Of a DNA stretch of 64,000 bases, positions 1 to 64,000 are shown piece by piece. Within the stretch, counting starts at the first letter, position 1. The number at the start of each line of letters is the position of its first letter. The DNA comes from Buxus sempervirens (taxonomy: Eukaryota; Streptophyta; Magnoliopsida; Buxales; Buxaceae). The position numbers and the translations under genes are program-made. Location of the stretch: NCBI GenBank assembly GCA_947561395.2, contig OX387188.1, forward strand, positions 8,850,150-8,914,149, read 5' to 3'. The notes under the pieces were generated by a model. That model worked only from the letters and a program-made list of their open reading frames with translations, did not search any database and was not told where the DNA came from.

Positions 1-779
1 TGATTCAACTTACTCTGAGCGGGACTTGAGTTCGCTACCAGCCGTCTACATCGATCGCTTCACGACGCTACCAGCGCTCGACGCGATCTGTGTTTTATTC
101 TTTAAATAGACGAGTTGTAATTTTTTAATTAAGACTTTTTTCTTTGGATCATTTGGTTTTTCGAATCTTGAGGTGTTTGAGATTCGATAAAATTTTCTTT
201 AGAGAGTCGGCGATCGAGTGAGGGGGAGATCTGAGAGAGATCGCCTGGAATTGAAGATAGAGGATTCTTCATCAATTCGGAACTTCATCTGATCGTGTGA
301 TCGCCTGGACTGGTGATCGGCCTTGATTGATGCGTAGGTGGATTCCTACTGCATTGGATCGTCTCAGTGGATTCTGAGAGGATTGCTGCGATCTGGATTG
401 ATCGTGTTCTGCAGCTTGTGGATTCAAGCTGTGTTGCAGTTCGTGGATTCGAACTGTGGATCACTGGTGAGTGATTGTTTGCGATCTGGACTGATCGTGT
501 TCTGCAGCTTGTGGATTCAAGCTGTGTAGCAGTTCGTGGATTCGAACTGTGGATTGCTGTTGAGTGAGTCAAATTGTAAAGGTTAAGTATGTACTCCTTT
601 GTAATTGTCTTCTCATTCAATAGTGGATTTTGAAGGGTTAGTCGCCTCATATAGACTCGAGGTTTTTCCTGGATCTGGATCCAGGTTTCCTCGTATAATT
701 CTTTGTGTACTGTTTCCGCATTGTTCAATTCTGAATTGTTATAGATCGTGGACCTTAAGAGTAGTACTCTACTCTTTCA
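1..779 (+). mobile_element. 5' LTR of SIRE-type copia element S (left end outside window)
   Basis: Bases 1-779 repeat at 8265-9043 with 4 substitutions that I can see (0.5 percent), so the insertion is young. The 3' copy begins at 8007, so about 258 bases of this LTR lie left of the window. It ends in CA at 779 and is followed two bases later by a primer-binding site. A TATA-like TTTAAATAG lies at about 101-109. The middle holds a run of short hairpins (separate entry) inside a tandem duplication of about 95 bases (388-481 and 482-570). GC-rich words of the type CGCTACCAGCG lie at about 33-92. Confidence 0.95.
334..549 (+). repeat. Hairpin run with constant TGGATT loop in S LTR
   Basis: Six perfect hairpins share the loop TGGATT but have four different arm pairs: GTAGG/CCTAC (334-349), TCTCAG/CTGAGA (362-379), CAGCTTG/CAAGCTG (412-431 and 505-524), CAGTTCG/CGAACTG (437-456 and 530-549). 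The same run is at 8598-8813 in the 3' LTR. The last two hairpins are doubled by the LTR's internal duplication. A further hairpin ATCACT/AGTGAT (460-475) has a different loop. Confidence 0.9.
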
Positions 780-781
780 AG

Positions 782-793
782 TGGTATCAGAGC
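782..793 (+). other. Primer-binding site of S (initiator tRNA-Met type)
   Basis: TGGTATCAGAGC lies two bases after the LTR end. It matches the usual copia primer site complementary to the 3' end of initiator methionine tRNA. Confidence 0.9.
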
Positions 794-839
794 CTATTCA
801 CTTTGAATTGCTATACTTAGTGTGATCTAGATCTATAGC

Positions 840-3800
840 ATGGATTTTGGAAAAGAAGGAGGATCTGCCTCTAGACCTCCTTTATTTGAAGGTAACAATT
901 ATTCTTACTGGAAAGCAAGAATGAGAGCTTACCTGAAATCAATCGATGAGCGTGTCTGGCTCTCGGTTTGTAATGGTTATCATCCACCTGTGATCACAAC
1001 AGAAGTAGGTGTTGTGATTCCTAAACCTCATGATCAGTGGACTAAAACTGAATCTGATCAATGTGGATGGAATAACAAGGCAATGAATGCCTTATTTTGT
1101 GCTGTTAGTGTTGAGGAATTCAGGAGAATTTCCTCATGTGAAGTTGCTAAGGAAGCTTGGGACATTCTTGAGGTCACTCATGAAGGAACCTCAGCTGTCA
1201 AGCTTTCCAGACTTCAGAGACTTACTACATCTTTCGAAACTCTATATATGAAAGATGATGAGTCTTTTGATGAGTTTTATGCTAAACTCTCAGATATTGT
1301 TAATTCTAGTTTTAATCTTGGAGAAAAAATCTCTACATCAAAGGTTATTAGAAAAATCTTAAGATCTTTGCCTGAAAGATTCAGACCTAAAGTAACTGCA
1401 ATACAAGAGGCAAAAGATGTAGATAACATGAGAATTGAAGATCTGGTAGGATCTTTACAGACTTATGAGCTAGATCTGAATATTCCAAAAAGAAATAAAG
1501 GAATAGCTCTAAAATCTGTAAATACTGAAGAATCAGATAATTCTGATGTTGATATGGATGAACTTGTTCTCTTAGCCAAAAAGTTTAAGAAAATGTTTAA
1601 AAAGAGACAATCTAATTCTTCATCATCCATGGACAGATCAAATAGGAGATCTGATAAGAAAATTTCTGATCCAAGAAAGGAAAAGAAATTTTCTCAGAAT
1701 GATGAAGTCCAATGCTACAAATGTAGAGGATTTGGACATGTTGCATCTGATTGTCCCTCAAAGGATAAAAAGAAAAAGACTAATTATCAGGTTACTTGGG
1801 ATGACAGTAATACTGATAATTCTTCACAATCTGATGAGGATATCTCTGCAAATTTTACTGCTTTCAATTCTTTTTACTCATCCTCTTCTGGTAGTTCAAT
1901 CTCTGGAATTGCAGGAGATAATAAAGAGACTTTATCAGATGATGAAGAAGAACTACAAGAAGCCTACAATCAGCTCTATAAGGAATTTAATAGAGCTCAG
2001 AAGAAAGTCAAGAAACTGAGTAAAAAATTGAAGGAATCAGAAACAGAGAAAAATAAAGCTATTGCAGAAATAGATTCAATAAATCAGAAGTTACTTGAAA
2101 GACATGCCAAAGAAGATTTTCTGGTAACTTCTTTAACTGAAAAAACTGAAAAACTAAAAGAAAAGGAAGTTCAGATCTCTGTACTTCAAGGTAAAGTGAG
2201 TGAACTTGAGAAAGTTACAAATTTAAGTAAATCTGATGTTTCAAATGTTTATGCAGGAAATCCTCAAATTAATGAGGAATCAACTTCAATGGAAGTTCCT
2301 GAAAGCTCAAAGTCTGTTGAAAAGAGAATGAGTGTAAGTAATCAAAACATGGAATCTTCACAGAAAATTTCTGCTGGAGAAGTAAGACCAATAGGTAAAT
2401 CTTCAACTTCTGAGAAATCTAAATCTGTTCAGTTTAGAAAAACTGACAAGTCTAGAAATGCTGATTTGTCTGAACATAGGTTCATACCTGTATGTCATCA
2501 CTGCAATAAAAAGGGTCATATAAGACCAAAGTGTTATGCACTGTATGGTTTCCCTGATGGATATTTTGATAATAAGAGAAAGGTAAACCAAAGTCAGTCC
2601 CTGGACTTATACAACAGATTTGACTCTCTGTTAAAAATGACTGAAACATTAAATCAGGAAGTCTCAAATCTGTCAAAGAAGTTTTCTTCAAAAACTCAAG
2701 TAGTTGATGAAAGTACTGTTCAGAAGACTCCTGAAAAACAGATTTGGGTAAGAAAAGATTCATTAGTTGCTAATGTGGTTCATGTAGCCTTAAAAGCTCA
2801 TGATGTCAACATGTGGTACTTGGACAGTGGTTGTTCAAGACACATGTGTGGTCATAAGGATATGTTCAGTACCTTTGAAGAATATTTTGGTGGAAGTGTT
2901 ACTTTTGGTGATGGAAGCACTTCCCAAGTTAAAGGTAAAGGAACTGTTACAGGTCCAAATGGAGTTTGCTTAAAGAATGTTCTATTTGTATCTGGTTTGA
3001 AGGCAAATCTTATCAGTATTAGCCAATTATGTGATTCCAGATTATTTGTTAATTTTACCAGAAAAGAATGCAAAATATTGGATAAATCTGGTAGAACTGT
3101 TCTTGTAGGTGAAAGAACAAGTGATAATTGCTATGGGATTATTGGAAACAATGAGTGCTCTTTAAAATCCTCCATAGGCAATGAAATTGATTTGTGGCAT
3201 AGAAGACTTGGCCACATTAACTATAGAGATTTGTCAAAAATCTCTAAGTCTGAGCTGGTTAGAGGAATTCCCAAGTTTGGGAAAAATAAAAAGAAAGGAA
3301 TGGGTGGTCCTTGCAACCAAGGAAAGCAAATCAAAGCCACACACAAGAAAACCAACATTGTAGGAACATCAAGACCATTAGAACTGATTCATATGGATTT
3401 AATGGGACCTACAAAGACTGAGAGTCTGGGAGGAAAGAAATATATATTTGTTGTTGTAGATGACTACAGCAGATATACCTGGGTAGACTTTCTAAGAGAA
3501 AAATCTGAATGTTTCAACTGTTTTAAACATCTGTGCTGTCAAATTCAAGTTGAAAAGAACTTGCAAATAGGAAAGATTGTTAGAATCAGATCTGACCATG
3601 GGACAGAATTTGAGAATCAAATGTTTTCCAATTTCTGCGAAGAACTGAATCAATTTACTAGAAATAATGTTTGGAAATTGGTTGAAAGACCCTCTGATCT
3701 GAATGTGATAGGAACCAAGTGGATTTTTAAGAACAAATCTGATGAGAATGGAATAGTAACCAGAAATAAGGCTAGGCTTGTTGCTCAGGGGTATACTCAA

Positions 3801-5108
3801 GTACAAGGAATAGATTTTGATGAAACCTTTGCTCCTGTAGCTAGGTTAGAATCAATCAGATTACTGTTGTCTATTGCTTGTTACTTGAAGTTTAAACTGT
3901 TTCAAATGGATGTTAAGAGTGCATTCTTGAATGGATATCTGAATGAAGAGGTCTATGTAGAGCAACCTAAAGGATTTGAGGACACAAATCATCCTAAATA
4001 TGTTTATAAACTGAACAAAGCCTTGTATGGACTCAAACAAGCTCCTAGAGCTTGGTATGAGAGACTTACCTTCTTTTTACTAGAATCTGGTTTTATGAGA
4101 GGAAATGTGGATAAAACTCTCTTTATTCAAAGAGAGTCCAAACATATTTTGATTGCTCAAATCTATGTTGATGACATAGTGTTTGGGTCCACTTCTGAAA
4201 ATCATGCTCACTCTTTTGCTGATTTAATGAAAAGTGAATTTGAAATGAGTATGATGGGTGAACTGAATTTTTTCTTAGGTCTTCAGATTTATCAATCTCA
4301 ACAAGGAATTTTTTTCTCTCAAGCACAATATTCAAGAAATCTTGTTAAGAGATTCAGCTTAACTCATGCTAAACATGCTAGGACTCCTATGAGTACTAGT
4401 TTAAAACTTGGAAAAGATGAATCTGGAAAGGTTGTAGACCCTACCCTGTACAGAGGAATGATTGGGAGTCTACTGTACTTAACAGCAAGTAGACCTGATA
4501 TAAGCTTTAGTGTGGGAGTCTGTGCTAGATATCAGGCTAATCCTAAAGAATCTCATTTGAATGCTGTAAAAAGGATTATAAAATATGTGAATGGGACTAT
4601 TGATCTGGGAATCTGGTTTTCCAAAAAGACAAACCCACATCTTACTGGATACACTGATGCTGATTGGGCTCGGTGTATGGATGACAGAAAAAGCACCTCT
4701 GGTGGTTGCTTTTACATGGGAAATAATATCATTGCCTGGTTAAGCAAAAAGCAAAACTGTGTTTCTCTGAGTACTGCTGAAGCTGAGTATATTGCTGCAG
4801 GAAGCAGCTGTACTCAACTTATATGGATGAAACAAATTTTATCTGATTATGGGTTAGATCAAGATCAAATGATTCTCTTCTGTGATAATCAAAGTGCCAT
4901 AAATATCTCTAAGAATCCTGTTCAACACTCAAGGACCAAACATATAGATATCAGGCATCACTTTATAAGAGAGTTGATTGAAGACAAAACTGTTATGATT
5001 GAATATATATCTACTGAAAAACAGTTGGCTGACATTTTTACCAAACCTTTAGATCAGAACAGATTTGAAACTCTTAGGAAATCCCTAGGAGTATGCTCTC
5101 AAAACTGA
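840..5108 (+). CDS. Copia gag-pol polyprotein of S, integrase deleted in frame
   Basis: An open frame of 1422 codons starts 46 bases after the primer site. In order: gag with zinc knuckle [14 protein letters not shown] (about residue 292), a coiled-coil stretch (about 370-470), a second knuckle-like [14 protein letters not shown] (about 552), protease with DSGCS (about 662), the pre-integrase motif LWHRRLGH (about 785), integrase core with Asp at about 853 and Asp at about 919, then reverse transcriptase with YVDD (about 1109) and RNase H. The integrase stops at FCEE near residue 934 and runs directly into RT at ELNQFTRNN. The third catalytic residue (Glu) and the integrase C-terminus, present in intact copia elements, are therefore missing. 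The deletion keeps the frame. The protein should lack integrase activity, so the copy probably relied on enzyme from an intact relative. Confidence 0.93.
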
Positions 5109-5951
5109 AAATCAAGTTCTGATTTGAGTTAATTTTGATGTAAAATATCTCACATATCTGTTCAAAATGAATTTGTGTGTTCTTATTACTAAGATCTGTT
5201 TTCAGGAAGATTGAGTGTATGCATATTGACAGAAATGTCTTATTTCTAACCAGCAATTTTGTCTGAAACACCTTTATGTATTGAAGCTTATTGTGTGGTA
5301 AAGCTTGGGATCTATAGACTATCACCTTTATGAAAAGAAAAGTTTTGGAAATGGCTGCCATAGAGATTAAAGTGAAAGCCACTGTAAATCTCAAAAAGGA
5401 AAAAAAAATAAAAGAAGGTATATTCTTGGAATGAACTGTAAACTCAGGTTTTTTAAGGGTCAATGCCTTCTTTAAAAAAAAAAAAAAAAGAGATCAGAAA
5501 AGGCTACCTATCTCTGATGGGCGAAAGCCACCAAAATGAAATTGGGATATGTCTATACTTTTCAAGATTGTTTACACTGAAATAGCCTTCTATATGTATG
5601 AAGTGTAAAAGTCAAAAATGTTGCTCATTTCTCACAAGCATTGATTCATTAATATGCATATGTGCTTAATATCTTGAAGAAAATTTATAGTATGAGAAGC
5701 CATAAAGGAAATTTTGCTCTTTGATATGAAATGTACCACATCTGAATTAACTTTGATAGGTACTTCAAGATCAGTTTTGTGATACGTACTTCTTAGATTG
5801 AATAAGTTGATTATCTGGATGATTTTTGGTTCAGCTAAAATCTCAGCTTTGTGTTTGGAAGTATGAGGATGTCATGAAGAATTGTTCAAACCTCTTTTAT
5901 AAATTTCTGCATTGAATCTGTGTTTGTCTTTATGTGTGCATGTGCACCTTC
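5109..5951 (+). other. Spacer between pol and second ORF of S
   Basis: AT-rich non-coding stretch with an A run at about 5474-5489. I see no supported gene in it. Confidence 0.7.
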
Positions 5952-6001
5952 TACGCCGCCAGTTGCTCGCTGGTAGCGTACTTTGTTTGCCTATATATAG
6001 G
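5952..6001 (+). promoter_or_regulatory. Putative internal promoter before second ORF of S
   Basis: A TATA box (CTATATATAGG, about 5991-6001) lies about 280 bases before the second ORF's likely start. Just upstream, at 5952-5980, is GCTCGCTGGTAGCG, the reverse complement of the CGCTACCAGCG word found upstream of the TATA-like site in the S LTR. Function is inferred from position. Confidence 0.55.
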
Positions 6002-6279
6002 TGAAAGTGCGATTTTTTTTACCCCTGTTCTTTTTCACCCTCGCCTCTCGCGTCGTGTCCCGGTGCTGCTGTCGCTGTCACCTTCTTCCTTCCTGCCTAC
6101 TGTTCAGGTAAAAAATTTTTTTACTGTCTTCGTCCTGTTTCTTCATTTTCTGATTCCTAGTTCTGTAGTTTTCTCTCATTATTCTAAGCTAGGGTTTAGT
6201 AGATTTTTCCGACATTAGGGCTTTCTCGTTTTGTTGCTTGGTGCTGTCTGTTTTCTTCTTCTCTTCCATTTTTTTTACC

Positions 6280-7599
6280 ATGCCTCTCAAGAGAAAGTTG
6301 AGAACTGATTCTCCTTCAACATCGTCTCCTCCTGTGAGGCCTCCTCCTGTGAAGTCTCCTCCTGTGAGGTCTTCTCCTGTTATTTCTTCTCCTCCAGTGA
6401 GACCTCCTTCCCCTTCTCCTTCCTCTGAACCGTTTGTGGGGAATGGTTTATCTGATTTCAATACATTCTTCAAGCACAGGCCACTTCTTCTGGAAAGGGC
6501 CATCAAGCTTGAGTCTTTTTCTGAATCCCCTTTCTACTCATTGTTTTCGGACAATGGTTGGAAAAAATTTGCTTTACTTGGTGGTTTTGCTTATCCGGAC
6601 CTGGTCCGAGAATTTTACTCTAATCTTCATCATCTCCATCTTGCAAAACAAGGCTCTGTCAAAGCCTATGTCAGGGGAATTTCTTTCGACTTCTCGAAAG
6701 AGCTTATTTCCTCTCTCCTTGAACTGCCTCTTGTTGACTCTCCCTCTTTTAACTTTCTTGAGTCACACACTGATCCTCCTATGGAGTCCATCATTCCTTC
6801 TTTAATCGTTCAGGGTGCTCCCACTTCTATTAAGAATAAGCCCAACTATTTGCCTCATGGCTCTCTTCAAGATCTTCTCCGGATCTTGAACCTGTTTGTC
6901 TGTGCTTCTCTTGTTCCTTCTGATCATCACTCTGAGATCTCTCACCATCGGGAAAGACTTCTTCATGCCATCTGGAACAGAGAAAGTATCTGTATTCCTT
7001 CCATTATCTTTCATCAGATTCTCCAGTCTCGGAATTTAAAATCCAAGACTGCAGCTCTTCCTTTTGGTATTTTCATCTCCTACATGTGTGTTCATCAGGG
7101 GGTACTCCCTGATCCTACTGAATTGATCATTCATCCCCGTCCTCCCATTGCTTCCTCCACTCTGACCCGTAGTAAACGAGCAAGTCCGTTTCGGTTTGTG
7201 TCGTCTGAACCCTCCTCGTCTCAGTCCTCTCTGTCCAGCTCTGATGCTGTGGCTATCATGGAGAAACTGGATTCCATGCAAGCTTCTCAGGAGGCTTTCA
7301 ATTCAGAGGTTAGGTCTCACATGCTCATGATGAGCATGTTCAAATCCGAAACCCAAGAGAAGCTGGGGCAATCGATAAAGGATGTTGATTTTACGTGTGG
7401 AGAAGTACAAAGGGACGTTGCTGCTCAGCAACGTATGCAAAATGAAGCGGATCATTTTCTGGAATGCATTCGGAAGACTCAGCTGGAGATGGACCACAAG
7501 CTCAGTTGGCTGCACTCCAGATCCCAAGACGCATACAAGCACTATTCAAGGTCTTGGGAACCCAAACCACCTTCCAGAAAGGGGGAGAAATTTGGATGA
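6280..7599 (+). CDS. Second (env-position) ORF of SIRE element S
   Basis: The ORF is open from an ATG at 6238, but the ATG at 6280 (MPLKRKLRTDSPS) is the more natural start, because the 14 residues before it are mostly from a T-rich stretch. The product is about 439 residues. It has a proline-rich N-terminus with PPV repeats (about 12-50), a central globular region with VREFYSNL and VRGISFDFS, and a C-terminal coiled-coil region (about 325-430). The position after pol matches the 'env-like' ORF of SIRE elements, but I see no signal peptide or membrane span to support an envelope role. The central region recalls plant proteins annotated as 'putative plant transposon protein'; that is from memory and needs a profile search. 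The gene is intact. Confidence 0.75.
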   Translation: MPLKRKLRTDSPSTSSPPVRPPPVKSPPVRSSPVISSPPVRPPSPSPSSEPFVGNGLSDFNTFFKHRPLLLERAIKLESFSESPFYSLFSDNGWKKFALLGGFAYPDLVREFYSNLHHLHLAKQGSVKAYVRGISFDFSKELISSLLELPLVDSPSFNFLESHTDPPMESIIPSLIVQGAPTSIKNKPNYLPHGSLQDLLRILNLFVCASLVPSDHHSEISHHRERLLHAIWNRESICIPSIIFHQILQSRNLKSKTAALPFGIFISYMCVHQGVLPDPTELIIHPRPPIASSTLTRSKRASPFRFVSSEPSSSQSSLSSSDAVAIMEKLDSMQASQEAFNSEVRSHMLMMSMFKSETQEKLGQSIKDVDFTCGEVQRDVAAQQRMQNEADHFLECIRKTQLEMDHKLSWLHSRSQDAYKHYSRSWEPKPPSRKGEKFG

Positions 7600-7995
7600 T
7601 GCTACTGGAGTTTATGTTTCTGTTGATGGTTTGGCTGGGTTGATGCTGATGCTTGCTGTTTGCTGCTGCTGCCTGTTATTTTATTTATTTATTTATTTGC
7701 TGTGGATATGATATTTTTTTTGTTATGTTCTGTTCTGGGTGTTTTTCTCCTGAATATGGGTGTATAAGGGGAGTGATAAGTTAGGGGGAGAAAATGTTAG
7801 TCTTTCTTGAACATTGTATATGATTCTGCTATCTGTATATCTTTTTGTAAATGAATGAAATTCTGGATTCGTCCAAATCATTGTGTCTCTCGTTAACAGT
7901 GTGGTTTTTTTTTTTTTTTAAATTCTTAAATGGAAATCATCATTAACTGAGGTTGATATTAAACTCTGGTGTAAGGTTGTTGTCAGGCATTTGCC
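7600..7995 (+). other. 3' spacer of S with extra purine tracts
   Basis: Non-coding. A purine tract like the real polypurine tract lies at about 7784-7797 (AGGGGGAGAAAA), and another at the end of the second ORF (about 7577-7590). A T run lies at about 7906-7920. Confidence 0.7.
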
Positions 7996-8005
7996 AAGGG
8001 GGAGA
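7996..8005 (+). other. Polypurine tract of S
   Basis: AAGGGGGAGA lies one base before the 3' LTR start TGTAAG. This is the normal site for plus-strand priming. Confidence 0.9.
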
Positions 8006-8006
8006 T

Positions 8007-9043
8007 TGTAAGTGTGAAAACTCACACTCCTGTTATGGCAAATGATTGACAAATTATGTCTTCTAATGAAGCTTCAAGATGTGCAGATTAAACAATGAAA
8101 ATTCAGTGAATTTAGTAAAGAAGAAGAAGTTGATGCCACCACACTGCTACCACGCCGTTGCCACCCCGCTAGCAGCGCATAAGGGAATTCGTGTTTCGAA
8201 AGAAAGGTTCGTGCACCTGCCGCGTACTCTCCCGCTAGCAGCTCGCTAGCAGCGCGCTTTTAACTGATTCAACTTACTCTGAGCGGGACTTGAGTTCGCT
8301 ACCAGCCGTCTACATCGATCGCTTCACGACGCTACCAGCGCTCGACGCGATCTGTGTTTTATTCTTTAAATAGACGAGTTGTAATTTTTTAATTAAGACT
8401 TTTTTCTTTGGATCATTTGGTTTTTCGAATCTTGAGGTGTTTGAGATTCGATAAAATTTTCTTTAGAGAGTCGACGATCGAGTGAGGGGGAGATCTGAGA
8501 GAGATCGCCTGGAATTGAAGATAGAGGATTCTTCATCAATTTGGAACTTCATCTGATCGTGTGATCGCCTGGACTGGTGATCGGCCTTGATTGATGCGTA
8601 GGTGGATTCCTACTGCATTGGATCGTCTCAGTGGATTCTGAGAGGATTGCTGCGATCTGGATTGATCGTGTTCTGCAGCTTGTGGATTCAAGCTGTGTTG
8701 CAGTTCGTGGATTCGAACTGTGGATCACTGGTGAGTGATTGTTTGCGATCTGGACTGATCGTGTTCTTCAGCTTGTGGATTCAAGCTGTGTAGCAGTTCG
8801 TGGATTCGAACTGTGGATTGCTGTTGAGTGAGTCAAATTGTAAAGGTTAAGTATGTACTCCTTTGTAATTGTCTTCTCATTCAATAGTGGATTTTGAAGG
8901 GTTAGTCGCCTCATATAGACTCGAGGTTTTTCCTGGATCTGGATCCAGGTTTCCTCGTATAATTCTTTGTGTACTGTTTCCGCATTGTTCAATTCTGAAT
9001 TGTTATAGATCATGGACCTTAAGAGTAGTACTCTACTCTTTCA
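8007..9043 (+). mobile_element. 3' LTR of SIRE-type copia element S
   Basis: Complete LTR of 1037 bases, TGTAAGTGTG to TCTTTCA. Its first 258 bases have no partner in the window. It holds GC-rich words (CGCTAGCAGC and CGCTACCAGC types) at about 8150-8350, a TATA-like TTTAAATAG at about 8365-8373, and the hairpin run at 8598-8813. The right flank is coding sequence of the older copia K. The TSD cannot be checked because the left end is outside. Confidence 0.95.
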
Positions 9044-9729
9044 GAACTGGTAGAGCTTCCTAGAGGGAAGAAAGCAGTTGGGTGTAAGTGGATTTACAGG
9101 AAGAAAGAGGCAATATCAGAAAAGGAAGGAGAAAGGTTCAAGGCTCGGTTAGTGACAAAGGGATACTCGCAGAAGAAGGGGATAGATTACAATGAATTAT
9201 TTTCCCCGATTGTCAGACACACATCCATCAAAACAGTGTTGGCTTTTGTAGCAAATCATGATATTGAATTAGAACAGCTTGACATAAAGACTGCATTCCT
9301 TCATGGGGACTTGGAGGAAGACATTTACATGGAGCAGCCATAAGGGTTTGTGGAATCTAGACAAGAGCATCTTGTTTGCAGATTGAAGAAGTCCCTTTAT
9401 GGGCTGAGGCAATCTCCGCGACAATGGTACAAGAAATTCAATTCGTACATGGTGCAGAACGGCTACAAAAGGTGTGAGTATGATTGTTGTGTTTACTTTA
9501 GAGCTCTTGAAGATGGTTCATATATTTTCTTGATGATATATGTTGATGCTTTGTTAATTGCTGCCAAGAAAATTGAAGATGTTCAAGAAATGAAGTCCTT
9601 GTTGAGCAAGGCATTTGACATGAAGGATTTGGGTCCTGCCAAGAAGATACTTGGCATGGAAATTCGCAGGGATAGGAGGGCTGGAAAGTTATGGGTGACT
9701 CAATAGAAATACATTAATACAGTGTTAGT
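9044..9729 (+). pseudogene. Older copia remnant K: reverse transcriptase (first part)
   Basis: The frame reads a copia RT start (GKKAVGCKWIYRKKE), FKARLVTKGYSQKKGIDY, QLDIKTAFLHGDLEEDIYMEQP, KSLYGLRQSPRQWYKKF and MIYVDALL. It resembles the Tork/TNT1 group more than S. Stops interrupt it at 9341-9343 and about 9703-9705. The catalytic YVDD reads YVDA, a further loss. It is cut on the left by S and on the right by solo LTR L1; the frame resumes at 15361. Confidence 0.88.
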
Positions 9730-12700
9730 GTAACGCCCCAGATCCAGGTTTATTTAAACACATAAACCCAAATCTGGTTCGTTAGGGAAAATGGCCCAAA
9801 ACAACTATTCCAGACTTAAACAATTTCATTTATTATATCAGAGTGCGGAAATAAAAACATCTTTCAGAAAGCGCGGAATTAAACCATCAAAATAATCCAT
9901 TAATATTTCATCTACAAAGTCTGGAAAGGTTCAACTAAATAAAATTAATAACATCCACCAAGGGTGTGGAATAAAGATACTAATAATCCTTCAGATGACA
10001 TCAAAATCTTCAAACAAAATACTAAAGTTAATTCCTAAGAAAATAAATCTAAATATCTCTCCATGTCCTCTTAGACCTACACAGGAATGAAATAGTTTTC
10101 TTCCTGGTAATTACAGTAATCCCCTGGAGTCTCTATCCTAGCAACGTCCTCTCCAGGAATATCTGAAAACAAAACCGATAAAACAATAATTTGAGAAACA
10201 ACATCTCAGTAAGCAGTCATGCAAATAGTTGACCACAATAAAATATGCAACACTTAATCAGAATAATCACAATAAGATTCAAGACAACAATGAAATACAA
10301 TTTGTCCACCTCATGGATTCATGAAATAGTATACCAGAAAAAGAGAGTAGACATGTGCCAATATGTTACCTAACCGAATTACGATGGACCAGCCGCCCTA
10401 CAGTCTGGCTATTCAACGCCAACGGAAGAACCCAACCATGAGTTAGTGTAACGCCTCGAAACCGGGTTATGTAGAAAAAACCATAACTCGTTCCCAAAGG
10501 GTTACTTATATACACAGGATCGCTATATTAGAGTGAAGGATAACATGAAATAAACCATAATATAATCAGAGTTAACTAAAAATCCCCATCTCACATGAAA
10601 CAAGCATATACCCGCCTGTATCGTCCTCTCTGAAATCTGAACACAAAACAAAACAAAAGGAATGAGATACGACTATCTCAGCAAGTAGCACATGCATGCT
10701 CAAATATATTTAATTTAATTTCTAAAACATGCACGATTAAAACATACTAAACGATTAACCACGGATAAATCAATTAATCCAACTAATCCGGCAAAACAAT
10801 ATCAAACCACAAAGTAAGGTGGGACTCGTGAAATTTGACCACTTTGTAAGGTTAAGTTCTAGCTCCAAACAGTCCAGTCCGAAAACCTCTGCCAAAACTA
10901 ATGTCTCTGCATAATCTGATGCCTCTACAATAACTGATTCCAATATCATCGTCTCTTGGTGGAAATCACAAGACCTCACCCTCTCCAAGGGTGGAAACGG
11001 ATAACAATCCAGTTTGGGAACCACTGTCGAATTTGTTGCCAATAATAGACCTCACCCCTTCATGGGGTGGAAACGGAGTTGTTGCAGCACTTCCCTCGTG
11101 GAAGGCCTCTTTATATGGAGGAAACGCGTAAAATAAATCCCTCTTAATTCGCAGCACTTCTCTCATGAAAGGCCTCTCCGCATAAAGGAAACGCATGAAA
11201 GAAGCTAGACTTTAACCAACAAAATAGACCGACTTCACTTACTAGCTAGATTATGGATCCATATTTACTAAATATTAACTCAAATCAAATCAAAATAATG
11301 CTCAAAGCAAATGAAGTCATTAACAATACCAAATTCAGCTCAACAAGCCACTATAATCATCAAACAGTGAAATTCTCAAATATTCGGTACAATCGGTAAA
11401 AGTACTTTGTCAATTGACCAAAAGTGATAACCAGGGAACATTCGAAGAAAACACAACCAAATAATATTCAGGTCACAACATAAAACAGCATATTCAATGA
11501 TATTATAATCGGTTCACGAATTCTCCAATTAGCTAAATTTTCTTAATGTAGTAATTTAGATTTTACTAACTTCTACTGGTTGATCCCAATATTAATTTCT
11601 CACTATTCTTTATTGCTATATTAATCTCCATGGAATTACTAACAGCTCTGGAACTTCAAATAGTCCTTGCATAATTCAGTTAAAGTGGTACCATAGGTTA
11701 GAATATACTAATTTGCTTAAAGTGGACACAGTTACATGCTGCAGAAATTACAATATACATTTGCTATTATATTTCTCAACAATCCTTTAATTCTTGGTTA
11801 TAATTATCCTCCTTAAATTCTATAACATTAATTGAAGGTTATATTGAACCTATATTAACTCCTTTGGAAAGGTATAATAGGGTAGAAATTAACTTATACA
11901 CGCTAGGTCAACACATCCGCATTTTTCATATTTTTCAATGAAGGCTAACCCTCTACTCATTAATCCCAATATCAAATTATTCTGTTTCTTTATTGCAAAA
12001 GAAATATTTTCCATAGGTTACCAACTGTTCTTGAACTCCCAACTATATCTTGAAAAATTCAGATGAGGTAATATCTTAGGTTTGACACCAAGAATAGGTT
12101 CAAGGAAGTCCCCAAAAACTTGCTGCAAAAAAAACCATATTACATATTTGCTGTCATGCTTCACCATCTTTAGTTCATGTTGTTAATCTAAATCCTCATT
12201 AGGTTATTAGTAACTTCAGATACTAATTTGACTTCAGATGAACCTATTTGAAAGGATTTAAGAAGCTAAAACTATGGTTATACTCCATTATCAAATTAGT
12301 CGCACCTTATATGGGGTTGGTGCTGGGCAACAACCTCAACAGGTCAGCAGGGGTTGGCGCCAGTCAGCCTCCCCTTTAATTGTTAACTAGCACTGACCTC
12401 TAAGGAGGTCAGCACACCTGGCGCCCAGCTGTTCCAAAACCAAACAGCTGCAGTTCATCTTCAATACAAGTTTCATACCTTTTGAACTTGCTTCTTCATT
12501 CAAAACCTTTCTCACGTTATGTAAATCATCTAAATAATACTACTGCACCATCTCAAACTTAATCAAAACAACTTAAGCTAGAATTACAGATTAACGTCCA
12601 TTTCATGAACAGAGATCAGAAATATCATCTCGTTTGTTTCAGATTTATCCCTTCAAAACTTCAACAAAATCCATACGAAAATATGATGTTTAAAAGGGTG

Positions 12701-15360
12701 CTACTTGCCTTTAATTTGCTAGAATCCAATTTCAACAAAATTAGAGATGAAGATCAAATATTCTCCACGACCAGAACCTCTCCACGATCAGAAATTTCTG
12801 TAGAAATTTTTCAAGACTAATCCTCTTTAAATCTGAATCAATCCTCCACAAAATTTTGACGAAATAAATCAAACTAACCTAGATCTATCATTGCAATTGC
12901 TTACATGGTCTGAACTAGAATTTGGACAAGAATGAACAACCGAAACAGACGTCCACTCTTCAACCAAAACAGAGATCTCTACTTTCTTTAAAGTTTCAGA
13001 TTAGATTTCACCCCTCAAGGATCTAAATTAGCCTCCTCAACTCCCAGATTTCACTCTTGCTGCTTAGGCTTCTCCAGCAATGAACAGTCGAAACTGTTCC
13101 GAGCGCGTGGAGAGCCAAGATATACTTATGTTTCACAAAACTCTTCAACTCCCTACCTTTTGCTCCGCCGGAGCGTCGCTCCACCGAAAATCCTACACCT
13201 TCACCCCACCATCCTTTGATTCATTAATTTTCCACTTAGATAAATACATCAACACTTAATTGACTCTACCAAAATTCACTTTATACTATTTTATTAATTA
13301 TTACAATATAATCTAATTACCATTTACTAGATTTACATAATCTCCGATTTATTCTGAAATTCCAAAACACCCTCGTGACACTCCACCTTAAATCAATAAA
13401 TTAAAATATAATAATAAAAATTATTTTTTATAATTAGAATTTCCATCCAGATTCACCCGAGAATTCCAGTTTAACCACTTAATCTCTTTTTCGGAACTTT
13501 CCATCACTTAAATAAGTTAATGATCCCAAAAATCAAAATTTTAATTATTACTAAAAATTCGGGGTTTTATAGTTAGCATGTACAGCCCAACCAATCCAGG
13601 AGTGGGTAACATAGCGACCAACCAATCCAGGAGCGGTACCATCCTCAAGATGATGGAATGCCTCAGACACAGAATTCAAACCCCTCTAATACACATTTCA
13701 CTTATTAGCTATTCTATGGATCCATATAACTGCTAAGCCCACTCAACAGTGAGAAAAACCAACTAGGGTAATGGATATACTTCTCAATAACACCCACCAT
13801 ATACAGAACCTTATCTGTATAACCAAATCTGCCCATGCGGAAAACAATAAATTAGGCACCAGCCTTATCATATCAGTGACCCAAATCCAAAATAGAATGC
13901 ACCAAGTCATATGTCCAAAACTCTAGGTTTCAACGGGCCAATATGTCCCGAATGTGTATCGACTTCATCGATGCACAAAATACCTTCATATCATCCAAAT
14001 ACAGGTGTATGAACTCACAAAACCAACCTTGGTTAAAAGTAAAATCTTTTGGAACAATGGAATCAAGTAAAAGTGCCTCTTTACAAACATCTACCCAAAA
14101 GCTTTATAAAATTGAATTTTAAACATCCGCCAATGCAGACAATTCCCAAATACTCCAATCTTGATGGTACATAGGTTAAAATTGGATAAAAACACTTTTG
14201 TAGTGAAAAACTAGGTTGAAAAGCCAATTTCGAAAAATCTGATAGACTGGTCACTTGAGCGGCCAAGGGCACTCGATCGGCCTTAAACAATAGATTGTTT
14301 GAGGGGAGGTCGCTCGATAGGTCGCTCGAGCGACTGTTCTAGCGATAGTTCAATCTGGGTAAAATTGCTCTCGGGTTTTGGAATAAATACATAGGGCGTT
14401 CGAGCAACTGCTCAGGCGGTCTGATACGTGAAAAATCCGCAACTTTGTGAAATTCAACAAAAATTCCACAACTCAATATTCAATGCATCAAAACCATTTT
14501 AAATCATTCTAAAACACTTTATAAACATGCTAGAACAATTCCCAACAATTAAAACATCATAAATAACAAAAACAACGCATCAAAACACCGATTAATCACG
14601 TATATTGTCTAAATACGAATTTGTATTTTATGCAAGCATCAAGGGACTACTTAAACCTTCTCTAAAAGCAACAAAATATCACCACAAATATGCTCCAACA
14701 ATCTCACAAGTCTTGATCTCGTCTGAGTTAAGAAAAATCATGTTTTTAGAATCTAGCAACACATTTATCTCTCCAAAAACAGAACTTTCTCTTGACTAGC
14801 TCTTACCTGAGTTTTACTGCACGAAAATCTCCTTCTTCCTTCTCTAAAACTGCTCCAGCAAGTGCTTGAATATTAGGGTTTGATCACAAAGAAGCAACGA
14901 GAAGAATAGAGGAAAAGAGATGGAATGTGCGGCTGTTGGTTTCTATGTTGGACGTGAATTGCCTATTTGCATGCACATTAGGTTATTTTATTAGTTTTAG
15001 AGGTTTTTACCATATTGCCCTCCTTCATTAATCCAAACCACTCAACCCAACTAATCCTTGAACCAACTAAAATCAAGCCATTAAACCAACTAAACCTTTG
15101 GGTCAACCCACTCTCCTTGGGTTCGACCAACTCCCTTTATTTATTCTTATACTTTAATTAACTCTTCACTATAATAATTTGAATAATTATAATTAAACTT
15201 TTCCCTAGATTAAACCAAAAATTCTCACCTTATATTAGCTTTCCATGTTCTCCTCCGGTTCATCTTGAACTCCTCCGAGTTGAACCAAAATTTCATCTTC
15301 TGCATATTATTAACCAATTAGTCTATTTATTTATTTATTACTAAAATCTGGGATTTTACA
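9730..15360 (+). mobile_element. Solo LTR L1, chromovirus-like, with L2 nested inside
   Basis: Begins TGTAACGCCCC and ends GGGATTTTACA. Flanks are GTTAG (9725-9729) and ATTAG (15361-15365), a 5-bp TSD with one change. The K frame resumes directly behind it. Without L2 and its duplicated target the LTR is about 2.5 kb. The ends resemble the LTR start of chromovirus D at 47868. It contains GC-rich words such as GCTCGAGCGAC (about 14240-14430). No gene was found in it. Confidence 0.85.
10447..13571 (+). mobile_element. Solo LTR L2 inside L1
   Basis: TGTAACGCCTCG to GGGGTTTTATA, 3125 bases, flanked by a perfect TSD GTTAG (10442-10446 and 13572-13576). The terminal CA has become TA, as expected from C deamination. 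Small hairpins such as CACCCC/GGGGTG lie at about 10970-11200, and GC-rich words (TTGGCGCC type) at about 12310-12430. No coding content. Confidence 0.88.
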
Positions 15361-15477
15361 ATTAGAGGAGGAACTAAAGACATGTCAAGGGGTGCCATAT
15401 GCGAGTGTTGTGGATTGTCTAATGTGCGCAATGGTTTGCATTAGACCTGATTTGGTACATGCAGTGAGCATTGTTTG
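15361..15477 (+). pseudogene. Copia remnant K, continuation (after RT)
   Basis: Continues the K frame across the L1 insertion: EEELKTCQGVPYASVVDCLM, then RPDLVHAVSIV, the conserved stretch between RT and RNase H of copia elements. Similarity ends near 15475. Confidence 0.8.
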
Positions 15478-15726
15478 CGTGTTCTTCTTCTTCTCTATTT
15501 TTCTTACTATTCACGTTGCGTGATTCACAACAGACTGGAAGATAAAATATTAGTTGATACCAAACTCGCTCCTATTTTATTTAGTGGCAAAAAGTTAGGT
15601 TGGGTTGGACATGACTATACTACAACATATTATAACATTAGTGTTTTAAAGTAAAATATTTAAATTAATTGATATCCATTTTTTGTATAGGATATATGTG
15701 AAAAATATATTTTAATTGATTAAGGT
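15478..15726. other. Unassigned AT-rich stretch
   Basis: No ORF, repeat or LTR end recognised. It is probably decayed K or another old insertion. Confidence 0.4.
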
Positions 15727-18700
15727 TGTGATAACCTAGGAATTCACCTAAGGATAGTTTAGTTATTTCCTAATTAGCCTAATTTAAAATTTGTTGACTA
15801 AATAGTTATTAAATCTGAAATTTTAAATTGGGCTTAAGTTTGGTTCAACTTTGATTTAATAGCAAGATTTATGGCTTCATAGGAGGGGAAAGGACCTATT
15901 GGTAATTATACTTGATTAAGGGACTCAAATTTGTAAGTAAATAAGTAAATGGGGCTATTGCATAATATTTAAAAATAAGAAATAAAAAATTACGAAAATT
16001 GGAAATAATCTAATTTTTAAAGGTTCAGTAAATAAAATAGCTTGTTATCCTAATTGAACTAGGATTTCTTGGTAAACTTGTAATCTCAATTGAGCTAGGA
16101 AACCCTAAACCTAGTTGAATTAGGGAAACCTTTATACCTCCATTATAAATAAGGAACTATGAGTTGTTATTGAAACTTCTTAGCTATATTATTGGATGTT
16201 TGGAGAAACCCTAGAAGAGAGTGTTTGGCCTTGGAGAACATGGAGGAGAAAAACCTATTATAGTCCATTCTAACCAGTTTTCATCAAATTGCGATCCTTT
16301 GATGATCCACTATTTGATCGAGCTCAAATTTGGAGAAGAAGTTTATGATACATGGTTCTTTAAACCTGAATGGTGGAGATATTGTTTGGAACTCTCTATG
16401 ATCATCCGATTTTGAGAAAAAAACGAAACTGTAATTTTGGCTCATGAGAAAAAGTATTATTGTGTTCTAGAGATAAGTAGTAATTTGGTTTGATTTCATA
16501 TGTGGTATTTTTGATGATATGATAATGGTTTTGATGACCTGGAAATGTTGTTTATGCTGGGTTATGATCTGAACATGGTTTAAGAGATTTTATTTTTAAT
16601 ATAAACTTGTTGTATTATGATGATTGGATTGATCCCATGAATTTTTCTGGAGATCTTGATTGTTTGGAATTGATTTTGGAGGCCCTAGATTGCTATATTA
16701 GTTTTGGAAAAACTTGGTTCTTATATTATTGATCAATAAATGCTTAGGAGATGGATATTCGTTAATAGATTATGATACTTTGCAGGGTTGAATTTGTTTT
16801 AAATAAAGTTCGGAATGTTTTAGAGATGATTTGATTATGTCTTTGATAGATTTTTTTCAAAATTGTAATTTAATTTTTATGGTAGAAGCATGGTTTCAAA
16901 TATCATATCGTATCGCGTGATACGCGCGATACGTATCGTGTATCGTGCCTAATGGCACGATACACACTACTATTTCGGGATACAGGTCGAATCGACCTGT
17001 ATCCACCATGTATCGACTGTATCGACTCGATATAGTTGATAATCGACTTAAAAATGTTAAAAAAACGTAAAAACAGAGTTCAAAGGGGAGCAAGACAGAG
17101 CGCGAGAGTGGGAGAAAGCGAGAGAAAGTGAACGAGATCACGAGAGAGAGCAGCGAGAGTGTGGGAGAGAGCGAGGGAAAGAGAGTGATAGAAAAAGAAC
17201 GAGAGAGTGTGACAGAGAGAGAGCGAGAGAAGGAGAGCGACTGAGCGAGAGAAAGAAAGAGAATGAGAGAGAGTGGGAGAGAGCGAGGGAAAGAGAACGA
17301 GAGAGAGCAAGAGAGAGAGCGAGAGAAGGAGAGCGACTGAGCGAAAAAAAGACAGCGAGAGAGAGAGAGAGAGAGTAGAGGGGTTGGTGGCGTACCTGTT
17401 CGCTGCCGTTGCCGTTGCCGTTGCCGTCACTGTCGCCGCCTCTTTCTCCTCCCCTCTTTCTCGGTTTCTCCCTGTCGCCGAAGTCCCCTCTTCTCGGTCT
17501 CTCCTTGTCGCCGAAGTCAAATATATGTTGAAAACCAAAGTATCTCTTATAAAAGTTTTTTATATATTAAAAAGAAATATTATATTTTACATACAAACAG
17601 ATTTCTTATATATTATATATAAAAGAAAAAAAAGTTTTCTTTTATAATTATATAAATATAATAAATAGAATATGAATATAGATATATATGATAAAATTAA
17701 TTATAAATATTCATAAAATTAATTTTACATACAAAAATATTTGAATGGTAAGAAGTTATAAAAATTTTATTCTTATGTACACATATATAATATAGTATTA
17801 GATAATTATATTTAATCTACATACATAATTATAAAAAAATATATTTGACTGGTAAAAAATTACAAATTTTTATTATTATTTACAAACACGTACATATACA
17901 TTAATTATTAATAATATATTTCTTGAAATTATTAATAATAATATATTATAATTATTACTCTAATATTAAATTTTAAATTGGTATACACAATAAACTTTCT
18001 TACTCTATTTATTTGTTTATTTAGCATATTATGGCTTTTGTTTATTTTTTATTAAATTTCCTAAAGTCTTTTTGAATATATGTTGATTTGTTTCCATAAC
18101 ACATAAATATTCTTTGTGTAAACCTATGATGTCAGAAACATGTTTATTTATTATATTTTTGACTTATCTTTCTATTTAGATAGGTTTTGTTTCATGTATC
18201 CACTATTTTTTATGCGTATCCATCATTTTAGTGCGTATCCGTGCGTATCCTCGATACGTTTCCATTTTTCGATCGTCCGATACAGCACGTCGATACGATA
18301 CTTTGAACCATGGGTAGAAGATCTTAAACAGTTCAAAAACCAAGAAAATCATATTTCTACACCTATTTTTCAAATAAATGGAATTTTAAACCTATTTAGA
18401 GATAGATCTGGATCTCATGATCTACATGAAAGTTTGGTTTTTTCTTATCTACTTTCAATAAAAAATTTAATCTAAATAATATTCTTCTGTTTAAAAATTT
18501 TAAATTAATTTTTATTGCTTACTGGTATACACAGATTTTTCGTTAAAATTGACTTTGAAATGTTATAATTATTTAACTTTGAAAAACTATTATAGGTTAT
18601 TTTAGTACTATGATTTAAAAATTTAACGAGTCAAATTTTAGGTAATTTGGTTAAGAAACAGTTGAGTTATGAGATTTGGAACTTTACTTGTTCATATGTG

Positions 18701-19569
18701 GTAGATTTGATCTATACATGATTAAAATTCCATAATAATTTATTTGATATTTCATATGAGGTTTTTGACTACTCAAATAGATTCTAAAAGTTTTTAGAGA
18801 TGATTTGAGGATGTTTTTACTAGTAAAATAATTTAATAAAATATAGAAAATATTTTGAGTATGTTTTGGTTTCAAAAAGATGGTCTTCGGTTTGGAATGG
18901 TGGGTTTGGTTCCTCAAAGGACTTTTATTACTCTTAAATGGTTTCTATACTTTTGTAAGATGGTTCTACCTGTATTTGATTTTTGGAATCATTTAAAAAT
19001 GTTTGGAAATGTAGTTGGTGGTTCATATGGATTTTATGTTGAATTTTGGGATTGTGAGGTATTTGGTTGCCCCTTCATGATTTGGTGAGTTGTTTCATTA
19101 ATTTTCTCTATGATGGAGTATTTCTGCTATGAGGGAAATTTTCATTGGTTTTCCTCTATGAGGGACTGATTCTAGCCATCATGGCAAATGACATATGTTT
19201 TGGTTTTGGTTTTGGTTTTGGCATGTGTATAGTAGGCTTAGCTCATTATGGAACCATAGTTTAGCTAAATATTAAAATAGGTCGTTATATGTTTGGTTTA
19301 TGCTTGGTTTCCATTTATGCATTTTATCCATAATGGAGAGGCTATTCTATGAGGGAATGAGTTGTAACAATCTGTTTCCACCATGATGGTGAGGTCTTTT
19401 TGTAGGATATTTTGCAGTTTTATTCTTTTATTGGGTTGTACTTGCCGACTCAATATCTGTATCAGGTTTGATTGCTTCACTATGGCCATAAATATCTGAA
19501 ATCCTGAGTAGGCCGACTTCGCATGTAAGACGTAAGGTGGCAATCGGGCCAAGTATGACTTCTCAAAGA
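15727..19569 (-). mobile_element. LTR E, chromovirus-like, minus orientation, partial
   Basis: Starts on the + strand as TGTGATAACCTAGG, read as the degraded 3' end of a minus-strand LTR. It includes a CTGAGTAGGCC block near 19501 that is shared with LTR H, and small hairpins (CCACC/GGTG, TCCTC/GAGGGA types) at about 19090-19400. It is interrupted by a hAT-like element and cut by LTR F at 19570. Its start (right end) is not recognised in the window. Orientation is inferred from the shared block and terminal pattern. Confidence 0.6.
16889..18312. mobile_element. hAT-like non-autonomous DNA transposon
   Basis: Termini CATGGTTTCAAATATC and (reverse) CATGGTTCAAAGTATC are imperfect inverted repeats of about 27 bases rich in GTATCG. 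It is flanked by an exact 8-bp duplication GGTAGAAG (16881-16888 and 18313-18320), the TSD length of hAT elements. The 1424-base interior holds a GA-rich tract (about 17095-17380), a GCCGTT microsatellite (about 17403-17430) and AT-rich sequence. Open frames in the GA tract are low-complexity artefacts. No transposase. Confidence 0.75.
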
Positions 19570-19782
19570 TGTAATGCCCCGGATTTGATGTGTGTGTATA
19601 TTTTTTTATACAAATCAAGGCATTACTTTAGTGATAACAAAACAATCCAGAATTAAAATATAAAAGGGTTAAGATAAATCATAGTGCGCTATGAACTTAT
19701 TTTATTCATTAAAATCTCACCTTGTTATTACATCAAATATTTAAATAAAATGGTCAACTATAACAAACTCCAAGATCAAAAT
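19570..19782 (+). mobile_element. LTR F, first piece
   Basis: Begins TGTAATGCCCCGG inside E and is interrupted by G at 19783. The sequence resumes at 31966. Confidence 0.65.
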
Positions 19783-22700
19783 TGTAGCACCCCGAAACCA
19801 GGTCCACCCGGTTAGGGTTCATACTGGCTCCCGAGCGCTAACTTAGGACCCAAAGCATGATAAGTCACCTTATAAAAATAGTCTAGACAATTATAAACCT
19901 AAATTAGTATAAAAATAGCTATATAACGGCTGTAGTAGCGTGGTTGTGTGAAGACTCTAACACCTGATTAATCAGAGTTATATATTAACATCAACTCATC
20001 CAACAAAAAAAATGATCAAAAAGTGTTTCTCTATCTCTCATTCTATATCATAGCAGTCATATATAGTCATCCAAAATGATATACATAATCTGTAAAACTA
20101 TATATGTACAACGACACCAAAATACATCCATGATATCAAAAGAAATAACCAACTGAACTACAGACCCTCAGGGACGATAATAGTCCTATGGTCTATACGC
20201 CTAATCTCCCTCACGTCTATCCCCAGGTCGCTCTCCTGGTGTTGAAATAGAACACCGAATAAACAAGGAAAAACACACCTGAGAAATAATCTCAATAGGA
20301 AGTAATATGCAAAATACAATATTATACTAAACCATGTTATGCAATTTGAAATACAACAAGATATAAATTTTATCAGAAAACTATGCTAAAACTACAAGTA
20401 AGCATCCTTATCATAAGCATGCTATATATAAAAAAAACAGGCAATTAAAATAACATATACACCATGCATGCAGTTTAAAGAAATGCAAATAAGGCAAGAA
20501 CAGTCTAACATAGCAAGTAGGACTCATGTCTTTGACAAGTCTATAAATCAGATTAAGAAATAAGTCCAGCTTCTGCCACGTTATGATTTACTAGAAGAAA
20601 GCCTGGCAATCTCCCTACGGAGTACCCCCTCCCTGGGGTTGGTAAGTTGTAAAACCCCAGTTCTAGATTAAGGTTATTATGGGAATTGCTTAATAATTTT
20701 AAATATATTTTGATGGTGGAAATTCAGGAAATTGAAGTCAAGGGTAGATATGGAATTTCGCAAATTGGAGTTCGAAGGTTAATTTAAGGTGAGCAAGCTA
20801 AGTGCGATTTTAGTAAACTTATATTAGTGATTAATTGGTACTAAGTGATGGGCTGTTTAATGTGAATTAGAGAATGAGATCAGGGGATCAAGGCAAATGA
20901 GGTGGATATTTAAATAGAGCTATGGGTGAGCGCACAGCGTATCATGAAATAGAGGAGGGCGCCAATGTCCACTATAATTAGCAGCGAACTTGGGAAACCT
21001 GGGTTTTCGCTCAACTTTGGTCGAAGAGGAAGCGGCTGCTGTTTCCAAGCGAATTGGGGAAGAAGTGAAGTAAGGAGAGATTGATTGATTGGAGTTGGCA
21101 GGAGATTAATTTCGGAAGGAGAATTCTTCTGTCCAATTTCGGTAGTGATCAGCAATTGCCGAGATCTGCCCATTTTGGCTGTGCGATCACGATCGGATTG
21201 GGTAAGCATTGTTACCTCAATTAATTGTGAGTGAGAGGTTAGAGAAAATCCAGATTTATCAGACCTAACTAGATCTGGAACAAATTGGATCAGGTATTGA
21301 GATTGGGAGCCAATCATCCGTCAAAGAGCGTTTTGGAGTTGCTGCCGAGTGAGATCTAAGAAGGATTTCAAGTGAGCGATCGTGAGGTTTTCTTCATATC
21401 AAGTGAGTAGCACTCTGTTTATTCGATTTGAGCATATGGATGTGTTTTGGGAAACTTGAATTGCAGTCGCGTACGTGTTGTTTCCTATTCATGAACTGTT
21501 AGAGGAGATCGAATGGTTTACGGTTGATGTTCGTCTGGATTAATTTCATTTAGGGTTAATCATTTTGTCACGAGGTATAGGAAGGGATTTGAGTCAATTT
21601 TGGCAAGGGTTTTAAGTTCAGATAGGTCAGAAAGCATCAAATAGAGTATACCATGATTGACGAGTTGCATTTTGGGTTGGCGCTAACCTCGGTCAATCTG
21701 GCGCTAACCTCTTGCGGTTAGCGCCAATTCAAAAATAGTCCGGTGCTAACCTGGTGGACCTGGCGCCAACCTCTGGGGGTGAGCGCTAGATGTGGTTTCC
21801 ACAATAGAGTGCGGCTAATTGTGTATACACCCTAGGTTTGATTCAACCCTCAATTTATATATCTTATGAGTTTAGTTAAGAGCTGGTGATGCTAGTGAGG
21901 TGGCTGTAAGTGTGCGTACCTGTTTCCAGGTTGCACTGGATAAAAATGGGAAATTGGAGTCGCCACTGCTTGATGGGGTGTAGGCAGACACCGGGGTGCC
22001 TAGATTTTTCTACTAGGCGGTCTACGGCTTTGAGATTCTAAGTAAGTTCTCGGTTGCGGTCTGGGGAAGTTTGTAGACACCCCAGTCCACCCCGTCAAAT
22101 GACGGGTCCCATAGGTTTCCCTGGTTTGAGTCAACTTTGGTCTCTCACTCACCCGATTCCTATTCCAGCATTCAATTTGGTTAAGTCTGGCGGGACTGCC
22201 AAAGTGGTGTGGGTCCCTTTACTTGATTTTATCTTGTTTAGCTTATAGTGAGATGAGTCTGAGTGGGCGGGCCCCGTTGGAAGGCCTGCGGATTCCTTGG
22301 TGGGCTTGGTTAAGCCCACATACCCCCTTGGTGGGCCTCAGTCTAGCCTGAGAGGCCCTTTGGGCTTTGGTTTAATGATTCGATTTTACTTGAAGTTTAA
22401 GTTGAGAATTAATTGATTTTCATGCAAAGTGGGCCGGGATGGCTTTGTGGGCCCTTGGGTGAGCCCCCATGTTGGTGCCAAATGATTTTTGAGCTATCTC
22501 GATTAGCTGTGCCAAAATGGGCCAGGCTTTGGGCTTGGGGCGCTTTACCTGGGCTTGGGCTTGAAAGCCCAAGGCTTCCTGAGTTAGGGTTTGGAAACCC
22601 TAACCTTTGTTGGGTTCAATGGGCTTAGTGGGCCCGACAGGCCTTGCCCTTGGTCTCGGCCAAACCACAATTTTAAACTACACATGCATGTCCCTCATAG

Positions 22701-23337
22701 GGCTTGGGTGGGCCTCAAGTGGTCTGGCCCACTCAATCAACTTGGTTAACCTTATTTTGAGCAAAAAGTAAGTTTATCGGGCTGGGTGGGCCCCGTTGGA
22801 AGGCCCACTGGAAATCAAATTGGACTGGGGTCTTGTAGACACCCCAAAATTGCACGATTTTTGATAAATCTTGAAGGAGAGAAATATTTTATTGGAATTT
22901 TCAATTCTTTGCATTGGGTTTGAGAAGAAAAAAAATGTGTGCTACAAAATCTGCTATTTTCACAAAAAATCCTATTTTTGCCTTAAAATCCACCTCACAG
23001 CCACGAGAGCTCAATGGAATTTAGGACAACTTTGGGAAATGTGTTGGTCAAAAAGGAAGATATTCATTCAATTTTTAACTTGGTTTGATGAAAAAATCAG
23101 TTTTCAAAATCCTATTTTTGGGCTTAAAATCCACTTCATAGCCACGAGAGCTCAGTGGAATTTAAGAACTCTTGGAGAGATGCCCCCTTAAAGTTAGGGC
23201 TTTTTGGCAAATCTCCACCCAAAAATTGTTTTTACAAAATTGAATTCAATCAAGCAAATCATGCTTAAGGGAGTGCAATTTGGGCTTGTCTAATCTTTGC
23301 AGCTCACTACTTCGCAGCTCCCACAAAGAGGGGCAGT

Positions 23338-25645
23338 TGTAGACACCCCAAATTGCACAAACAATTATAAAAAATCATTATCTCCTTGAAAGCCAGCACA
23401 GAAATTGAAGAAAATGAACTTTTACCTGTATCCGGTAACTCAGGCCGGATACAAGTACTCCTCTGCGTATCCGGTGGAACATACCGGATACAAGTGAGCC
23501 TTAGTGTATCCGGTATCATATACTGGATAGCTTAAGGCCCTTGTGTATCCGGTCTGATATACCGGATACATAAGTTTTGCCCAAAATTAGGGTTTTCCGA
23601 GAGCTTTTCATTTTTACCATCATATCCCTCATTAAATGAGGGGAAATCTCAGAAATAGCCTTAGGGTTAAGGTTGGTGGGCTATAGACATTATGTTGTGT
23701 CTACCATTCTCACCAACCCTAACCTTAGCCTTTGCCTATAAATAGGAGGCTCCTCCTTAAGCAAATGGCAACCAACTCTTGTTTTGAATTCTCGCAAAGA
23801 AGAACTCCAAGAGAAGAAGGAAATCGCTGCAGGAGTGCTTCCAGAATCCAGGTAAGCCTCAAACTTTTCTTTTATTTTCTGTCTTTACATTCTTAGATCT
23901 AAATCTCTTCTTCTACCTTTCTGTAGAGTAAAGCCTTCTTTGTGTGTGAAAATCCTTCCCCGGCTCAAAGTATCTCGAGACTCCCCCTAGCCGTAAAACG
24001 TGGAGGCGGGATCTAGGAGAAACGAGACTGGGGATTGACCCTAGTGCTAGAACCTATGTAGCATAAGGCCTTTTGATTGATTGTAAACCGTTTCATATTC
24101 AAAGTACCCTTGATTATCTTGAAGAACCGTGTTTAACGGGGAGAGAGAACAGAGGGAAACGATAATGGAACGGAACCCTAGGCTGTTTAGAACCTTATTT
24201 TGATGCATGCTATGTTGTTCTATGGATCTTATATGGTTTCTCACATTTGCACATACATAGCACCATTTTGACGGGATAGGCTCATATTTGGGGTTTATTA
24301 CATTCATTGTGATAAATCTCGAATAAATGGCCTCAATCAATTCTGGAGTATTTTCAAGTGATTTTTTAAGGTTTTGGATTCATCTCACACGAATCTCACA
24401 CACTTTATCACAGTTTTAAGTTGGTTTTACTCAAAAAGGGCCTAACTGGATAACAACTGTACCCTTACTTCGGATGCTCATAACTTCATCGTCCGGATGA
24501 ATTTTGGAGCGATTCCAGAACCATGGGAAAGGTGAGGCTGTCTAGTTTATGTCCACCAAATTTCATAAATTTCTATCAAACGGATTTTTGACACCTCTCT
24601 GTCGAAGTTGATTGGACAGTTCAGGTTCAAATACAGAACTTGTCACTTCGGCGGAGCGCCATGTGTTTGTTTTAAGTCCGATTCGAGTGATTTCTGTTTC
24701 TGGGCACTCCTTTATGAGTCTATTTTCAAATCCAGTTGGTTTCATAATTTTTTGACTCCATTTGAATTATTGGTAGCCGATTTACTCAGAACTGCTCAAT
24801 GGCATTTTTCTGGGTAAATCTGTGATCTTTGGGGCCTGTTCGGGAGACCACCCAAGGCACATCCGAAGGGATTTTTGTATGAGGTTTGTTTCTTTTGAAA
24901 GATGGCCATACAGACTTCAATCACACCAAATTTCATGGATTTTTATGAAGAGGATTTTTCTGTGTGATTTTCCAAAGTTGCCCACTCATTACTTTTTAAT
25001 ATCCCCAGCAGCAACTTTCAAGGAGCATAACTCCTAGGATTTTTATCAGAATGGATTGAAATTTTGCATAGAACTCTTATTTACCCTAATCTTTCAAATG
25101 GATTTGGTTTGGTTCAATTTAAAATTGGATTTGAATGATTTCAAGGCAAATGGCATACTTTTTACCGAATTTTCCGGATTTGATTCAACTTGGTTTTTGA
25201 GCAACTTGTGCTTTGATTTCCATCTTTCGAGATATTCCAGAAATGATAGTGACATAAGAGAGGATCTAGAATCCATTTAGATCTTCATGTGAAAATATCA
25301 TACATTGGTCCTTTTTCAAGGTTTTCTATGATTTTAGCAAGCTTTCTTATTTTTGCATGAACATACACTTGGCTACCACTTCGTGTGGATGAATGGGGGT
25401 GCCTAACACCTTCCCCCGTTCATAATCTAATCCCCTTATCCATCTCTGGATTTGATTTTCAAGTAGGGTTATTTTTACCCTAGAATTTGCCTTTTATCAC
25501 TTTTTTGCTATTTTTGCTTATTTTTGATCCTTTGGTGTCCATTCTCACCCCAAAATTCTGAATGGTGGCGACTCTCCAACTTTTATTTCGAGCCCCGTGT
25601 GTTGACGGAGGGATGATCATTCCGGTGATTTTTCCATGTCTCACA
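23338..25645 (+). mobile_element. 3' LTR of Tat element A
   Basis: TGTAGACACCCCAAATTGC to CCATGTCTCACA, 2308 bases. The end matches LTR C. A TATA box CTATAAATAGG is at about 23736-23746, a perfect splice donor CCAG|GTAAG at 23852, and a poly(A)-like GTAAAG region near 23927. Upstream of the TATA box are four hairpins built on GTATCCGGT (23427-23570). Confidence 0.85.
23427..23570 (+). repeat. Four GTATCCGGT hairpins in LTR A
   Basis: Four tandem imperfect palindromes with GTATCCGGT on the left and ACCGGATAC (or one-base variants) on the right, spaced 30-40 bases apart. They end about 165 bases before the TATA box. Confidence 0.85.
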
Positions 25646-28600
25646 GGTCTAGGTCCCATGTTGGGTTTCCGAATGACCCGGAGACCTTATTGGTTCACTT
25701 GGTTCGGTTTGAAAAGGTCACCCACATCCAGCAAAATCATAGAAATCACAAAAATCATAGAATATGCAAAAATGGCATTTTTTCAGGGGAGACCGGCTCA
25801 CTTAACAATCTTTGATTGGGTTGGAACGGATGGCTCATATTTTGGGTCCAAGGGGAGGGACCTGGGGCCCATGTGGTGAGGTCCCTCCCCGCGTTAAGGA
25901 ACGGGTTGGACGCGTGGTGTACAACGGGGTTGGGGGGTGCGGGGGGCGAAGCCCCCCGCGGCATGGTAAAGGGTATTCCTAATCGGGTCTTGAGCTAAGA
26001 GGTTGAAGCCTCAAAGCAGCAAAAATGGAGCTGGGTTGGTCAGCCGCAAGCAATTCGGCATTTAAGTGGGTGCGCTGACCTCAGGCGCTCAGTGCGAGTT
26101 CGACGGAACCAAAAACAACAAAAAAAAAAACGCCCGGCACGAGCTCGGTGCGAGCTCGACGGACTCAAAATCGCCTAGCGCGAGCTCAGCGCACACCCTT
26201 GACGAAACACGAACCTCTGTTTTTTTTGAAAGTCAGAGACTGGCTTGATTTACAGTCTTTGTAACACCTTCCCGGTGCTCCTTAGACTCCCAAAAGACGT
26301 CTAAACTCAATTCGAAGTTAATCTAACCCCACTAAAGGTGTGTGTGCTCGCTTGCAACAAGGAATCGAGAAGAAACATGCAGGGTAAACCAATAGCCGTA
26401 ACACATGAAAATATCATCTACGAGTCCTAGCGAAACCTGGACCCAAGATCCCTACTTAAACTCATGAAGACTCAGAGAAGGGGAAGAGAAGGGGGGCTTA
26501 CAGGGGTACAATGGATGAATTAACATGAGGGAACAGGCTCCCTTTTAAAGCAACGAAAACAGGCACAACCATAGCCTTAAGCATGCCCGAACAGTGTGTG
26601 GGGGGACTTTCTCTCAACCTACCTTAAGCTCATGGTAGGTTTCTCCCTCACTTAGAGACCCTCCATACGGCAAAGTGAAGCAAATGCATGTTAAACTACC
26701 ATGGGAACGGACTTGTGCCCAAGGACGAAGATAAGCTTAGAAAACTCATTAGAAACTTCTCATTTCAACATATGTATATTAAAACATGGTAGGGAATGAT
26801 ACCTGGGGGTCCTAAGACCGGCTTGAGGTGTGTTGGCTTCTCCTTGCAATGAAGCAAGAGCTGGAGCACCTTCCTTCTTGCTCCAACAGCAGCTGGCCTT
26901 CGTCTTGCTCGTGAGGAAAGGTAGAAGAAGATGAGAAAGAGGGTTTCAATGATCTTGGGGTCACGCTTGAGGGTTTTGGGGGGCAAAAGGAGCCAGAGCC
27001 AAAGTTTCCTCTCACGATCGGTTGGGGAGAAGAGGGGGGAAAACCACAAGCCAGAGCCAACCGAGAAAGAGCCAACAACGGGAGAGAGCCCACCTGAAAA
27101 AAAAAACCGAACCCTTCGGCAAGAGGGGGGTTGTGGTATTTATAGAGGAAAAATGGGGTATCCGCCAGGTTGGTGCGAGCTGGCGCCGTGTAGCTAGAGC
27201 TTGGCGCGAGTGACATAATGATTAGAAAATTTTATTCGGCCGCTGATTTGTCTGAAAAATCTGGTATTTACAGATATAGTCCCTGTGATATTTTGAGAAA
27301 ATATCATTTTATTTAGATATTTTCAGACATTTTCAGATTGGTCCCTGGGATCGTTTGAATGTTTTGATATTTACGGATTTGATCCCCGAGATATTTTCCT
27401 GCGCCACCTGCCACGTGTGCAGCTCTCTGCCACCTGCACGTGTGCAGCTCTCTGCCACGTTGCAGTTTGCTGGTTTTGCCGCTCGGAAACTTTGACAGCT
27501 CATATCTTCCCCATCCGGATTCCGATATGGGCAAACTCAGTTGTGTTAGAACCGTATCGGAGTCCTATATCCACTGGGATAGGATTAAGCAACTGATTCG
27601 GGGTTTAACAGAAAGTCAACTTTCGGCTCCCCTTCAAGTTTGACCGGCCTGCAGAACCTTTATCCGGATTTCGATTCCAGCAAACTCAGTTGCGTTGGAA
27701 CCGTGTCGGGATTCTCTATCCATTGAGATAAAGCAAGATAGCCAATTATCACTTGATCAAAAAGTCAATTTTCGTCCCCTCAGGGTTTGACTTTTCTGCC
27801 AGGGTTTTCATTTTCAGCACTTCCAGGGGTGCAAAAATAAGGTGCTTACAGTAAGATCAGAAACTTAAATGAATATATATGAGAAGAATTAAATCATAGA
27901 AAGAGGAATATATTTCTAAAAGTATTGGTAACCGTAGGATAGCACCAGTACCCTAATCTATTTGGATAATATATGGGAAACTGAGGATCTTGTTTAAATA
28001 CTTCCAGATAAACATTTAGAGATTCAAGTAAGGGCTATTAGGGAGAAGGGAGGACACGTGATAAATGTAAATGGTGGTTATATGTCGGAACACCAAATTT
28101 GAGGAAGGAAGAGTTCAATGCTGAAACTAGTAACTATAAGAGGGGTGTTTGTCCTTGTAATAATCCAGATTTCATGGAGGGTACTTAATTACTATTTCTG
28201 GTCCACTGGAGTGGTGACCTCCTTAGCTGAGATAGGGATGAGTTAGAAATTTTGCACAACCAAGATAGAACAAGGAACAACATAAAGAGCAGAAGTAAAG
28301 ATAATAAGTAAATTTTCTGCATGCCAAGTGATACAATAATATCTGGTTTTCCATTGGTTTACTATCAAAATACTGATTTGTTCAACTCTTCACTATCTAG
28401 ATTTGATAATACTAGTTTGAGTAAAATTTAGTAAACTGTATATTATGAGCAGAATATTAAAGTAAGTATTTCCTTGGACTTTTGCTTGATATGTTGTTAA
28501 GTTTTTCAGTTGGATTGAAGTTACATTGAGTCTCCATGAGGGAGTATACTGGTCCGGGTGACCCATGATGAACAACCACCTGATTTGAGTTATATTGTGT

Positions 28601-28766
28601 TCTACTTTGGTTTTTTGCTATTTCATCGTTTATGTTGAAATTGTGGCATTTGTGATTACTATTGGTTTAGCTTGTCCTGGATCCATGTCTAAGCTTAGTA
28701 ATGAAATGTTTTTTGTTTTATTGGGATAATGGCATGGCCTTGTGTGTTGCCACGACCAGTGTAAAG

Positions 28767-28889
28767 CAGCCAGATACCCTGAGTAGGCCTGGTTGTCAAT
28801 GCCGATACCCGGAGTAGGCCGGCATTGGATGACGATACCCTGAGTAGGCCGTCATTTCAGAGTTCTGATATCCTGAGTAGGCCGGAACT
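28767..28889 (+). repeat. Four hairpins with constant loop in LTR H
   Basis: Units share a 15-base loop ATACCCTGAGTAGGC (one-base variants). The arms differ: CAGCCAG/CTGGTTG (28767-28795), CAATGCCG/CGGCATTG (28797-28827, perfect), GATGACG/CGTCATT (28828-28856), AGTTCTG/CGGAACT (28861-28889). Each of the three imperfect pairs has one G-T pair on the + strand. Confidence 0.85.
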
Positions 28890-31800
28890 GTGTACATGGA
28901 GGTGTAGATGTTGCCTTGGCATGTTGATTAACCAATTTAAGCAAGATTCATAACATTGACCATATTCTAATTGTTGTTGTTACTGATGAGCACTATTTAT
29001 CTGTATTATAGGGATTAAATGATTTCAGATTGATATTGATTTCTTTGGATTATTTGAGACCGTTATTAATCGTGGCATATTTAGTTCTGATATTATTTGC
29101 TACATGCACGTGCTACACGTTGAGATATTCGTATCTCACTCTTTTGTTTTTGGTTTTGTTTTCAGATACTCGTGGTGAGGCGGCGACTGGGGTAGATTCT
29201 TTTGGCTTATATAGGGAGGAGGATTATTTCTACATTCCATAGACGAGTAGGTTTACTCTTTGATTGTCGTATTGGTTGGATTGATTTGGGAAATGTAATA
29301 ATTGATACCAGGATTTTGGTTGATGACACTTAAACAAATATTTTACCATGTTTGCTTTTAGATAGTTGTTGCACTCTGATTTGAAATACTTATATGGTTA
29401 AACCAGTGATCATATTAGTCGGGGCCCACACCTAACACCCGTGAGACGTGTTATATCTTTATTGAACAACACGGACCCGGGGCGTTACACAAGTACAACC
29501 CAAATACAATACTAATCCAGTACCAATCTCATGTCAAACTTGATGAGGGAACCCCACCGGGTCTATGTACCTCATCCCAATATCATATCCGATGAGGGAG
29601 CCACACTGGGCCTGTGTTACCTCATCCCAACAAGATTGCTACTTATAGAAATTTGACTTAAGTGTTAACTTGACAAGCCAATACCATAACACTTACCAGC
29701 CTACGAATGGATCCATACCCTGTCTATGCCTACTAGACCACAATAGACCAAAAACACTAAGAAAACATAACAAGGACAGGAAAATAATTGATTATTGTTT
29801 CCTAATTCGTCATATGACAACTAGTGGAATCCCACATCCACAGTAATAAGTGAGTCACAAGCATATATCATAGGCCTTAGCCTAACAATTTTAACATCAT
29901 GCCAATCACATGGCCAACAACATAAGTATATCCATATCCATCACAAAAGAACCATTTCCATAATTGAATGTTCATATTATATGGTAGAAACCAAAGCATT
30001 TATTATTATTATGTGTTTAAGAATTTCTTTGAAATCAAATACAATCATTTAGTTAGGTTATAAATTCTTTGGAAAGTAAAAACAATTGGCTATGTAAAAT
30101 CTTTTTTTAAAAACATAAATCTAGGTAAGGGTTTAAAAGAGTCCATCATCTCAAAATACCAATTTTATGTGTAATGTAGAAATCTAAGTTTATTTCATAG
30201 ACAATTTATCAAGTATGATAATTTTTAAAATGAACTTGATCTACTTATTTTAGTCTTATTGTAAAATTTAAGAATTTTTCACTAACTATTAATTCCATAC
30301 TCAATTCTTGACTAAAATTTAAATATTTACAAAGAATGAACTAATTTACATTAATGTATGAAATTTTACACTAAAAATTAATTATTTTATAAACTAAAAA
30401 TTAATTTTTTTTAATTTTACACTAAAAATTAATTCCATACGTCTTCTTTTTTGATTTTTCATGTTCTATTCTTGGTTCCAAATGACTTGAAACCAATTCC
30501 ATTCATCTCTAAACATCTTAAACTAACTTTTAAAACATCAAATTGAAATTTAACACATTGTTTTGATTTCTTCGCAAGCATTCGAATTATTTACGGGTTT
30601 GAATAATGTATCAGAACCGTTTTTAGAGTTAAAATTTATTCTTTTACATCTCAAACTTCAAACTCTCATGCTAAACCAAATTAATAGATTTTAGATAATG
30701 CTCTTAATAGAATTCAAATTACTTGAAACGCTAAATTAAAACATGTTAAAACACTTCATGTTCAGATAAATCAAATCTGTAGGAGATTAACAATCATAAA
30801 CATGGTTGAACAGTACCATGCTTGAAAAATGCTTTAAATAACTCTCAACCCAACATGAATGTCTTTGAAAACTAGCTTCTCATATGCTAAATGAACCCAC
30901 GCAACCAAAATAGGAATCAGAAATTCGAACATAATGGGAAATTTAGCCAAAACACTAAATCTTCACAAAACCCAAGTATTTTTGATAAAACTCTTTACCA
31001 AGGTTACTACCTACCTGAATCACTTCGTTTAAAACTCAATCAGCAAGAAACCTCTTTGGCTCAGCTGAATTTTGGCTTGAAGATCACTTGACAACTTCAG
31101 CCTCCACCAATTTCAACATCCCAACTCGCCAAGCCATGCCCTTTTGCCTCTCCTAAGCATGAACTACAAAAGCCCTCACTTTAGGCTTCAATTGCCCTTC
31201 AATTTCTTCCCCTTTCACCTTGATTCGCTTCAACCATGAACAATGAAACCCTCTCTTCTCATACGTATTGAGCAAAAATGAAGAAGAAAGCTAAGGGTTC
31301 CATATATATATATAATGAACCATAAACCTTTGGGTTATTATTACTACCAACACTTAACCCACTTTATGAACCTTAATTAAAACCTCATTAAACCTCTTAT
31401 TAGCCCTCTAAAATTTCATCATTAATAGTATATCCTTTCCCAATTAAAAAGTGCAAGTGTTATACACTTAAACTACAAAATGAAACCCGATTCATAGGCA
31501 TGCTTTAACTGAACCATAAGAAGTCTAATTCACTAATCACCTCCAACCTTCTAAACCAACACCACTTAATCCATAATTAACTCCTTAAACCCAATTTTTA
31601 TCATTGCATAAAGCCCTAAACAGTACTTCTACAATTTTAATACAATCAACCCATAATGTTGTAACAAAACCCACTTTTAATTAAACTGGTTCAGAAAAAG
31701 TTATAATTGAACCATAATAAACCATGATCATTTCTGATGAGCTCACCTCATCAAATCTGGTTTATTTTTTTATTTTTTACAATTATCACTCCATTAATTC

Positions 31801-31965
31801 CAAATACACAAAATTTCCTACCATACAACAATAACATAAAGAAAGACTATTGCCTTACCACTACACCAGCTAAGTTGTTCTCTGCCATTTACTAGAATTC
31901 CTCTCCTACATATCAGAGGTCAACAGTTAGTGAATCCATTATGAGAAACAGGATTTCACAAAAAT

Positions 31966-32349
31966 ACTCCTACTTTAAGAAAATAAAAGATTCCTACATC
32001 AATATCCTTATTTTCAATCCTAAAATCATTGACACTTCAAGCCCACTAACACTCTCTCTCAATGGCGTCCTCTCCAATAAAACCTGAAAAATAAAACATT
32101 TGTAAACAAGGAATGGGATATAAAATCTCAACAATTTGAAACATGCATGCTAAAAACCACAATAATAACTTTTTTTCAAAACCATAAGTATGAGCTTCCA
32201 AAAAACACTTTAGAAAAACAAATCAAGTCAGACATAATATCACTAAGCACAAGAGAATAAATCATATGGAGTTTTCTAGCAATAATATCACAACAAGAAT
32301 ATCAACCAATTTATACTTTACTAGTGCCATTACTTGGCTGAGATGCAGA
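31966..32349 (+). mobile_element. LTR F, second piece
   Basis: Follows the right TSD of G. It contains ATAAAATCTCAACAA with nearby CATGCATGC, the equivalent of the CTCAGCAAGTAGCATGC block in the other plus-orientation LTRs. It is interrupted by Tat element B at 32350. The rest of F is not recognised. Confidence 0.55.
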
Positions 32350-34490
32350 TGTAGACACCCTAAAATTGCACGATTTTTGATAAACCTTGAAGGAGAGAAA
32401 AATTTTATTGGAATTTTCAATTCTTAGCATTGGGTTTGACATCCTTAGCCCATTTGAATCTAAAACCATAAAGGAAAAGGCCCAAATTCAATCTTTTGCG
32501 CAAAGTCAAACTTTTTCCGGTTGAATTTTGTTGGCTTTTGACCCCCAAAAATGATATATTTTTTAAGGCAAGATTTCAAGATAATTTTTCCTGGTAATTA
32601 GGTTTTTAGCAATGTTATTGCATAAATGAATTTTTTGAGCCTTTAAATCTTGACAAATACCTTGTATTAACAAGTTGAATCTTTTTAACGGACCTGAAAA
32701 ACCGGAATTTAGCCTTGAACTGGAAAGTTGACTTTTTATTCACTTGGAATTTGGGTCTGGAACTATTTTTAATGGATTCAAAGGGAGAGGGGGGGGGGGG
32801 GGTGTTTGCTTATTTACATATAATATCTTAAGTAAATGGAAATTAAAAAATACGAGGACATTTACTTAAATGATATTACATGTAAATAAGTATTGCCTGT
32901 GCAGGTAAGGGTCAATGCCATGCAGAAACTGTGCAGAGAGTCATTTTTGCCTTGAACCGAAATTAAAGTTCTGATAAAAGCATTTTTCTTTGTATCTGAA
33001 ATATTATTTCGGATACAAAGATTTTTGTTTGTATCCGACCTGAGTTGTCGGATACAAGTGTTTTGTTCAAAATTGGAATATCCTGCGAGTTGTCACTTAT
33101 TTACTTCTATACCTCTATTTGGGAGGTGGGAATTCCCCAAAGTAGCCTCCGAGATTAACCATATTCTTCCAAGTCCATGCATTAGGGTTAAGTTGGAGGG
33201 TTCTAGACATATTTTTGTGTCTACCATTAGGGCTCCCTTTGCCCTAGCTTTTGCCTATAGATAGGAGGCCTCTCCTCAAGCAAATGGCCAGAAAGTTGGA
33301 GATTGAAGAGCTCCAAGTGAAGAAGGGAACCCCTACCTCTCTGCTTTCAGAACTCCAGGTAAGCCTTCAACCCTTTTCTTTTCTAGTTTTAATTTCTAGG
33401 ATTATTCTGTCTTCTACTTTCTTATGTAGAATAAAGCCTATGTGTGTGTTTGTTACCCAAACTTACTTCCAAGTACCTCAAGACTACTCTCTAGCCGTAA
33501 AATGTAAAGAAAGAGCTAGGGGAAAGGGAGACAGGTGGATCCGTAGGGCAGACCCCCATATGTGATAATCTTAGAAATGTATAGTTTTAATGTTTTGTTT
33601 AGGTTGTGTGATGATTTATTAATGAAATATGGAGGAATACTATAGATCTACGCTGTTCACAACACTAGATCTCATTTTTCTCATATATTTCGATTTTTCA
33701 CCTTGTTTTCTCCCTTTTTATGTTTTTTTGATGTTTTTTAGTCATTTGGGCTAAGATCTTGGATCCACCATTATCCATATGGTAGATCTGGGACCAGAAG
33801 CCCTCCAGTAATCTCTAGGGTTTCATGAGGTGGTTTTTGAGTCATTGTTGGTTTTTGAGAGAAGACCCTACGGTCTAAGCTCTCCCTTTTTGATGTTTTT
33901 CATCAACGTGGGTGTATTTGGTTTAGGTTTTTTATTTAATGAGAAGTATGGGCTAGATCTATGTCTTGGATTGTTCAGATTTAGTTCTGCAATACTTTGT
34001 AAAAATAATATTTTTTATTTATTTATTCCTAGATTTCAAGGATTTAATGAAAAGCCCGATTTTTGAAGTTTTTATTTTAGATTTGTTTTCTTTTGATTTC
34101 AGTCAATCATGAAGCCCAAGAAATGGCTTTTGTTTTCATAAAGAAGGATCTAGAATTAATCGGATCATTCACATGGAAATAAGCCATACATTCTTTTTCC
34201 CTTTTACTTTTATTTTGATTTTCATTAGCAAGCATTTTTATAGCATGAACAACACTTGGCAACCACTTTGTGTGGATGAATAGGGGTGTCTAACACCTTC
34301 CCCTATTTATAATCTAATCCCCTTACCCATCTCTGGATTTTTATTTTAAAATAGAGTTATTTTTACTCTAGTTTTGACTTTTTGCTTTATTTGATGATTT
34401 TGGTGTCCATTCACACCTTAAAAATTTTATGGTGGCGACTCCTCCCTTTTTATGGATCCCGTATGATGATAGGAAGTCACTAGATTGATT
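32350..34490 (+). mobile_element. 5' LTR of Tat element B, 3' end deleted
   Basis: Starts TGTAGACACCCTAAAATTGC. It has a TATA-like TATAGATAGG (33256-33265), splice donor CCAG|GTAAG at 33359, poly(A) signal AATAAAG at about 33431, and the CTCTAGCCGTAAAA block shared with A, C and J. Two GTATCCG hairpins lie at 32988-33057, and a G run plus a separate inverted repeat at 32789-32890. Compared with C, the last LTR bases and the start of the primer-binding site are missing: sequence jumps to GCTAGGGACTAGTGG. B therefore lacks a usable primer site. Confidence 0.8.
32988..33057 (+). repeat. Two GTATCCG hairpins in LTR B
   Basis: First: 15-base arms (32988-33002 and 33006-33020) with one G-T pair. 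Second: TTGTATCCGAC/GTCGGATACAA, 11 perfect pairs, loop CTGAGTT (33029-33057). They lie about 200 bases before the TATA-like site. Confidence 0.88.
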
Positions 34491-35448
34491 TTTCTGCTAG
34501 GGACTAGTGGATTTAAGCCATGGCTTAAGTGTTGCTCATGTTTTTCTTTATTTTTGTGTGCTTGCTGTTTTGTTTATTTGTATAGGGCATGTTGGAAGTG
34601 TTTTAAATCTAATTTATATGAAGAGGCATTTTGAGAACATGGTATGAAGATGTGTATATGTTTAGGGATGTTTAGTACCATGCTTAGGATTTTTGCATTA
34701 TCAAATCATGCTATGTTAATTCAGATTTTGAATGCCATATTTTGATAACATGTGCAATCCAGATTTTTAAGGATGAATTCAGACTAGGATAGCATTGTCA
34801 ATTCATATTTTTAATGTGTACATGTTTTGATACCAATTTTGCATGATAAATCTGATTTATATGAAGAGGCATTTTGTGAACATGGTATGAAAATGTGTAT
34901 ATGTTTGGGGATGTTTAATATCATGTTTAAGAACTTTGCATTATCAAATCATGCTATGTTAATTCAGATTTTGAATGCTATATTTTGATAACCTGTTCAC
35001 TTTAGATTTTTAATGTCCAATGCAGATCTTTAACATGTTTAATTCAGGTTTTCATAACATGTTCAACTCAGATTGTAATGCCATGTTTTGATAATATGTT
35101 CTAGGCAAATTTTGATAACATGTTTAATTCAGATTTTTAAATGTGTGCATGTTGAGATATCATGAAACTTTGCATTTCCATGATTACATATTCAATTCAG
35201 ATTTTCCAATATCATGCTTTAATCATGAATATGATGAATATCAGATTTGGATATTTGATGGATGTTTTGAGTATTTTAGCATGTTCAAGCATGATGGGTT
35301 ATTTATTTGTATAATAGGATAGTATGTACATATGCTTGTTTAATGTTTTTGTATGGTTGTATGAGCATGCTTAGGTTAGGTTATTGCCTTGTTTATTGGT
35401 GCATATTTCCAATGTGATATTTGTATTATACCTTGGTTTGAGCTTGTA
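34491..35448 (+). other. Leader of Tat element B, first part, with 243-base duplication
   Basis: Non-coding. A tandem duplication with 243-base spacing (about 34608 and 34851) repeats an AATTTATATGAAGAGGC block. It continues at 38719 beyond a solo LTR and is collinear with the leader of C (about 49785-50300). Confidence 0.75.
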
Positions 35449-38400
35449 TGTAGCACCCCAGAACCAGGTCCACACGTGTCGGGTTTATACTGGCTCCCGA
35501 GTGCTAACTTAGGGCCCAAAGTGGTGTTGAAAACTAACTTCAGAACTAACATGATACAAAATAACCTCCTAAAATTTTTTCGGAAAAACGGCTATATAAC
35601 ACCTGTATATATGAGTATGGGCTAAGCCCTCAAACCACAAACAATCACCTGATAATCACAGATAAATATACATCCATTCACAACTAACCATCAATATCCA
35701 CAGATCAAAATAAAGTTCACGAAGTTCTCACTCTCTCTCTCTCTCTTCATTTACAACATGTACAATATGGACAGTTTCAAAAATAACATATACAATTATT
35801 CAACAAAAAAAAAACTCCTTCTCGACCTCTAGTCGAGACGGTAGTAGTCTTCCGGTCTATATTCCAGATAACCCTCGAACGACTCCACTACGCGTCTTGC
35901 TCGCCGGGTCTAAAAACAAAAACTCGCGTGAGACTAATGTCTCAGTAAGTAGCATAATGCAATTTATAAACAATTTATGCAATTTCAATTAATAAAGTAA
36001 CATGTTACATATCATACGATTAATTCTAGCAATCATGCGAAGCACAATTCACATATAACAATAAAATTACAGAAAATAAAGTGTGTGCAAGATTCATGAA
36101 TTAGCGTGTCCGTAAATCGAGTTAAACACTCTTAGCCGGTTTGCCACCTCACTACTCGCCTTCGAAGCCGCGCACGGTCATTGTACGAGTGGAGCACCCA
36201 CGCATGGGCTGGCCCGCTGTAGCTCATCGATCCCACACGAAGGCCTCACCGATCCCACACGGTGGTACGCAAGTGGCTTGGGGTATTAACACAACAAGCC
36301 AACACTAACGCAAGATCTAGACTGACTGTGGATCCACGACTCTCTATGCGGCCTAGACTCGTATAAGAATTAACTTTGCAAATATTTTACCAACTAGAAC
36401 CTGTAAGAAATCAATCCAAGTGAACCTCGTTGTTCACTTACCCTTAAAACCAGAGGTCATTCTGCCTTTCGGAATATTATAAGCTCATTGCCTTTCTCAC
36501 TAACAAGAAGCATAAACATCAATTTCCACTTACGAATCTCAAATCAATTTTTTTATCAAACCAATCATTAACGGAATAAGGTAAAGAATAAATTTATAAA
36601 CCAAATTGTTTGATTTTGCAGTTTTCTCTGCAAAACTGATTCTAACTAGGTAATTGAAAATTAAACCTGAATTAATCTATGAGGAATCAGTATACATGCC
36701 ATATATCGTTGGAAATCTCTACGAGTCTAGTTTCCAACGCAACAAACGGTTTGTAATTCGGAGTTTTCTATAGGAAGTTATGGTGGTTTCTCTACAGGTG
36801 GTTTAAAACAGCCGCGAAACCTATTGGACGGAAATCATCCCTTTTTCCGGATTTTTTTTGCAATACCTTGAGTTCCGATTGGTCCGAAACCAATTCCATT
36901 CAACTACAATTACTCTAAACTAAATTTTAGAATGTTAACGTGAATTTTTATGCGAATATTCCTAGCCTTCGCAAACCGCTGAAACTTTACACAGATTTAA
37001 ACCAAATACAAGAATGAGTTTACTTTTAAACTTCAAATTGTCAATTGATCTTTTTCCTGCAATTCCATGTCATTCTTGCCACCAATAACCTCTTTGTAAA
37101 CCCTCTTATCAAGCTAACAATTTCACGAAAATGTTACGACGAATTGCTCCTAACATCCATTCAAACCTTCAACCCCCAAATCAAGATAGAAATGCTATAA
37201 AATACCAAATTTCATAACTGAAAATTTTCTTCTGATTTAGATAACCACCAGGACACTTCATGATAGTAGAATATGAACATTAAGATAAGACTCCCTAACC
37301 ATCCTCACCATGCTTTAATCATTCCCTAACCACCCTCACCCTGCTTTAATCACCCCAATTCTCAAATAAGAATAAGACTATTCTTTACTTCTGAAACACT
37401 TGAATACTTCCCAGCAATAAAGACCATAATCTGACAAACAACCATCTAAACCTAAATTACAACCCTCATCACAACTGAGAAACCATACAAAAACCTGAAC
37501 CTAAATTATAATTCTAATAATAACAATCTAATCCCTAGTATACTTCAATGTCAATCAACTCAATTCCATTTTAATTCAAAGGCACAATACGATACCAATA
37601 CGATAAAAAACACTCCAATCCAACCCAGTCATTGCATATTCTTAATAAGATTACCCCAACATGAGCACTAACAGATTCGACCCTGATTGCCCAGAATAAG
37701 CATGTTTCATTATCAACAATGTTCTACAAAGTTGGTCATCAGATTCTTTTGCAATTTAACTTTTTTTAAAACAATATACTAATCAAACAGTAAGTTACAG
37801 CAACAAAAACAACAGTAGCTGAATAAGAATTGTTCAAACAAAATAGAAACAGGAATCCACAAAAACCCAACAGAAACAATCAAAAACAGAAACCCAACAA
37901 TAAATAGAACCCCATCGTAATCAACAGGGATCGACAAAACAATCCCAATAGAAATCAATCAATCGAACAGAATTGATTAAAAAAACCAAACAGAAACCAA
38001 TCGAACGAAGAAAACATGCTACTTACCGATTTCGCGAATCCACGCCCAACCCGTCTTCTCTTTCTCCCTTTTCCTTTTCTTCTCTTCCTCCTCTTCTTAT
38101 TCTTCCTTTCTTTTCTTCTTCTCCTTCTCTTCTTCTCCACTCGTTTTTTTTCTCTTTTTTGTGTTAAACCCCAACAACGACCAAGACCCCAACAGCGACC
38201 AAGAATGGACGCCCTTCCCTCTTCTTCTCCCTTCTTCTCTTCCGTCTCCACGGCTCCTCTCTTCTCCTCTCCACGGCTCCTCTTCCACTCGATTTCTGCT
38301 TTGCCACAAACCCTTGACGACCCAACACCCCAAAAACCCCAATCGCCCTTTTCTTCTGTAGGTTTTTTTTTTCTTCCGCTCAATCCCTCACCTCAAGTAC

Positions 38401-38718
38401 ACGACCCCTCTATTCTTCCTCTTTCGTCCTTCCTCTTCTTCGCAACCTCCCCTTCTCCTTCATCCCTCTTCTTCTTTTTTGGTCTTTGTTTCTCTTCTAA
38501 CCTAACGTCCAAAACCCCAAATTAAAGAATCGAAATTTTTTTTTTACCCATTGAACCATTTGAACCCGGTTCAATTAAACTAAACCAACCTCCTTAACCC
38601 ACTAAACTAACCAAGCCCTTTCAAACCAATTGCTTAAATTGAATTTTTTTTCCTCTATTTGTTCTTATTCAATATTTTTAAATCTTAATTAAAATTTCTA
38701 AAAATTCCGGATCTTACA
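35449..38718 (+). mobile_element. Solo LTR, same family as G
   Basis: TGTAGCACCCCAGAACC to CCGGATCTTACA, 3270 bases, perfect TSD TTGTA (35444-35448 and 38719-38723). The B leader reads straight across it when compared with C. A CT-rich tract at about 38055-38160 and 38215-38500 gives long but meaningless open frames. Confidence 0.92.
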
Positions 38719-40160
38719 TTGTATATATGCCTGGCTGTGAAAAAGAGTGGCAAGGGGCTAGGACATTGTGAATGCACCTTTAATTTCCAATACACTTGAG
38801 CACTTTAAACCTGTTGCACAGCCTACCCATTACCAATAGGAAGTTGAACCCGAATGTGTGTAGCTTGGCGCATCGAGGTTGTTACTTCGGAAAGCAAAAG
38901 TGAAAACATTCACCTTAGAACTTTGAGCTAATGATGTGATGATATTGTGGATCTTTGATTTTGATCATCACTAGGCTTGAGATCTAAGTTGCCAATCAAC
39001 CAAAACCCAAAACCCCAACGCTTGAAAGTGGAGAAACACTTTTTCAGCTAAAATAAACAATTACGATGGGGAAATGGATTTGTAATTGAGGGAAAGCCGT
39101 TTGCATGTTTCACTAACCAAGGTATGATATGGATACCATATTGAAGGTAAACACAAGGTAAGAAGGTAATATCAATTTTATTTTTTTAGTTACCTTCATA
39201 TCATGTAAAGTAAATGCTATGGTGTCCATATGTTTGGAATGAAATGTTTCCCAACAAGATCTATATCCTAGGATTGGTGTATCCTATAGAAAGAGTTTTT
39301 TACTCTTCTCAGAAGTCATCTTACCCAAAATCCATGTAAGAGGCAACCGAAAGTACAAAGTCCATGAACATGGTGTCTAACTTTGGAGGGAGCATGTACC
39401 CTCATGAGTATTCATGCATTTGTGCAATTATAGTGTCAAAATCCCATTTTGGGACTGTGTTTAGAAGCCAAATTAAGGTGTGCATTAAGTGGGAATAAAG
39501 AAACATAATGTGTAAAATCTGGGGAATAGCTGAATCAAAAAAGGGCCATTTTGGCATTAACCGAAAACTCAGGTTGGTAAAGCTATGTTCCCCTTGTATC
39601 CGACATTTATTTTCGGCAAAAGGGTTTTATGTGTGTATCCGAACACTTATTTCGGATACAATAAATCATGCCTTTATCCGACCTGATATGTCGGATATAG
39701 TCCAGAAACTTTCAAATTGATTTTTTATCCCAACTTTCTTGAATATAAATTGCCCAAAACATTGTAAATAACCTGTGGGCACCTCAATGGGAATATGGAA
39801 AGATAATTTAAGGGTTCAAATGATCCAGCAAAGGATTCAACTTAATCTTGGAACACAAATCCATCCTTTCCTTCAAGCTTAAAGAAGATACATCAAAAGG
39901 GAATCAAGGTGGCATATTTCTTGATATCAAGTCATTTCAAACATGCTTCAATCAAACTTTTGAACTTGAAAACAAATGAAAATTTTCAAATAGGCTCAAA
40001 CTACTAACTTTGGGACATCTCTGGGGGACACTTGGAAGCCATTAAATTCCAAGCAAAAACAAAAAAAAAACAAAAACAGAAGAAAAATCAGAAATAAAGG
40101 ATTTAAAAATCAACTTGAGTTTCTTTTTCAACTCAAAAGTCTTAAAGAAGATTCAAAAAT
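38719..40160 (+). other. Leader of Tat element B, second part
   Basis: Collinear with C 50190-51250, including the GGAAGTTGAACCCGAATG block. It carries a second set of GTATCCG inverted words at 39592-39702, at the place where C carries ACGGGC words (51003-51121). No gene. Confidence 0.8.
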
Positions 40161-41102
40161 TCCATGGGCCTCTGAAAGCCTTTGAATTTTAGATTTTTTT
40201 CAAAATTTCCATGGGCCTCTGAAAGCCTTTGAATTTCAGATTTTCTTCAAATAACCCGTAGGCCTCTGAAAGCCTTTGAATTTCAGATTTTTTTTTTTTA
40301 AATCCTTCATAGGCATCTGGAAGCCTTGGAATTTCAGAAAATTAATTCATAGGACAACTGAAGGCCTTAAAAAACTTCAGATTTCATGGGCCACCAGTAG
40401 CCTTTGAATTTCAAATTTTTATAAGCCTTAGGGAAGCTTCAGCAATTCCCTAACCTCATAGGCCTTCTAAAGCCTTAATTTAAAAACTCACAGGATCTCT
40501 GAAAGCCTGAAATTTCAGAACTTTTTCTTCATAAGTCTCTAGAAGCTTGCGTGATTTTAGAACCCTCGTAGGCCCCTGAAAGCCTGTGTAATTTCAGGAG
40601 GCCTTGGAAGCCTTGATTCCAATTCATATCTTGTGGGACATGCTGGAAGTCCTAGAATATTCCAACATCTCTCTGAATGGTCTTTTTCGTACCAACCAAT
40701 TCATAAGCCTTTGGAAGCTTGAGTAATTCCAAGATACTCTGTGATTTGTCTAAAAGCTTTATTTTAGGCATTTCATATCTTGTGGGACATGTTGGAAGCC
40801 CTAAAATATTCCAACAAATTTGGATGGTCTTTTTCGTACCAGCCAATTCATAGGCCTTTAGAAACCTAAGTAATTCTAGAAACCTTTGCTTGGGTTGTCT
40901 AAAAGCCTTTGAATTTTAGACACAACCTTTTTGGGCTGTCTAAAAGCCTCTGAATTTTAAACACAGCTTTTTGGGCCGTCTATAAGCCTTTGAATTTTAG
41001 ACACATATCCTTTGGGCCGTCTAAAAGCTTCTGAATTTTAGACACAACCTTTTTGGGTCGTCTAAAAGCCTTTGAATTTTAGACACAAATCTTTGGGCCA
41101 TC
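40161..41102 (+). repeat. Hairpin array in B leader (continues 43954-44039)
   Basis: About 20 units of 35-60 bases. Each has a loop near GCCTTTGAA and two complementary arms. Early units have TCTGAAA/TTTCAGA. Others have CTGAAG/CTTCAG (40358-40380), TTAGGGAA/TTCCCTAA (40428-40453), CCTGAAA/TTTCAGG (40575-40598), TGTTGGAA/TTCCAACA (40790-40816), TGTCTAAAA/TTTTAGACA (40896-40922), and TTTGGAA/TTCCAAA (44017-44039). A unit split by the solo LTR had TCTATAA/TTATAGA (41101-41107 with 43963-43969). Confidence 0.9.
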
Positions 41103-41107
41103 TATAA

Positions 41108-43948
41108 TGTAAAGCCCCGAACTCGGGTTAGTGCAAACCGGCACCCAACCCGAATCCAGTTCGCTATTGTAACAACCCAAGTCCGGTTCAACAACCAAAC
41201 TCAAGGTGTTACCACGAAGCTGGGGTCAGATACAAACCAAGATTCACAATAATTTTAAAGTTTACAAATTAAATATAGCAGAGTTATGGTGGCCAATAAA
41301 AACAATTCTTTAATCAATATATTCAATTCAGTTTACAATAAAGTTTATCTAATCAACATGTGACATTAATACCAATTACAATTCTACCCATCAAATTAAA
41401 ACCCCATCTTCGCGATCTCTCCAAGCAACCTGAAAAATAGGGAAAAACGGAGTGAGATTTACATCTCAGCAAGTAGCAGGTGCATGCAATTAGAAACAGT
41501 CCAATGTAAGTAAATAGTCATGAGGTATTCGATTAATCCACGATAAGACGAGAAATCCAAGTTATCTATGGCAATTACAAATAAAGCGATAAAACAGATG
41601 ATCATGTATAAATACCAGTAACTTGATGTTAACGGGGTAAAACCGACAAAAACGATAAAACACGTGCCATTGCAGGACTCACAAAGATGATAAGTATTTG
41701 AGATGACACTCAACTAACTGCTATACCACCGTGCGGCTTAGGGGCAGTGCTACTCAATGATACGTCCCATGCAGCGCAGCTAGAGACATAGGACCTTCCC
41801 AGAGCAAACTAACTTGCAAGGGAAGCGCGCTTGCATATATGAGTAACTCAACCCAAACTAAATACTACTTAGCTAACCAGCCAAAACTATGGATCCATAT
41901 ACAGCTAAGCCCACTGACACAAAACACGATAAAACCACATACTGGAGGACATGCTAATGTAGGAGGCATACACACTTTTACCTATAAAGGATTACACATC
42001 TCTACACAGAGGATTACCCATCTCTGCCGTAAAAGTTAGTATCAACTCAACCACAGAAGCCGTATCACCCAACTGTAAAAGTAAAGTGAACAACATCATA
42101 CCACATACCAATTCATACCAGAATATTCAATTCCAAGTGAAAACCATGATTCAATCTTTAATAATCCAGATCAAGCCTTTTTCAAAATTTCATATGCAAT
42201 TTCCCAATTATATTCAAAGTAAAGCTCATGTATCATAAATTCGATAGAAATCAATTTTTCTCCAATTCCATAACCAATATTCATATTAAAGCTCAAAATA
42301 AAGGAAATCAAATCCTACTTAGAGTTTTCCTTATGAATCCCTTTATTAGAACCAAATTTCCTATCTTAACACCTAAAGTAGTCTTTATTTAATTTTTCTG
42401 TATTTTTATTCTCCAGCATGTCCTACAGACCTAAAATAAAGTTTAGAAGATGTTTATAAGCTATAAGTACCAGTAGTATTATTTCTAGCAATATCCATAC
42501 CCTTTGACCCTATCAAAGACAAACCTTTCATTGAAACCTTTGATTTATTGGTTAATCTTTTCAATTTAATTTTATAATTTTTATATCTTAATTAGGTCCT
42601 TATAAAGATGCTAACATGCTTAACTAATCAGAAAAATTATTGAATATTTATTCAAATTACAAAATCCCCAAAATCTGTAAATTTTACATAGAGCGTCGAC
42701 CTCTACAGGGCTAGGCGATCCTAGGCGCTCGTGCAAAATTAAACAGAAAATTTCCAGATTTACAAAGTTCGGATTTTTATGCTTTTGCCATATGTTTCTT
42801 TGGTCTAAATTAATCTAATAACATTCTAAAACATTCCTAAAGCCTTCTAGATTAATTCTTGTTAATTAAATACCATCCTATAATTAATTTCATGATTAAA
42901 CCAAGTTTCCTTCTTTATTTCAACAAATCCTTCAAGAATACCAATCAATAACATATAATCAATTTGATTCCATGTAAATACTGTTCCGACTAATCTGTTC
43001 AATCAATATTAAATCACAGAAAATGAAATCATGCAATTTCTCACGTTTTCCAAGGGTTACTACTTGCCTTATACGCTAAAATCCTTCTTTCATTGAAGCT
43101 TCTAATTCTGGACCTTATTTTTGCTCCCAAACGCACCAAGCTAGAGTTCTCTGATTCACATCTCCACCGTACACATTGTAGTTCCCTCAGTCATGAACAA
43201 AACCCCCAAAGTTGATGGCGATCCACCGTACGGATTTTCCCCGATCATATTTTGATGATGGCTGGTCAGACACCTCCATTAGCCACCTCCTTCCTTTCTC
43301 TCCCTCTTTTCTCTCAATAATAAACCCACGAAAATTCCCTCTTGTCTAACCTTAGTCTCCTATTTATATTAGGCTTTAGAAGTCCTAAACCAACCCTAAT
43401 AGACTACTTTAATTTGGGCTAACCCAACCATGGTCTAATTAAAGTCTAACCCTTTTAATTTAATTTCTACTTTTTCTCCACCTTTTATTTTTCTACTTAA
43501 ACATTAATAATTTAATCTCTTATCATCTAAACTCCTATTTACAACCTATTTTCGTGCAAAATATTTAATTAAACATTATTATCACCTAAAGCCTTATTTT
43601 CTCCAAATTAAAACTTGAAATCTCCAAATTACCCTTTTTCCTACTTTTAGGCTTTTATTAATTTCTTTTAATTTCTAAATTGTCAAAATAAATTATTTCC
43701 TTCTATTTTCAAATTCTAGTTATTATTTAATGATCTATTTATTAATTACCCTTTTCTGAAAATTACCAAAATACCCTTTTCACTCTTTTAGGATAATTTC
43801 TTTAAAATTATTTCTTTATTTTCAGCTTATGACTTATTCAAATTAATTATCCTCTAAATCTTCACTTTTTATTTTAACCAAAACTCAACTCATATTTTCT
43901 TTTATTTATTATTTATTTATTTATTAGGTGAAAATTCAGGGTTTTACA
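41108..43948 (+). mobile_element. Solo LTR inside the B hairpin array
   Basis: TGTAAAGCCCCGAAC to TCAGGGTTTTACA, 2841 bases, perfect TSD TATAA (41103-41107 and 43949-43953). It inserted into the arm of one hairpin unit. A GC-rich word (CTAGGCGATCCTAGGCGCTCG) lies at about 42710-42731. No gene. Confidence 0.93.
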
Positions 43949-44316
43949 TATAAGCCTCTGAATTATAGACACATATCCTTTGGGCCGTCTAAAAGCCCTT
44001 AAATTCTTTGGGACCTTTTGGAAGCCTTTAAATTCCAAACATTCTTTTGGATGGTCATTTATACCAACCACTTCTCTTCACAAAGTCAATTTCGACCAAA
44101 ACAAAGAAAATAACAGATATAAAAAATAAGAAAAGGAAAAACAAAAAAAATCGTAATTCAAACTCATGTTCACCCAAACATGCATACATGTTTCCATAAA
44201 TAGTGTTAGTTTGAGTTGAATTATGTTTCTTTTTCTCTTCTTTTACCAGGTTTCTCTTTGTGGCAATCATTGCTACGCACCGAAGTCCATACTTGCTAAG
44301 ATCCAAAGCTGCCAGA

Positions 44317-45760
44317 ATGAATCCGGAGAACCAATCAAGTGTATCTGCTCAAGACTTTCATCAATTTCAAGAGCAAGTGGCCGGGATGTCTAAGCTGTTG
44401 GAAACACTACTGTATAACCAAGCCCAAGCCCAAGCAACTCAAAACCAAGCTTCTTCATCCCAACAAGCACCACCGCTAGAACCTCAAATACCAATTCCAC
44501 CTTAGCCACAACCTCAACCAGAATTTTACTAACCCATTCCCGAACTTGTTTTGAACAGAGAAGAGATAGCCGAAGCTGAGAAAGAAAGAGAGAAGGAAGG
44601 GATCAGGGAGGAATTGGAAAAGAAGTTCTTGAATAAGTTGGAAACAATATAGGATGAGCTGAGGGAAATGAAGGGAGTTAATTCATTTGGAGGCACGAAT
44701 TTCGAAGATCTGTGCCTATACCCCGATGTATGTTTACCGGCCAAATTTAAATGCCCAGATTTCGATAAATATGATGGCACTAGCTGCCCAATGAGCCATT
44801 TGAAGTTATATTGTGGGGCTCTATGCCAGTTTGGTCGGAATGATGGCATACTGATCCAGCTCTTCCAGAGGAGTTTAACCGGAGCTGCTTTAAGGTGGTT
44901 TGTCACCTTGGATCATGGGAAAATAAGGTGGAAGGATTTAGCAGATTCCTTTCTAGCACAATATAGGTTCAACTCTGAGATTATACCAGATAGGTATGAC
45001 ATGATGAGGATGACAAAGAGAAATGATGAGACCATAAGGCAATATGCTAAAAGGTGGAGGGAGTTGGCTGCACAAGTCAGGCCACCCGTGGGAGAACCAG
45101 AAATGATTTCAACCTTCATCATGACATTGGGGCAACCCTTCTACAATCACCTTGTGGGTCAGACCACCACCAGTTTTGCTACCCTAGTGCAAGTGGCAGA
45201 CAGAATTGAAGATGGGGTTAAGTCTGGGAAAATAGCTGATTACTCTGCAGTATTGAACCAGGAAGCTTCCACTACTTTCTCTACATAGAAAAAGGAGAAT
45301 GGTAGTGGAAGAAGAAAGAATGAAGAAAGAAGGGAAGCAGAAGTAAACATGGTGCAACTTCCCAAGGAACCCTTTCAAATCAATGTCCATCCACCTCCTA
45401 TCAAGCCAACCCATCAAGTTCCTTTGTTGCCTATGCCTATCCAAATTAATGTCCCTTCCGCACAGCCTGTGAAGGAGGAAAACGAAGTAAGAAAAAGAAG
45501 CGAATTTTCTAAACTGTCTATGAGACCATCTGAACTTTTGCCTACCTTATTTCAGAAGGGTTATGTGACTTTGAAGTTGCCAAATCCTTATGCAAGCAAG
45601 GGGAAAAGTTATGATTCATCTGCAATCTGTGAATATCATATGAGCACTCTAGGGCATACCACTAATCGTTGCTTGGCCCTTGTGAGACATGGAGGAAAAA
45701 AAATCAATTTCATGACTTTCCTTTATCATTACATGGGCTCAATAAAAAAACAAGAAGTCG
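44317..45760 (+). pseudogene. gag of Tat element B, broken
   Basis: Aligns with gag of C from the start MNPENQSS. It shares FGGTNFEDLCLYPDV, KYDGTSCPMSHLKLYCGALC, LTGAALRWF and QYRFNSEIIPDRYD. Stops interrupt it at about 44503, 44530, 44651 and 45286, and one codon is missing at HGKIRWKD compared with HGKIRRWKD in C. The zinc-binding CEYHMSTLGHTTNRC is still visible near 45630. At about 45760 it joins inverted LTR piece J, so protease and pol are gone. A splice-acceptor-like TTCTTTTACCAG ends at 44249. Confidence 0.88.
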
Positions 45761-46960
45761 CCACCATTCTTTTTTAGGGTGTGAATGGACACCCAAAATA
45801 ATCAAATAAAAGAAATAATAAAAGAAAACAAATTAGAGTAAAAATAACTCTAATTCAAAAAAGTAAACCAGAGATGGGTAAGGAGATTAGGTTATGAACA
45901 GGGGAAGGTGTTAGGTACCCCCATTCATCTACACAAGGTGGTTGCCAAGTATTGTTCATGTTTTTAAAAAGGCTTGCTAATAGAAATCAAAACAAAAGTA
46001 GAAGAAAAATAAAAGAATGTATGGCTTTTTTCCATGTGAATGATCCAATTAATTCTGGATCATTCTTATGAAAACAAGAACCATTTCTTGGGCTTCATGA
46101 TTGACTGAAATCAAGATAAAGAAAACAAATCTGAAGTAAAAACTTCAAAATCTGGCTTTAAGTTAAATCCTTTAAATCTAAAAAAAATATTATTTTTACA
46201 AAATATTGAAAAATTGAATCTGAACAATCTAGAGCATAGATCTAGCCCATATTTCTCATTAAATAAAAAAATCTAAAACAAAATACCCACGTTGATGAAA
46301 AACATCAAAAGGGGAGAGCTTGGACCGTAGGGTCTTCTCTCAAGAATTAAAAATAACTTAGAAAACCACCTCATGAAACCCTAGAGATTACTTGAAGGCT
46401 TCTGAATCCGGATCTACCATATTGACAATGGCAGATCCAAGATCTTAGCCTAAACGACTAAAAACATCAAAAAACATAAAAAGGGTGAAAACAATGTAAA
46501 AAATCAGAATCTAGAAGGAAAAGGAGATCTAATGCTGTGAACAGCATAGATCCATGGTATTCCTCCATATTTCATCAATAATAAATTATACACCCTAAAC
46601 AAAATACTGCAATCACATATTTCTAAGATTACAACATATGGGGGTCTGCCCTACGGATCCATTCTTGTCCTCCTTTTCCCTAGAACTTTCTTCACGTTTT
46701 ACGGCTAGAGAAGATACTCTAGGTACTTGGATTAAGGTTTGGGGTTACAATCACACACAGGCCTTATACTATAGAAAGGGAGAAGATTAGAACTATCCTA
46801 GAAATTAAAACTAGAAAGTAAAGAGGTTGAGAAGCTTACCTGGACTTGAGAAAGCAAAGAGGCAGGGGTTCTCGTCTTCACTTGGAGTTCTCTTCTCAGC
46901 AATCTTAGCCACAATTCTAGCCTTCAATTCTCAATTCTAACTTCTAGCATTCAATACCTA
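45760..46960 (-). mobile_element. Inverted Tat LTR piece J
   Basis: Reverse complement of the transcribed part of a Tat LTR: the GTGGCGACTTC block at the left edge, then the GGGTGTCTAACACC-type block, the CTCTAGCCGTAAAACGTG block (about 46700) and splice donor CCAG|GTAAG (minus strand, about 46839). It runs to near the expected transcription start, then meets chromovirus coding sequence. No LTR end is intact. Confidence 0.8.
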
Positions 46961-47826
46961 TATCAGATAGGGATTCCCGTTTTACATCTCATTTTTGGCA
47001 GTGTTTCTAGGAGGCCATGGGAACTAAGTTGAGCTTTAGCAATAGTTTCCATCCACAGACTGATGGTCAGTCCGAGAGAACTATTCAGACTTTGGAGGAT
47101 ATGTTGAGGTGTTGTGTCATGGATTGGGGTGGCAGCTGGAGTGAGTATTTACACTTATCAGAATTTGCCTATAACAATAGCTATCAAGCTAGCATACAGA
47201 TGGCACCCTATGAGGAACTTTATGGCAGGATTTGTAGATCTCCAGTGTGTTAGATGGAGGTAGGTGAGAAGCAGTATTTTGGGCCCGAGATTATATAAGA
47301 CAGCATGGAGAAGGTGAAGTTGATTAGACAGCGCTTGTTGACTACGCAGAGTTGTTAGAAAAGTTATTCAGATACCCGACGGCGTGAGCTGAAATTTGAA
47401 GTGGGAGACTGAGTGTTTTTGAAGATATCACCTTCCAAAGGTATTTTTAGATTTGGGAAGAAAGGGAAGTTGTCTCCACGTTTTATTGGCCCATTTGAGA
47501 TTGTGAAAGAGATTAACCCTGTAGCTTATAAGCTAGCTTTGCCAGATCATTTGGCAGGAGTACATGATGTATTCCATATATCCATGTTACGACAGTACAT
47601 AGCGGATCCAAGCCATGTGATAGATCCCAAGCCTTTAGTGATTCGAGAGGATCTGACATACGAGGAGAGACCAGTTCAGATCTTAGATTGTCGTGAGCAA
47701 ATTCTTCGCACCAAAGTGGTTCCCTTGGTGAAAGTGCTATGGCAGAATCATACCACAGAAGAATGCACTTGGAAAGGTGAAGAAGAGATGAAGAAGAAGT
47801 ATCCGGAGTTATTCGTTTCCTCTTGA
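46961..47826 (+). pseudogene. Chromovirus D: integrase C-terminus and chromodomain
   Basis: Reads SDRDSRFTSHFW, FHPQTDGQSERTIQTLEDML, a GPF-type module (GPFEIVKEINPVAYKL) and a C-terminal chromodomain-like stretch (QILDCREQILRTKVVPLVKV). This order is typical of the Tekay/Del chromovirus group. At least five in-frame stops interrupt it, several TGG to TAG or TGA. The 5' part of the element is missing at the junction with J. Confidence 0.88.
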
Positions 47827-47854
47827 GGTAAATTTCAAGGACGAAATTTTTTTG

Positions 47855-47953
47855 TAGGGGGGGAGAATGTAAAACCCCGATATTTTCTAAGGATTTTTTA
47901 TTATTATTATTTATGTGGACGAATAAACTTAAGGAGCTGTGTGTATATGTAGG
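47855..47953 (+). mobile_element. Polypurine tract and LTR start of chromovirus D
   Basis: A purine tract (about 47855-47867) is followed by TGTAAAACCCCGATATTTT at 47868, the start of the 3' LTR. Tat element C interrupts it at 47954. This anchors the assignment of the TGTAA-CCCC solo LTRs in the window to chromovirus-type elements. Confidence 0.85.
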
Positions 47954-49764
47954 TGTAGACACCCCAAATTGCACTACAGAATGAGAAAATAATAAAAACA
48001 TGTAATTAGAGCTTAAAACAGGTCAAAAATGCATAAAAACTGACTAAGCAGACTTTGCCCGTATTTCCTTCACGGGCCCGTCGCGACCGAAAATTCTCTA
48101 CGGTCAGGCGCGCCCGTAGTAACTATACAGTCACCATTGGACCGTAGTGCATTTATGGTTACTAAAGACACGTGCGAGTTTTGTCCTTCTCTCGATTTCC
48201 GAGCTTTATCTTTAGTCCAATATATCTTTAAATGAGTGAATTACGTATTTTATTCGCTGAAGCCACCTTGGTTGGCTATGGATGGGCATTATCTTGTATT
48301 TAACTCAAACTGAAACTCTATCTTGCCAAACCCTGGACCAGCCATGCCCCTGTGCTTTCCTATAAATAAAGGTGAGATTCTCAAGCTAAGGGACACGAAA
48401 ATTTGAAGTCTAAGAAGCTCCAAGAGAAGAAGAGGAACCCCTGCTGCCTTGCTTGCTCAATCCAGGTAAGTCCCTTTTCCCTTTTTATTTTCTGTCTTCA
48501 ATTCTAGATGTAATAGGATCATCTCTATTACTGTAGAATAAGGCCATCTTTTGTACTTGTATTCCTAAACTTGCCTCTAAGTACCTCAAGAGTCTCTCTA
48601 GCCGTAAAACGTGAAGAGAGAGCTAGGGGAAAAGAGAACAGGTGGATCCCTAGAATAGGACCCCATATCTGTTTTTCTCTTTTTTTTAGAATAAAGCCTT
48701 GGATTGTGTTTGTATCACCCAAACCTATCTCCAAGTACCTCAAGAATCCTCTCTAGCCGTAAAACGTGAAGAGAGAGCTAGGGGAAAAGAGAACAGGTGG
48801 ATCCGTAGGGTAGACCCCCATGTGCTCAAATCTGTGAGATATGGCTGCTTTGAATATCCTGATCATGTTTTAATGGTTTTTATGATGAATTTGGATGAAT
48901 AACATGAATCCATGATGTTTATAGCATGAGATCCCCACTTTTTTTTATAAAATTTGGATTTTCACCACTTTTGCACCTACAGCACTTTTTCGTGATTTTT
49001 GTGGTTTTAGGCTAATATCTTGGATTTATCATAATCAATATGGTAGATCTGAATCCAGAAGCCTGAAAATAACCTCTAGGGTTTCATGATGTGGTTTGAG
49101 CCGTTTTTCATTATTGAGAGAAGACCCTACGGTCTAAATTCTCCCCTTTTGATGTTCTTCATCAACGTGGGTATTTTTGGTTTTTATTTTTTGATTTAAA
49201 GTGAAATTTAGGCTTTACCTATGTCCTGGAATATTCAAGTTCAATTTTGAAATATTTTATAAAAATCATATTTTTCTAGATTTCTAGAATTTGACTTGAA
49301 GCCAGATTTTTGGATTTTCCACTTTAAATTGATTTTAAATTGATTTTATCTCAATTTATTTTGATCATGAAACCCTAGGAATGGTATGATCATATTTGAA
49401 AGTTCTGGATCAATTAGACTATTCATATGAAAAAAACCATATATTTTTGTCTTTTTTGTGATTTTTCCTGATTTTTATAGCAAGCCTTTTATCTTTGAAA
49501 AACATGAACAATACCTGGTAACCACCTTGTGTGGATGAATAGGGGTGTCTAACACCTTCCCCTATTCATAACCTAATCCCATTACCCATCTCTGGTTGTT
49601 TTTTTTAGGAGGGTTATTTTTACCCTAAAATTGCCTTTTGTGCTTATTTAATATTTTGATGTCCATTCACACCTAAATTGAATGGTGGCGACTTTTTGTT
49701 TAATTTAATCCTGTGTGATGATAGAGGAAGTCAAAGGAATTTTGATTTTTTCCCATGTCTCACA
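47954..49764 (+). mobile_element. 5' LTR of Tat element C
   Basis: TGTAGACACCCCAAATTGC to CCATGTCTCACA, 1811 bases. ACGGGC/GCCCGT words lie at 48057-48148, a TATA box at 48361-48368, splice donor CCAG|GTAAGT at 48466. A tandem duplication with 153-base spacing (about 48534-48686 and 48687-48836) doubles the AATAA(A/G)G poly(A)-signal region and the CCGTAAAACGTG block. The left flank GTAGG would be the TSD; the right partner lies beyond the window. Confidence 0.92.
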
Positions 49765-49766
49765 AC

Positions 49767-49784
49767 TGGCGACTCTGCTGGGGA
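49767..49784 (+). other. Primer-binding site of Tat element C
   Basis: TGGCGACTCTGCTGGGGA lies two bases after the LTR. It is the Tat/Ogre-type primer site, which I recall as matching an arginine tRNA. Confidence 0.85.
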
Positions 49785-51260
49785 CTTGAGGATTTGAGCC
49801 TTTTGGTGTTTTAGTTCATGTTTTTGATTTTTTGATTTGCTTGCTATTTTATGTTCTTAAGCATGTTGGGTATGTTTTAAATTTGAATTATTGCTTAAGA
49901 ATTCATGGGGATAGAAACATGCTTAATTTTGATATATAGGATTGTTTCTACAAACATGCGTAGGGGAGGTTCGTTTTGCTGAACCATGTTAATTTCTCGC
50001 TATATTTTTATGATAGCATATTTTAATTTTCAGCATGATCTCCATGATGATTTTGGGTGTATAACATGATCATATGTTTGCATGATTAGATGATTTTTTT
50101 TATGAGCATGTTTTAGGTGCTATAGGATTGCTGTATTTACTTGTTTATTTTAAATATGCTTTCCTATTATGCCTTGGTTTGTTTATGCATGGCTGCGAAA
50201 AGAGTGGCAAGGGTTTGGGACGTTGTGAATGCACCCAATTTTTACAAAGCACTGTGCACATTTATTTTTTTTACACAGCCTTCCCTTAACCTATAGGAAG
50301 TTGAACCCGAATGTGTGTAGCTTGGCGCAACGAGGTCGATACTTTAGAAAGCGAAAGTGAAAACATTCACCTTAGAACTTTGAGCTAATGATGTGATGAT
50401 AATGTGGATCTGGGATTCTGGTCATCACTAGGCTTGAGTGCTAAGTTGCCATTAAGCCAAAACCCAAAACCCCTAAGCTTGAAGGTGGAGTTACACGTTT
50501 TTGGCTAAAGTATACAATTACGTGGGGATATGGGTTTGTATGATTGTGGGAAGGCCGTGTGCATGGCTTACAAACCAGGGCATAATGTGGATGCCATATT
50601 GAAGGTAAACAAGGTAACAAGGTAATCCTATTGCTTTGCATTATTATCATGTCATAGGGGTGTCATGGTGCCCATTGGTTCGGAATAAAATTGGTCCCAA
50701 AATATGCATGTTTTTAAAATTGGTGCAGCCCATAGGAAGAGTTTCTAACTCTGTTTAGAATCAATCCTACCCTATGTTCATACAAGAGGCAACAAAAGGG
50801 TACCAAATTCTTGAGTATAGTGTCAATTTGAAGGGTACATGTGCCTTCCTAAACATGTGTTTTAGCAAAAAGGCCAAGGTCCACTTTGGGACAGTTTAGA
50901 AGCCTTGCACTGGGTGAACCGTATGTTTGGATGAGCAATCAAAGTGATCAAACCATGTAAAAACTGGAAAAATATAACAGAGTTCTATAAAACCGCATTT
51001 AGTACACGGGCTGGGCTCGCCTGTATTGGTTATACGGGCTGAGCTTGCCCGTGTTGGTCATACGGACACAGCTTGCTCGTAATATGAACACGGGCAACGC
51101 CAGACCGTGGTAAATATACGGTTTTCTCGGAGGATTCAACTTTAATCAGTTTTTCTTACTAAAATCTTCCTTTAACCCTTAAATAATAATAAAGGGAAAC
51201 AAGTTTGAATAAAATGCTTCAGAAAAAAAATAATTGAAAAAAAATGTGAGAGAAAGGTTC
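49785..51260 (+). other. Leader of Tat element C
   Basis: Non-coding, collinear with the leader of B. Contains inverted ACGGGC/GCCCGT words at 51003-51121. No supported ORF. Confidence 0.8.
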
Positions 51261-52283
51261 CTTGGGCTTCTGAAAGCCTTTGAATTTCAGACTTTTTTAA
51301 AACTCCTGGGCCTCTGAAAGCCTTTGAATTTCAGATTTTTCAAAAATCCTTGGGCCTCTGAAAGCCTTTGAATTTCAGACTTTTTCTCAAAAACTCATTG
51401 GGCCTCTGAAAGCCTTTGAATTTCAGACTTTTTATCAAAAAAAAAAAACTCTTTGGGCCTCTGAAAGCCTTTGAATTTCAGACCTTTTTCTTTTGGGCCT
51501 CTGAAAGCCTTTGAATTTCAGATCTTCTGGGCTTCTGAAAGCCTTTGAATTTCAGACCTTTTTCTTTTGGGCCTCTGAAAGCCTTTGAATTTCATATCTT
51601 TTGGGCCTCTGAAAGCCTTTGAATTTCAGACATTTTTCTTTTAGGCCTCTGAAAGCCTTTGAATTTCAGATCTTTGGGCCTCTGAAAGCCTTTGAATTTC
51701 AGATCTTCTGGGCCTCTGAAAGCCTTTGAATTTCAGACCTTTTTCTTTTGGGCCTCTGAAAGCCTTTGAATTTCAGATCTTTTGGGCCTCTGAAAGCCTT
51801 TGAATTTCAGACCTTTTTCTTTTAGGCCTCTGAAAGCCTTTGAATTTCAGATCTTTGGGCCTCTGAAAGCTTTTGAATTTCAGACCTCTTTCTTTTTGGG
51901 CCTCTGAAAGCCTTTGAATTTCAGATCTTTTGGGCTTCTGAAAGCCTTTGAATTTCAGACCTTTTTCTTTTGGGCCTCTGAAATTTCAAGACTTTTTTCT
52001 CAAAAACTCTTTGGGCCTCTGAAAGCCTTTGAATTTCAAGACTTTTTTCTCAAGAACTCTTTGGGCCTCTGAAAGCCTTTGAATTTCAGACTTTCATCAA
52101 AAATCCTCGGCCCTCTGAAAGCCTTTGAATTTCAGACCTTTTCTCAAAATATCCCTGGGCCTCTGAAAGCCTTTGAATTTCAGACCTTTTCCAAAAATAT
52201 CCCTGGGCCTCTGAAAGCCTTTGAATTTCAGATCTTTCTCTCTTTTTTGTGGGACCTGTTGGAAGCCCTAGAATATTCCAACA
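51261..52283 (+). repeat. Hairpin array in C leader
   Basis: About 24 tandem units of 33-45 bases with core GGGCCTCTGAAAGCC then TTTGAATTTCAGA. Arms TCTGAAA/TTTCAGA pair perfectly around loop GCCTTTGAA. A higher-order pattern alternates CAGATC and CAGACCTTTTTCTTTT spacers. One unit near 51980 is shortened. The last unit has different arms TGTTGGAA/TTCCAACA (52257-52283), the same pair seen in B. The array ends about 190 bases before gag. Confidence 0.93.
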
Positions 52284-52476
52284 ATTCAATTCAAAAAAAA
52301 AAAAAAAGAAGCAAATAAAGAAAAAATCCAAACTCGTGTTCACCCAGCTTGCACATAGGCATTCCTAGGCATGTGAATGAGATTAATTGGGCACTGATAT
52401 TTTTTCCTTTATTTTGTGGCCAGGTACTAATACACTTGGAATCATAGCTCCTGTAACTAGATCAAGAGCTCGCGCC

Positions 52477-53439
52477 ATGAATCCCATTGAAGATGAAGCT
52501 GATGCTCCTCATCCAGATGTTGTTCTACTCCAAGAACAAGTAGCAGGACTAGCCCGAATGTTAGAGAACATATTGTCCGTACAAGCCCAACAAGTGCAGG
52601 CCCAACAAATGCAGGCCCAGAACCAAGCATCCACTACCAACCCTGCACCTCCACCCCAAATCAATATTCCACATCCAGTACAACCAACTCCTGAACCCGT
52701 CTATGAACCCACCCCTGAACCTATACTGACCAGGGATGAGACAGCTGAGTCAAACAAGGCTAAGGAAAAGGAAAGGATAAGGGAAGAGGTTGAAAGAAAG
52801 TTCCTGAACAAATTGGAAATGATCCAAGATGAACTTAGAGAAGTAAAAGGGGTGAGCAACTTCGGGGGCACCAACTTTGAAGACTTATGCCTGTACCCCA
52901 ATGTTAACCTGCCGGCTAAGTTTAAGTGCCCAGATCTAGACAAGTATGACGGCACAGGCTGCCTCATGAGCTGCTTGAAGTTATACTGTGGTGCCCTATG
53001 CCAGTTTGGGCAGGATGAGGGTGTTCTGATTCAGCTCTTCCAAAGGAGCCTGACTGGAACCGCATTGAGGTGGTTCGCTACTCTAGACCATGGGAAGATT
53101 AGAAGATGGAAGGACCTAGCAGATGCCTTCCTAGCTCAGTACCGGTTCAATTCAGAAATCGTGCCAGATAGGTACGACGTAATGAGAATGAGCAAAGGAA
53201 GGGATGAGACTGTAAGGCAGTACGCCAAGAGATGGAGGGAGACAGCCTCTCAAGTCAGACCACCTATGCTAGAACAGGAGATGATTTCCACCTTCATCAG
53301 TACATTGGGTCAACCATTCTACAGCCACCTGGTGGAACAGACCACCACTAATTTTGCGGCTTTGGTACAAGTGGCCGACCGAATAGAAGACGGGATCAGA
53401 TCAGGTAAGATAGTTGACCACTCTGCTATGGTCAGTTAG
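52477..53439 (+). CDS. gag of Tat element C, N-terminal part, ends at in-frame TAG
   Basis: The start MNPIEDEADAP is chosen because B also has MNP at the same place. The frame is open upstream to the acceptor-like site, with similar residues in B, so translation could begin earlier. It contains a Gln-rich stretch (about residues 28-50), a charged helix, FGGTNFEDLCLYPNV, and the retrotransposon gag core (LTGTALRWF, QYRFNSEIVPDRYD). Capsid/nucleocapsid function is inferred from family and position. A TAG at 53437-53439 stops the frame where B has CAG. The same frame continues at once. Confidence 0.9.
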   Translation: MNPIEDEADAPHPDVVLLQEQVAGLARMLENILSVQAQQVQAQQMQAQNQASTTNPAPPPQINIPHPVQPTPEPVYEPTPEPILTRDETAESNKAKEKERIREEVERKFLNKLEMIQDELREVKGVSNFGGTNFEDLCLYPNVNLPAKFKCPDLDKYDGTGCLMSCLKLYCGALCQFGQDEGVLIQLFQRSLTGTALRWFATLDHGKIRRWKDLADAFLAQYRFNSEIVPDRYDVMRMSKGRDETVRQYAKRWRETASQVRPPMLEQEMISTFISTLGQPFYSHLVEQTTTNFAALVQVADRIEDGIRSGKIVDHSAMVS

Positions 53440-53469
53440 CAAGACCCCAATGGGAAGAAAGGAAGCGGG

Positions 53470-56127
53470 ATGAAGAAGAACGGGAACAAGAAAGAAGGGG
53501 AGGTAAACATGGTACAGCCACCATCAGGCCTTAACAAGCCCATACAAATCAATATAACTGCTCATTTTCCTACCCAATCTCCACCTACCCAGGCCCCTAT
53601 GAGGGTTAATGTTCCAGCAGCACCTTCAGACCAAAAAAGGGTTTTTACTAAAGAGGAAAAGGACGCTTATTTTGCAGCAAGGAGAAATAGGGTTTTCACC
53701 CCTATTCCAATGACTCCTTCTCAGTTGCTGCCCACCTTATTGCAAGCAAGGTATATCACCTTAAGAGAACCCAATCCGAATGCACCCAAGGGGAGAAATT
53801 TTGACCCCTCCACCACTTGTGATTACCACATGGGTGCACCTGGGCACCCTACTGACAAGTGCTGGCCTTGGAAACATGCCATTCAGGATTTACTGGACCA
53901 GAATACCCTGTCTTTCAATACAGGGGCTCCCAATCCTCCTAGAACAGATATTGGACAGAACCCTCTGCCCCAGCATCATGGGGCAGGCCCATATAATGTT
54001 ATAGGTGTAGTATCTTCTGATAAAATAACCTTTGACCCATCCCAGTTAATTGCTCCAATAGGGACAACGGTCAAGGTTTATTTTAACAGAATAAGCAAGG
54101 AAAAGGAAATAAATGTAATTTCAAAGGGGAATGATAGTGCTGCAAAGAACATTAGCTCATCTCTGGACCGGTTCTCGGCCCTCATGGCCCAAATGAACAT
54201 TGCAAAACCACCATTGGTCATCAATTGCAGTCCATCCACCTTTACTTCACCCATTCAGTCAAAACCACCATTGGTCATAAACTGTGACCCTCTTAGTGCA
54301 TCCGTCACTACTGCAACCCCCCAACCAAAACAACTTCCACCATTGGTTGTTAATGTCCCCCTTGCTCAGACTTCCACAGTTAAGTCTAAACTTCCTCCCT
54401 TGGTGATAAATGTCCCCAAGCCTTCTTACTCTGAATCGGCTGTACCATGGAACTACAGTGAAGCTTTTACCACTACATGCCCTGCAGCTGAAAGCAAGGA
54501 AGAAGTGAACCTCATGATGAGGTCAGGAAAATGTGTAGGGGTGGAAGAAAAACAAAAGGAAACAGAGAAGGAAAAGGAAGAAGAAAAAAATAAAGGAAAG
54601 GCTAAGATAGGGGATGATGCCCCTCAGGTAACTAACAGTGAGGCTGCTGACCTCATGAAGATAATAAAAAAGAGTGAGTTCAATGTTGTCGAACAGTTGA
54701 ACAAGGTCCCTGCCCAGATCTCAATACTGGGCCTATTGTTAAATTTTGAAAAACATAGGGACTCCTTGTTAAGGATACTCCAGGGGGCCCATGTGCCTAA
54801 AAACATTGAACCAGACCAACTAGGCCGGATGGTTGGGCAAATATTATCCCACAATGTCATAACTTTTTCTGAGACTGAAATCAGCCCAGCAGGGTACCAT
54901 CATGTTGACCCATTGCACATAGCTGTACTCAGTAAGGGTTGCATGATAGCCCGGGTCTTGATTGATAATGGGTCGGCTCTCAACGTCTGCCCGTTAGTAA
55001 CCTTTGTTAAGCTCGGTCTGGAGCAAAACAAAATCAAACAGAACGGAAGAATCATAAGAGCATTTGATAGCTCTAAAACACACTCCCTAGGGGAGGTTGA
55101 ACTGCCGGTCACAATTGGACCATATATTTTCAACATCACATTTGAAGTGATGGATATACCTGCAGCCTTCAACCTACTCCTAGGAAGGCTGTGGATTCAT
55201 ACGGCTAGGGCTATACCATCTACCCTCCACCAAAGAGTCAAATATATCAGAGGGCAAAAGGTGATTACTGTCCTAGCCGAAAATTTGGTTCCCCCCATGT
55301 GGTCCCCTGATGTACCCTGTATAAACATGGAAATGACTGCCGATAAGATGGCATTTCACTCTTTCCAATTTGAAACTGTTAATTTCATACCTGTGGGGTA
55401 TCAGGAAAAAGAAGGAAAATTGACCTGTGCTGAGAAAATGGTCAAGAATGTGCTGGAAAAGTACAACTTTCACCCTGGAAAAGGTCTGGGGGTTAACCTG
55501 CAAGGAAGGATAGAACTGATAAAGGTTAGGAAGATGGTTCATAGAGTAGGATTGGGGTCCAAGCCAAGGAAATGGAGAAGTCAGAAGGAAAGAGAAGACA
55601 TAAAATTCCAGCACATCAGGGAAACTTTTCCTAAGCTTTCTCACATGATTCAGCTGTCTCCTCCTGAGGATCAGTCCAAACCCCCATACTATAACATAAA
55701 CCCATTCCAGAAACCCAAGTCCCCAACCGTGCAACCATATGTTCCACCTCCACCTCCACAAGCATTAGGTGGGCCTGGGCTACATACAGAACAGGAGCAG
55801 GACTTTTCTGAGGATGTGGGAGCCTTCTTTGCCATGACAGAAGGCAACAAAGAAGAAGGAGCAGAGGAGCTACCTTTTATTGATTGGGCTGCAGTAGAAG
55901 TTCCATCTGGAACTAGCCCTACAAAAGAAGCAGGCGATGCAACTCACCCAGTATTGGTGATCTCAGATGCAGACCCTGAGCTTGAGGAGCAGGCTTGTAT
56001 CCCTGCCCCAGATTCTTTTATTTTGAACAATTGGGAGGAAACTCCTCTTACTTTTGAAGCCGCGTTTGTTTGGCAAACAGACATGGCTTCCAAAAAAAAC
56101 TCCATTAGTGGAATGCCCTTTCCCTGA
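53470..56127 (+). CDS. gag C-terminus and aspartic protease of Tat element C
   Basis: Same frame as the upstream gag. It holds a zinc-binding CDYHMGAPGHPTDKC (about residue 117), three PPLVIN-type repeats (about 240-320), a charged coiled segment (about 355-385), aspartic protease with DNGSA (about 499) and LLGR (about 570), and a G-patch-like HPGKGLG (about 668). The frame stops at 56127 just after a run of eight A. Pol lies in the +1 frame and overlaps by 74 bases. Either a one-base A-run error, a true +1 shift or removal of an intron would join them; Ogre-type relatives are known to carry an intron between protease and RT. Confidence 0.88.
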   Translation: MKKNGNKKEGEVNMVQPPSGLNKPIQINITAHFPTQSPPTQAPMRVNVPAAPSDQKRVFTKEEKDAYFAARRNRVFTPIPMTPSQLLPTLLQARYITLREPNPNAPKGRNFDPSTTCDYHMGAPGHPTDKCWPWKHAIQDLLDQNTLSFNTGAPNPPRTDIGQNPLPQHHGAGPYNVIGVVSSDKITFDPSQLIAPIGTTVKVYFNRISKEKEINVISKGNDSAAKNISSSLDRFSALMAQMNIAKPPLVINCSPSTFTSPIQSKPPLVINCDPLSASVTTATPQPKQLPPLVVNVPLAQTSTVKSKLPPLVINVPKPSYSESAVPWNYSEAFTTTCPAAESKEEVNLMMRSGKCVGVEEKQKETEKEKEEEKNKGKAKIGDDAPQVTNSEAADLMKIIKKSEFNVVEQLNKVPAQISILGLLLNFEKHRDSLLRILQGAHVPKNIEPDQLGRMVGQILSHNVITFSETEISPAGYHHVDPLHIAVLSKGCMIARVLIDNGSALNVCPLVTFVKLGLEQNKIKQNGRIIRAFDSSKTHSLGEVELPVTIGPYIFNITFEVMDIPAAFNLLLGRLWIHTARAIPSTLHQRVKYIRGQKVITVLAENLVPPMWSPDVPCINMEMTADKMAFHSFQFETVNFIPVGYQEKEGKLTCAEKMVKNVLEKYNFHPGKGLGVNLQGRIELIKVRKMVHRVGLGSKPRKWRSQKEREDIKFQHIRETFPKLSHMIQLSPPEDQSKPPYYNINPFQKPKSPTVQPYVPPPPPQALGGPGLHTEQEQDFSEDVGAFFAMTEGNKEEGAEELPFIDWAAVEVPSGTSPTKEAGDATHPVLVISDADPELEEQACIPAPDSFILNNWEETPLTFEAAFVWQTDMASKKNSISGMPFP

Positions 56128-56461
56128 AGGTTTTAATGAGCCTTCTTCTTCAGGGAAAGATTTTGTAGAAGGCTCTCAAAAAACACAAAAAGATTTTTCA
56201 ATTTTTTCTAGAAAAGATAAAGTTTTCAAAAAGGTCCAAACCATTTATGAACCATATAAGCAAACGAAATTGGATCAGGATGAGTATAACTTCGACCTTG
56301 AGCTCGACTTTGACCTAATGGGGGTTGAAGAAGAGACCGAGGACAAAGAAGACGACCCTCCAAAAGAAATCACATATCAATTAGAGCGCCATGAAAAGGG
56401 GGTCCAACCCAATATTGAAGAGACCATATCAATAAACCTAGGGACCGAAGATGATCCATAG
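56054..56461 (+). CDS. Protease-RT linker of Tat element C
   Basis: In the pol frame: acidic linker of 135 codons ending at TAG (56459-56461), after which the same frame continues into RT. The stop may be a CAG to TAG change. No domain recognised. Confidence 0.6.
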   Translation: MKPRLFGKQTWLPKKTPLVECPFPEGFNEPSSSGKDFVEGSQKTQKDFSIFSRKDKVFKKVQTIYEPYKQTKLDQDEYNFDLELDFDLMGVEEETEDKEDDPPKEITYQLERHEKGVQPNIEETISINLGTEDDP

Positions 56462-56506
56462 ATAGTAAAGATTGGGGTATGTCTATCTGAGGTACAGCGA
56501 GATGAA

Positions 56507-59500
56507 ATGATATGGTTCTTAGCCGACTATGAAGATGTATTTGCATGGTCGTATCGGGATATGCCAGGGTTAGACACAGACATGGTTGTGCATAGGCTAC
56601 CTATTCTACCAGATGTTAAGCCAGTTAAACAGAAACTGAGAAGGTTAAAACCTGAATGGACATTGAAAGTCAAAGATGAAGTGGTTAAACAATTCCAAGC
56701 CAGATTCTTAGCAGTCTCCACATACCCTGAATGGCTTGCAAATATATTACCAGTGCCAAAGAAGGATGGAAAGGTCAGAATGTGCATAGATTACAGAGAC
56801 TTGAATAAGGCAAGTCCAAAGGATGATTTTCCACTTCCACATATTGACATCTTGGTGGACAACACGGCTGTACATAGCTTATTCTCATTCATGGACGGCT
56901 TCTCGGGGTACAATCAGATTAAGATGGCGAAGGATGATCAAGAAAAAACAGCCTTCATTACACCTTGGGGTACCTTCCACTACACTGTCATGCCATTTGG
57001 ACTTAAGAATGCAGGGGCAACCTACCAGCGGGCCATGACAGCATTATTCCATGATATTATCCATAGGGAGATGGAGGTTTATGTGGACGATATGATAGCC
57101 AAATCATGTGAAGAAGAAGACCACTTGATCAATTTGAAGAAGGTGTTTGACCGGCTCAGGAAATACAGTCTAAGGCTTAACCCTGCAAAATGTGTCTTTG
57201 GGGCTACATCAGGAAAGTTATTGGGCTTTATAGTAAGCAGGAAGGGAATTGAGATTGACCCAGCCAAAGCTAAAGCAATCATTGAAATGCCATCACCTAG
57301 AACAGAGAAGGAAGTTCATGGTTTTCTTGGAAGGATTCAATACATAAGCCGGTTCATAGCACAGCTCACTGCTATCTGTGAACCAATTTTCAAGCTTCTA
57401 AGAAAGAATAACCCGACAGTTTGGAATGATGATTGCCAAGAAGCCTTTGACACAATAAAGGAGTATTTATTGAATCCACCTGTGCTAGTGCCACCAACTC
57501 CAGGAAGACCATTAATTCTATACTTGTCAGTTTTGGAGACATCAATGGGGTGTGTCTTGGGACAGCATGACGATACAGGCAGAAAGGAAAGGGCGATTTA
57601 CTACCTAAGCAAGAAATTTACAGAATATGAAGCAAAGTATTCCCCTTTGGAAAATACTTGTTGTGCATTAGTGTGGGCAACTCAGAGGCTGAGGCACTAT
57701 TTCCTTAGTCATTCCACCTTATTGATATCCCGAATGGACCCTTTGAAGTATCTATTTGAGAAACCGGCTTTAACTGGTAGAACAGCAAAGTGGCAGTTGT
57801 TACTCTCTGAATTTGACCTCACCTATATCACGCAGAAAGCCATTAAAGGTCAAGCCATAGCTGATCACTTAGCTGCACACCCTTTACCAGAATACCAACC
57901 CTTGAAGACCAACTTCCCTGATGAGGCAATCCTATTTGCTGAAGAAGAAGAAGGTGAAAGCTCTTGGCAAATGTTCTTTGATGGGGCCGCCAATATGAAT
58001 GGAAATGGAATAGGGGCTGTGTTGATCAAGCCAGATGGGGCACATATCCCGATCGCAGTGAAGTTAAGGTTCCAATGCACAAACAATATAGCAGAGTATG
58101 AAGCATGCATAATTGGGTTGCAAGCTGCCTTAGACCATGAAGTAGAGGAACTTGACGTATATGGGGATTCGAGTCTTATCATCTTCCAAACAACTGGTGA
58201 ATGGAAAACCAAGGATCACAAATTGATCCCCTATCACCAGTATTTGGAAGAAATAAGCACCAAATTTACTCGAATTTCCTTCAATTATATGCCAAGGGCC
58301 AAAAATCAGTTTGCGGATGCTCTAGCAACATTGGCTTCAATGGTCAGTATGCCAGAAGGTGTTGATATTAGACCACTGGAAATTGAAGTCAGAGATGAAC
58401 CAGCTTATTGCCTTGTTCTAGAAGAAACCCCAGAAGAAGAAGTACCATGGTTTCAAGACATTAAGAACTTCCTAAATGATCGGAGTTTGCCAGAAAATGT
58501 CACCTCTACAGAGAAAAGAACAATACAGAGGTTGGCAGGACAGTTCTTATTAAGTGGTGGTCAGTTGTACAAAAGATCACACAATGATATACTGCTTAGA
58601 TGTGTTGCAAAGACCGAGTCAGAAAGGTTAGTTGAAACGGTACATGGAGGAGTGTGTGGACCCCATATGAATAGACACATGCTTGCCAAGAAGATTCTGC
58701 GATTGGGATATTACTGGTCAACAATGGAGCACGATTTCTATATACATGTCAAAAGGTGTCATTTATGCCAAGTGTATGTCGATAATAAAAATGCACCCCC
58801 AAGTGAATTACACAACATGACATCTCCATGGCCCTTCTCCATGTGGGGTATAGACATCATTGGAATGATCTCTCCAAAGGCATCAAATGGACACAGGTTT
58901 ATACTTGTAGCAATTGATTACTTCACCAAGTGGGTAGAGGCAGCTTCATATGCAAACATTACAAGTAGCCACGTTTTGAAATTCTTGAAGCACAATATCA
59001 TTTGTCGCTACGGTTTGCCAAGTGCCATAGTATCAGACAATGCTTCAAACCTTAAGAACAAGGACATGAGAAGGATGTGTGAACAGTTTCAAATTACCCA
59101 CCACATGTCAGCTCCGTATAGACCAAAGATGAATGGGGCAGTGGAAGCAGCAAATAAGAATATAAAGAAGATCATTCAGAAGATGGTAGTGAGTTTTAAA
59201 GATTGGCATGAAATGTTGCCACTTGCTCTACATGCTTTCAGAACCTCGATTCGAACTTCTACAGGGGCAACCCCGTACTCTTTAGTATATGGAATGGAAG
59301 GAGTTTTACCAGTGGAAGTGGAAATACCTTCACTAAGAGTGCTAATGGAAGCTGAATTAGAAGAAGCTGAATGGATACAATCAAAACATGATCAACTCAA
59401 TCTAATAGAGGAAAAGCGATTAAAGGCGCTTTGTCATGGCCAATTGTATCAGAAGAGAATGGCCAGGGCTTACAATAAGAAAGTGAAGCCCAGAACTTTC

Positions 59501-59695
59501 CAAGAAGGAAATTTAGTATTGAAGAAAATTTTACCCTTTTTGGAAGATCCTCGTGGAAAGTTTAAACCAAATTGGGAAGGGCCTTATGTGGTCAAGAAGG
59601 TCCTATTAGGGGGTGCTCTCATCTTAACAGAAATGGATGGGAAGGATTTTCCTGAGCCAATTAACTCTGATGCAGTAAAGAGATATTTTCCATGA
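56507..59695 (+). CDS. Tat pol: RT, RNase H, second (archaeal-type) RNase H, integrase
   Basis: 1062 intact codons. Coding similarity starts slightly before the first ATG (SEVQRDEMIWFLADYEDVFA). RT has RMCIDYRDLN, MPFGLKNAGATYQ and YVDD (about 192). The first RNase H follows (about 330-450). A second RNase H of archaeal type begins near 485 (FFDGAANMNG, Asp about 492; EYEA; DALATLAS), the hallmark of Tat elements. Integrase has an HHCC region (about 710-755) and DD35E core with Asp 783, Asp 844 and Glu 880, exactly 35 residues apart, then a C-terminal domain. All visible catalytic residues are present, so this part looks functional even though the upstream frame is broken. Confidence 0.95.
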   Translation: MIWFLADYEDVFAWSYRDMPGLDTDMVVHRLPILPDVKPVKQKLRRLKPEWTLKVKDEVVKQFQARFLAVSTYPEWLANILPVPKKDGKVRMCIDYRDLNKASPKDDFPLPHIDILVDNTAVHSLFSFMDGFSGYNQIKMAKDDQEKTAFITPWGTFHYTVMPFGLKNAGATYQRAMTALFHDIIHREMEVYVDDMIAKSCEEEDHLINLKKVFDRLRKYSLRLNPAKCVFGATSGKLLGFIVSRKGIEIDPAKAKAIIEMPSPRTEKEVHGFLGRIQYISRFIAQLTAICEPIFKLLRKNNPTVWNDDCQEAFDTIKEYLLNPPVLVPPTPGRPLILYLSVLETSMGCVLGQHDDTGRKERAIYYLSKKFTEYEAKYSPLENTCCALVWATQRLRHYFLSHSTLLISRMDPLKYLFEKPALTGRTAKWQLLLSEFDLTYITQKAIKGQAIADHLAAHPLPEYQPLKTNFPDEAILFAEEEEGESSWQMFFDGAANMNGNGIGAVLIKPDGAHIPIAVKLRFQCTNNIAEYEACIIGLQAALDHEVEELDVYGDSSLIIFQTTGEWKTKDHKLIPYHQYLEEISTKFTRISFNYMPRAKNQFADALATLASMVSMPEGVDIRPLEIEVRDEPAYCLVLEETPEEEVPWFQDIKNFLNDRSLPENVTSTEKRTIQRLAGQFLLSGGQLYKRSHNDILLRCVAKTESERLVETVHGGVCGPHMNRHMLAKKILRLGYYWSTMEHDFYIHVKRCHLCQVYVDNKNAPPSELHNMTSPWPFSMWGIDIIGMISPKASNGHRFILVAIDYFTKWVEAASYANITSSHVLKFLKHNIICRYGLPSAIVSDNASNLKNKDMRRMCEQFQITHHMSAPYRPKMNGAVEAANKNIKKIIQKMVVSFKDWHEMLPLALHAFRTSIRTSTGATPYSLVYGMEGVLPVEVEIPSLRVLMEAELEEAEWIQSKHDQLNLIEEKRLKALCHGQLYQKRMARAYNKKVKPRTFQEGNLVLKKILPFLEDPRGKFKPNWEGPYVVKKVLLGGALILTEMDGKDFPEPINSDAVKRYFP

Positions 59696-60174
59696 ATGAA
59701 TATTACTAGGAAATGATCTGAGGCCGTTTTTCCTTATATCCCAAAATTTGCATCCTTAGTCAAGCCAATTTGAGCTTGTTCGTCTTTTTTGTTAAACCTA
59801 AACTAGACTTACAGTCTTACACTGGGGCAAGGCCAATAAGGGCAAAGCCAATAGGGGCAAAAAGAAAAAAAATGAGAAAAAAAAGGAAAGAAAAAATAGG
59901 GGCAAATGAAAGCCAAATACAAAAGAAGAGGAATGGGATTGAATTCACCATGACTATAAGTCCGGTTGACCCATTTTTCACATTTAGAAAATTTTGAGCC
60001 TTTAATACCTTTTCTTTCATAAACCGAGCTTAGCCTTTGTTTCGTCCTATTATTAAGCCCTCGGTGATTTTAGTATATTTATTCAACTTTCAGAGTAAGA
60101 TTGGTGATGACGGAATGCAGAAGCCGACCCTAGTGAAAACCGTAATTGGCACTAGGGGCAATAAAGGCAAAAAT

Positions 60175-60205
<31 letters not shown>

Positions 60206-60641
60206 ATAAAGAATAAAAAAATCAAAGGTTGAGTTGATCATGTGGTCTAAATTTAATCAGCATGAGCATTGGAAACTGAGCAGATTAGCAGGGTTAAACA
60301 TGAAGGTAAAACTATTAGGGGATGATTCTAAAGGTCACGGGGTAGACAGATTTGGTCTCTCCCTATTGCTTGGACTACCTTTTTTATTATTCAACCTGAT
60401 CTTAATTCCTTTAATTAAATGCGATAAGTGTTTTGGATCAACTTTCAAAAAAAAAAAAAACTATACTTGGGCCAATGATGAGAAATCAAATACTTTTTCA
60501 TAAAACTTCTGTTTTTACAAGCATCTGAGAATTCTGAGGCCAATAATATAAAACCTATTTTTGAATTAAATCTATTGTCTTTCCACTAATGGAGTTTGCT
60601 TTTGTATAAAAGTATGAAAAAAAAAGAGAAGATAAAAGAAT
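59696..60641. other. Spacer between Tat pol and antisense gene
   Basis: Non-coding, with GGGGCAA-type short repeats (about 59823-59905) and A-rich tracts (about 60176-60220). Bases 60581-60597 are the exact reverse complement of 56097-56113 at the pol frameshift site. Confidence 0.7.
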
Positions 60642-62423
60642 CTAATCCCTACTCCCTAACTGCTCCTCAAGCTCCCTAATCCTAGCTGCCTGAGTTGCAA
60701 TGATTCCAGAAGCTCCCTCTGCATCAGGATCACTCAAAAAGGAGATGACCTCATCTGAAAAAAAATGCTTGATCTTCAACGCCCTAAGGTTGGCCAAGGA
60801 ATCCTGATATTTCTTCCGCATCACTCGGACTTCAAAGCGACGAGCTTGCCTTTGTTCTTCAAGCTTCTTCTCCATGGCAATGCGGCCAGATTTCTGCTCT
60901 TCAAGTTTCCTCTCCAGATCAATGACCTTTATCCTAAGCTCTTGTGCTTCTCGTACCCATATTTGTTGAAGCCGCTTATGGGTTGCCCTTTCAGACTCCA
61001 GAACGTCCTCATAGGTAGGAGGAAGAACTGCAGGAGGATCCTTTGGTACTGGGGCATGACTCTGCACCTGCTCTTTGATCCAAAAGTGATAGTCCTTCAC
61101 ATGGGACTCAGAAAAGACAGAACCTCGCAGAAAGTGAACATAGGACCACTCATTCATTAATTGAGCATTTAGCCCCATGGTGGCTGATGTAAGTGGTCCT
61201 ACAAGGCTCTCATAGCCAACTGGGATCATAATTCCCTGGGTCGCTCCAAACTGCCGAAGAACCCTCAAAGGAAGATAGAGAACCGCAGATTTCAAGCCTT
61301 CCAAGACCAGAAAGTTCTTATCTCTGAAGCTGATCACTGTCTCTGGATTGGGCTGATAAGTGCCAGGCCATCTCACTTGATCATCCTGGAGAGTACCCAA
61401 GAAAGTGAACCATCCTTGCTTGCCGCCTTGGATATTAGGACACCCCCTATTACTCATCAAAATAGGAACTTTCAATCTTGGAAAGAAGCGGCGAGTTATC
61501 TCTTCAACTTGGCTAAGGTGGTCAAGCAACCAAAGCTGCAGAAAAGGGGAGTATTTCAATTTATTTCCAAAAAGAAAGAAAAAAAAAAGAAAAAAGAAAA
61601 AAAAGAAAAGAAAAAAAAAGAGAAAAAGAAAAAAAAGATAAAAGGAAAAAAAAAAGAAAAAAGAAAAAGAAAAGAAAAAAAAAAGAAAAAAAAAGAAAGA
61701 AAAAAATACATGTGTTTTTTTTACCTGTAGGATAGGGGCGCAGGCAAGGAAGCGCTTCTTCTTTCTGAAATAGCAGTCAGTAAGGGCCTGGTATATCTCT
61801 GCTAAGATCATAGGGGTCAACCTCTCACGTTCCCTAACCTGGCAGATAACTGAGATGAGAGCCAAGTCAACTTGGTCATCACCCCATGGAAAAAGCAGCT
61901 GATTGACCACTACTAAAGTCAAAGCATTAAACCTGGCATCCTTGTCCCCACTCCTTAGAAGTTTTTCAGTCAAAAAGGTCTTGGACAAGGTCAATAGGGT
62001 ATCAGAATTTCCTAAGTCTTTTTTCCCTATACCCAAGAAAGTGGAAGCCTCCTTTTTATAACTAGGTTTTAGGGGCGGGTTCACAACTTTTTCAAAAAAT
62101 TTTAAGCCAAGGATGGTTTCAATTTCTTCTATGGTAGGAGTCATCTCTTTATCATCGAAACGGAAGAGATTCAGTTCAGGAACCCAGTGTCCAATCAAAG
62201 CTTCAATGATTTCCCACTTAAAGGGAATTTTAGGGAGGTGTAGGATATGCCCTAAGTGGATGGAATCCCAGCGAATCTCCTCATCAAGTGTCATGGAGTT
62301 AACCCATCTATCGTAGAAGGAGTCCACAATATTGTACCTAGTAAGATTAGGAGGTTTTGATCTAACAGGGTGTCTTGCATGAGGAGATTCAACGGCAGGA
62401 GAAAGCGGTGTAGGGGAAGCCAT
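60642..62423 (-). CDS. Antisense gene 1 of Tat element C (one intron)
   Basis: Runs opposite to gag-pol. ATG at 62423 is chosen because the frame upstream to 62480 has only a TTG, and a TATA box lies at 62522-62515. Exon 1 is 62423-61725 (233 codons); exon 2 is 61535-60642 (297 codons plus stop). The intron (61724-61536, 189 bases) has CTACAG|GTAAAA and CTTTTCTGCAG and a very long pyrimidine tract. It happens to stay open, reading a Phe-rich run that would be implausible in the protein. Both junctions are phase 0. Exon 1 has HWVPELNLFRFDDKEMTPT. Exon 2 ends in a long coiled coil (about residues 400-525). The N-terminal part resembles the plant-mobile-domain or DUF7745-type proteins reported as antisense ORFs of Tat/Ogre elements; this is from memory. 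Function unknown. Confidence 0.82.
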   Translation of the reverse strand: MASPTPLSPAVESPHARHPVRSKPPNLTRYNIVDSFYDRWVNSMTLDEEIRWDSIHLGHILHLPKIPFKWEIIEALIGHWVPELNLFRFDDKEMTPTIEEIETILGLKFFEKVVNPPLKPSYKKEASTFLGIGKKDLGNSDTLLTLSKTFLTEKLLRSGDKDARFNALTLVVVNQLLFPWGDDQVDLALISVICQVRERERLTPMILAEIYQALTDCYFRKKKRFLACAPILQVKKTHVFFSFFFFLFFFFSFSFFFFFSFYLFFLFLFFFLFFFFFFLFFFFLFGNKLKYSPFLQLWLLDHLSQVEEITRRFFPRLKVPILMSNRGCPNIQGGKQGWFTFLGTLQDDQVRWPGTYQPNPETVISFRDKNFLVLEGLKSAVLYLPLRVLRQFGATQGIMIPVGYESLVGPLTSATMGLNAQLMNEWSYVHFLRGSVFSESHVKDYHFWIKEQVQSHAPVPKDPPAVLPPTYEDVLESERATHKRLQQIWVREAQELRIKVIDLERKLEEQKSGRIAMEKKLEEQRQARRFEVRVMRKKYQDSLANLRALKIKHFFSDEVISFLSDPDAEGASGIIATQAARIRELEEQLGSRD

Positions 62424-62511
62424 GGAAGCGCCAAAGAAGCCAAGGAAAGCGAGAAAAGACGTGCTCAGGGAGTTTTCCAACTAGTAAAAGTGTCACAATG
62501 ACGTTCCCCAT

Positions 62512-62676
62512 GAGTTTATATAGAAAAAATCGTAAGGCAGTAAAATCCGTAATTATAATACGGGCATAGCGCGCCCGTATAGGAAATACGGACACCCTTG
62601 ACCGTGAAAACTTCACGGGCAGAGTGCGCCCGTAGTAACTTTACGGGCACGGCTTGCTCGTAGATTAAGTACGGTT
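62512..62676 (-). promoter_or_regulatory. Putative promoter of antisense gene 1
   Basis: Minus-strand TATATAAA (62522-62515) lies about 95 bases before the ATG. Upstream (62547-62676) are inverted words TACGGGC/GCCCGTA, including a 7-base-arm hairpin at about 62560-62580, plus CACGGGC, CGCCCGTAGTAACT and TACGGGCACGG. The same words occur in the LTR of C before its TATA box and in its leader. Confidence 0.65.
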
Positions 62677-62890
62677 CCTGCGAAAAAATTCAAAAAATGG
62701 GAATTTTTAATTTCCTTGTTTCCCTAAGCTTCACCTGTCCCTGCTTTAACATTCATCATGTAATAAAAACTGAAAAGAAAGAAGAAAAGAACACAAATGA
62801 ATGAAAACTAAACTTCTTTTATATATATGAGAATGTTTACATCACTTTTGTCAAAAATACAAATGTATATGAAAAATCCTAATCTACTAT

Positions 62891-64000
62891 CTATGCAGGT
62901 CCGCCCCTACGGCCACGGCCTCGTCCTCTGCCCCGACCATAGCCTGAAGATCGCCTGCGCTCAAAGACATGCCGCACAATATTGCGGGCTGTGCTACGCG
63001 TCATCCTGCTCAAAACAGACTGAATATCATGCCACATATATAAAGGCACAAGGCCAGCAGTGGGATGATCAGGAGGGACGTACCCTGAAGTATCTACATA
63101 TCCCGTAGACTCAGGATCAGAATCAGTACGGGAAGAATCTGCAGAAGGATCAGCAGCAGAAGGCGTCTCCTCTACAGCCTCCATAGCAGGACCAGCAGGA
63201 GCAGATGCCCCAGGTACATCAGCATCAGGACCAGGCTCTACAGGATTAGCTGTAGCCTCCTCCATCACCACGGCCTCCACAGTAGGCTCTACCACAGTGG
63301 CATCCATAGCCGAATCCATATCTGCATCAGCAGATACATCAGGAGCAGTCTCAGCTACTGGGGCAGACTCTGGCACATCCTCAGCAGCAGGTACAATATC
63401 AGCCTCGATCTCAGGCTCTGCTGCAGGTGCCTCTACTGGACTGGGAGACGTCACGAACTCCACTCGTGCCACAGAAAATACCTCATCCCGAAAATGCATG
63501 GGCACAGGTGAAGCAGGTGAAGAAGGGCCGGCTGTGTCCTCCTGAAACTAAGAGAAGAAATTTCAGTCAGAACCAAACAAATTAATACAAGAGCAGGAAT
63601 TGAAATAAAAGAAGAAATTAACCTGAGTGTAAGATGGACCCGCCTGGTCCTGTGCATCAGACGGACCCTCCTGGCCCTGTGCTCTGGCTAGCTGCCCCCG
63701 GAGGTCTGAAATGGTAATATAAAGGGCATCCCGCTCGGATCTCTGCCAACTGATCTCGCTGGCGCTCTAGATCAGCATATCGAGACCGGATCTCTGCCAA
63801 CTGAGCCTCCTGAAATAGAAAAGAAAGGGTCAGAAAATGTCAAAGAACAAATGAAAACAAAAAGGTAAAAGAAGAAGGCATACCGTAGTGTCATAAGCCC
63901 TAATCACTACCCCTCCAATCTTAGTGACTCTGCCACGGATAGGCATAGGTGGCATGAGGCACCCAACAGAAGCTCGCTTGAACCAGGCATCATAGTCACC
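62891..64000 (-). CDS. Antisense gene 2 of Tat element C (spliced, 5' end outside)
   Basis: Three exons are visible on the minus strand. Exon a: 64000-63884 (phase 0, donor ACG|GTATGC). Exon b: 63809-63623 (acceptor TTTCAG, donor CTCAG|GTTAAT). Exon c: 63541-62891 (acceptor TTAGTTTCAG), ending in TAG/TGA-type stop. Introns are 74 and 81 bases. Exon b is a heptad-like coiled coil (LAEIRSRYADLERQRDQLAE). Exon c is acidic, rich in Ala, Pro, Glu and Val, and ends with an RG-rich tail (GRGRGRGRGRRGG) typical of RNA-binding proteins. Exon b is 187 bases, one more than whole codons require, so it carries a frameshift near GAGATCCGAGCGG or the copy is damaged. I do not recognise the family. Confidence 0.7.

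Follow-up and report, generated by a model that had tools for sequence, protein, structure and literature searches.

Tandem repeats are already known from Tat/Ogre retrotransposons, notably from the 3' UTR, as described in the accessible part of PMC7004042, and the available sections of a classification paper (PMC6317226) report tandem-repeat arrays in large noncoding regions and make no mention of covarying hairpins or pseudoknots arrayed in the leader. In Ty1, a pseudoknot in the 5' leader is one of the major sites bound by a Gag fragment, and its disruption impairs retrotransposition; a packaging role could not be demonstrated for it, according to the portion of the report that is accessible (PMC4974528). 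The upstream pseudoknot domain of tobamoviruses consists of consecutive pseudoknots in a plant RNA and interacts with eEF1A (PMC4683447, available part). Here, we describe hairpin arrays in the leaders of two elements, referred to as B and C, which lie upstream of gag and not in the 3' UTR, where the hypervariable Tat/Ogre tandem repeats are found, and which are structured, with about 43 nt per unit and covarying arms. Like the Ty1 leader, these leaders would contain pseudoknots, here proposed from sequence, but where Ty1 has one long-range pseudoknot, the B and C leaders carry many small local units. They differ from the tobamovirus domain, described in the same accessible part as three units in a viral 3' UTR, in that they comprise roughly 14 to 40 units in a 5' leader. 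No account of covarying hairpins or pseudoknots arrayed in the leader of a plant retrotransposon was found among the literature matches listed, in a search that covered few of the subscription journals; to the extent of the literature searched, what is new here is a covarying fold array in the leader of otherwise known repeat-bearing Tat/Ogre elements.

The window, i.e., the whole stretch of 64,000 nucleotides of Buxus sempervirens contig OX387188.1 that was analyzed, contains the 5' LTR of C at positions 47951..49764 (+ strand); its 3' LTR lies downstream, beyond the window end, and is 97.0% identical over 1,836 aligned positions. By sequence reading, a putative primer-binding site (TGGCGACTCTGCTGGGGA, 49767..49784, +) directly follows the 5' LTR; Ogre-type elements use a tRNA-Arg primer. 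A domain search placed gag (PF03732) at 52477..53439 (+), and this is followed by an 895-aa ORF and then, in 56462..59692 (+), by RT, RNase H, a second RNase H-type domain (PF13456), and integrase, the same order as in Ogre/Retand elements. On the opposite strand, 60645..62480 (−) holds an ORF that encodes a plant mobile domain (PF10536). According to the accessible sections of PMC6317226, an extra RNase H between RNase H and integrase is the mark of Ogre and Retand, and a plant mobile domain is present in 57% of Ogre elements. C has the additional RNase H, as seen from its domain order, as well as an extra ORF encoding the plant mobile domain, and on these two features it is best called an Ogre-type (Tat clade) Ty3/gypsy retrotransposon. 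It also shares with the Ogre-type Tat elements of that source the antisense orientation of this ORF, a size of ~21 kb, and LTRs of 1.8 kb.

A first-pass annotation of the window had reported hairpin arrays in both leaders, and these arrays, located 5' of gag, are real. We scanned the window for stems of at least 7 bp with loops of 6 to 13 nt starting with RYY (purine-pyrimidine-pyrimidine) and found 15 stems in 40161-41102 (mean 1.99, maximum 6 in 100 dinucleotide shuffles) and 21 in 51261-52283 (mean 3.66, maximum 8 in 100 shuffles), whereas the remainder of the window has 1.83 stems per kb, with a maximum of 6 across 58 kb-bins. The B array is in two parts (both +). The 5' part, 40161..41107, has 17 listed stems of 6 to 9 bp, from 40171 to 41084, with diverse arm sets. 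The 3' part, 43949..44039, includes the unit 44017-44039 (TTTGGAA/TTCCAAA), which was found in a later scan, the edge-cut scan of the piece 43954-44039 having yielded no stem. Between them lies a 2,841-bp insertion (41108..43948, no strand assigned) that begins with TG, ends with CA, and is flanked on either side by TATAA; it divides a TCTATAA/TTATAGA unit and is probably a solo LTR or a short LTR element. A unit of similar style is found slightly upstream of the B array, at 40031-40053. The C array (51261..52283, +) consists of 21 TCTGAAA/TTTCAGA units and a terminal TGTTGGAA/TTCCAACA unit; it lies in the last 1.2 kb of the leader, and 194 nt separate its end from the presumed gag start, the first in-frame ATG (52477). 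Folding energies compared with dinucleotide shuffles gave z values of −4.9 (B) and −1.3 (C) for the sense strand, and of −5.3 and −2.5, respectively, for the antisense strand; the B array is clearly more stable than its shuffles, the C array on the + strand not much more so. An Rfam search of 40000-52400 gave no match above the gathering score, with three SCARNA6 matches at ~16 bits versus a threshold of 68.

Seven of the eight fully paired arm sets listed in the first-pass annotation do occur as contiguous paired units, while TCTATAA/TTATAGA is fully paired only in the unit split by the insertion, and its contiguous look-alike near 40981 carries a mismatch. The diversity of arms that had been attributed to both elements belongs nearly all to B: among 23 listed stems of C, 21 are TCTGAAA/TTTCAGA, one is TGTTGGAA/TTCCAACA, and one is a degenerate 6-bp stem. 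Broken units occur in these copies as well, e.g., near 40641, 40938, 40981, and 51574. In the B unit TTAGGGAA-loop-TTCCCTAA (40428..40453, +), an upstream AAGC is complementary to the loop start GCTT, and this pairing is a candidate for a second helix, referred to here as helix 1, the stem itself being helix 2. Another unit of the AAGC...GCTT class (40710..40733, +) has arms TTTGGAA/TTCCAAG, which elsewhere read CTTGGAA/TTCCAAG around the same loop (27 of 61 loci). The unit TGTCTAAAA/TTTTAGGCA (40747..40770, +) has counterparts in related leaders with stems TATCTAAAA/TTTTGGATA, TGTCTAAGG/CCTTAGGCA, and TGTCTACAG/CTGTAGGCA around an almost unchanged loop, gctttta or its variant actttta. A TGTTGGAA/TTCCAACA unit with loop gccctaaaata is also present in B (40790..40816, +), where an upstream GGG is complementary to the CCC of the loop. 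The corresponding terminal unit of C, GGGACC-TGTTGGAA-gccctagaata-TTCCAACA (52257..52283, +), is the one closest to gag, and units of exactly this type occur, at any place in the locus, in 19 of 21 C, 15 of 20 gag-selected, 24 of 40 B, and 4 of 10 divergent loci.

The genome was searched with the B gag and the C gag, and 150 places were scored of 8,937 and of 8,818 first-look candidates, respectively; from each list of 150, we picked places by hand (20 and 10) with their leaders unseen. All 30 leaders picked in this way, by gag similarity alone, contain the array, and none of the 30 places has a stop codon within the matched gag stretch. The 20 gag-selected leaders carry 16 to 40 stems each, a few chance stems included, with a median spacing of 43 nt (436 of 555 spacings are between 38 and 50 nt); a scan with slightly altered settings gave 16 to 39. 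The 10 C-gag-selected leaders carry 14 to 24 stems within 1,251 bases, again with a few chance stems. Since every gag-selected leader has an array, the sampled families can be said to carry it regularly, with a variable number of units. The reverse complements of the 10 C-gag-selected leaders gave 7 to 12 stems with the same filter, compared to 14 to 24 on the sense strand; given that palindromes can be read on both strands, stem counts say little about which strand matters.

To our knowledge, the choice between translation and packaging is poorly known for the RNA of plant LTR retrotransposons. We consider it fairly probable that the leaders contain a tandem array of selected RNA folds that acts in cis on the genomic RNA as a candidate multivalent signal for Gag binding and packaging. 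In each leader, a single structural unit is repeated in tandem roughly 14 to 40 times, once per ~43 nt, and has a 6- to 9-bp stem (helix 2) around a 6- to 11-nt loop; the pairing would be kept by selection acting on the genomic RNA. The first three to four loop bases of many units may pair with the flank upstream of the left arm to give a compact H-type pseudoknot. The result would be a repeated cis-acting signal of many like sites between the primer-binding site and gag, most likely bound by Gag or another RNA-binding protein and contributing to particle assembly and/or holding the RNA from translation. The array does lie between the primer-binding site and gag in C and upstream of gag in all 30 sampled loci. 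From this position and from Ty1, as far as its accessible description goes, we infer that many Gag-binding sites might help to choose this RNA for particles or to keep ribosomes off it.

The main alternative concerns translation itself, where a structured leader might block scanning, recruit ribosomes, or favor shunting. The distance of 194 nt between the C array and the presumed gag ATG is consistent with this, as are the tandem pseudoknots in the 3' UTR of TMV, which function in replication and translation (PMC4683447, available part). The observations made here do not tell such a role from packaging, and we regard it as possible, though the less likely of the two.

That the fold matters had been derived in the first-pass annotation from paired changes in the arms, with a covariation test suggested as a check. 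Units were drawn from 91 loci (40 B, 21 C, 20 gag-selected, and 10 divergent) on the basis of the flank motif, the loop start, and the two innermost pairs, a selection that is blind to stem pairs 3 to 8 and to helix-1 pairing. The tree-aware null consisted of 200 alignments in which the inferred substitutions were replayed at random columns along a unit-derived tree, which is weak, being built from 32 columns. With 674 distinct units, covariation was significant at stem pair 3 (E=1.2e-4, the lowest value that the test can return) and at pair 4 (E=0.011), and pairs 5, 6, 7, and 8 gave E values of 0.28, 0.17, 0.056, and 1.3; pairs 1 and 2 (E=0.029 and 0.29) were used in the selection and hence are no independent evidence. 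No nonstructural column pair of this set exceeded the null (best E=1.1), and when all 496 column pairs are ranked, the top 12 include seven of the eight stem pairs, with the eighth at rank 40. For the 163 units that recur in two or more loci, stem pairs 3, 4, and 6 have E<0.05, and seven of eight stem pairs fall within the top 25 column pairs. An R-scape-like test on 30 orthologous B leaders found none of 65 stem pairs (lowest E=0.12) and none of 36 helix-1 pairs significant, because the variation shared among these leaders is too small. As judged from these aligned units, covariation of the stem beyond phylogeny is thus shown across deeply diverged unit types, at pairs 3 and 4, and the earlier claim holds over that time scale but not within orthologous B copies. 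Units with the loop gcctctgaa, for example, have the stems TCTAAAA/TTTTAGA, TCTATAA/TTATAGA, TTTGAAA/TTTCAAA, and TCTGAAA/TTTCAGA. In loop-anchored shuffles of the 9-nt-loop class, 422 Watson-Crick cells were observed versus 376.9 ± 10.1 (maximum 407 in 1,000 shuffles); for arm sets of at least two loci, the count was 176 versus 159.6 ± 5.2, which is not above all shuffles (maximum 180). One arm set dominates this class, and the excess is modest.

Over recent history, the picture is different. The first-pass annotation had named independent mutation of arm pairs in other copies as an observation that would speak against its claim, and such independence is indeed seen in young copies, but not over deep divergence. 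Changes were scored against 35 known unit types, so that a paired change recreating another known type is invisible to the count. The 1,116 units of C and gag-selected loci showed 170 single-sided changes and one double change, which ends in G.U (1.0 expected), and no Watson-Crick double change relative to the known types. The 40 B loci had 22 doubles (15 of them Watson-Crick) versus 7.4 expected by independence, and the 10 divergent loci had 26 (22 Watson-Crick) versus 1.67; these doubles go back to a limited set of separate events, multiplied through duplication or descent. The arms of 527 C units mutate independently, with 42 G.U and 42 A.C. The strand signature expected of an RNA stem, G.U above A.C, was not found in helix 2: the counts are 233 and 207 in all 2,040 units, 48/46 in a further set, 132/118 for private, 17/21 for two-locus, and 17/13 for shared variants, and 136/127, 39/35, 22/26, and 45/41 relative to known unit types, with no clear excess, recent or shared, in any set examined. 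Wobble preference therefore does not indicate the sense strand, and given that most variants resemble neutral decay, this comparison argues neither for nor against selection at the RNA level. Independent decay of the arms in young copies is what is expected of neutral decay after insertion.

These counts bear on template switching during reverse transcription, which would copy one arm onto the other and so produce paired changes in one mutational step, without selection. Several paired changes are multibase and perfect, as this mechanism would predict, and for the A-T/T-A flip between TCTAAAA/TTTTAGA (191 units) and TCTATAA/TTATAGA (87 units) the two possible intermediates number 1 and 0, although duplication explains this, too. 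However, in young copies, which have passed through reverse transcription, the lack of fresh paired changes (no Watson-Crick double beside the 170 single changes) speaks against routine arm-copying, a T.G pair in TGTCTA/TAGGCA stays uncorrected through several changes of the inner arm, and a G.T at helix-1 pair 4 persists in 267 of 674 units. We therefore regard template switching as unlikely. Paired change accumulates over long times, as selection predicts, and this favors long-term selection over routine arm-copying; the support is moderate and not proof, since rare instances of copying, followed by duplication, would leave a similar pattern. Slightly less likely still is that duplication history alone accounts for the pattern, with a few ancestral hairpins copied in tandem and their pairing never selected. 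The C arrays are almost uniform (311 of 527 units are identical over 28 nt), and the neutral arm decay after insertion and the absence of a significant pair within orthologous B copies would also fit, but units with a common loop and flank differ in both arms and yet remain paired, and the covariation exceeds a null that preserves the inferred tree.

The loops had been described as constant, but their length varies from 6 to 11 nt, and only the start is kept (GCC or GCT, rarely ACC); that description also leaves out that the loop start may itself belong to a second helix. The opening bases of the loop are, in many units, complementary to the bases preceding the left arm. RRGC or RRGT stands directly before the left arm in 618 of 916 distinct units, compared to a frequency of 0.148 at random positions, and 551 of these 618 form four of four helix-1 pairs, G.U counted. 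The flank and loop start combine as AGGC:GCCT, GGGC:GCCT, AAGC:GCTT, GGGT:ACC, and AGGT:ACCT, with GGG:CCC in the terminal unit. Of the 298 stems without the flank motif, some have arisen by chance, and helix 1 is not evident in the gatt-TGTCTAAAA-gctttta class. When loops were exchanged among 346 units, at least four pairs formed in a mean of 160.5 units (maximum 176 in 300 shuffles), compared to 203 observed. Raw Fisher values, uncorrected for relatedness, are 6e-57 for helix-1 pair 3 (A-T/G-C) and 3e-8 for pair 1 (T-A/C-G). Under the tree null, with its 32-column tree, pair 3 has E=0.21 (rank 9 of 496) and 0.23, none of the other helix-1 pairs tested was significant, and pair 1 falls outside the set, which required a loop start of G. 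As a by-product of the palindrome GGCC and an internal direct repeat (GCCTCTGAA / GCCTTTGAA), helix 1 could be explained in the commonest class only, not in AAGC:GCTT or GGGT:ACC, and this explanation was rejected.

For C units, helix 2 alone has a predicted energy of −5.8 kcal/mol and helix 1 alone of −4.3 kcal/mol. The two helices would be interleaved, with 1 to 3 nt between them and a 3'-side loop of ~3 to 7 nt, and such spacing and loop lengths are feasible in the geometry of an H-type pseudoknot. Given the complementarity of the loop start to the left-arm flank, we propose an H-type pseudoknot as a possible fold of many units. A role of the palindromes as DNA (in cruciforms, recombination, or replication) or on an antisense transcript, rather than in the sense RNA, is the least probable of the readings weighed here, for although the stem has no clear G.U over A.C excess and folding is as good on the antisense as on the sense strand, helix-1 pair 4 is G.T in 70 and A.C in 3 of the 163 shared units, which may be one inherited state.

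Returning to selected folds in the sense RNA, their most specific form, which we put forward tentatively, is an array of some 14 to 40 H-type pseudoknots, kept by compensatory evolution, that would act as a multivalent Gag platform sorting the RNA to particles and not to translation. In the young, high-copy families described here, a repeated RNA unit is available in many natural variants, and thus selection on RNA structure, unit number, and packaging is open to direct testing. If true, tandem repeats in leaders, which are easily taken as by-products of strand transfer, can bear selected structure.

At the start of the window, direct repeats of 99.5% identity (positions 1-779 versus 8265-9043, within the window) enclose two ORFs, one for a Copia polyprotein (831-5105) and one containing Transposase_32 (6193-7596); this is probably a very young Copia element with an additional ORF. 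Element B, one of the two Ogre-type elements, is flanked by LTR-like stretches (33305-34493 and 45699-46895) that are inverted relative to each other, share 82.7% identity, and are ∼75% similar to the LTR of the second such element, C; they are probably nested Tat relatives around B. A leader hairpin unit of B is itself interrupted by a 2,841-bp insertion (41108-43948) with TG...CA ends and TATAA at either side, which may be a solo LTR. In element C, an open frame of 895 amino acids (53440-56124) lies between gag and RT, and its only domain match is a sub-threshold one to G-patch.

Upstream of the hairpin arrays, repeated palindromic elements distinct from the array units were observed in the C leader (∼51006-51081) and at ∼41 in leader L075 (CTTGCTCGTA/TACGGGCAGG).

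Every common leader unit, such as the one at 51263-51291, contains an internal direct repeat in which GCCTTTGAA follows GCCTCTGAA or GCTTCTGAA, a hint of the way in which the unit originally came about. By far the most variable site of the C-family units is the single base between flank and left arm, with 71 changes in 527 units, compared with 28 at the runner-up site. This base lies between helix 2 (the arm stem) and the proposed helix 1, in which the loop start would pair with bases just before the left arm, and its high variability is as expected for an unpaired linker.
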